Assembly (NCBI GenBank): GCA_029762535.1
Contig: JARVGK010000031.1
Coordinates: forward strand, 1-36,254
DNA from: Thermoplasmatota archaeon
GTDB taxonomy: Archaea; Thermoplasmatota; Penumbrarchaeia; Penumbrarchaeales; Penumbrarchaeaceae
DNA: 36,254 bases
Reading direction: 5' to 3'
Each line of letters opens with the position of its first letter. The stretch's first letter is position 1. The notes under the pieces were generated by a model. It made no database searches, was not told where the DNA came from, and saw nothing but the letters and a program-made list of their open reading frames with translations. Shown here one piece after another: positions 1 to 36,254 of the stretch. The translations under genes and the position numbers were made by a program.

Positions 1-3000
1 AGGGATCCCTCCGGGGAGGGGGGCGGGCGATCTCCGGATTGTTCATAAACAGATCCCGTGATGAGAACATCGGGTTGTTCGGTTATTTGGACATTGGCAG
101 CTCTGTCATAGGCGTCCATCTCGTGGAAGTGAATATCACTGGCATGGAGAAAGTGGGAGGGATCTCCGGTTTTAATAGAGGGAGGCTGATCGACTGCTCG
201 ATATCCGGTGAGATCAGCGGATATTTGGATACGGGCGGGGTCGTGGGTAGGAATTGGTATGGATACGTTTCAGATTGCCGTGCCGATTTGGCCATTACCG
301 CGAACTATCAGATCGGCGGCATTGCCGGTTACAATGATTTCAATAGCATTCTTACGAACTGTTCGGCCAACGCAGAGATCTGGGGAAATTCCCGCATAGG
401 CGGGATCGTCGGTTACAACAAGAACACGGTATACAATTGCACATTCTCAGGATTCATCCAGGGGAATTCGAATATAGGCGGTATTACCGGATACAATCAC
501 CTCGACGGCAATGTCTCCAACGTATCTGCGAATGTGAAGATCATGGGCGGATCGGACATTGGAGGTATTGTCGGGGAAAATCTCGGATCGGTTGCGGATG
601 GGTTCGCTTCTGGCAATGCGACCGGTCAATATCGTTTGGGCGGCGCTGTCGGAATCAGTTACGGAACGGTTCGCGATTGCAGCACCGTCTTCGATTGCAA
701 TGGGTCCTTTTTTATCGGCGGTTTGATCGGATTTTCGACCGGACCTGTTTCACGCTGCCATGCCGCGGGAAATGTGATAGGAGAGAGGAATGTCGGGGGA
801 CTGGTCGGTGGAAATTCCGATTTGATCTCGGAATGCATGTCTGTAGGTAACGTGATCGGTCTCGTAGATGCCGGTGGATCAGTGGGACATAACACTGGTT
901 CGATGGTGAGTTGCCATTCGACCGGAAACGTCAATGGCCTTATAAATTTGGGTGGTCTTGTCGGATCCGGTTGGGGCGATATCGATAATTCCCATTACAA
1001 TATCGACACCGTAAAAATAAATGGCGCTCATCGTATAACGAGAGGTGGAATATTCGAGGATCAGTACCGTGATTGGTTCGAAAACGGCAAGGTACTGGAT
1101 ATAACGAATTACGATTCGACCCTTGTCCTCAATGATATTTATTATGAGATAAGCTCTATGGCCGGGATGAGGGATCTTCTGGGCTTTTGTGAGGTGGAGG
1201 AGTTCAGATTCGCCCTGATCTCCGATCTGGATATGTCCGATGAAGTGGGATTCCATATTCCTTACTTTGCTTGTTCGGAGTTCAACGGCAACGGTTTCTC
1301 GATCAGGAACTTCTCCTTGGATGATCTGAACGAAAACCTGGGTCTCTTCGATCAGGTCGATGCCAATGCCCGGATAAGCGATCTTAACATGATCGACTTC
1401 AGGATAAATGGGCCCTCTTTCGTAGGATCGATCGCGGGGACCAACAGAGGCATCATCAGTGATTGTTATGTGACAGGGAACGTATCTGGCGATCATTATA
1501 TTGGAGGCCTCGCTGGATTCAACGAGGGAGGGATCAAGAACTGCACGATAGGATCATATGTAAAGGGCGATAGAGGTCTTGGAGGGCTTGTGGGATACAA
1601 CATAGGGGAGATATTCAACTGTAAAGTGATAGGATATGTGAACGGCAATGACTTTATTGGAGGTCTATCCGGATCGAACTTCGGAAACGTTTCCAACTCG
1701 ACCGCAGAGGGGATCGTTCAGGGTAAGGACATGGTAGGCGGCCTCTTAGGTAGCAATCACATTGGTACGGTTACGGGATGCGGATCCGGTTCGAATGTGA
1801 GCGGTTCGAACTACTGCGGAGGGCTTGTTGGAGCGAATGTGGAAGGGACATTGGCCCACTCATATTCGAAAGGCAATGTCAACGGTATTTCTGGATCCGG
1901 CGGGCTGGTAGGTTGGAATACAGGCAACATATTCATCTGCCGCGCTACAGGTAAGGTCAACTGTGATGATCCGAGCGTAGGCGGACTCGTAGGGATCAAT
2001 GAAAGGGACGGGTCGGTAACGAACAGCTATGCGTGGGGGGACGTCATCGGCGGAAGGGGTGTCGGGGGGCTGATCGGGTCTAACTATGGGGAAGTATCGT
2101 TCTGTTATTCAGCCGGGCAGGTCTCAGGTGGGGAGGAAATAGGCGGACTAATCGGGTCCTATCATGGGACCGTATCCGATTCCTTCTACGACAACCATAC
2201 CTCCGGTATGAACGCCAGCTCCGGCGGGGTAGGTAAGAACACCTCGGACATGAAAAGAAGAGAGACTTTCGCCGATGCCGGTTGGGATCTCATCAACGTT
2301 TGGTCCATCATCGAACACGTCACCTACCCCTTTTTCAAAGAGGAAGTGGTTGAAAAGCCCGTTGCCGATGCCGGTCCGGACCTTGTTGTGGATCAGGGCA
2401 CATTGGTAACTTTCGATGGCAGCGATAGTTACGATCCGTTCGGGATCGTCAATTACACATGGACCTTTTTCGATGGATCGCCTGTTGTCCTATACGGGAT
2501 GCGATCTGCATACAGGTTCGACGATGCAGGTGTTTTTATTATCAATCTTTACGTTAAGAACGCCTACGGGATCCATGATGAGGATCAAATAACCGTGACA
2601 GTGAGGGACATCACCGCCCCTATCGCGTATGCAGGCCCCGATCAGATAGTCGATGAGGGATCGCTCGTGGCCTTTGACGGGAGCGAATCCCTTGATAACG
2701 TCGGTATGCTGAACTATTTCTGGACGTTTTATGACGGAGGAACGATCGAACTAAACGGAGTGGCACCCTCTTATCTTTTCGACAATCCAGGCATGTTCAT
2801 GGTGACGCTGAACGTCACCGATGGATCTGGGAACTGGGCAACGGACTCTATGACCGTGACGGTGAGAGATATCACCGCTCCCGTGGCAGTTGCAGGATCC
2901 AATCTCACCGTCGATGAAGGGACCGTTGTCTATTTCGACGGGAGCGGCAGTTACGACAACGTCGGGATCGCGAACTACACATGGACGTTCATCGACGGGG

Positions 3001-3779
3001 ATCCCATCGTTCTCTACGGGGTGGATCCCGGCTATCAGTTCGACAACTGGGGGATCTACGTAGTCACGTTGAAGGTGACAGATGCAGCGGGGAACTGGGC
3101 GTTCTCATCGATGACCGTTACCGTGAACGATATCACTCCTCCTATTGCAGTTGCGGGGCCCGATCAGAGGGTGGCGGTGGGGTCCACCGTTGTTCTCAAC
3201 GGATCGTTATCAACCGATAACGGAATAATATCGAGGTATATCTGGACCTTCACGGTGAACGGCGTGGGCGTCTTTCTTGAGGGCGTGGGATCCTCATTCA
3301 AGTTCGACGAGGGTGGAGTGTACGTCATCACCCTGAAAGTGATCGACGAGAGAGGGAATGTCGGAGAGGATCAGGTGACGATAACGGTCATCGACACCGG
3401 GATCGTCAAGGGAGCTGTGAGGGATGAGGAAGGGAACGAGGTCGAAGGCGCCCTGGTATCGATCACCGCCTCGAACGGTCGGGAGTTCACCTTCACTACC
3501 GGTGAGAACGGGTCCATCTTGTTATTGATCCCCCATGGTGAGTTCGAGTGGAGGATCTCCAAAACCGGTTATGTCCCGATCTCCGGGACATCGAGGGTGG
3601 ATCCAATGGGAGAAGTGGAACTGGATCTATCCGCTTCTCCGCTTGTAAAGGAAAAGGGATCCTCTCCGTCGATCGTTCCCTACCTGATCCTGGCTGCTAT
3701 CCTGATCGTCCTCATAGCCGGGATACTCTATGTGATCACAAGGGGGAGGTCCGTTCCGGGATCCTCAAATGAAGAATGA
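1..3779 (+). CDS. GLUG/PKD repeat surface protein, 5' truncated
   Basis: This is the C-terminal part of a very large cell-surface protein. The frame is open from base 3, and the first residues (GGGRAISGLF, then ENIGLF) match the pattern that opens the second repeat block (GNGFSIRNFS, then ENLGLF). The gene therefore begins left of the window, and the TTG at 39 is not a real start. There are about 21 GLUG-type repeats (IGGLVGxN...G.V..C...G.V.G) in two blocks, roughly bases 140-1000 and 1420-2230. Four PKD domains follow (about 2350-3400, each opening P[VI]A.AG.....G). Then comes a carboxypeptidase-regulatory-like beta domain (about 3400-3600), a hydrophobic helix (about 3670-3740) and a short charged tail. 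The likely topology is extracellular repeats held by a C-terminal membrane anchor. GLUG and PKD domains are common in archaeal surface and adhesion proteins; the binding partner is unknown. No enzyme domain is visible. Confidence 0.85.
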   Translation, partial: GSLRGGGRAISGLFINRSRDENIGLFGYLDIGSSVIGVHLVEVNITGMEKVGGISGFNRGRLIDCSISGEISGYLDTGGVVGRNWYGYVSDCRADLAITANYQIGGIAGYNDFNSILTNCSANAEIWGNSRIGGIVGYNKNTVYNCTFSGFIQGNSNIGGITGYNHLDGNVSNVSANVKIMGGSDIGGIVGENLGSVADGFASGNATGQYRLGGAVGISYGTVRDCSTVFDCNGSFFIGGLIGFSTGPVSRCHAAGNVIGERNVGGLVGGNSDLISECMSVGNVIGLVDAGGSVGHNTGSMVSCHSTGNVNGLINLGGLVGSGWGDIDNSHYNIDTVKINGAHRITRGGIFEDQYRDWFENGKVLDITNYDSTLVLNDIYYEISSMAGMRDLLGFCEVEEFRFALISDLDMSDEVGFHIPYFACSEFNGNGFSIRNFSLDDLNENLGLFDQVDANARISDLNMIDFRINGPSFVGSIAGTNRGIISDCYVTGNVSGDHYIGGLAGFNEGGIKNCTIGSYVKGDRGLGGLVGYNIGEIFNCKVIGYVNGNDFIGGLSGSNFGNVSNSTAEGIVQGKDMVGGLLGSNHIGTVTGCGSGSNVSGSNYCGGLVGANVEGTLAHSYSKGNVNGISGSGGLVGWNTGNIFICRATGKVNCDDPSVGGLVGINERDGSVTNSYAWGDVIGGRGVGGLIGSNYGEVSFCYSAGQVSGGEEIGGLIGSYHGTVSDSFYDNHTSGMNASSGGVGKNTSDMKRRETFADAGWDLINVWSIIEHVTYPFFKEEVVEKPVADAGPDLVVDQGTLVTFDGSDSYDPFGIVNYTWTFFDGSPVVLYGMRSAYRFDDAGVFIINLYVKNAYGIHDEDQITVTVRDITAPIAYAGPDQIVDEGSLVAFDGSESLDNVGMLNYFWTFYDGGTIELNGVAPSYLFDNPGMFMVTLNVTDGSGNWATDSMTVTVRDITAPVAVAGSNLTVDEGTVVYFDGSGSYDNVGIANYTWTFIDGDPIVLYGVDPGYQFDNWGIYVVTLKVTDAAGNWAFSSMTVTVNDITPPIAVAGPDQRVAVGSTVVLNGSLSTDNGIISRYIWTFTVNGVGVFLEGVGSSFKFDEGGVYVITLKVIDERGNVGEDQVTITVIDTGIVKGAVRDEEGNEVEGALVSITASNGREFTFTTGENGSILLLIPHGEFEWRISKTGYVPISGTSRVDPMGEVELDLSASPLVKEKGSSPSIVPYLILAAILIVLIAGILYVITRGRSVPGSSNEE

Positions 3780-3861
3780 AAAGAACGTACCCCTCATTGA
3801 AATGCGAAAGCCACGAGTATGGAGCAGAAAGAAAGTATATCCTATCCCGTCGGAACGATCC

Positions 3862-5181
3862 TCACGGTAATTTATACCGAGTTCCTCTTCCCCTTCCAAT
3901 TTTATTGATCTTCCCCTTTTCAAGCATTGTCTTTAGATTCCTGTTTACGGTATCCCTCCCCACTCCGAGATAACCGGCCATTTCTCCTGATGAAGCAGAA
4001 CCATTTTTCTGGATAAGGGCCATTATCCTTCCTTCATGGTTCTTGTTCTCACCGAGGGAGAATATGACCTTGGTCTCGAACTCTCTTATATGGAACCGAG
4101 GTGGCGATATCCCAAGGTCCAGACAGGATGTGATCATTCTCCTGATCCCGGACCCGTACCGTTCAACATATCCCAGGTCATAGAAGTACTGCGATAGTAT
4201 CGGGTTCCTTGGTTTATGGATCGGGTTTTCCGGATCGACTCCTGGAGGAAATCCCCCTGCATTGATGATCTCTATCCGGTCAGGAAAGATGAACACCCTT
4301 GTATCGGCCATATCCAGATAGTTACGGTGACTGATCGCGTTGATCAAAGCTTCCCTGATGGCTATCAAAGGGTAAGCCCTCTTTGTAGCCCTTGACATCG
4401 AACCGTTCTGCAACGTGCTTGTCAGAGGTATGTAGCGGTCGATGAAAGGCACGACATCCTCTATGATCATGTTAAGGGGACCTTTGAAGATCCTGGTATC
4501 CAGGGATTCCAACATATCATTGTCCCTGAACACGACGACCCGGACAGAACTTTGAACGAATATCCTTTGAGGGTCCTTGAAGAAGAACAGTATCCCGGCG
4601 TTTGTCGGACAGATGTGTGAATTGACCCTGTTCGCGGCCCCGATCATGAGCAATGTGTCATCGATGCTCGCATCAGGTATCGAAACGTTCCTGGACTCAT
4701 TCCTCTTGGAGAAGAACCTTTTTACGAGACCCGGATCGAAATCGTTCATGGAAGCGTATGGGTTGGTCATCTGATCGAACCTGAGGAGGAGGCTCTCCGA
4801 TGCTTTCTCGACCAGCTCCTCAATGGATAATGGCTTACACATCGTTCCTATTCGCATGTATGCAACATTCCTGTATGTATGAAGATGCGAACTCTTATCG
4901 ACATGCAGAAGGCCGATCCTCCTACCCTCAAATTGAAGATCCTCCCAGTGCAGTCGCTTGAATGGTGGAGGTTCTATGGATTGAGCTATCTTGTCGTATT
5001 CGGTAGCTCCTTCCATACCCACGATCGCTCCGTCGTTATCCAAGCCAAATATCATGATGCCTCCAACTGTATTCAGAAAGGCTACCACGTTTCTTGCGCA
5101 ATCCGGGGACAATCTCCTTTTGAACTCAACGGTATCGCTCTCGCCCTTCCTTATAAGATCAAGGACTTCGATCAATTTCAT
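3862..5181 (-). CDS. AlbA_2 / ATPase-like / winged-helix regulator (COG2865-type)
   Basis: This is a putative ATP-binding transcriptional regulator of the Schlafen AlbA_2 group. The N-terminus holds the AlbA_2 signature (ESDTVEFKRRLS, then AFLNTVGGIMIFGLDNDG). The middle has the HATPase_c_4 signature REALINAISHRNY followed by an RIEIINAGGFPPG-like element. The last about 55 residues form a winged helix with a recognition helix near GVGRDTVNRNLK. I chose ATG 5181 because a TATA-like TATATTTA (5206-5213) lies about 28 nt upstream, which fits a leaderless mRNA, and because the family usually starts just before this point. ATG 5190 and an upstream frame extension to 5247 are alternatives. The extension would run through the palindrome at 5233-5251, so it is unlikely. 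The gene looks more AT-rich than the metabolic genes nearby, and such genes are often mobile. Target genes are unknown, but autoregulation is plausible given the dyads directly upstream. Confidence 0.85.
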   Translation of the reverse strand: MKLIEVLDLIRKGESDTVEFKRRLSPDCARNVVAFLNTVGGIMIFGLDNDGAIVGMEGATEYDKIAQSIEPPPFKRLHWEDLQFEGRRIGLLHVDKSSHLHTYRNVAYMRIGTMCKPLSIEELVEKASESLLLRFDQMTNPYASMNDFDPGLVKRFFSKRNESRNVSIPDASIDDTLLMIGAANRVNSHICPTNAGILFFFKDPQRIFVQSSVRVVVFRDNDMLESLDTRIFKGPLNMIIEDVVPFIDRYIPLTSTLQNGSMSRATKRAYPLIAIREALINAISHRNYLDMADTRVFIFPDRIEIINAGGFPPGVDPENPIHKPRNPILSQYFYDLGYVERYGSGIRRMITSCLDLGISPPRFHIREFETKVIFSLGENKNHEGRIMALIQKNGSASSGEMAGYLGVGRDTVNRNLKTMLEKGKINKIGRGRGTRYKLP

Positions 5182-5205
5182 GTCAACCATAATGGGCCCA
5201 TTTAG

Positions 5206-5213
5206 TAAATATA
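5206..5213 (-). promoter_or_regulatory. TATA box for the AlbA_2 regulator
   Basis: TATATTTA read on the minus strand is centred about 28 nt before ATG 5181, the spacing expected for a leaderless archaeal transcript. No Shine-Dalgarno sequence is visible near either candidate ATG. Confidence 0.5.
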
Positions 5214-5225
5214 CCTGCCGATTGA

Positions 5226-5297
5226 TCAGACGTATTTTGCGTCGCAAAATAATCTATATCAGCAATATTATCAGACGTAAAATGCGACGCAAATATT
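5226..5297. repeat. two operator-like dyads in 45-bp direct repeat
   Basis: Two copies of a 20-25 bp element start at 5226 and 5271, exactly 45 bp apart. Both open with TCAGACGTA and contain a TGCGWCGCA dyad followed by an AT-rich tail. In the first copy the dyad is part of a perfect 19-bp palindrome (TATTTTGCGTCGCAAAATA, 5233-5251). In the second only the 9-bp core is symmetric (5283-5291). They lie between the AlbA_2/winged-helix gene and the divergent hydrolase gene, just upstream of the TATA box at 5206-5213. A dimeric regulator binding both sites is likely. Whether this is the adjacent AlbA_2 protein is inference. Confidence 0.6.
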
Positions 5298-5361
5298 ATT
5301 TCCATCAGGCGATTTGGCCCGGACCGAAAAAAGGAAATCCTCCGGGATCGGTCATCGTGGC

Positions 5362-5970
5362 ATGGCAGTGGATCAGCTCAGGACAGGATCCGACAACTTC
5401 GCTTACATTATACACGACGAGGCGGCCAGAAAGGCCGCCGTCGTGGATCCCGGATCCGGCATCCGGGACATCGCCGGATCGATCCGATCCCTGAGGCTCG
5501 ATCTTGAGCTCATCATCTGCACCCATCATCACGGCGATCACACTGCAGGGGCGGTCGAATTCAAGAGGATGCTCGGGGGAAGGATCGCCGCCCATGCCCT
5601 TGACGCCCCGTTGATCCCAGGAGTCGATCTCAAGCTCGAGGACGGGGACGTCCTCAAGGCGGGATCCATCGCGATCGAGGTGATACATACCCCCGGGCAC
5701 ACCCCCGGAGGGATCTGCCTCCTCGTGGAGAGCAGATTCCTTCTCACGGGAGACACCCTTTTCATCGGTGAGTGCGGAAGATGCGATCTCCCGGGGGGAA
5801 GCCTCGAGCAGATGTTCCATTCCCTGAAAAGGCTTGGATCCCTTCCTGACGATCTCATCGTCTATCCGGGGCATGACTACGGACCAAGACCTTCGGACAC
5901 GCTAATGAACCAGAAGAGGACCAATTACACCATGAGGGCGAGATCCATAGAAGAGTTCTCGGGGCTATGA
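5362..5970 (+). CDS. metallo-beta-lactamase fold hydrolase (glyoxalase II-like)
   Basis: This is a predicted soluble dinuclear-metal hydrolase of the hydroxyacylglutathione hydrolase-like group. The metal-binding motif is TH55HH57GD59H60. It is followed by HTPGHTPGG, LLTGDTLF and the late YPGHDYG, so all ligand positions of the fold are present and the length (about 202 residues) is normal for the short, stand-alone form. The substrate is probably a thioester, but archaeal members of this family have several functions, so glyoxalase II activity is not established. I chose ATG 5362 because the 16 codons from TTG 5314 look non-coding and the fold begins just after ATG 5362. GTG 5368 is also possible. 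A TATA-like AAATATTATT lies at 5291-5300. The gene converges on the MmcQ/YjbR gene and the two stop regions overlap by 6 nt. Confidence 0.85.
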   Translation: MAVDQLRTGSDNFAYIIHDEAARKAAVVDPGSGIRDIAGSIRSLRLDLELIICTHHHGDHTAGAVEFKRMLGGRIAAHALDAPLIPGVDLKLEDGDVLKAGSIAIEVIHTPGHTPGGICLLVESRFLLTGDTLFIGECGRCDLPGGSLEQMFHSLKRLGSLPDDLIVYPGHDYGPRPSDTLMNQKRTNYTMRARSIEEFSGL

Positions 5971-6327
5971 ACCCTCCCCTTCCAGCCCCTCCCTGATACT
6001 TCGAGGCAGACCTTTCACCACAAGGTCGTATGAATGATCTATGAGAAAGACTATCGTATCGCTTGAAAGGGTCCCGTCCAATATCACCGTGTTCCAGTGT
6101 ACCTTGTTCATGTGATAGCCGGGAACTATGCAGGTGTATTCCTTCCTCAGTTCCTCGGCGAGGGCGGGATCGCATTTCAGGTTGATCCTGGGCGGATCGG
6201 AGTTGATATCGGTCAGGAAGAACATCCTTCCTCCGACCTTCATAACGAGGGTCTCCAGGTCGAAGGGGAAATCCTTCTGCGCTCCCTTCTTGCTTTCGCA
6301 GTATGCCAGGATCTCTTCTAAGTCCGT
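5965..6327 (-). CDS. MmcQ/YjbR family protein, probable ACG start
   Basis: This is a small protein of the MmcQ/YjbR family, which has a CyaY-like fold and may bind DNA. Its biochemical role is not settled. Conserved points are EEILAYC near the N-terminus, DFPFDLETLVMKVGGRMF in the middle, the INLKCDP strand, and YHMNKVHWNTV towards the C-terminus. The first ATG (6243) would remove the first 28 residues of the domain. Upstream, the frame stays open to a TGA at 6349-6351 but contains no ATG, GTG or TTG. A strong ribosome binding site (AAGGAGG, 6336-6342) lies 8 nt before ACG 6325-6327, and the residues after that codon (DLEEILAYC) are where family members begin. I therefore place the start at ACG. 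The gene overlaps the stop of the CinA-like gene by 10 nt and is the last gene of that operon. Confidence 0.75.
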   Translation of the reverse strand, partial: TDLEEILAYCESKKGAQKDFPFDLETLVMKVGGRMFFLTDINSDPPRINLKCDPALAEELRKEYTCIVPGYHMNKVHWNTVILDGTLSSDTIVFLIDHSYDLVVKGLPRSIREGLEGEGS

Positions 6328-7076
6328 GGACCTACCCTCCTTCTGATCTCATCGGCCACTTCCAGGACCCTTGGCGGATCGCCAGTGACCCTGATTATGA
6401 CCTTCAGAGGGCCCTGGGGGTAGGATCCAATGTCCACATCGGGATCCCTTCCCTGCATCTCCTCGAGGAATGTGGCTATCTGGCTCTCCCTGCCGCTGTA
6501 GATGACCTCCTCGCTCACGACGTTCGTATGCCCGGGAAGCATCTGCAGGAACAGCGGGTGGTCCAGCAATGCCTTGTATTCTCTCGGGACCCCCGGGAAG
6601 ATGGCGACGAGAGTCCTCCCCACGAGGCCCATCTGCCCCTCCACCGCCCCGGCGGGGTTCTCGAGCGTCCTGAAGCCGTCGACGACCTGTGACATCTTTC
6701 TCAGTCCCTTCGCCGTCCCTTCGGGAATCTGCTCCCTGGGATTTCTGGTCATCCACTTCTCGAGGAGCCTCAATTGGGTGGCCTCGGAGATCTCCGCGCC
6801 CCTTCCCAGGGCGCGGGCGACGCTCTCAACGGTTATGTCATCGTGCGTCGGGCCCATTCCCCCACTGATCAGCACCAGGTCGTACTCCTTGTCGAGCAGG
6901 GTCCTCAGCCCTTCGGAGATAGCATCGGGATCGTCCGGGACGATGAACCACCTCTCCAGCCTTATCCCCCTTTCGAGAAGCCTCCGGATCAGGTGAAGGG
7001 TGTTGGTATCCTGGGTCCGACCGAGGAGGATCTCGGATCCCACCACAAGTACCGCTCCCGTATGGGGATGGATCAT
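6318..7076 (-). CDS. CinA N-terminal / MoaB-like molybdopterin-binding domain protein
   Basis: This is a stand-alone COG1058-type protein (252 residues). It has the early GSEILLGRTQDTN motif and the central LISGGMGPTHDD motif that line the nucleotide/molybdopterin pocket of MoaB, MogA and CinA-N domains. The C-terminal CinA amidase domain is absent, as is usual for archaeal forms. Bacterial CinA acts in NAD recycling as a nicotinamide-nucleotide deamidase and ADP-ribose pyrophosphatase. The archaeal single-domain proteins are mostly uncharacterised, so I do not assign a reaction. The start ATG at 7074-7076 overlaps the stop of the Rqc2-like gene (ATGA), so the two are translationally coupled. 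The 3' end carries the ribosome binding site and first codons of the MmcQ/YjbR gene. Confidence 0.85.
   Translation of the reverse strand: MIHPHTGAVLVVGSEILLGRTQDTNTLHLIRRLLERGIRLERWFIVPDDPDAISEGLRTLLDKEYDLVLISGGMGPTHDDITVESVARALGRGAEISEATQLRLLEKWMTRNPREQIPEGTAKGLRKMSQVVDGFRTLENPAGAVEGQMGLVGRTLVAIFPGVPREYKALLDHPLFLQMLPGHTNVVSEEVIYSGRESQIATFLEEMQGRDPDVDIGSYPQGPLKVIIRVTGDPPRVLEVADEIRRRVGPRT
6336..6342 (-). promoter_or_regulatory. Shine-Dalgarno site deciding an ACG start
   Basis: AAGGAGG on the minus strand, 8 nt before ACG 6325-6327. It lies inside the end of the CinA-like gene. No ATG, GTG or TTG in the MmcQ/YjbR frame lies within reach of it. Confidence 0.65.
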
Positions 7077-9160
7077 TCGGCAACCATCCTGGACATGTCC
7101 ATGTCCCCTGGGGGAAGGACGGAGAGCACCTGCTCGATCTCCGCGCCCAATTCCCTTGAGATCACCTTGGCCACGTCGTCCTTGGAGGACCTACCTGGTA
7201 TTATCCTGTATAGGGTACCCCTGCATCTGGCCTTGACAGCGGATATCGGGCCGAACATCACTTTTGGGACGCCCTCGATATACAACAGGCTTGCAGCTCC
7301 TTCCATGGGGAGCTTGAGCGCCATGTTCTTCTTTCCCCTTATCATGAAGGACCCTTTTGGCAGGAACTCGCCCGCCTGAGGCGTCCTAGATACCTGCTCC
7401 GGCATCACCCAGTAGGCACTCTCGTAGCCCACCTTCGAGGTCCATGCCTTCGAGTTCAGAATGGACAGATGGCACGCCTCTATGAACGTCTCCTCGGTAG
7501 GCTCGTCGCCCTTCTCGATCCTGACGATGACAGAAGGGGACCCCTTGACATCGGCGTGGGCGTATCTGTCCCCCTCCCTGAGGTATTTCTTGACCAGCCT
7601 CTCGTTGGACCTGGCATCTCTTCCGCCGATCATAAGAACGCCCTCGGATGAGAAGCACCATCTGAAATCCTCGAACCAGAACCTTCTTAGTACGGCCCTG
7701 GGACGGGGCTCGACCTTTTTCTTCTTGAGTGCCTCCAGTTTCCTTCGCGCGTCCTCGATGCCCTTCTCGATGCCCGGGATCTTCCCCTTTGCCCTCTTTG
7801 AAAGCTCGTAGTAGGTCTCGGCGTTCCGGTTGATATCGAGCGACAGGTCCAGATTCACCTCTTCTTTGCCAGAGGGTGTATCGATGGCCACGACGATGTG
7901 TCCGGGACCGCCCTTCTCGCCGTGAACGTACCGTATCGTGTCCGGATAGGTGCTGCGATCATCGAGGTATCTGTCCCTGTCGAATGAGCTGAGCAGTTCC
8001 TCGAGCCTGGTGTATTCGAGATATATGGAATCCGCTATGGCATGGTATCTTTCCGCCTCATCCAGCCTCTGCTTCAGGGCCCTGGTCTGGGTATCGATGA
8101 TCCTTCCGATCCTCTCTCCCTCCCTTTGCAGGCCCGCCTCCTCCTTGGGGAGGGGGATCGACCTCTCGTAGAGGTTCTCCTGCAAAGCCATGCTTATCAG
8201 GGGGTAGTATTCGACCCCCTTCCCTCCCTGCTCCCTCATGCCGCCGTAGCGTTCAAGGATGGAGGATGGATCGTTCGAAGAGAACACATGCCTCAGCAGG
8301 ACCGGCTCGAGGAGGGTCGGCTCCCCGTCGACATGATATAGATAGCAGCCCGAGGGCCCCTCCAGCTCAGAAAGTATCTCCTTGATCACTTCGACGATCC
8401 TCGCCATTGACGAATCATCGATATCCTCGAGAGGCGTGTTCTTGTCCAGCCCTGCCCTGAAGCATACCTCCTCGGAATAGACCGGAGGGAGCGAGGCCTT
8501 TTTTATCAGCGTCCTGACCAGGTCCCCGCTGCCCGTAAGGACCTCAGACATCCTTCCGACATCTATGTCCACCGGGTCCGTGGAGGCGGGGGGCAGCTCG
8601 AACCTCTCACCCCTCTTCACGGTCCTCGATGACCATGTCCGGGAAGTGAAAGGGGCCTCTATCGTATCGCCCTTGACCAACACGACGTTCCCGTCGCCGA
8701 AGAGCTCGACATACAGTCGGTAAGGCTCCTCCTCCGCAGGGTAGCGCCCGAATTCCAGGAACAGTATCCTGTCCATTCCGACCTGTTCTATTCTGTCGAG
8801 GACCCTGTTCCTGAGGGCCTTGCGAAGGGTCATGGCATAGCCGGAGGCCTCCCTAGGCATCTCCTGCAGCTGTTTTGCCGTCATGAAGACGTATTCGCCT
8901 ATCTTGATGACGAGGTCTATCTTTATGTAATTCCCCTTTTCAATGCCGAGCGATATCCCGATGTCCTCATCATCTACCTTTTCACCCTCGAAAAAGACGC
9001 TCATCTCATCGTTCGTAAGATTGGTCCTGGGGACGGCGAACCTGAGGATCAGCTTATCGTAATCGATCTGATACGCCTTGTGGAACCTGCCTCCGCGCAG
9101 GACCTCCGACTCTTTGACCAGCCTTCTTATGGCGAACGAGGTCATGGCGCTCTTGAGCAT
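7073..9160 (-). CDS. Rqc2/RqcH (NEMF, NFACT) homologue
   Basis: This is the archaeal homologue of Rqc2/RqcH, the ribosome quality-control factor that binds stalled large subunits with peptidyl-tRNA. The bacterial and archaeal forms promote alanine tailing of stuck chains. The N-terminal NFACT-N domain includes ALRNRVLDRIEQVGMDRILFLEF, which contains the Asp-Arg pair (about residues 130-131) essential in studied members. A helical section with coiled-coil character follows (about 330-490). Towards the C-terminus lies an NFACT-R (DUF814) domain (FWFEDFRWCFSSEGVLMIGG, then GRDARSNE and HADVKGSPSVIV). I chose ATG 9160 because AGGTGAT lies just upstream and the conserved domain starts at once; the frame extension to 9211 runs towards the promoter. 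The gene is first in an operon with the CinA-like and MmcQ-like genes. Confidence 0.9.
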   Translation of the reverse strand: MLKSAMTSFAIRRLVKESEVLRGGRFHKAYQIDYDKLILRFAVPRTNLTNDEMSVFFEGEKVDDEDIGISLGIEKGNYIKIDLVIKIGEYVFMTAKQLQEMPREASGYAMTLRKALRNRVLDRIEQVGMDRILFLEFGRYPAEEEPYRLYVELFGDGNVVLVKGDTIEAPFTSRTWSSRTVKRGERFELPPASTDPVDIDVGRMSEVLTGSGDLVRTLIKKASLPPVYSEEVCFRAGLDKNTPLEDIDDSSMARIVEVIKEILSELEGPSGCYLYHVDGEPTLLEPVLLRHVFSSNDPSSILERYGGMREQGGKGVEYYPLISMALQENLYERSIPLPKEEAGLQREGERIGRIIDTQTRALKQRLDEAERYHAIADSIYLEYTRLEELLSSFDRDRYLDDRSTYPDTIRYVHGEKGGPGHIVVAIDTPSGKEEVNLDLSLDINRNAETYYELSKRAKGKIPGIEKGIEDARRKLEALKKKKVEPRPRAVLRRFWFEDFRWCFSSEGVLMIGGRDARSNERLVKKYLREGDRYAHADVKGSPSVIVRIEKGDEPTEETFIEACHLSILNSKAWTSKVGYESAYWVMPEQVSRTPQAGEFLPKGSFMIRGKKNMALKLPMEGAASLLYIEGVPKVMFGPISAVKARCRGTLYRIIPGRSSKDDVAKVISRELGAEIEQVLSVLPPGDMDMSRMVAE

Positions 9161-9225
9161 AATGATATCACCTAAGAGGATCGGGGCCGAAAGAAATCGA
9201 CCTGCGATCACTTGGGAGAGGACAA

Positions 9226-9237
9226 TATATAATATAC
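9226..9237. promoter_or_regulatory. shared divergent TATA region
   Basis: TATATAATATAC (9226-9237) is an almost symmetric TATA element. It is placed to serve both the Rqc2-like gene (leader of roughly 45 nt to ATG 9160) and the divergent gene at 9286 (leader of roughly 30-45 nt). Confidence 0.5.
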
Positions 9238-9285
9238 TTATCGATAGATTAACCCCCCAAGGTAAAATGGGGCCGTAGCCTGTTC

Positions 9286-11295
9286 ATGGAGTTGAGAGCT
9301 ATGGAAGAAGAGCAGATAATCGATGTGGAGAGAAGGCTTGTGGGCAGGGTGCCCTTCAAATACCACCTTAACAAGAACGCGAGGACCCTGGAATCAGACT
9401 CCGGTTTCGGCAAGGTGGGAGCGAAGATGGATCCCAAGACAGGGGCCTTGATGTACGAGAAGTACGAGGACTGGATACACAAGCAGAAGGTTTTCAGGGA
9501 GGAGGTCAAGGAGACCAACATCCGTTTCTCGAAGGACTCTCAGGCAATAATCGACATACGGGAACGGGTCAACGGTTCCCTGGCCTTTGACGGGAGCGTG
9601 ATCGATCATTCATCAAAGGGTGTCGTTACGATATTCAACAGGTCCGATAGGGACAGATTGTGGGACATAGACGTCGGTATAAGGTCTGAGGGTTCGGAGG
9701 CCCAGCTGGATTTCAGGAATTACACAGTCAAGGAGCTGGAACCCACAAGGAAAGAAGGCCGGGAATACCCTATAGACCTTGCCGAACCGTCGCTTGCGGT
9801 CGAGGAGATCATCTCCACCCATCCCGACCATCCTGAATCCCTTGTGATCATCCCGGGAATACAGAATCCGGTAAGGATGCAGCTTGGGATAAAGAATCTG
9901 GACACGATCCCCTACAAGGAAGTGATCGTGACCAAGGCCGTCCCCCAGGAGCTCAAGAACATAATTTTCCCAGACCAGGCGACGGAGGATGTTATGATAG
10001 AGGGGGGAAAGCTTCGCTGGAAGATCAACGATCTTCAACCCGGGGCGATCAGGATCCTGAGGTACGAGGGTGAGATCGATACTAAAAGTCCCAACTCCTT
10101 CCCCACCGGAGATGTGTATATCATCGCGACCTCGGAGGACCTCACGACCAACATCGTGGTCGATTCCTTCGAGGCGATGTGCAGGAACATGTACATGATC
10201 GAGGCGGACGAGACGGATGAACCCGGCATCTGGATATGCAGGTTCGTCATAGAGAACACCTCACAGTTCGAGGTCGAGGTGCTCAGGGTCGAGGTGAAGG
10301 ACCCGCAGAGCGATGAGATATACGTTCAGCTCGAGGATCCGGGAATATACATACCCCCGGGTGATAGATGGGAGTCCAGGGAATGGACGGTCCCTGGAAG
10401 GGAGAGGCCGTCCTTCATTAAGAACATGGTTCTCAACGTGGTACCCGGGATATATCTCGAGACCAAGGTGGACATGCAGAAGGACGGCGGCGCCTTTCAT
10501 CCCGCGTCCCTCTCATTCTCCAAGGTGTACGACAGGAAGAAGGTCGAGGCCAGAAGGGAGACGTTGATACAGGCCGATATCAGGATCGAGAGCACCGCCG
10601 ACGCCGATCTGGAGCAGCTGTTCATCAGGGACGTGGTCCCGCCCTTCATGAGGCCGCCCCAGCCCTCGAACATCAAGGTATCAAGGGATGGGATAAACCT
10701 TTCGGACAACGTTTCCTTCGATCTTCAGCCGTCGGACAACGATCCGATGCAGGAGCAGCAGCTATATCTCAGAATAGACGATCTATCAAAGAACGGCGGG
10801 CCGCTGAGGAAAGGGGATCGGATAGATATCGCGTATGAGACCGAGGTGGTTCGACCGGAGCCCGGCTCCACCATAGGAGGAGGGGCCGAGGTCGATGCTC
10901 GCCCATACCTCCCCGGGCCGATGATATCCGGAAAGGATGTCGCGGGGATCCCCAGCATAGTGACTGTCCAGACCTTGAGGAAATTCACCGTTGGGAAATC
11001 GGTGGAGCAGGGCAAGTCCGCAGGAGAATACGCCATACAGCTGCTCTATCGCAACAGGGGCAACGTCAAGGTTTTGGATATGGTCCTGAAGGACATACTA
11101 CCGGAGAACTTCACCCCGGCGGGATTCTCCGTTGAGCCTGTGAAGGACAGCTCCCCGGAAGGGTTCACGATACTGAAGTGGCACATCAAGGAGATCCAGC
11201 CGGGCGAGTCCCTTGTCATAGATTATATGATAAAGGGATCGGGAGAATACCACCCGAAGGACGCCCAGATATTCTACAACGACACCATGGACTGA
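9286..11295 (+). CDS. uncharacterised cytosolic protein with repeated beta-sandwich-like segments
   Basis: I do not recognise a named family. The protein has 669 residues, no signal peptide and no membrane helix. Its sequence is acidic and strand-rich, with recurring units that resemble DUF11/CARDB-type beta-sandwiches, each ending in a statement like LRWKINDLQPGAIRILRYEG (about 245-265) or LKWHIKEIQPGESLVIDYMI (about 629-648). Similar spacing of a DVVPPFM / DILPENFTP element before these units supports internal duplication. DUF11 domains usually occur outside the cell, so a version without export signals is odd. ATG 9286 is the longest start. ATG 9301 has a GGAG 9 nt upstream (9288-9291) and may be the real one. 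The gene is divergent from the Rqc2 operon and ends 3 nt from the convergent signal peptidase gene. The function is unknown. Confidence 0.8.
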   Translation: MELRAMEEEQIIDVERRLVGRVPFKYHLNKNARTLESDSGFGKVGAKMDPKTGALMYEKYEDWIHKQKVFREEVKETNIRFSKDSQAIIDIRERVNGSLAFDGSVIDHSSKGVVTIFNRSDRDRLWDIDVGIRSEGSEAQLDFRNYTVKELEPTRKEGREYPIDLAEPSLAVEEIISTHPDHPESLVIIPGIQNPVRMQLGIKNLDTIPYKEVIVTKAVPQELKNIIFPDQATEDVMIEGGKLRWKINDLQPGAIRILRYEGEIDTKSPNSFPTGDVYIIATSEDLTTNIVVDSFEAMCRNMYMIEADETDEPGIWICRFVIENTSQFEVEVLRVEVKDPQSDEIYVQLEDPGIYIPPGDRWESREWTVPGRERPSFIKNMVLNVVPGIYLETKVDMQKDGGAFHPASLSFSKVYDRKKVEARRETLIQADIRIESTADADLEQLFIRDVVPPFMRPPQPSNIKVSRDGINLSDNVSFDLQPSDNDPMQEQQLYLRIDDLSKNGGPLRKGDRIDIAYETEVVRPEPGSTIGGGAEVDARPYLPGPMISGKDVAGIPSIVTVQTLRKFTVGKSVEQGKSAGEYAIQLLYRNRGNVKVLDMVLKDILPENFTPAGFSVEPVKDSSPEGFTILKWHIKEIQPGESLVIDYMIKGSGEYHPKDAQIFYNDTMD

Positions 11296-11298
11296 TCT

Positions 11299-12306
11299 TC
11301 AGCCTCCGCGCCTGGGGGGCGGTCTCATCCGCCTCCTGTCCGGCACCAGGGGTGCCTCTTGCGGAGCCTCCTCCACCTTTTTTCCGAGCCTGGTCTGGAC
11401 GTAATGGACGGCCAGGTCCAGCAGGAAGGGGGTCAGGACCAGTGCTATGAGCGCGATCACCAGAAGCCTAACGGAGTTCTCCGGAGGATCAGACCTCCCC
11501 TCGATCTTGAGCTTGATTATGCCGAACCAGGGGAGTTCTCCCCTTGACTTCCCTATTATCCATTCCCTGAGCACGGGGAGAAGGAAAGGCGGGTCCTCGT
11601 TATGGAAGGGGACGGTCTGGTCGATCGCGGAGTTGTCGTCCCCTTTGGTGAGATAACCTCCATGGGGCTGAATGCCCAATGTCCTGAAGTTGTCAATTAT
11701 CCTCTCAACATCTATGACGAGGTCGTTGGTCAGGCTCTTGGGCCATTCGTAGTTCTTTATGGAGAAGGACCTTGTAACGTGATACAGGCCCATTGAGGGA
11801 ACATCGTATGCTCCTCCCTGCCAGGTCGTCGGGTCGAATGTGGTCTCGTTGAACTCGATATAGACCACGGAGCGATGGATTATAGCGGTTCGCTCGCTGT
11901 CACCGTTGGGCCTGAAGATGATGACGTCGCCCCAGGAATCGTAGGTCCTGTGCTTAATCTCCAGCCCGTTAATGTAAGGGATGATCTCCTCTTTGGGGCC
12001 CAGGGACTTGACGAAGACCAGATCGCCGGTGTCGATGGTCCCTACATAGGACCTTGTGTCCGAATGCTGCATGGAGCCTGACTGGACAACTACAAGGGGC
12101 GGCCAGTTTCCGGTGTATGTGTACAGAGACCCTATCAGTATGAGAAGTATGATGGCCGCGCCCATCAGGTCGTATACGAAAGACCTCTCTCCAAGAATAG
12201 GCTTTCGCGCCCGGTCCAACTTGGGATCTGTGAGGGCCCCCTTCTTTGCGGGTTCAAGTGGTCTTCGGGGCGCCCGCGGTCTTCGTTCGGTTTTTTTGCT
12301 GTCCAT
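11299..12306 (-). CDS. signal peptidase I, archaeal/ER Sec11 type (S26B)
   Basis: This is a membrane-bound protease that removes signal peptides from exported proteins. A 40-residue Lys/Arg/Pro-rich cytoplasmic N-terminus precedes the first membrane helix (about residues 43-66). The catalytic serine lies in QSGSMQ (S78). The general base is His in AIIHRSV (H144) rather than the bacterial Lys, as in Sec11 enzymes. The conserved aspartates are in TKGDDNSAID (D223/D224/D229). A second helix (about 279-301) places the C-terminus back in the cytoplasm. At 335 residues it is longer than minimal archaeal forms because of the basic N-terminus and a long segment between the Ser and His regions. I chose ATG 12306 over ATG 12336 because the TATA box at 12340-12347 puts transcription start at about 12317, and GGTGTG precedes 12306. 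Confidence 0.9.
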   Translation of the reverse strand: MDSKKTERRPRAPRRPLEPAKKGALTDPKLDRARKPILGERSFVYDLMGAAIILLILIGSLYTYTGNWPPLVVVQSGSMQHSDTRSYVGTIDTGDLVFVKSLGPKEEIIPYINGLEIKHRTYDSWGDVIIFRPNGDSERTAIIHRSVVYIEFNETTFDPTTWQGGAYDVPSMGLYHVTRSFSIKNYEWPKSLTNDLVIDVERIIDNFRTLGIQPHGGYLTKGDDNSAIDQTVPFHNEDPPFLLPVLREWIIGKSRGELPWFGIIKLKIEGRSDPPENSVRLLVIALIALVLTPFLLDLAVHYVQTRLGKKVEEAPQEAPLVPDRRRMRPPPRRGG

Positions 12307-12339
12307 CTTCACACCGGTTATGGAGGGTAGGCCCATATC

Positions 12340-12347
12340 TATAATAA
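12340..12347. promoter_or_regulatory. shared divergent TATA box (signal peptidase / PfkB)
   Basis: TATAATAA lies 26-27 nt before ATG 12370 on the plus strand, giving a leaderless pfkB-type mRNA. Read on the minus strand as TTATTATA it gives a leader of about 12 nt before ATG 12306. Confidence 0.5.
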
Positions 12348-12369
12348 GTTTTTATCCGCTCTGTGCGAT

Positions 12370-13335
12370 ATGGTGGTGGACATGAAGGGATCGTCTGAGG
12401 CCGCATTGCTGGTGGTGGGCAACCTTAACGTCGACCGAATATACAGGGTTCCAAGTATCCCTTTGGCAGGCCAGTCCGTACCGGTACTGGCAGAGAGAAC
12501 GGCCTACGGCGGATGCGGGGGCAACATCGCCATAGCGGCATCCAGGCTGGGATTGAGGACGCATATCTCTTCCGTCGTCGGCGGTGACCTTCCAGAGGAT
12601 TATAGGTCGAGGCTGAAGGATTCGGGAGTGGACATGTCCGATCTATGCGTGATCGATGACAAGCCAACTCCTTACTGTGTCATACTGTCCGCCCCCGACG
12701 GATCCCAGATATACGCCTTCAACTTGGGGGCGATGGGGGAGCAGGCCTCGCTCCCGCTTCCCGGGATCGACCCCTCGGAACTAACATTCTGTCATGTGAC
12801 CACGTCGGATCCTGGATACTGCTTGAGGGTTCTCGAACGAATGTCAAGCGAGGGGATACGGACAGGGTTCGATCCCGGGCAGGAGATATTCTTCAGATGG
12901 AAGAAAGAGGAGTTGGTCGCATCGCTCGAGTTCTCCGACCGATTCTTCGGGAACCTCCAGGAATGGAGGGCTTTGGGGGATATGATGGGTTGGGCGTCCC
13001 GGAACGCGAGTCCGACCCTCCCCGGAGTGATGACGTTCGAAGAAGCGTTCGAACACATAGGGGAGGCGATAGTTACCATCGGGTCGAGGGGCGCTGTCCT
13101 GATGGATAGAAAAGGAGCGATCCACAGCAAGGCGTTCGGAAGCGCTGTACCGATGGACGCGACGGGTGCGGGGGACGCTTTCCGCGGAGCTTTTTACGCG
13201 GCCCTGGCAAGGGGCATGCCCTCTAAAGAAGCGCTCGAGATCGGCAATATCATGGGGGGAAAGGTCATATCCTTCGATGGTGCCCAGGAATACTCGGTAT
13301 CATGGGGGGAACTGCTATCATCAAGGGACCGATGA
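12370..13335 (+). CDS. PfkB/ribokinase family sugar or nucleoside kinase
   Basis: This is a predicted ATP-dependent small-molecule kinase of the ribokinase superfamily. It has the N-terminal VVGNLNVDRIYRV strand-loop, the substrate-binding GGCGGNIAIAASRLG motif, the anion-hole/catalytic motif DATGAGDAFRGAF (about residues 263-275) and an adenine-side SFDGAQ near the C-terminus. The length (321 residues) is standard. The substrate cannot be told from these motifs; ribose, adenosine/nucleosides and fructose phosphates are all possible. ATG 12370 fits a leaderless transcript from the TATA box at 12340-12347. ATG 12382 (preceded by GGTGGTG) is an alternative. The stop codon at 13333-13335 directly abuts the C/D box RNA on the opposite strand. 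Confidence 0.85.
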   Translation: MVVDMKGSSEAALLVVGNLNVDRIYRVPSIPLAGQSVPVLAERTAYGGCGGNIAIAASRLGLRTHISSVVGGDLPEDYRSRLKDSGVDMSDLCVIDDKPTPYCVILSAPDGSQIYAFNLGAMGEQASLPLPGIDPSELTFCHVTTSDPGYCLRVLERMSSEGIRTGFDPGQEIFFRWKKEELVASLEFSDRFFGNLQEWRALGDMMGWASRNASPTLPGVMTFEEAFEHIGEAIVTIGSRGAVLMDRKGAIHSKAFGSAVPMDATGAGDAFRGAFYAALARGMPSKEALEIGNIMGGKVISFDGAQEYSVSWGELLSSRDR

Positions 13336-13394
13336 CCCGCTCAGCTCGCCCATCAGTCATCATATATCAGACGTGTCTCGGTCATCATCGCGGG
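13336..13394 (-). ncRNA. archaeal C/D box guide sRNA
   Basis: Read on the minus strand, the elements in order are: terminal stem arm CCCGC (13394-13390), C box ATGATGA (13388-13382), an 11-nt guide CCGAGACACGT (13381-13371), D' box CTGA (13370-13367), a 3-nt spacer, C' box ATGATGA (13363-13357), a 12-nt guide CTGATGGGCGAG (13356-13345), D box CTGA (13344-13341), and stem arm GCGGG (13340-13336), which pairs perfectly with the first arm. Box sequences, guide lengths and total size (59 nt) are those of archaeal 2'-O-methylation guides bound by L7Ae, Nop5 and fibrillarin. A TATA box 26 nt before the stem supports independent transcription. By the box-plus-five rule the D guide would direct methylation of a C. 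From memory, it can pair (11 of 12 positions, two G-U) with the archaeal 23S A-loop stem around UUCGCCCAUUA. The D' target is not identified. Confidence 0.88.
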
Positions 13395-13414
13395 ACATCG
13401 GAATGGTCTTCAAG

Positions 13415-13422
13415 GATATAAT
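13415..13422 (-). promoter_or_regulatory. TATA box of the C/D box sRNA
   Basis: TTATATC on the minus strand (within GTATTATATCC) is centred about 25-26 nt before base 13394, the first base of the sRNA terminal stem. It faces away from the GGGP synthase gene. Confidence 0.65.
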
Positions 13423-13463
13423 ACGGTGTTTCCGGCGTTATACTTCGCCCAGGTGACAAACGA

Positions 13464-13471
13464 TTAAATAA
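13464..13471 (+). promoter_or_regulatory. TATA box of GGGP synthase
   Basis: TTAAATAA is centred 25-26 nt before GTG 13493, and no Shine-Dalgarno sequence precedes that codon. This points to a leaderless mRNA that starts with GTG. Confidence 0.6.
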
Positions 13472-13492
13472 TCCCGTTTTCATGCGCATTGC

Positions 13493-14251
13493 GTGACGGG
13501 CGTTCACGATCATATTATGAAAGTCCTGGAAAAGGGCCCCCTCCATGTGACCTTGATAGACCCTGATAAGCAGCCTCCGTCGAGGTCCGCTTCGATGGCA
13601 TCGGAAGCCTGGGAGGGGGGGACCGACATCATTCTCGTCGGGGGAACGACGGGCGTCGAGGCCTCGGTCATGGAGGAAGCCCTCAAGGCCATCAAGGGGT
13701 CGGTGCGGATTCCGGTGGTCATATTCCCCGCATCCTCGGTGAGCGTTTCATCATACGCCGATGCCATATTGTTCATGAGCCTTATGAACTCCAGATCGGT
13801 GAGGTATGTCAACAGGGAAGCAGTGATGGGGTCCCATCTGATACGCGAGATCGGCCTGGAGACGATCCCCACGGGATACATAGTTGTGGAACCGGGGATG
13901 CTAGTCGGCGAGGTTGGAGAGGTGGACCTTATCGGCAGGGAGGACTGTCGATCGGCATCCTGTTACGCTTTGGCGGCACAGTTCTTCGGCATGAAGCTCT
14001 TCTACCTGGAAGGCGGTTCGGGGGTTGTCCACCATCCGCCTCTCGGGATGATATCCTCCGTCAAGGAGGCCATAGACATCCCGCTCGTCGTGGGCGGCGG
14101 CATCAAAGGGCCTTCGGAGGCCCGAGATGTCGTCCGGGCCGGAGTGGATATCGTGGTGACCGGGACCCTGGTCGAGGTTGAAAATGACATTCAGGGCGCC
14201 ATTCGCTCGGTAAAGAAGGGAATGCTGGAGGGCTGGAGCGGGAGAAGGTGA
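13493..14251 (+). CDS. geranylgeranylglyceryl phosphate synthase
   Basis: This enzyme joins geranylgeranyl diphosphate to sn-glycerol-1-phosphate, the first membrane-committed step of archaeal ether-lipid synthesis. It is a TIM-barrel of the PcrB/GGGPS family. The sequence shows HVTLIDPDK (about 18-26, Mg/diphosphate side), ILVGGTTGV, TGYIVVEPG, FYLEGGSG (glycerol-phosphate side), VVGGGIKGPSEA and DIVVTGTLVE (phosphate-binding loops), at full length (252 residues). Bacterial and some archaeal relatives use heptaprenyl diphosphate, so chain length is inferred from the archaeal context. The start is GTG 13493, set by the TATA box 26 nt upstream. The stop overlaps the next gene by 4 nt (GTGA). 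Confidence 0.93.
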   Translation: MTGVHDHIMKVLEKGPLHVTLIDPDKQPPSRSASMASEAWEGGTDIILVGGTTGVEASVMEEALKAIKGSVRIPVVIFPASSVSVSSYADAILFMSLMNSRSVRYVNREAVMGSHLIREIGLETIPTGYIVVEPGMLVGEVGEVDLIGREDCRSASCYALAAQFFGMKLFYLEGGSGVVHHPPLGMISSVKEAIDIPLVVGGGIKGPSEARDVVRAGVDIVVTGTLVEVENDIQGAIRSVKKGMLEGWSGRR

Positions 14252-14736
14252 ATGCGGAACATTACCGCAGGTATCCAGCGCCCATTGGCGATCTCCATGC
14301 GGTTCTCGGCCCGCGAGGTCTTATCCATTTCGGCCTGACCCCTCTGGAAGGGGCGTTTTCAAAGGGAGCTTCACGGCCCCTTCAAGACCTGGGAGAATGG
14401 CTGGAGTCATATTTCTCCGGCAGGGATCCGGGACCCGCCCCTGTTGAGCCTGACATGAGAGGTCTGAGCCAGTTCCGGAGGGACATCTACCACAAGCTGA
14501 TGGAAGTGGGATTCGGAAGTATCGTATCATATTCGGAATTGGGGGAGCAAGCTGACCATCCCGATTCCGCCCGTGCAGTAGGGGGGGCCATGGGATCGAA
14601 CCCATACCTTCTGATTGTCCCATGCCACAGGGTCGTGGCCAAGGATAGGGGGGGACGATCATCGCTCGGAGGCTTCTCATGCGGTCTGGATGTCAAGAGG
14701 TACCTGCTGGAACTCGAGGGTCGCTACCCATTTTGA
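14248..14736 (+). CDS. ogt: methylated-DNA--protein-cysteine methyltransferase
   Basis: This is a suicidal DNA repair protein that moves alkyl groups from O6-alkylguanine in DNA to its own cysteine. The active-site motif IVPCHRVV (Cys near residue 125) is intact, and the helix-turn-helix with the Arg-finger region (GSIVSYSELGEQAD, then ARAVGGAMGSNP) and the C-terminal GGFSCGLDVKRYLL segment are present. The length (162 residues) fits the single-domain form with a short N-terminal domain. The start is GTG 14248, which overlaps the GGGP synthase stop and implies translational coupling, although no functional link between lipid synthesis and repair is known. Confidence 0.92.
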   Translation: MNAEHYRRYPAPIGDLHAVLGPRGLIHFGLTPLEGAFSKGASRPLQDLGEWLESYFSGRDPGPAPVEPDMRGLSQFRRDIYHKLMEVGFGSIVSYSELGEQADHPDSARAVGGAMGSNPYLLIVPCHRVVAKDRGGRSSLGGFSCGLDVKRYLLELEGRYPF

Positions 14737-14752
14737 TACGATCGGGAGCAAA

Positions 14753-14787
14753 TTTATTATATACTAGATAATTTTGTACGTACTAAA
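14753..14787 (+). promoter_or_regulatory. feoA promoter with operator-like palindrome
   Basis: A TATA element TTTATTATATA (14753-14763) is followed by a palindrome at 14772-14787 (TTTTGTAC/GTACTAAA) with 7 of 8 arm positions paired around the GTACGTAC core. The palindrome lies where transcription should start (about 14784), a position suited to repression. Given the FeoA gene downstream, a metal-responsive DtxR/Fur-type repressor is a reasonable guess, but no consensus match is claimed. Confidence 0.5.
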
Positions 14788-14807
14788 AAAGTGAACAGGT
14801 GCAGAAC

Positions 14808-15044
14808 ATGAACCCCGTCTTGAGAAACCCAAGGTCGTTATCCAGCATCCCCGAGGGGAATAGAGTTAGGATATTCGATATCCAAGGGGGAAGGGGCGTG
14901 AGGCTGCGCCTGCGCGAGATGGGTCTTTCCCCGGGCGATGAGATCGATGTGGTCCGGAACGGCGGTGGGCCGATGATCGTTCTCAACGGGACCCTGCGCA
15001 TCGCTCTCGGAAAAGGCGTCTCCAGCAAGATACTGGTGGAATGA
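14808..15044 (+). CDS. feoA: FeoA-domain protein
   Basis: This is a 78-residue SH3-like protein of the FeoA family, the small cytosolic partner of the FeoB ferrous-iron transporter. The usual features are visible: SLSSIPEGNRVRI, the GGRGVRLRLREMGLSPGDEIDVV core, and a final strand pair (GPMIVLNGTLRIALGKGVSSKI). No FeoB gene is in the window, so the protein may act with a distant FeoB or as a stand-alone FeoA. I chose ATG 14808 because AGGTG lies 6 nt upstream; GTG 14799 in the same frame is less likely. Confidence 0.88.
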   Translation: MNPVLRNPRSLSSIPEGNRVRIFDIQGGRGVRLRLREMGLSPGDEIDVVRNGGGPMIVLNGTLRIALGKGVSSKILVE

Positions 15045-15054
15045 TTGGAAAATC

Positions 15055-15062
15055 CTTAATAG
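15055..15062 (+). promoter_or_regulatory. TATA box of the receiver/PPDK-like gene
   Basis: CTTAATAG is centred about 28 nt before ATG 15087, with no Shine-Dalgarno sequence in the 42-nt gap after feoA. This fits a leaderless mRNA. Confidence 0.45.
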
Positions 15063-15086
15063 CATCGCCCCCACTCCGTCCCCGAG

Positions 15087-18041
15087 ATGAAGATGACCGA
15101 CCCTGCCCGGAGAACGGAGGAGGCGGATCCCGATGACGAGGTCAACGGAAGAAGCACCCAGTTCTACGATCTCATGAGACACAAGGTGACCAAGATACTG
15201 CTCGTATCATCGCCTTACGAAGCCTTCATCCTTGAGGAGGATGGGATACTCTTCGAGAAGATATCCTTCGAGTACGAGGATATGAGCCTGAGCTCTCCGC
15301 CCAGGATAAACCGCGTCTCCTCAGCGGCGGAAGCGTTGGAGGAGATCAGGAACCTTCGCTACGATCTGATAATAACGATGGCAAGGCTGCCCGATATGGA
15401 CCCACTCGAATTCGGCAGGAGGGTCAAGGAGGCCCAGCCATCCCTACCAGTGGTCCTATTACTGATGGATAGGGGCGATCTCTCCCAATTCCACAGGGCA
15501 GGAGAATACGATTCAGTTGACAAGGTGTTCCTGTGGAACGGGGATTCGACCCTTTTCCTGGCCATCAACAAGCTTATTGAGGACAAGAAGAACGTTGCAT
15601 CCGACACGTCGACGGGACTCGTGAGGGTAATACTCATAGTCGAGGATTCTCCCAGATACTATTCGATATTCCTGCCTTTGATCTACACCGAGATACTCAG
15701 GCAGAACAAACTGTTGATATCGGAGGGCTTCAACGAACAGGACAAGCTTTTGAGGAAGAGGTCCAGGCCCAAGATCATTATGGCAGAGACCTTCGAGGAG
15801 GCCCTTGAGAAATATACATTCTACAAGAGCTGTATGCTCTGCATAATAAGCGACGTTTCGTTTCCCAGAGCTGGCAGGCTGCATGAGGAGGCGGGGTTCG
15901 AGCTCATCGATGAGATTGATAAAGGGACGCCGGTCCTCTTGAACTCCTCGCACGACGATCATATGAAAAGGGCTCAGGATATGGGGGTGCCCTTCCTCAA
16001 CAAGAACTCGACCGTTCTGCTTTCGGGGATAAGGGAGTTCTTCAAGGAGAGGCTCGGTTACGGCGATTTCATCTTCAGAACGCCCGATGGTACCGAGATA
16101 GACCGGGCCAAAGGAATACACGAGTTCATGGAGATGATAAAGAGGATACCTTCCGAGTCATTGTATCACCACGGAAGGGCGAACCAGTTCTCCAGCTGGC
16201 TTCTGGCCAGAGGAGAGGTCGCCCTCGCCGCGAAACTCAGGCCCAAGAAGGTGTCGGATTTCCGAGACGGGGAGGAGATGCGAGAGCACATAATCGAGGC
16301 GATCAAGGAGATAAGAAGGAGCAAGCAGATGGGGGTCATACTGGATTTCGACAGCCAGGAGTTCGAGTTCGAGGGGACCGTCACAAAGCTTGGAACAGGT
16401 TCCCTCGGGGGTAAGGGCAGGGGTATCGCTTTCCTATCATCGATCGTCAAGAGGTCCTCTCTTTCCGATCGGTTCAGGGGCGTCAGGATAAAGATACCGG
16501 AGACGTTGATAATCGGCACCGAATGGTTCGACAGGTTCAGCGAGGCTAACCGCGAGAAATGGTTGGGAGACCCCGATATGGAGGACCATGAGATATCGAA
16601 GAGATTCCTGGAGATGGAGATGCCCGCTGAGCTCGTCGACTCTCTGCGCAAGTTCATCTCCCACGCAAGGTTCCCCTTGGCGGTGAGGTCGTCGAGCCTT
16701 CTGGAGGATTCGCACAACCAGCCTTTCGCCGGTATTTACTCCACCTACATGCTCCCGAACAACTGCCCCGAGGACGAAGTGAGGCTGGCCCAGCTGGTGG
16801 ATGCGGTGAAGCTCGTCTACGCCTCGGCCTTCCACAAGGCGGCCAGGAGCTACATGAGATCGACGGTCCACGTCACCGAGGAGGAGAAGATGGCCATTGT
16901 CATTCAGAGGCTCGTAGGGAACGGGCTCGGGGACAAGTTCTTCCCCCTCATGTCAGGGGTCTCCCAATCCCTGAACTTCTACCCCGCTCCGCCTCTCACA
17001 AGAGAGGACGGGATCACCAGCGCCGCATACGGCCTGGGTAGGATAGTCGTGGAGGGCGGCAGGGTGCTGTCCTTCTCCCCCAACCGCCCCGGAGTGCTCC
17101 CGGGTTTCTATACAGTTGAGGACATGCTGAAGAACTCACAGAAGGATTACTACGCTCTCGATATGGGGCCCAACTGCGCCCATCTTGTGGAGGGGGACCA
17201 TGCGACGCTCGTCAAGCAGGACATCGCCGACGCCGAGGATGCGGATTGGACCGGATATGTCATGAGCACCTACGATCCCAACGATGGAAGGTTGCGGGAC
17301 GGGATCGGAACGGAGGGTCCGCGCCTCGTCACTTTCGCCGGGATCCTCAAGGGAAAGATGGTCCCCGTGGACCTGATATTGAAGGAATTGACCGATATCG
17401 GCAGAAAAGGTATTGGAAGGCACATCGAGATCGAGTTCGCTCTCGCAATGGGATCGGACGGTGTCCCCGAGTTCTACCCGCTCCAGATCCGCCCCCTGGT
17501 AACATCGAGGGAAAAACAAGTAGTGTCGATCCCGGAGGCGGACCTCCAACATGCCCTGGTCCATACCGATTCAGCTCTCGGGAACGGGGCCATAGATGGC
17601 ATCCGAGACGTGATCTTCATACCCTACGACCTCTTCGATGTGAACAGGACCGTGGAGATCGCATCGGAGATCGGCGCGTTCAACGAGAAGATGTGCGGCA
17701 GCCCCTACATTCTGATAGGGCCAGGCAGGTGGGGTACCAGGGACCGCTTCCTGGGAATACCTGTCAAATGGGACCAGATCTCCTGCGCCAGGGCCATGGT
17801 GGAGTATTCCACTGAGGATCACAGGATAGATCCCTCCCACGGGACACATTTCTTCCATAATATAACCTCCCTGAACATACCCTACCTGTCCGCTGGCAGA
17901 TCTGGTATCGATTGGGATCGGATAGCCGGGATGGAGGTTCTCGAGAGGAGCGCCCATGTCGTGCATGCCGCTTCCAAAGAGCCGTTGAGGGTAGTGGTGG
18001 ATGGAAGGTCGGGAAAAGGGGCGGTAATGCATGAAAATTGA
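15087..18041 (+). CDS. two receiver-like domains + PPDK/PEP-synthase ATP-grasp domain + GPGRWG domain (paralogue 1)
   Basis: This 984-residue multidomain protein is not a true PEP synthase. Residues about 33-165 form a receiver-like fold without the acidic pair or phospho-Asp (LLVSSPYEA; IITMARLPD). Residues about 178-325 form a second receiver with everything in place: E186/D187 in IVEDSPR, D256 in ISDVSFP, S287/S288 and K306 in LNKNS. Residues about 435-820 match the nucleotide-binding domain of PPDK/PEP synthase: SLGGKGRGIAFL, LAVRSSSLLEDS followed by FAGIYSTY, IVIQRLVG, AAYGLGRIVVEGG and EFYPLQIRPLV. The phosphohistidine swivel and PEP/pyruvate TIM-barrel domains are absent. Instead there is a C-terminal domain with LIGPGRWGTRD, LGIPVKW and GTHFFHN, shared with the two paralogues at 24225-30213. 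A phospho-regulated ATP-using enzyme is the likeliest reading; the substrate is unknown. Confidence 0.85.
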   Translation: MKMTDPARRTEEADPDDEVNGRSTQFYDLMRHKVTKILLVSSPYEAFILEEDGILFEKISFEYEDMSLSSPPRINRVSSAAEALEEIRNLRYDLIITMARLPDMDPLEFGRRVKEAQPSLPVVLLLMDRGDLSQFHRAGEYDSVDKVFLWNGDSTLFLAINKLIEDKKNVASDTSTGLVRVILIVEDSPRYYSIFLPLIYTEILRQNKLLISEGFNEQDKLLRKRSRPKIIMAETFEEALEKYTFYKSCMLCIISDVSFPRAGRLHEEAGFELIDEIDKGTPVLLNSSHDDHMKRAQDMGVPFLNKNSTVLLSGIREFFKERLGYGDFIFRTPDGTEIDRAKGIHEFMEMIKRIPSESLYHHGRANQFSSWLLARGEVALAAKLRPKKVSDFRDGEEMREHIIEAIKEIRRSKQMGVILDFDSQEFEFEGTVTKLGTGSLGGKGRGIAFLSSIVKRSSLSDRFRGVRIKIPETLIIGTEWFDRFSEANREKWLGDPDMEDHEISKRFLEMEMPAELVDSLRKFISHARFPLAVRSSSLLEDSHNQPFAGIYSTYMLPNNCPEDEVRLAQLVDAVKLVYASAFHKAARSYMRSTVHVTEEEKMAIVIQRLVGNGLGDKFFPLMSGVSQSLNFYPAPPLTREDGITSAAYGLGRIVVEGGRVLSFSPNRPGVLPGFYTVEDMLKNSQKDYYALDMGPNCAHLVEGDHATLVKQDIADAEDADWTGYVMSTYDPNDGRLRDGIGTEGPRLVTFAGILKGKMVPVDLILKELTDIGRKGIGRHIEIEFALAMGSDGVPEFYPLQIRPLVTSREKQVVSIPEADLQHALVHTDSALGNGAIDGIRDVIFIPYDLFDVNRTVEIASEIGAFNEKMCGSPYILIGPGRWGTRDRFLGIPVKWDQISCARAMVEYSTEDHRIDPSHGTHFFHNITSLNIPYLSAGRSGIDWDRIAGMEVLERSAHVVHAASKEPLRVVVDGRSGKGAVMHEN

Positions 18042-18147
18042 TGTGTGACGTTAAAGTTTCTTATAGTGGCTGTAATATGCCCCCTCGACCTGCGTGGTCC
18101 GGGGTCGCCCTCGATCCCTGTCCAGCGGGCCTCTCGGGGTGTTCTCT

Positions 18148-18624
18148 TTGGATGATGTGCCGCCAGTTTCCGGGTCCCATCAAGCGAAAAAGATCGTCGA
18201 AAGAAGCAAGCTGATACCGCGACTGCAGAAGATACAGGAGAAGAACGGCTACCTGCCCGAGGCGGAGATAGTATCCCTTGCAGAGGAGCTCGGGATCCCG
18301 CTAAGTTCCATATATGGCGTTGCGACCTTCTATACGCAGTTCCGGTTCCAGCCTCTGGGCAAGTACGTGCTAAAGATATGCCACGGCACCGCCTGCCATG
18401 TGAACGGGGCCGTGAAGATGTCGGAGGTAATAACCGAGGTTCTCGGGATAGACGAGGGCCAGACGACCCCTGACGGTCTGGTCACCGTTGAGCGCGTCGC
18501 ATGCCTTGGATGCTGTTCCCTCTCACCGGTAATAATGATAAACGATAGGGTGTTCGGTAAGCTGGACACTGCGAAGCTCAGGGATATACTCGACAAGCTC
18601 AAGAGAGGTGAGATCGATGATTGA
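18148..18624 (+). CDS. NuoE-like [2Fe-2S] thioredoxin-fold subunit
   Basis: This is the small electron-transfer subunit of an NAD(P)H oxidoreductase related to NuoE, HndA and HydC. It has the N-terminal helical bundle (IPRLQKIQEKNGYLPEAEI), the GVATFYTQF signature and four cluster ligands in CHGTAC and CLGCC. The start is uncertain. The frame is open from GTG 18094, but its first 15-18 codons use arginine and glycine codons unlike the rest. A GGGGTG 6 nt before TTG 18148 favours that start, and GTG 18139 is also possible. The stop overlaps the start of the NuoF-like gene by 8 nt, so the subunits are translationally coupled. Confidence 0.85.
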   Translation: MDDVPPVSGSHQAKKIVERSKLIPRLQKIQEKNGYLPEAEIVSLAEELGIPLSSIYGVATFYTQFRFQPLGKYVLKICHGTACHVNGAVKMSEVITEVLGIDEGQTTPDGLVTVERVACLGCCSLSPVIMINDRVFGKLDTAKLRDILDKLKRGEIDD

Positions 18625-20416
18625 ATACATATCGATCGGCATGAACTCCTGCGGGATCGCCGCAGGGGCGAAGGATACGTATCAAGCGCTTGTGAAGGGG
18701 TTGAAGGAGAGGTCGCTCGACATACCCATCAAAGTCGTGGGATGCGCCGGAATGTGCTACAGGGAGCCCCTCGTCGATGTGGTCGAGGGGTCCGGTATAA
18801 CGGGTTACGGCGGCGTGACGGCGGACAATGTGGAGAGGATCATAGAGGAGCACATCGTGAAAGGTTCCCAGGTTCAGGACCTGATGGTGAAGAAGGCCTC
18901 CAGGTCAGATCCTGACGATATCAGATGGGACATGGACATGTTCTTCAAGAAGCAGAAGAAGATAGTCCTTGAGAACTCCGGCATCATCGATCCGGAGCAG
19001 ATATCCGAATACATGGACAGAGGTGGATATCATGGCCTTCGAAAGGCCCTCTCGATGGCGCCGCCCGAGGTGGTATCAGAGGTGGATAGGTCCGGATTGA
19101 GGGGCAGAGGGGGGGCTGGTTTCCCCACCGGACTCAAGTGGAAGATAACAATGGAGGCCAAGGCGAACAAGAAGTATGTGATATGCAACGCCGACGAAGG
19201 CGATCCGGGGGCGTTCATGGACCGCAACGTCCTCGAGGGGGATCCCCACAGGGTGATCGAGGGGATGACCATCGGGGCATATGCCGTGGGCTCGGACGAG
19301 GGATACATCTACTGCAGGGCCGAGTATCCCCTGGCGATCAAGCGCCTCAGCATAGCCATAGACCAGGCCAAGGAGAAGGGATTCCTCGGGAAGAACATAC
19401 TCGGTAGCGACTTCTCCTTCGACATACACATCAAGGAAGGGGCCGGTGCTTTCGTATGCGGCGAGGAGACCGCCTTGATGAATTCCATCGAGGGTAAGCG
19501 GGGCATGCCCAGGCCCAGGCCCCCATACCCCTCCGAAAAGGGCCTTTTCGGCGCATCGACGATGATAAACAATGTGGAGACATGGGCGAACGTCCCCTGG
19601 ATAATGCGAAAGGGGGCCGATAGATACGCCGAGTTCGGCGTCGACAGGAGCAAGGGGACGAAGGTGTTCGCCCTGGCAGGAAAGGTGAGAAGGGGAGGGA
19701 ACGTGGAAGTGCCCATGGGCATGCCCATAAGGGAGATCCTCTACGATATAGCCGGAGGCTCCAGCACGGATAGGGATATCAAGGCCGTGCAGTTCGGGGG
19801 CCCCTCGGGCGGCTGCCTCCCATCCACGCTGTTCGACACTCCGGTAACGTATGAGGACCTGACCAAGACTGGCGCGATCGTTGGCAGCGGAGGTATGGTG
19901 GTGATGGACGAGGGAACGTGCATGGTCGATATAGCCCGTTTCTTCCTGGATTTCACCGTCAAGGAATCCTGCGGAAAATGCACGTTCTGCAGGCTTGGGA
20001 CCAGGAGGATGTGGGAGATTCTCGACAGGATATCCGAGGGGAAGGGCAGGGAGGAGGACGTATCTGCCCTCGAATCGTTGGCATATGATGTCAAGGCCGG
20101 ATCGTTGTGCGGTCTGGGCCAGACCGCGCCCAACCCGGTCCTGACCACCCTTCGGTACTTCAAGGATGAGTTCATGTCCCACGTCAACGACAAGGAATGC
20201 CCGGCGCACGTCTGCAAACCGTTAATGAGATTCAATATTACTGATCGGTGCGTGGGCTGCACCGCCTGCGCAAGGGTCTGCCCTGTGAAGGCCATCAGCG
20301 GGGAGGTCAAATTGATGCACGTCATAGATCAGGAGGCCTGCATAAAATGCGGATCCTGCGTACAGGCCTGCAAGTTCAAGGCGATTGAGATCACCGGGAT
20401 AAAGGAGGTGGCCTGA
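18617..20416 (+). CDS. NuoF-like NAD(P)H/FMN subunit with extra Fe-S domains
   Basis: This is the flavin subunit of the complex. It starts with a thioredoxin-like [2Fe-2S] domain (SCGIAAGA, GCAGMCYREP). The NADH/FMN core follows (LRGRGGAGFPTGLKW, CNADEGDPGAFMDR, GAGAFVCGEETALM) with the [4Fe-4S] motif ESCGKCTFCRLGT and its distal Cys in GSLCGLGQ. Two C-terminal ferredoxin clusters complete it (CVGCTACARVCPVKA, CIKCGSCVQACKFKA). This layout is that of HndC/HydB and of the recently defined Bfu-type bifurcating flavoenzymes, rather than of membrane complex I. ATG 18617 follows AGAGGTGA; an in-frame GTG 18608 is less likely. The gene is followed directly, without a gap, by the NuoG/GltD-like gene. 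Confidence 0.92.
   Translation: MIEYISIGMNSCGIAAGAKDTYQALVKGLKERSLDIPIKVVGCAGMCYREPLVDVVEGSGITGYGGVTADNVERIIEEHIVKGSQVQDLMVKKASRSDPDDIRWDMDMFFKKQKKIVLENSGIIDPEQISEYMDRGGYHGLRKALSMAPPEVVSEVDRSGLRGRGGAGFPTGLKWKITMEAKANKKYVICNADEGDPGAFMDRNVLEGDPHRVIEGMTIGAYAVGSDEGYIYCRAEYPLAIKRLSIAIDQAKEKGFLGKNILGSDFSFDIHIKEGAGAFVCGEETALMNSIEGKRGMPRPRPPYPSEKGLFGASTMINNVETWANVPWIMRKGADRYAEFGVDRSKGTKVFALAGKVRRGGNVEVPMGMPIREILYDIAGGSSTDRDIKAVQFGGPSGGCLPSTLFDTPVTYEDLTKTGAIVGSGGMVVMDEGTCMVDIARFFLDFTVKESCGKCTFCRLGTRRMWEILDRISEGKGREEDVSALESLAYDVKAGSLCGLGQTAPNPVLTTLRYFKDEFMSHVNDKECPAHVCKPLMRFNITDRCVGCTACARVCPVKAISGEVKLMHVIDQEACIKCGSCVQACKFKAIEITGIKEVA
20401..20410 (+). promoter_or_regulatory. strong ribosome binding site inside the end of the NuoF-like gene
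   Basis: AAAGGAGGTG lies 6 nt before ATG 20417. It provides efficient re-initiation directly after the NuoF-like stop codon (20414-20416). Confidence 0.7.
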
Positions 20417-23344
20417 ATGGTGAAGGTCATCGTTGATGGCAGGGAGTTCGATCTCCCCGACGACCAACCGATATTATCGGGTTTGAGAGAACAGGGCGAG
20501 CACATGCCCGGGATGTGTCTGAACCCGGAGTTGGACCCTTTCGGGTCCTGCAGGCTCTGCCTGATCGACGTGAAGGGAAGGAAGATAACGGCATGCTCGA
20601 CCCTGCCGTCGGAGGGAATGGAGCTGACGACCATCAGCCCGGAGATATCCGGTCTCAGAAGGACCGCGCTCGAGCTGATGCTGTCGGACCATTACGGCGA
20701 CTGTATAGGCCCGTGCCAGAAGGGATGTCCCGCCCACAGCGACGTACAGGGATATCTGGCCCTCATCGCCAACGGAAGGATACACGAGGCCGTCAAGCTC
20801 ATGAAGGAAAGGTACATACTCCCGGCGACGCTCGGCAGGGTCTGCCCAGCCTTCTGCGAGGAGGAGTGCAGGAGGAAGCTTGTGGAGGGCCCGGTAGCCA
20901 TAAGGCAGCTCAAACGCTACGCCGCGGACGAGGACCTCAAGGATCCATGGATGCCGGAGATCCCGCCGGCGACAGGCAGGAAGGTCGCCGTTGTGGGGGG
21001 AGGCCCGGCCGGGCTCTCCAACGCCTTCTACCTGAGGTCCATGGGCCATGATGTGACGATATTCGAGGCCATGCCCAAGCTCGGAGGCTGGACCCGGTAC
21101 GGGATCCCCCGCTACAGGCTGCCCAAGGATGTCCTGGACCGGGACATCGCGACGGTCATCGATACAGGGATCGATGTTAGATGCTCCACGAGGCTCGGTA
21201 AGGATGTGGCCCTGGACGATCTTTCGCGGCAATACGACGCGGTCTTCCTGGGCATAGGCGCCTGGAAAGGGAGGGCCATGGGAGTTGAAGGGGAGGACCT
21301 CCCCGGCGTATTCCAGGGTATAGACTTCCTCTCAAGGGTCAATCAGGGGGAGGGGATCGATCTCGGAAAGAGGGTGGTGGTCGTCGGTGGCGGTAACACT
21401 GCCATGGACGTGGCAAGGACGTGCCGAAGGCTGGGATGCGAGGTGACGCTGACCTACAGGAGGTCCGAGGACGAGATGCCCGCGGCCAGGATAGAGATAG
21501 AGGAGGCGAAGGAGGAGGGGATATGCTTCATGCTCCTTTGCAACCCCGTGAAGGTAATTGGCAATGACAGGCTGGAGAAGCTTGAGTTGATCGCCATGGA
21601 GCTCGGCGATCCCGACGCGAGCGGAAGGAGGAGGCCGGTGCCGAAGGAGTGCTCGGAGTTCACCCTGGACGCGGACAGCCTCATACTGGCGATAGGGCAG
21701 TACAACGATGACGATGAGATGAAGCGTCTCGGCGTGGGCGTCCGCAAGGGTCTGCTGGAGGTGGATAGAACGACGCTTCGGACCACCTATCCCAACGTGT
21801 TCGCCGGCGGGGACGCGGTCCTTGGCCCATCGACCGTCATCGAGTCCATCGAGCAGGGCAGGCGTGGGGCCCTGATGATGGACATGTTCATGAAGGGAAA
21901 ATTGGAGACGGTCAAGAAGGTCCTTGAGCGTCCGGGTGAGCATGTGGCAGAGACGGTACAGGATAGCGAGATCGCCTCGATGTTGATGGACCTCAAGCCC
22001 TACGATCACTGGAAGAACGTGACCGAGGCGGACTACGAGCACATCGAAAGGTCCCCGCGACGCAAAGCACCCATAATGGATCCGGACACCAGGTCGGGGA
22101 CCTTCTCGGAGGTCGAGGGTTCATTCGACGAGGATTCGGCCAGGGCCGAGGTGATGCGCTGCATGTCCTGCGGATGCATGGACGTTTTCGAGTGCAAGCT
22201 CAGGGAGTATTCCACCATCTACGGAGCGGACCAGTACAGATTCGGGGAAGGCAGGACCAAGGTCGATATCGATCTCTCCCACCCTCAGATCGTACTCGAC
22301 AAGAACAAATGCGTGCTGTGCGGACAGTGCGTCAACCACACGCAGGATGTCGTCGGGGAGGGCGTACTGGACTTCTGCAACCGAGGCGTCGAGACCGTGG
22401 TCTCCCCTCCGCCGGGAAAAGGGCTCTCCGACATGTCCGGTGTTATGATGAGTGACATGATCGATGTATGTCCGACCGGTGCGTTCTCCGAGAACACGCC
22501 CCATCGCAAACCGGGGCCCTGGAACACTCGGACGGTCCGCTCCATATGCAGCGGATGCGGAGTTGGATGCGAGATGGGGCTCGAGGTATACGATAGCGAT
22601 ATCGTCAGGGCCAGGTCGATACCGGATACTTGGAACAGGGGCCACCTATGCGATCCCGGAAGGTTCGAGAGGATCTGGGCCATTTCCCATAGCGGACCGA
22701 AAGTTCGCGACGGGGATTCCTACAGGTCCATCTCTCCCGATAAGGCATCTTCCATATTCCTCGAAAGGTCCAAGGGAATGGCGATCGTACTTGGCGGGGA
22801 CGTGACCCTTGAGGAGGCTGAGATGTTCAGGTCCATCGCCGTGGAGAAGGGGATCCCGATCGGTTCCACTGCCGAAGAGGGGCTATCGACGGCCACATAC
22901 ATGGATATCAGCCGTTCCAGGTCCATCTATTTGGCATTGGATGTCAATGGATATCCCGTGCTGAAACCCTTCCTGAACGAGGCGATAAGGCGCGGGGCGT
23001 CGATCGTGATGAGCGAGGAGGAGGCCGATATGATCATCGCGGAGGCCCCCTACGTTCCGGGTGAGAAGAAGGCGCTGGTCATGCACAGGGGGCTCAACGA
23101 TGCCGGATTGCTCCAGATGGGCATAAAGGGCATCCCGAAGGCCGACTCCTACCTGTTCGTGGGGGCCCAGCGCGATGAGCTGCTGGGGTACACGATCGCC
23201 CTGGGCCACAGCGAGATCGCGGATATGGTCCTGCCCTATCCCTCCTTCGCCAACAGGTCCGGGAGCATCGTCAATTCCGGGCTCATCAAGCTTACAAAAA
23301 AGGGACTGGTAGAGTCGGATATCAGAGCCTACCTGCCTTTTTGA
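20417..23344 (+). CDS. NuoG-like protein with inserted GltD-type FAD/NAD(P) reductase
   Basis: This is a 975-residue iron-sulfur flavoprotein. Residues 1-80 are a plant-type [2Fe-2S] domain (C34, C45, C48, C60). Residues about 90-180 are the Cys-rich domain that precedes GltD-type reductases (C96, C100, C104; C143, C147, C151). Residues about 188-500 are the reductase itself, with FAD loop AVVGGGPAGLSNA (192-204), NAD(P) loop VVVGGGNTAMDVA near 322 and the late FAD motif FAGGDAVLGPSTV. Ferredoxin-like Cys groups follow (CMSCGCMDVFEC near 583, CVLCGQC near 635), then the NuoG/formate dehydrogenase-type cluster CSGCGVGCEMG (about 711) and a shortened molybdopterin-fold remnant ending ADMVLPYPSFANRSGSIVN. 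There is no H-cluster and no visible molybdopterin ligand, so the protein should shuttle electrons between NAD(P)H and ferredoxin. The gene is last in the operon. Confidence 0.9.
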   Translation: MVKVIVDGREFDLPDDQPILSGLREQGEHMPGMCLNPELDPFGSCRLCLIDVKGRKITACSTLPSEGMELTTISPEISGLRRTALELMLSDHYGDCIGPCQKGCPAHSDVQGYLALIANGRIHEAVKLMKERYILPATLGRVCPAFCEEECRRKLVEGPVAIRQLKRYAADEDLKDPWMPEIPPATGRKVAVVGGGPAGLSNAFYLRSMGHDVTIFEAMPKLGGWTRYGIPRYRLPKDVLDRDIATVIDTGIDVRCSTRLGKDVALDDLSRQYDAVFLGIGAWKGRAMGVEGEDLPGVFQGIDFLSRVNQGEGIDLGKRVVVVGGGNTAMDVARTCRRLGCEVTLTYRRSEDEMPAARIEIEEAKEEGICFMLLCNPVKVIGNDRLEKLELIAMELGDPDASGRRRPVPKECSEFTLDADSLILAIGQYNDDDEMKRLGVGVRKGLLEVDRTTLRTTYPNVFAGGDAVLGPSTVIESIEQGRRGALMMDMFMKGKLETVKKVLERPGEHVAETVQDSEIASMLMDLKPYDHWKNVTEADYEHIERSPRRKAPIMDPDTRSGTFSEVEGSFDEDSARAEVMRCMSCGCMDVFECKLREYSTIYGADQYRFGEGRTKVDIDLSHPQIVLDKNKCVLCGQCVNHTQDVVGEGVLDFCNRGVETVVSPPPGKGLSDMSGVMMSDMIDVCPTGAFSENTPHRKPGPWNTRTVRSICSGCGVGCEMGLEVYDSDIVRARSIPDTWNRGHLCDPGRFERIWAISHSGPKVRDGDSYRSISPDKASSIFLERSKGMAIVLGGDVTLEEAEMFRSIAVEKGIPIGSTAEEGLSTATYMDISRSRSIYLALDVNGYPVLKPFLNEAIRRGASIVMSEEEADMIIAEAPYVPGEKKALVMHRGLNDAGLLQMGIKGIPKADSYLFVGAQRDELLGYTIALGHSEIADMVLPYPSFANRSGSIVNSGLIKLTKKGLVESDIRAYLPF

Positions 23345-23404
23345 TGAACGAACGGGTCGATCTTATCATCCATAGGGCCATATAACATAAGGAGCCGTTG
23401 GGAA

Positions 23405-24235
23405 ATGGAGTGCATATTCGCAAGCGATCTGCATGGAAGGAAGGAAAGGTACGACGCCCTCTTTAGGTCCATAGGCGAGATCGCTCCTCAAGCGGTGTTC
23501 CTGGGCGGGGATCTCCTGCCAAGGACGGGCGACGTGGTCCTGTTCATAGAGGAGATGATGGACAGGATAGACGAACTGCGATCGTCATCGTCACCATGTG
23601 AAGTGTACGTTATACTCGGCAACGACGATCCCAAACAGTACGAGGGCGAGTTCATCAGGGCCGATAGGGAAGGCAAGATACATTACGCCCACCAGCGGAG
23701 ATTCGAACTCGGCGGATACGTCATCAGGGGCTATTCACATGTACCTCCCTCGCCGTTCCTCCTCAAGGACTGGGAGAAGTACGACGTATCGCGATATGTG
23801 GATCCCGGCTGCGTCCCCCCCGAGGAGGGGATCTTCACCACGGATGTGGACAGGGGGGCGATACCACACACCACGATCAAGGGAGACCTATCGCCCCTCA
23901 TCAGGGATCCGGACATGCACAGGACGATAATGCTGTTCCACGCACCGCCATATGGAACATCTCTTGACATGGCGAACATCGGCGGGAAGATGATAGACCA
24001 CGTACCGCTGGACCCCCACGTCGGTTCGATAGCGATAAAAGAGTTCATCGAGTCGGCCTCTCCGCTGCTCACACTTCACGGCCATATCCACGAGTCCGCG
24101 ACCCTCACGGGGTCCTGGCGGGAAGAGATCGGAAAAACGACCTGCCTTTCCGCGGCCTATGAAGGCAAGGGCCTGGCACTTGTACGTTTCGACACGGAGC
24201 AGTTGGGATCAGCCACGAGGGGGATCATTTCCTGA
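23405..24235 (+). CDS. calcineurin-like metallophosphoesterase
   Basis: This is a predicted dinuclear-metal phosphoesterase (276 residues). The ligand motifs appear in order: FASDLHG (D-x-H), FLGGDLLPR (GD), VILGNDDP (GN-D/H), LFHAPPYG (H) and LTLHGHIHES (GHxH). The middle of the protein (about 95-170) is longer than in minimal members. The substrate is unknown; family members hydrolyse phosphodiesters, cyclic nucleotides and phosphoproteins. AAGGAG at 23389-23394 precedes ATG 23405 by about 10 nt. The gene converges with PPDK-like paralogue 2 and the two coding regions overlap by 11 nt at their 3' ends. Confidence 0.88.
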   Translation: MECIFASDLHGRKERYDALFRSIGEIAPQAVFLGGDLLPRTGDVVLFIEEMMDRIDELRSSSSPCEVYVILGNDDPKQYEGEFIRADREGKIHYAHQRRFELGGYVIRGYSHVPPSPFLLKDWEKYDVSRYVDPGCVPPEEGIFTTDVDRGAIPHTTIKGDLSPLIRDPDMHRTIMLFHAPPYGTSLDMANIGGKMIDHVPLDPHVGSIAIKEFIESASPLLTLHGHIHESATLTGSWREEIGKTTCLSAAYEGKGLALVRFDTEQLGSATRGIIS

Positions 24236-27200
24236 ACGTGAGCTTCCTGGCGGGGTTGTAGACGGAGCCTATGTGGGAGGCCCATGATGTCTTGTTGGCG
24301 ATATCGCCATGAGTGACGACATGGACATCCAGGAGGCATCCGGACCGGATCCCGGTCCTATAGAAATTCTCCTCGTCGAGCCTCTCTCCCCATTCCCTGA
24401 AATATTCCAGGAGCCTCTCCTCCTGCTCCCGTTTGCCGTTGAAAACAACTATCAGATCGATGTCGGAACCTGGACCGGCCTTGTTCTCCTTGACGCTGCC
24501 GACTAGGTATATCTCCTCTATGCCCATGGTCTTACGATCTATATCGGATAGAACATCATCGAGCCTCTCCATCCTCCACGAGTTATGATCGGGTGTGGCG
24601 AGGTATCCCATCGCCTTTATCGATTCCCCATCCATTACAACCGACAGAGATCCCCCGGAGGAGATGTCGGAGGTCCTGATCAGCCTTACAACTTCTTTGT
24701 GTCCATTCGATATCTGTACGTGCTCGTGGAGGCGGTTCTCCGAGATGCCCAGCAGCTGTTCGTTAAGATAGCCTCCTTCCTCGTCAGGGTACAGGGGAAG
24801 GTATTGTATGCCCGCCTCCACGAGGTCCTGGAAGAAATGGGTGCCGAAGGAAAGGTCCGGAACGTATCCTCCCTTGCTCCTTGCGATCTCTATGAGCAGG
24901 CATGTATTATTGATATCACCGTACTGGACCGGGACCCCGAGCTTTATGTCTCCCCTGCTGCCCCATCTTCCAGGCCCCATGAGGAGGAACCGCTTCTTCG
25001 GCAGAGCCGAGTTCAACCTGGAAACGATGCCCGCAACGGCGTTCATCTCCTCCCTGCTATCCAGCTTCTCATATGCCTCAGGGTCCACGTACACGATCCA
25101 ATCGATGTTCTTTATAAGTCCCGATGTGACGTATCTGGCGGCCCGGAAGAGAACGTTCTTCTCCAGAACATCCGTTGGAAGTGAGATCTTCTCCGATATC
25201 ATGCCTCGCGTCTGGGGCCTGCACTGGAGAATGTACAGGCTCGATCCGTCGTGGGCGAACTCGATATCAACTGGCGTCCTCAATCTATCCTTCAATAGCG
25301 TCATTACCTTCTTCATCTGCCTGATGAACGGCGTCCTCTCCACTATGCCGTTGAAGGTCACCACCGGCTGCCTTTGATCGGTTCCCAGTATGACCCCTTT
25401 CGGGTCCACGATCCCCCCTTCCGCGTGGAACGATATCATCTTCTCGAGGTCGGGATACGAGGACGAATTGGCCCTTATCATGTCCTCTATCCTTATGGTA
25501 TCTATGGTCTTTGACCCCATGTTGATGACGTCCATGAATACCTGCGAGTATCTGGCGATGTCCTCCGTGCTGGTGTTAACCCTTATCATGGGCTTCATCG
25601 GGGATATGAGTAGTGGATAATCGTTCGATACCCGATCCACCGCTCTGGTACCCAAACCCATCACCATTCTAAGTATCCCGTCCTGCCTGTTGATCCTTGC
25701 GGACCACCGGAACTCGTTATTGGTAAGGGCCACTCCAGCGAAGCTCGGGGTGAAATAGGGCCCGATGCGGTTGCCCACCACCTCCTGGATCAGGACGCCC
25801 ATGTTCTCAGAAAGGTCCAGAAGTCCCCTCTCCCTTCTGTATTCGATCGGGTTCGGTCCGAACGTGGACGCCCATACCTCCGCTATGGCGTCCATCAACG
25901 CGTTCAACCTCTCATCGTCCGTTCCCGTATTGCACAGGAACAGGCTTTTGTACTTGCCCGAGAAGGCCGCCCCGTAACTGTCCTCGAGATGGCTTGAGGA
26001 CCTGACGATTATCGGCCGGTCCTTGATCTCCCTGAGCACGTCCCTGAGCTGATTGAGTATCTCTGACGGGAACATGCCGTTCTTGAACAGCTGCTCCAGG
26101 AAGGGCTGCTCCTTCCTGATCTCGTTCGGGTCCATGTATTTGATCTGGACGACCTCGTCCAAGGCGTTCTCGTGTATGAACTCCCTCATCGCCCCCGTGC
26201 TCATGTACCAGCTGCGGGGGAACCTGATGGACCCGATGTCCTCATCTCTCCCCATCTCCTTTTTGATTATTCTTTCTATGAGAAAGACCATCGATGATTT
26301 TCCTCCGAGGCCTCCGACCCCTTCGTAATGGCCTATGAACCTGTGGGCCATCTGGTGGAAATCCTCTATCTCCAGGTAATCCTTGGCGACGTTGAGGTAT
26401 TCTGGCCTGTCGTTGAGGAAGCGTCTTATGAGATTCGTGACGATCGTGCGTTTCATCTCCTCGGGTATGATGCGATCGCCGACGGGTATCCGCATGTAAT
26501 TGTCGAGTGCGGATTGCACCTCCTTGAGCGAGATCTTTCCCTGCTCGGAAACCAGAAGCAGGGGCCTGGCCTTGTTCTCCTTCAGCCATCTGACCAGAAG
26601 GTCCATGATCTCGGACGATGTGAGATGCTTCGAGGCGACGTCGAAAAGGCCCTGCTGTACCTGAATAAGCGACTGCATATCGAACCTCGGGTTCGGAATG
26701 TTGGAACCCAGCTGTTCATCCTCCTCCGAAGAGGACGGCTTCAATATCGCCAATAGGCTCTCTAGGCTCTCCTCCTTGAGCCTTGCGAGATGGTACATCA
26801 TCTTCCTGCTGATCATGAGATATGTCTGCGGATCGGTCTTGTTGAGAATGTCGATTATCAGCCTCCACTCCTCTCCAGGTGTCGAAGCAGGACCGATCAT
26901 ATTCTTAAGGCTCGCACCTTTGGCGGATAGCAGCCTCTTCATCTGATCGACATAGCTTCTCACCTCCGCCTCGCTGTAGTACTGGCTGACGTACTTCGAT
27001 ACGTTCTCCGATACAACGCGTAGCAGTTTCCCCTCCTCTTTCAGGAAAGGACCTATGTCCCTTTTCGGCTTTTTCTTGTGATAGTTGACCCTTATTTCGC
27101 CTACGCTCTTCCCGCCCTGCATTATCGCTCCGGATAGGGACCATTCGGTCTGAGCATGTCCGGGCGTCTGATATGATCTGGGGCCAAGGGTGATGCCGGC

Positions 27201-27419
27201 CGTCGCGATCTCCGGATACATCATGGCCTGTGGCAGGATCTCCACTATCATCTGCATCGTCCTGTCTATGTCCACGCCCTCGTTCTCGATGATCTCCGCC
27301 ACTTGGTATATGCAGTTGAGCTCCTTGAGTCTCTCCCTCAGCTGGCTGTCCTTTTCGGCGAGCTCCCTGTCCAGATGGCCCATCTTTACGTTCTTTGCGG
27401 TCTTCGTCGCCTTTTTCAT
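24225..27419 (-). CDS. GAF-like + PPDK-type ATP-grasp + GPGRWG domain + nucleotidyltransferase (paralogue 2)
   Basis: This 1064-residue protein opens with a short coiled coil (about 15-32). A GAF-like sensor domain of the kind found before histidine kinases follows (LKELNCIYQVAEII, then IVEILPQAMMYPEIATA; about 33-165). A helical linker leads to the PPDK/PEP-synthase ATP-grasp domain (GVGGLGGKSSMVFL near 370; IIVRSSSHLEDS near 470; LYILQCRPQTRG near 733). Next is the GPGRWG domain (LLMGPGRWGSRG near 812; FGTHFFQDL near 860). The last about 110 residues are a Pol-beta-type nucleotidyltransferase with GSVKENKAGPGSDIDLIVV (about 972-990) and a third Asp in LLDVHVV. The phosphohistidine and pyruvate domains of real PEP synthase are missing. 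GGAGGGG lies upstream of ATG 27419. The gene is 28 nt behind paralogue 3 and probably co-transcribed with it. Confidence 0.85.
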   Translation of the reverse strand: MKKATKTAKNVKMGHLDRELAEKDSQLRERLKELNCIYQVAEIIENEGVDIDRTMQMIVEILPQAMMYPEIATAGITLGPRSYQTPGHAQTEWSLSGAIMQGGKSVGEIRVNYHKKKPKRDIGPFLKEEGKLLRVVSENVSKYVSQYYSEAEVRSYVDQMKRLLSAKGASLKNMIGPASTPGEEWRLIIDILNKTDPQTYLMISRKMMYHLARLKEESLESLLAILKPSSSEEDEQLGSNIPNPRFDMQSLIQVQQGLFDVASKHLTSSEIMDLLVRWLKENKARPLLLVSEQGKISLKEVQSALDNYMRIPVGDRIIPEEMKRTIVTNLIRRFLNDRPEYLNVAKDYLEIEDFHQMAHRFIGHYEGVGGLGGKSSMVFLIERIIKKEMGRDEDIGSIRFPRSWYMSTGAMREFIHENALDEVVQIKYMDPNEIRKEQPFLEQLFKNGMFPSEILNQLRDVLREIKDRPIIVRSSSHLEDSYGAAFSGKYKSLFLCNTGTDDERLNALMDAIAEVWASTFGPNPIEYRRERGLLDLSENMGVLIQEVVGNRIGPYFTPSFAGVALTNNEFRWSARINRQDGILRMVMGLGTRAVDRVSNDYPLLISPMKPMIRVNTSTEDIARYSQVFMDVINMGSKTIDTIRIEDMIRANSSSYPDLEKMISFHAEGGIVDPKGVILGTDQRQPVVTFNGIVERTPFIRQMKKVMTLLKDRLRTPVDIEFAHDGSSLYILQCRPQTRGMISEKISLPTDVLEKNVLFRAARYVTSGLIKNIDWIVYVDPEAYEKLDSREEMNAVAGIVSRLNSALPKKRFLLMGPGRWGSRGDIKLGVPVQYGDINNTCLLIEIARSKGGYVPDLSFGTHFFQDLVEAGIQYLPLYPDEEGGYLNEQLLGISENRLHEHVQISNGHKEVVRLIRTSDISSGGSLSVVMDGESIKAMGYLATPDHNSWRMERLDDVLSDIDRKTMGIEEIYLVGSVKENKAGPGSDIDLIVVFNGKREQEERLLEYFREWGERLDEENFYRTGIRSGCLLDVHVVTHGDIANKTSWASHIGSVYNPARKLTFRK

Positions 27420-27447
27420 ATATGATCTTCCCCTCCACGACCGTGTC

Positions 27448-30213
27448 TCATACCTTTTGACCCCCGGGTATCTGCATAACGGCGCGTGATCCGCTCCCGT
27501 CTATGAGGACCCGGACCCCCCTCTCCGACCTTAGATGCATGACCCTATCGGACTCGTAGGCTTTTGGAATATCATCCAGAGCGCTCCAAAGGGCGGATCC
27601 GTCCTCCTCCGCATCCAAAGTGAGATAACCCAGGCGAAGGGACGATATGTTCTGGAAGAAATGGGAACCCTGGGACGGGTCGATCATCCTGTCGCCCACG
27701 GGCCTCTCCACCATCACTCCGACGGCCGAAATGTCGTTCCAGGCGACGGGTATGCCGAGCCATGGGTCGCATGATCCCCATCTACCGGGACCTATGAGGA
27801 GATGCTTTCTCCCCGATGAGGACACCTCCTTGTTGAGCTTTCCTATCTCCTTGACGAGGGCGTCCGCGCTCCTTCCCTCCAGCTCGCGCCCTTTGACCAT
27901 GATTATATCATTGAAGGCGAACTCTCCGTTGCCCATGGTCCTTCCGCATCTGAGCACGATCTCGTCCTCGGGGACGGAATCGAGATCGGCGAGCGATCTG
28001 CGGTCCCTGCCCCTCATGCTTCGCAGCTGCAGAAGGTAAAGTTCCGCATTCTCCCCGTCATCGAATATGTTCATGGCGAACTCGATCTCGACGGGAGTAC
28101 CCAGCGAGCGCTGGGACGCATCTAATATGTCCTTCATGACCTCGGCCATGGGGAAACGCTTCATCTGAAGAATGGGGGCGAAATCCACTATCCGGGGTCC
28201 GTCCCTGCCGCATCCCGGGTAGGTCCTGTCGTTCTCGCATGAATAGGTGGATACAAGACTGTCGAGGACACCGTCCTCCTCCGCCCTGGATAAGTCCTCG
28301 AGGACGATCTGCACGTCCTCGCCGAACTCGTTGGACCTCACGGTAGGTGAGAACTTCAGCGCGTAGAAACGCCTTTGAGTTCGATCGAGGCATTCCCGCC
28401 CCCCTCCGAGGAACGAGGAACGCGGATGGACGGGGCAGAACTTGAAGGTCGCCCCTCCGTCGACTATCATCTTTCCCAGCCCCACAGCGAGGCTGACGGT
28501 CCCGTCCTCGCTCCTGCATGTCGGGAAGGGCCAGTAATCGTAGGACCTCCCCACCCCGGATAGGTCAGGATAGTATAGTTCGCCGTGCGTGTTTCCGACG
28601 ACCTCCTGAATAACTGCCGCCATCTTCTCATCAGCATTATGGTTCCCTGTGCTTTCGAGATAGGCTCGTGCCCTCTTCAGGAAGGTTGAGGCATATACGT
28701 ATTTGATCCCCATGCTGATGTGCTTGAACCTCCGATCGAGCTCATGGCCTGAGTTCGAGAGCATCACCGATGCGTATATCCCGGCGAAGGGCTGGAAGAG
28801 CGCGTCCTCAAGAAGGCTCGAGGACCTGATTATCACGGGGTTCCTCACGATATCGGCGAAGTGGCGTATATCCCCGATAATGGTGCTGGGAAGGTCCGAT
28901 CTGAGGAACAGGTCGACGATCCTCTCGTCCGTCTCGTCCTTGAGCTTTTCGGGATCCAGTCCGTTGTTCTTGAGGAACTGGTCGAACACATCCGTAGCAA
29001 GTACAACGGTTCTTGGGACCTTTATCGTCAGATTGCTGTACTTTCCCCGGTCGAGGCTCATAGCCAATCCCTTGAGGAAAGATAACCCCCTGCCCTTGCC
29101 TCCCAGCTGTCCGCTCCCGATCCTGGTGAACTCGTCCTTGACCTGGGCGCTTCTTGTGAAATCCATTACGCTTCCGGACCCTCCCGAGCGGCGCCGCTCC
29201 TTGATAAGATCGATAAGGTGGGCTTTCCAATCTTGAGAGGCGTCCCGAAGGAATGCGTCCATATCGCGAACGATCTCGAACTCCGTCCTGCTTATCAGCC
29301 AAGGCCTGATACTTTTCCATTGATCCGGGCTTGGCCGGGTCGAATACAACAGCCTCTCAAGGCCCCTCAGGTCGCCACAGCTGCCCAGTTCCGTAACGCC
29401 CTCATCCTTGAGGACCAGATCCTCGGGGATGAGCATGTCGGATACGTTCTCCTCGGTGAGCTCCAAGGGGGGGAGTGACGGGATCCCTTTGATGGGAGCC
29501 TGATCGGAAATGACGAGCGAGACCCTGTCCCCGAAGCGGTGCAAGGCTTTTTCCAGCCCTCCGTAACGGATCGCGTCCATGACGCGTATCCTCCTCTCGA
29601 AGGCTCTGATCTTCTCTTTGAGCGCTGTTTTTCGGCCCATGATCCCCGGAAGCCTGGCCCATACGGCGTCGCAGGCGGCGATGATCGCATGAGACCTATC
29701 GGCCATATTCTCGATGTCCAGGAGAATAATGTGAGAGAGGCCTTCGTCCCTATCCGGGTCGTCAAGATATGACCGGTCCTCCATGAACTGGACTATACGG
29801 GGAACTATCTCAATCCCCTCGGGCATCAGGAAGATCGAGTCAAAGGCCGAGGGATCGATCTCTCCTTCCTGGTCAAGAACGCCTTTGTTCCTCGTCAAAA
29901 AGGCCAGCTTACCGGCGGGTGAAAATGCCCTCGCTCTCTCGATAAGATCGCCCATTGGCATGTCCGCGGGAGGATTGAACACCAAGGCGAGATCGATCCC
30001 GCCTCCCTCAATGGATCCAAGGGCCTGTTGGCCTCCGGAAGCGAAATCCACATCCGGAACGAAACCAAGATCGGCCTCGGAGTACCTTTTGGACAGGGCA
30101 GTTATTATAGGGACCTCACCCTCCAGATACAGCCGGTCGAACTCCGATGCTATCAGCAGCATGTGCCGGACGCTGGAGGTGGTGTCCCGATCCGCATCCA
30201 CGCTTTCGCTCAT
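27448..30213 (-). CDS. degenerate receivers + PPDK-type ATP-grasp domain + GPGRWG domain (paralogue 3)
   Basis: This 921-residue protein has the same layout as paralogue 1 but with worn receiver domains. The first (about 15-135) lacks a phospho-Asp (ALVFNPPADM). The second (about 140-290) keeps an Asp in VISDQAP and a Lys in VLKDEG but has an altered acidic pair (LLDIEN). The ATP-grasp domain is intact: SGQLGGKGRGLSFL, VIIRSSSLLEDA followed by FAGIYASV, VIQEVVGN, AVGLGKMIVDGG and AELYLLQLRSM. In that last motif the usual Arg-Pro is replaced by Arg-Ser. The C-terminal domain has LIGPGRWGSCD, LGIPVAW and GSHFFQN. TATA box TTATTAAT at 30236-30243 lies 26 nt before ATG 30213 and no Shine-Dalgarno sequence is present, so the mRNA is probably leaderless. 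It is the first gene of a two-gene unit with paralogue 2. Confidence 0.85.
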   Translation of the reverse strand: MSESVDADRDTTSSVRHMLLIASEFDRLYLEGEVPIITALSKRYSEADLGFVPDVDFASGGQQALGSIEGGGIDLALVFNPPADMPMGDLIERARAFSPAGKLAFLTRNKGVLDQEGEIDPSAFDSIFLMPEGIEIVPRIVQFMEDRSYLDDPDRDEGLSHIILLDIENMADRSHAIIAACDAVWARLPGIMGRKTALKEKIRAFERRIRVMDAIRYGGLEKALHRFGDRVSLVISDQAPIKGIPSLPPLELTEENVSDMLIPEDLVLKDEGVTELGSCGDLRGLERLLYSTRPSPDQWKSIRPWLISRTEFEIVRDMDAFLRDASQDWKAHLIDLIKERRRSGGSGSVMDFTRSAQVKDEFTRIGSGQLGGKGRGLSFLKGLAMSLDRGKYSNLTIKVPRTVVLATDVFDQFLKNNGLDPEKLKDETDERIVDLFLRSDLPSTIIGDIRHFADIVRNPVIIRSSSLLEDALFQPFAGIYASVMLSNSGHELDRRFKHISMGIKYVYASTFLKRARAYLESTGNHNADEKMAAVIQEVVGNTHGELYYPDLSGVGRSYDYWPFPTCRSEDGTVSLAVGLGKMIVDGGATFKFCPVHPRSSFLGGGRECLDRTQRRFYALKFSPTVRSNEFGEDVQIVLEDLSRAEEDGVLDSLVSTYSCENDRTYPGCGRDGPRIVDFAPILQMKRFPMAEVMKDILDASQRSLGTPVEIEFAMNIFDDGENAELYLLQLRSMRGRDRRSLADLDSVPEDEIVLRCGRTMGNGEFAFNDIIMVKGRELEGRSADALVKEIGKLNKEVSSSGRKHLLIGPGRWGSCDPWLGIPVAWNDISAVGVMVERPVGDRMIDPSQGSHFFQNISSLRLGYLTLDAEEDGSALWSALDDIPKAYESDRVMHLRSERGVRVLIDGSGSRAVMQIPGGQKV

Positions 30214-30235
30214 GGGGGGGCAATGGATCGGCGGG

Positions 30236-30243
30236 TTATTAAT
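30236..30243 (-). promoter_or_regulatory. TATA box of the PPDK-like two-gene unit
   Basis: ATTAATAA read on the minus strand is centred 26-27 nt before ATG 30213. The sequence between is C-rich and has no Shine-Dalgarno motif. Confidence 0.6.
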
Positions 30244-30269
30244 CTCCCGATGGGCATTTCATTACTTCA

Positions 30270-31556
30270 TCAGATCCATCCGCGGAGGTGGCAGGCCTCT
30301 GCCACTCTCGAGATGGCTATCATGTAGGCGGACTCTCTGAGTGGGATGTTCCTGTGCTTGGTGAGGTCGAGCACACCGTGGAACGCCTGGGTCATCTTCT
30401 CGTCGAGCTTTCCGAGGACCTCGTCTCTGGACCAGTAGTAGTTCATGTTGCACTGGACCTGCTCGAAGTAGCTGCAGGTGACCCCGCCGGCGTTCGCCAG
30501 GAAGTCGGGTATGACCATTATCTTCCTGGAGCTCAGGACCGAGTCGGCCTCCGGCGTGGTGGGGCCGTTGGCGCCTTCCGATACCAGCTTGACCCTCTTG
30601 TCGATCCTGTCAACGTTGGAGGCGGTTATCGAATTTTCGAGGGCCGCCGGTATCAGGATATCGACGTTCATTTCGATCCAGTCATCACCGGGAATGCGCT
30701 CGTAGCCCATCGCCTTGGCCTTGTCGAAATCTATTGACCCGTACCGGTCGGTGATGGATCGCAATTCCTTGAGATAGATGCCCTCTTCCTTGACAAAGGT
30801 GTAGGCCTTCTTCTCCTGCTGGTTCCAGCAGGATACGCATTTGACCGTCCCTCCATACTGGTTGTAGAGCTCGATGGTGTACTGGGCCACGTTGCCGAAA
30901 CCCTGAACGGCGGCGGTGGTCTTGGAAATGTCCATCTCGAGGTCCTTGAGCGCCTCCCTGGTGTGGTATATAACGCCGTAGCCGGTCGCCTCGGTCCTGC
31001 CGAGGGACCCGCCCATGCCGACCGGTTTGCCGGTAATGAATCCGGGGTACTTTCCACCGGAGAGCTTTTCGTACTCGTCAAGCATCCATAGCATGTGCTG
31101 CCCGCTCGTCATCACGTCCGGGGCGGGAACGTCCTTGAAGGGCCCTACGTTCTGATACACCTGCCTGACCCAGCCGCGGCAGATCCCCTCCTGTTCTCTC
31201 ATCGAGAGATCGTGAGGATCGCATATGACGCCACCTTTGCCCCCGCCCAGCGGGATGTCGGCGACCGCGCATTTCCAGGTCATCCACATCGCAAGCGCCC
31301 TGACGGTGTCGGCGGTCTCCTGCGGGTGGAACCTTATGCCGCCCTTGCAGGGACCGCGGGCGTCGTTGTGCTGCACCCGGAACCCTTTGAAGACGCGGTA
31401 CGTCCCATCGTCCATCCTCACCGGGATGGAAAAATGGTATTCCCTCAAGGGCTCCCTGAGAAGGTTCCTCGAGGCTTGGTCCAATTCCAGTTTCTCGGCG
31501 ACAGCATCGAACTGATCCTGCGCCATCTTGTAGGCGTTGAAACCCTTTTCGGCCAA
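30270..31556 (-). CDS. glutamate dehydrogenase, archaeal/GudB-type subfamily
   Basis: This enzyme performs reversible oxidative deamination of glutamate to 2-oxoglutarate and ammonia. The protein has 428 residues with the substrate motif GPCKGGIRFHP, catalytic-lysine segment ADIPLGGGKGGV, APDVMTSGQHMLWM, and the dinucleotide-binding turn VQGFGNVAQYT. The residues after the second strand of that fold read CVSCWNQQEKK rather than the usual Asp/Glu- or Ser-Asp-containing loop, so cofactor preference is unclear. The start is TTG 31556, with GGAGAG about 6 nt upstream. A TATA box at 31611-31618 gives a leader of about 32 nt. It is a separate unit from the second dehydrogenase behind it. Confidence 0.93.
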   Translation of the reverse strand: MAEKGFNAYKMAQDQFDAVAEKLELDQASRNLLREPLREYHFSIPVRMDDGTYRVFKGFRVQHNDARGPCKGGIRFHPQETADTVRALAMWMTWKCAVADIPLGGGKGGVICDPHDLSMREQEGICRGWVRQVYQNVGPFKDVPAPDVMTSGQHMLWMLDEYEKLSGGKYPGFITGKPVGMGGSLGRTEATGYGVIYHTREALKDLEMDISKTTAAVQGFGNVAQYTIELYNQYGGTVKCVSCWNQQEKKAYTFVKEEGIYLKELRSITDRYGSIDFDKAKAMGYERIPGDDWIEMNVDILIPAALENSITASNVDRIDKRVKLVSEGANGPTTPEADSVLSSRKIMVIPDFLANAGGVTCSYFEQVQCNMNYYWSRDEVLGKLDEKMTQAFHGVLDLTKHRNIPLRESAYMIAISRVAEACHLRGWI

Positions 31557-31610
31557 ACAAATCTCTCCATGCTTTCAGGCCATTAAGGCCATCTGCTCAT
31601 AGATGGGCAT

Positions 31611-31618
31611 TATATATA
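31611..31618 (-). promoter_or_regulatory. TATA box of glutamate dehydrogenase 1
   Basis: TATATATA (within TTATATATAATG on the minus strand) is centred about 58 nt before TTG 31556. Transcription should start near 31588, inside a short GGCC/GGCC inverted repeat (about 31579-31591). Confidence 0.55.
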
Positions 31619-31660
31619 ACTTGCCGTAACAACACCGATGTTCATACGAACGAAAACGGT

Positions 31661-31684
31661 AAGGCCCCGATTGTGCGGGGCCTT
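31661..31684 (-). terminator. hairpin after glutamate dehydrogenase 2
   Basis: A 9-bp stem AAGGCCCCG/CGGGGCCTT with a 6-nt loop starts 20 nt after the end of the gene at 31704. It is followed by a weak T-rich stretch. The position suits a transcript 3' end or mRNA-stabilising hairpin. Archaeal terminators usually need U-tracts rather than stems, so the terminator call is tentative. Confidence 0.45.
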
Positions 31685-31703
31685 TGAACATCCGATATCC
31701 GGA

Positions 31704-33119
<1,416 letters not shown>

Positions 33120-33130
33120 TCACATTATGA

Positions 33131-33138
33131 TATTTAAT
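33131..33138 (-). promoter_or_regulatory. TATA box of glutamate dehydrogenase 2
   Basis: ATTAAATA on the minus strand predicts transcription start near 33108. The resulting leader of about 70 nt is GC-rich and can form paired arms such as GGGAC/GTCCC and GGCC/GGCC. Confidence 0.5.
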
Positions 33139-33202
33139 ATCGACACAACCCCCGAGGTAAGGTTAATACATTTGATACCCTTTATCTCGTGGGGGCATTT
33201 CA

Positions 33203-34600
33203 ATGAGTGGGATATTCGGTGTATTGGGGTCCTCGAACTGCGTTCAAGAACTGTTCTACGGCGTGGATTATCATTCCCATCTGGGGACCCAGTATGGAGG
33301 GTTGGCGGTTTGGGGCGACAACGGCATACCCAAGATCAAGATACACGGGATCTCGAACTCCCAGTTCAAGTCCAAGTTCCAAGAGGACTATCATGACCTT
33401 GAGGGTAACATGGGGATCGGGGCGATATCGAGCGCCCACCCCCAACCCCTCAGCTTCCTGTCGAGGGCAGGCCCATTCTGCCTCTGCATCGACGGGCAGA
33501 TCAGCAACAAGGACGATATCGTCAAAGAGGTACTCGAGAGGGGCGGATCGTTCTCCGAGCCCGAGGACGGGACCATCAACGATGCCGAGATCATAGCCAA
33601 ATTGATATCGTCAAAGAGGACCTATGTAGAGGGGATCGAGAACGCGTTCGAGAGGGTGGAGGGCTCCGTGTCACTGCTTTTGTTATGTCGCGAGGGCATC
33701 TACGCGGCAAGGGATCCTCGCGGCAGAAACCCTTTATCCATAGGCAAGAGCGAAGGTTCCTGGGTCGCGGCAACGGAGACCAGCTCTTTTTGCAACCTCG
33801 GTTTCTCTCCCTACAAGGACATCTCTCCCGGTGAGATAATGCTTCTTGGGGTGGACGGGCCCAAGGAGGTCAAGGGAGGATGCGGCTGCGGCAGGATATG
33901 CACGTTCCTCTGGATATACACCGGTTTTCCCCCTAGCGATTTCGAGGGTGTGAACACCGAGATCGTAAGGGAAAGATGCGGCTCCTATCTGGCAAAGAGG
34001 GATGATATCGTCCCTGACATTGTCTCCGGGGTCCCGGATTCCGGGGTGGGGCACGCCATCGGATATGCCATGGAGTCGGGCAGGCCCTACCGCCGCCCTC
34101 TGGTCAAATACACCCCTGGTTACGGCAGAAGCTACACCCCTCCGGACCAGTCCACGAGGGATCGGGTCGCCCAGATGAAACTGATCCCCAACAGAGCGGT
34201 GATACAGGGGAACAGCATAGTGGTTTGCGAGGACTCGATAGTGAGGGGGACACAGCTGAAGAACTTCGCCATAAAGAAGCTGTGGGACTGCGGGGCCAAG
34301 GAGATCCACGTGAGAGTGGCGTGCCCCCCGCTTTTGTTCCCCTGCGTTTACAACATCTCCACTCGGACCAGGTCCGAGCTTGCCGCGAGGAAGGCCATGA
34401 TGGCACTTTGGGGAAAGGATATGGAGGATGTCTCATCCTTCCTGGATCATAATAGCCCGGAGTTCAAGGATATGGTAGAGTGGATCCGGGTCGATCAGGG
34501 GATAACCAGCCTCCAGTATCAGACGCTCGAGGACATGATCTCGGCGATAGGGATCCCCCAGGAGAGGCTGTGCACCTACTGCTGGACCGGGAAGGAATGA
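33203..34600 (+). CDS. PurF-like amidophosphoribosyltransferase homologue with inactive glutaminase domain
   Basis: This is a full-length PurF homologue (465 residues). Its N-terminal Ntn glutaminase domain lacks catalytic residues: the nucleophile Cys after Met is Ser (MSGIFGV), the usual RGQES-like segment is HLGTQYGG, the Arg-Tyr of the RYST motif is missing (IGAISSAHPQP), and the oxyanion Asn-Gly is replaced (CIDGQISN). The phosphoribosyltransferase half looks functional: GVPDSGVGHAIGYA, a GYGRSYTPPDQSTRDR flexible loop and PRPP loop VVCEDSIVRGTQ. All four [4Fe-4S] ligands of the Bacillus-type enzyme are kept (ICTFLWIY, FPCVYNIS, CTYC). It may make phosphoribosylamine from free ammonia or act on another acceptor. 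GTGGGGG lies about 7 nt before ATG 33203. It is divergent from two ammonia-handling glutamate dehydrogenases. Similar Cys-less PurF paralogues exist in anaerobic bacteria, to my recollection. Confidence 0.88.
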   Translation: MSGIFGVLGSSNCVQELFYGVDYHSHLGTQYGGLAVWGDNGIPKIKIHGISNSQFKSKFQEDYHDLEGNMGIGAISSAHPQPLSFLSRAGPFCLCIDGQISNKDDIVKEVLERGGSFSEPEDGTINDAEIIAKLISSKRTYVEGIENAFERVEGSVSLLLLCREGIYAARDPRGRNPLSIGKSEGSWVAATETSSFCNLGFSPYKDISPGEIMLLGVDGPKEVKGGCGCGRICTFLWIYTGFPPSDFEGVNTEIVRERCGSYLAKRDDIVPDIVSGVPDSGVGHAIGYAMESGRPYRRPLVKYTPGYGRSYTPPDQSTRDRVAQMKLIPNRAVIQGNSIVVCEDSIVRGTQLKNFAIKKLWDCGAKEIHVRVACPPLLFPCVYNISTRTRSELAARKAMMALWGKDMEDVSSFLDHNSPEFKDMVEWIRVDQGITSLQYQTLEDMISAIGIPQERLCTYCWTGKE

Positions 34601-34685
34601 GGCCCGTATCCATCAACCAGAGACGGGGTATGGGTAAAAGATTTAAATCAAGAGGGCCATTTAATAATCGGACCCCGGCTCCCAG

Positions 34686-34692
34686 TTATATC
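34686..34692 (+). promoter_or_regulatory. TATA box of the winged-helix/TPR gene
   Basis: TTATATC is centred 24 nt before ATG 34713, with no clear Shine-Dalgarno sequence. This is compatible with a leaderless transcript. A 10-bp palindrome GATTTAAATC lies further upstream (34640-34649). Confidence 0.4.
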
Positions 34693-34712
34693 GGAAAAGG
34701 CGATGATGATTT

Positions 34713-36047
34713 ATGAGGGTGAGTACCAGGAATATGATCCTCTTCGTATTGGGTCATTTTTGTCGTAAGGATAGCATGTCTTCGATCGACCATGTCCGTT
34801 TCTGTGAAGCTCTCAAAATAACCGAAAGGACCCTTAACCAAAGCTTAGGCGATTTGAGGAATGAGGGATATACCAAAAGAGGGAAGAATGACGGCCTTTT
34901 CGATCATCTTCTCACGGAAAAGGGAGTGGAGGAATACCGCCGATTGATGGATGAGATCTACAAGCTTGAGCTTGTGCCGGATCTGCATGGTGTCTTGAAG
35001 AGATACAAGATGAGGTCGATCCTATCCAAAATAAGGGATCCGTTTATATCGGTCAAGATCATTCAAATAGTATCTACTGGTAAACCATACGAAATATTCG
35101 ATATCGTCGGCAACCAATTATCTATGGGTTCGACCATAAGGGAGAATGCTATCTTCGAAGAGATGGCCCGTGCGAACGGAGGTATATCCTACCCATTGGA
35201 TCATTACATCCGTTCAACGACATTCGTCGGTTACCGATCGGACGATCCCATTAAAGAAGAAAGCTACGATTCGAGGAACGAAATCCTCTACAGGGCGAAT
35301 CTTCTCAGGAGGACCGGCCGAGTCAAGGGATCCCTTCGTCTGTATATGGACATATTATCCGCTGATAGGATCGATCCCGGATGTTGGATAAGCTGCATTG
35401 TGGGGGTTATACAATGCACCAAAGCATTGGAGGGCCCGGAGATAGCGATCGCATTATGCAACAAGGCTCTGGAGGATACGTCCTTGAACGCATCTCATAG
35501 AGCGTATATATTGAAAACAAAAGCAGATATTCTCTCTGACATTTGCCTTCATGATCAGGCAGACGAGGCATATGTCCTCTCGCTCAGGATCTCCAGGGCT
35601 GAGAAGTTGAATGTTTTGAAAACGTTGATCATGAACAACATGGGCGTCAATTGGTTCCGGTGTAACAAGAGAGATGAAGCCGAGAAAGCTTGGCGTGATT
35701 GCCGCAGATCCGCTCAAGCGCATCGCCTTCCCTGGATCAAGACACTAAGCGAGATCAACCTCTCGGATATTTATGCGTTGAAAGGCATGTTCCGTACTGC
35801 CAAAGACCTGCTCAGATCATCCAGGTCTTTCATGTTGAAGGTCGGAGATATGGAAGGCGTATCGGAAGTTGACTTCAACCTGGCACTGGTGAGCATCGCG
35901 GAAGGGAAACGAGAGAGGGCGCTTGACCATTTTCGGAAATGCGAGGAGTTCCCTCTTGTGTACAGGGCAAAGGCATTGGAGAGGAGAGAGGTGATGAGGG
36001 AGCGTTTTGAGGGTAAAGGCTGGGGCTGGAAATGGGAGAGTACGTAA
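34713..36047 (+). CDS. winged-helix + tetratricopeptide-repeat protein
   Basis: This is a probable cytosolic regulator of 444 residues. The first about 80 residues resemble a winged helix of the MarR/PadR-like kind (FVLGHFCRKDSMSS, ITERTLNQSLGDLRNEGYTKRG, LTEKGVEEYRRLMDEI). The segment from about 160 to 430 consists of TPR-like helical pairs (ILYRANLLRRTGRVKGSLRL, LKTKADILSDICLHDQADEA, MNNMGVNWFRCNKRDEAEKA, NLSDIYALKGMFRTAKDLL, FNLALVSIAEGKRERALDHF). Thermoplasmatota and other archaea have many such proteins, with ligands and targets unknown. The gene is visibly more AT-rich than the metabolic genes and uses more GAA/AAA codons, as the AlbA_2 gene does. This may indicate a different origin or relaxed selection. 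Confidence 0.8.
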   Translation: MRVSTRNMILFVLGHFCRKDSMSSIDHVRFCEALKITERTLNQSLGDLRNEGYTKRGKNDGLFDHLLTEKGVEEYRRLMDEIYKLELVPDLHGVLKRYKMRSILSKIRDPFISVKIIQIVSTGKPYEIFDIVGNQLSMGSTIRENAIFEEMARANGGISYPLDHYIRSTTFVGYRSDDPIKEESYDSRNEILYRANLLRRTGRVKGSLRLYMDILSADRIDPGCWISCIVGVIQCTKALEGPEIAIALCNKALEDTSLNASHRAYILKTKADILSDICLHDQADEAYVLSLRISRAEKLNVLKTLIMNNMGVNWFRCNKRDEAEKAWRDCRRSAQAHRLPWIKTLSEINLSDIYALKGMFRTAKDLLRSSRSFMLKVGDMEGVSEVDFNLALVSIAEGKRERALDHFRKCEEFPLVYRAKALERREVMRERFEGKGWGWKWEST

Positions 36048-36126
36048 AAGTTTATAACACCCCCCCCTCTCAAAATGGCAGATCAGGATAATCATTATAT
36101 CCTCAAGGTAGTTATTATACCAGCTG

Positions 36127-36254
36127 ATGTTGACAAAGCGACAAAAAAGGTTCCTCGCTCTTTGTATCTCTCTTTCAGCTATGATCATTATCGTATTATT
36201 GATGCAGGAGAAAGCGTCAGCCACCTCTAATCCGGAGACCAGATGCCTGATCAT
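36127..36254 (+). CDS. N-terminus of an exported protein, cut by the window end
   Basis: ATG 36127 opens a frame that runs to the window edge (42 codons). It reads as a classic signal peptide: MLTKRQKRF basic region, LALCISLSAMIIIVLLM hydrophobic core, then QEKASA, a good cleavage site before TSNPE. TATA-like ATTATATC (36094-36101) lies about 28 nt upstream. The rest of the protein is outside the window. A surface repeat protein like the one at the left edge is possible but cannot be shown. Confidence 0.7.
   Translation, partial: MLTKRQKRFLALCISLSAMIIIVLLMQEKASATSNPETRCLI

Follow-up and report, generated by a model that had tools for sequence, protein, structure and literature searches.

Introduction

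The described systems closest to the locus analysed here are a PPDK-derived kinase, enzymes that pass phosphate from an ATP-grasp domain through a swivelling domain, and response regulators that contain a PPDK domain. VadK (Rv1127c) is, according to the accessible text of its description, a histidine kinase derived from PPDK by which the methylcitrate cycle is regulated, and it illustrates that a protein of PPDK descent without a pyruvate domain is capable of autophosphorylation and of controlling a metabolic pathway (PMC13400623). In rifampin phosphotransferase (RPH), as set out in the available portion of PMC4844700, the carrier histidine attacks the beta-phosphate of ATP, which yields phosphohistidine together with AMP and Pi; the phosphate is then carried to the second site by the swivel domain. 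Response regulators with a PPDK domain have been published (PMC5847659), as have aspartate-less receivers located beside PPDK (PMC4395418), to judge from excerpts of the two papers.

Here, we describe three PPDK-like paralogues encoded in the window, i.e. the whole stretch of 36,254 nucleotides of archaeal DNA that was analysed. According to our preferred reading, to which we assign a probability of about 0.4, they are ATP-driven phosphate relays with a predicted swivel domain, running from ATP to His921 to Asp256, that would tune a nearby glutamate dehydrogenase.

Results

Three paralogues with a PPDK-type ATP-grasp core

The window corresponds to contig 27 in a genome of 2.96 Mb that is 93% complete. 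A geranylgeranylglyceryl phosphate synthase gene (Table 1), together with relatives labelled Thermoplasmatota, assigns it to that archaeal phylum or its vicinity. The three open reading frames reported by a previous, sequence-only reading of this DNA are present, paralogue 1 on the forward strand and paralogues 2 and 3 on the reverse strand (Table 1). That reading had attributed a PEP-synthase/PPDK nucleotide-binding domain to all three, and this is borne out by near full-length Pfam PPDK_N matches in paralogues 1, 2 and 3 (E 3.7e-34, 8.5e-54 and 6.3e-39, respectively), all of which are above the curated cut-off. It had also proposed a common C-terminal domain, in agreement with pairwise alignments of the paralogues (29-35% identity, E 1e-40 to 4e-112), which cover the ATP-grasp domain and a large part, or the whole, of the C-terminal domain.

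Table 1. Positions of the features discussed in the text, numbered along the window
Feature	Position	Strand	Remarks
Geranylgeranylglyceryl phosphate synthase	13493-14251		
Paralogue 1 (P0001)	15087..18041	+	984 aa; REC-REC-DUF5752-ATP-grasp-C-terminal domain
Receiver 1, paralogue 1 (residues 33-171)	15183..15599	+	phosphoacceptor Asp replaced by Met98
Receiver 2, paralogue 1 (residues 180-325)	15624..16061	+	full phosphoacceptor set E186 D187 D256 S287 K306
Asp256 codon, proposed phosphate acceptor	15852..15854	+	
DUF5752-like helical region, paralogue 1 (residues 340-428)	16104..16370	+	PF19027 E 5.1e-6
ATP-grasp (PPDK_N), paralogue 1	16401..17540	+	Pfam; conserved residues
C-terminal domain, paralogue 1 (residues 834-982)	17586..18032	+	AF2 pLDDT 91.7; VIA-align
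GPGRWG motif, paralogue 1 (residues 878-883)	17718..17735	+	
His921 codon, proposed phosphocarrier, paralogue 1	17847..17849	+	His invariance; helix start in model
NuoE-like	18094..18624	+	PF01257 E 1.5e-47
NuoF-like	18608..20416	+	PF01512 E 9.7e-50
Nuo-type/GltD-like iron-sulphur flavoprotein	20417..23344	+	
Metallophosphoesterase	23405..24235	+	PF00149 E 7.6e-8; convergent to paralogue 2
Paralogue 2 (P0002)	24225..27419	-	1064 aa; N-terminal region without Pfam match, ATP-grasp, C-terminal domain, nucleotidyltransferase
Nucleotidyltransferase core, paralogue 2 (residues 965-1008)	24396..24527	-	PF01909 E 7.6e-9
C-terminal domain, paralogue 2	24609..25175	-	proposed carrier His861 at 24837-24839
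ATP-grasp, paralogue 2	25200..26309	-	
Paralogue 3 (P0003)	27448..30213	-	921 aa; degenerate receivers, ATP-grasp, C-terminal domain
C-terminal domain, paralogue 3	27475..27990	-	proposed carrier His851 at 27661-27663
ATP-grasp, paralogue 3	28000..29109	-	
Glutamate dehydrogenase 2 (P0008)	30270..31556	-	PF00208 E 5.7e-70; 56 bases upstream of paralogue 3
Glutamate dehydrogenase 1 (P0009)	31704..33119	-	NF006929 NADP-specific GDH E 1.6e-236, above cut-off

Conservation was tested over 77 locus ranges, of which L052, L060 and L076 were omitted (stops or frameshifts), leaving 74 readable loci. Lys443, Arg534, Glu783 and Gln800 of the paralogue 1 ATP-grasp domain are invariant over these 74 loci. 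When aligned jointly with 16 PEPS/PPDK sequences, the Lys is matched in all 16, the Glu and the Gln in 15 each, and Arg534 in just eight; Arg802 of paralogue 1 is replaced by Lys in 4 of 14 members in the joint alignment.

A PEP/pyruvate-binding barrel is absent among the Pfam and NCBIfam matches listed for paralogues 1-3, as the sequence-only reading had claimed. The best stretches of the paralogues against PEPS models fall inside the ATP-grasp part of those models, and the C-terminal domain is the last domain of paralogues 1 and 3. Because the barrel was not found, the PEP synthase reaction as known, which had been excluded altogether, is graded here as unlikely. Genuine PEP synthase activity was discounted for want of a barrel. 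The four PPDK_N genes of the host genome are paralogues 1-3 and a separate one on another contig (C58), and only the latter also bears PF00391.

A C-terminal domain with the predicted fold of a phosphohistidine swivel

The paralogues had been said to have no phosphohistidine swivel domain. With regard to sequence profiles this view stands, since the PF00391 profile (hmmscan) matched 0 of 73 C-terminal pieces and is not among the families listed for paralogues 1-3, but it is contradicted by the predicted fold. According to the AlphaFold2 model (pLDDT 91.7), the C-terminal domain is predicted to adopt the swivelling type of fold known from phosphohistidine domains; the alignments used for structure prediction contained 73 and 86 rows, which are a subset of the relatives. 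A helix of this model begins at model residue 114, which corresponds to His921, and this His is invariant in all 335 C-terminal pieces of all types and in all 73 loci having that column. The 335 pieces, some of which are duplicates or close relatives, were chosen mostly by the GPGRWG pattern, of which the His is not a part. Gly878, Gly880, Arg881 and Gly883 are present in 335 of 335 pieces as well, GPGRWG itself having been used to choose most of them. The domain follows the ATP-grasp domain, and its domain order and joint placement are as in PEPS and PPDK; the positions of the carrier His were compared by hand, as a proportion along the aligned ranges, without coordinate superposition.

Other comparisons did not point to a swivel domain. 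The C-terminal profile gave no swivel link against PDB sequences (the top rows were synaptobrevin/VAMP7-type chains), HHalign of the domain against 7 and against 28 swivel sequences gave values under 1%, and in a joint MAFFT alignment it is Arg885, not His921, that lies opposite the carrier His of PEPS/PPDK in 16 of 16 sequences. The T/SxxGGxxxH motif, as given in the available text of PMC12167813, is absent ahead of the His, where the paralogues read S-x-G-T/S-H. Foldseek with the C-terminal model alone returned weak and mixed rows, the best of which was LdcA (E 1.4e-3). The swivel identity remains a prediction because sequence profiles miss it; judging by the model, the C-terminal ("GPGRWG") domain is probably a disguised phosphohistidine swivel domain.

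Alternatively, the domain might have the swivelling fold and yet not be a phosphate carrier, with His921 serving in metal binding or packing and the whole protein acting as an ATP-dependent regulator or ligase. We regard this as unlikely in view of the agreement with PEPS and PPDK in domain order and joint placement, and of the fact that the His is also invariant in 45 sequences of the paralogue 2 type, none of which gave a receiver match.

Distribution and association with glutamate dehydrogenase

Two protein searches yielded at least 7,915 and at least 7,848 relatives at E <=1e-3, among which other PPDK_N proteins may be included, and a scan of named genomes gave at least 591 confirmed stretches. 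The titles of the best 80 of these at least 591 stretches include Thermoplasmatota, Heimdallarchaeota, Bacteroidales, Desulfobacterales, Gemmatimonadota, Krumholzibacteria, Spirochaetes, Cloacimonadota, Acidobacteria, Desulfosporosinus and others. Within the phylum of the window itself, 20 of 116 sampled genomes contain a full-length match of more than 1100 bits.

Gene-neighbourhood analysis, a check proposed beforehand, identified glutamate dehydrogenase as the commonest neighbour. At 47 of 80 related loci, which span many phyla, tblastn located it in the fetched flank, and at 36 of them within 1 kb; this set of 80 includes L028, L071 and L072, which are outside the 77 ranges tested for conservation. 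Where both flanks reach close to 8 kb (40 loci), it is present at 28 loci and absent from 12. Among 12 genomes chosen beforehand, 11 have a glutamate dehydrogenase gene in the flank, versus 0.18 expected from gene counts. Unbiased clustering of 682 neighbour genes at 63 loci also ranks glutamate dehydrogenase first (35/63), followed by a tandem second REC-PPDK (14/63) and a cluster exemplified by a response regulator (9/63), the rest being found at 7 loci or fewer. Finally, a Pfam scan, based on rough gene calls, of 108 of the 121 immediate neighbours (the 13 omitted being tandem REC-PPDK genes) detected glutamate dehydrogenase in 27 and receivers in seven; another six have the domain of a thiamine-diphosphate enzyme, which is probably a 2-oxoacid oxidoreductase type. 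The system thus appears to be tied to glutamate dehydrogenase.

The only two glutamate dehydrogenase (PF00208) genes found in the host genome immediately precede paralogues 3 and 2 on the upstream side; glutamate dehydrogenase 2 matches the GdhA_Arch model with E 2.6e-140, under the cut-off of that model. This cassette, made up in order of glutamate dehydrogenase 2, paralogue 3, paralogue 2 and the convergent metallophosphoesterase, is seen again in three genomes (G002, G003 and G004), and also in two genomes of another family (G113 and G087), in which the gene in the place of paralogue 3 keeps a complete receiver 2. In a tree, those cassette copies group with paralogue 3 at 100/100. Because the tree joins copies with complete receivers to paralogue 3, the cassette looks old, and the decay of the receivers in paralogue 3 would have come afterwards. 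The metallophosphoesterase holds the same position in the loci of relatives. Paralogue 1 adjoins glutamate dehydrogenase 1 in G001 and G004, and is near NuoE/NuoF-like genes in five relatives. A role of the locus in defence was rejected, the PADLOC matches (the paralogue 2 nucleotidyltransferase and the metallophosphoesterase) being weak only.

The identity of these neighbours (glutamate dehydrogenase, NuoE/NuoF and the thiamine-diphosphate enzymes) would also suit a small-molecule dikinase, similar to rifampin phosphotransferase or HpeHI, that acts on a metabolite of the glutamate/2-oxoglutarate node while the receivers merely regulate it, and such an enzyme would follow the same predicted ATP-grasp and swivel logic. 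However, only the receivers and the DUF5752-like region precede the ATP-grasp domain of paralogue 1, no extra substrate-binding domain being seen besides these, and a minimal version in one genome (G016) consists of the ATP-grasp and C-terminal domains alone. We consider this reading quite unlikely.

A complete receiver in genomes without a detected histidine kinase

Two receivers had been ascribed to both paralogues 1 and 3. Paralogue 1 does have two, though its receiver 1 lacks the phosphoacceptor Asp (position 98 is Met in 62 of 74 relatives), while the receivers of paralogue 3 are degenerate, having no Pfam match and neither the acid pair nor the Lys stretch. Receiver 2 of paralogue 1, which has no Pfam match of its own, is recognised by its conserved residues and predicted fold. 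Asp256 and Lys306 are conserved in 74 of 74 loci, Glu186 and Ser287 in 73, and Asp187 in 69 (it is Asn in five), and all five residues are present in 14 of 14 further genes.

That receiver 2 is complete is also what one would see in an ordinary response regulator, in which a separate histidine kinase charges receiver 2 and so gates the ATP-grasp/C-terminal module, whose substrate could be glutamate dehydrogenase or a small molecule, for instance. This somewhat unlikely alternative is in line with the host genome having five HisKA matches and 11 PF00072 places besides paralogue 1, with the receivers and the response-regulator cluster among the neighbours described above, and with the classification of the REC-PPDK fusion among response regulators with enzymatic output in the accessible text of PMC5847659. 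On the other hand, the 25 commonest families detected in the 108 immediate neighbours include none of histidine kinases, and the full receiver set occurs in genomes in which no kinase was found. HisKA was detected in 15 of the 20 genomes with a full-length match; the other five (G014, G117, G091, G097 and G109; 91 to 97% complete, from three families) are outside the 67 genomes with a HisKA match. The 11 HATPase_c matches in these five genomes are five GyrB, four TopoVI-B and two MutL proteins, none of them a kinase, and HATPase_c_2 matches number zero, yet all five retain the complete receiver-2 set and His921. PF00072 matches in 0 to 3 places per genome, some of them inside the REC-PPDK protein itself; because this search misses the receivers of G014 itself, the count is too low and the zero for G014 is weak evidence. 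These five genomes may use other phosphate donors or have missed or divergent kinases.

The N-terminal region and nucleotidyltransferase of paralogue 2

A GAF-like domain had been assigned to paralogue 2. Pfam detects a GAF domain in 0 of 45 members (paralogue 2 and 44 relatives), and this assignment was consequently dropped. When the first 173 residues of paralogue 2 were used as query, two places were found, in one of five other genomes. The nucleotidyltransferase also assigned to paralogue 2 was recovered with PF01909 in 45 of 45 members of its alignment, paralogue 2 included, and Gly974, Ser975, Asp986, Asp988 and Asp1031 are invariant in these 45 sequences. This invariance would fit a nucleotidyl-transfer system in which the nucleotidyltransferase is the output and modifies a partner, a very improbable reading, as the domain is found in paralogue 2 only and is missing from paralogues 1 and 3. 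A nucleotidyl-transfer role, if there is one, is thus confined to the additional domain that paralogue 2 carries.

Discussion

The sequence-only reading had considered the three proteins to be a regulated phosphoryl- or nucleotidyl-transfer system, and phosphoryl transfer is the part of that proposal that we retain as the best reading. Receivers accept phosphate from histidine. We propose the order ATP to His921 to Asp256 because of this property, the chemistry of RPH, and the fact that Asp256 is the best conserved acceptor known in the chain. In such a relay, the ATP-grasp domain would use ATP to phosphorylate the C-terminal His (His921 in paralogue 1), phosphate would next move from His921 to Asp256 in receiver 2, and the protein in its phosphorylated state would tune the product of the nearby glutamate dehydrogenase gene. 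Paralogue 3, with its worn receivers, and paralogue 2, with a nucleotidyltransferase and no receivers, would be partners having the same ATP-to-His core. Autophosphorylation, His-to-Asp transfer and the action on glutamate dehydrogenase are all inferred. It is a more tentative view that archaea and bacteria share a single-chain phosphorelay that functions without a histidine kinase as a dedicated glutamate dehydrogenase switch.

If the relay is true, receiver signalling has one more phosphate source, in that a dikinase can take the place of the sensor histidine kinase in charging receivers, and this would explain why complete receivers occur in genomes lacking a detected histidine kinase. Glutamate dehydrogenase, which stands at a central branch point between nitrogen and carbon, would moreover have an identified regulator in many uncultured lineages. 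Should the relay prove wrong, the link with glutamate dehydrogenase still provides a testable role for a large family that is often labelled "PEP synthase" or "hypothetical".

The literature covered, which consisted mostly of titles and the openings of abstracts and included few subscription journals, contained no tie between REC-PPDK and glutamate dehydrogenase, no such swivel proposal, and no complete receiver in the REC-PPDK of kinase-less-looking genomes. Compared with PEP synthase and PPDK (PF01326, PF00391 and barrel), the paralogues share the conserved Lys, Glu and Gln of the ATP-grasp domain and a predicted swivelling domain behind it, but they have receivers in front and lack a PF00391 match, a GGxTxH-type motif and a detected barrel. 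As in rifampin phosphotransferase and HpeHI, the ATP-grasp domain would pass phosphate (the beta-phosphate in RPH) to a swivel carrier His; the third domain, which binds a drug or phenol in those enzymes according to the available portions of PMC4844700 and PMC12167813, would here be a receiver. VadK resembles the paralogues in combining an ATP-grasp and a His domain, in having no pyruvate-binding domain and in controlling a metabolic pathway, but the accessible part of its description presents it as a truncated PPDK that keeps its catalytic His, and the main text, to that extent, does not contain the words receiver, response regulator or glutamate dehydrogenase (PMC13400623). The published REC-PPDK fusions have the same REC-PPDK architecture and a receiver 1 without Asp, whereas the excerpts of these papers give no function, swivel reading or glutamate dehydrogenase link (PMC5847659, PMC4395418). 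The REC-PPDK architecture is therefore already known, and the points not encountered in the literature covered are the probable disguised swivel, the link with glutamate dehydrogenase, which is the strongest new observation, and the receiver in genomes where no kinase was found.

Suggested core domains and tandem partners

Minimal versions of the protein, which consist of just the ATP-grasp and the C-terminal domain, are encoded at 8458-10467 of locus L172 (a frame of 670 aa) and on contig C130 of genome G039 (a frame of 589 aa), and because they have only these two domains, they suggest that the working core is formed by them. Clustering of the genes neighbouring 63 loci showed that a second gene of the REC-PPDK type stands in tandem in 14 of them (e.g. 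L034, L044, L048, L059, L061, L083 and L085). The tandem partner is of the nucleotidyltransferase type in L033, and of a type with PPDK_N as its only match in L018.

Neighbouring genes and additional domains

Positions of features in the window
Feature	Position	Location
DUF5752-like region	16104-16370	between receiver 2 and ATP-grasp (paralogue 1)
NuoE, NuoF, large iron-sulphur flavoprotein	18094-23344	after paralogue 1
Metallophosphoesterase	23405-24235	convergent to paralogue 2
Nucleotidyltransferase of paralogue 2	24396-24527	

The same clustering revealed an adjacent upstream gene pair in seven loci (L034, L059, L073, L080, L082, L083 and L085), which, judging by sequence features, probably encodes subunits of a 2-oxoacid:ferredoxin oxidoreductase; TPP_enzyme_C was matched in 6/108 immediate neighbours. 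Like glutamate dehydrogenase, the product of this pair is probably an enzyme at the 2-oxoglutarate node. Genes similar to the NuoE/NuoF/iron-sulphur flavoprotein set are found near the REC-PPDK gene in five genomes of family f17 and, by clustering, in 5-6 of the 63 named loci, and tblastn with NuoF was positive at 4 of 80 loci. The convergent metallophosphoesterase, which may be the matching phosphatase, lies next to paralogue 2 in the window's genome and in relatives from two families.

As to the additional domains, the name DUF5752 was not found in the literature searched, and the nucleotidyltransferase of paralogue 2 shows a weak likeness to MntA-type antitoxin models (NF047752, E 0.0012; PADLOC PDC-S09, E 3e-5).
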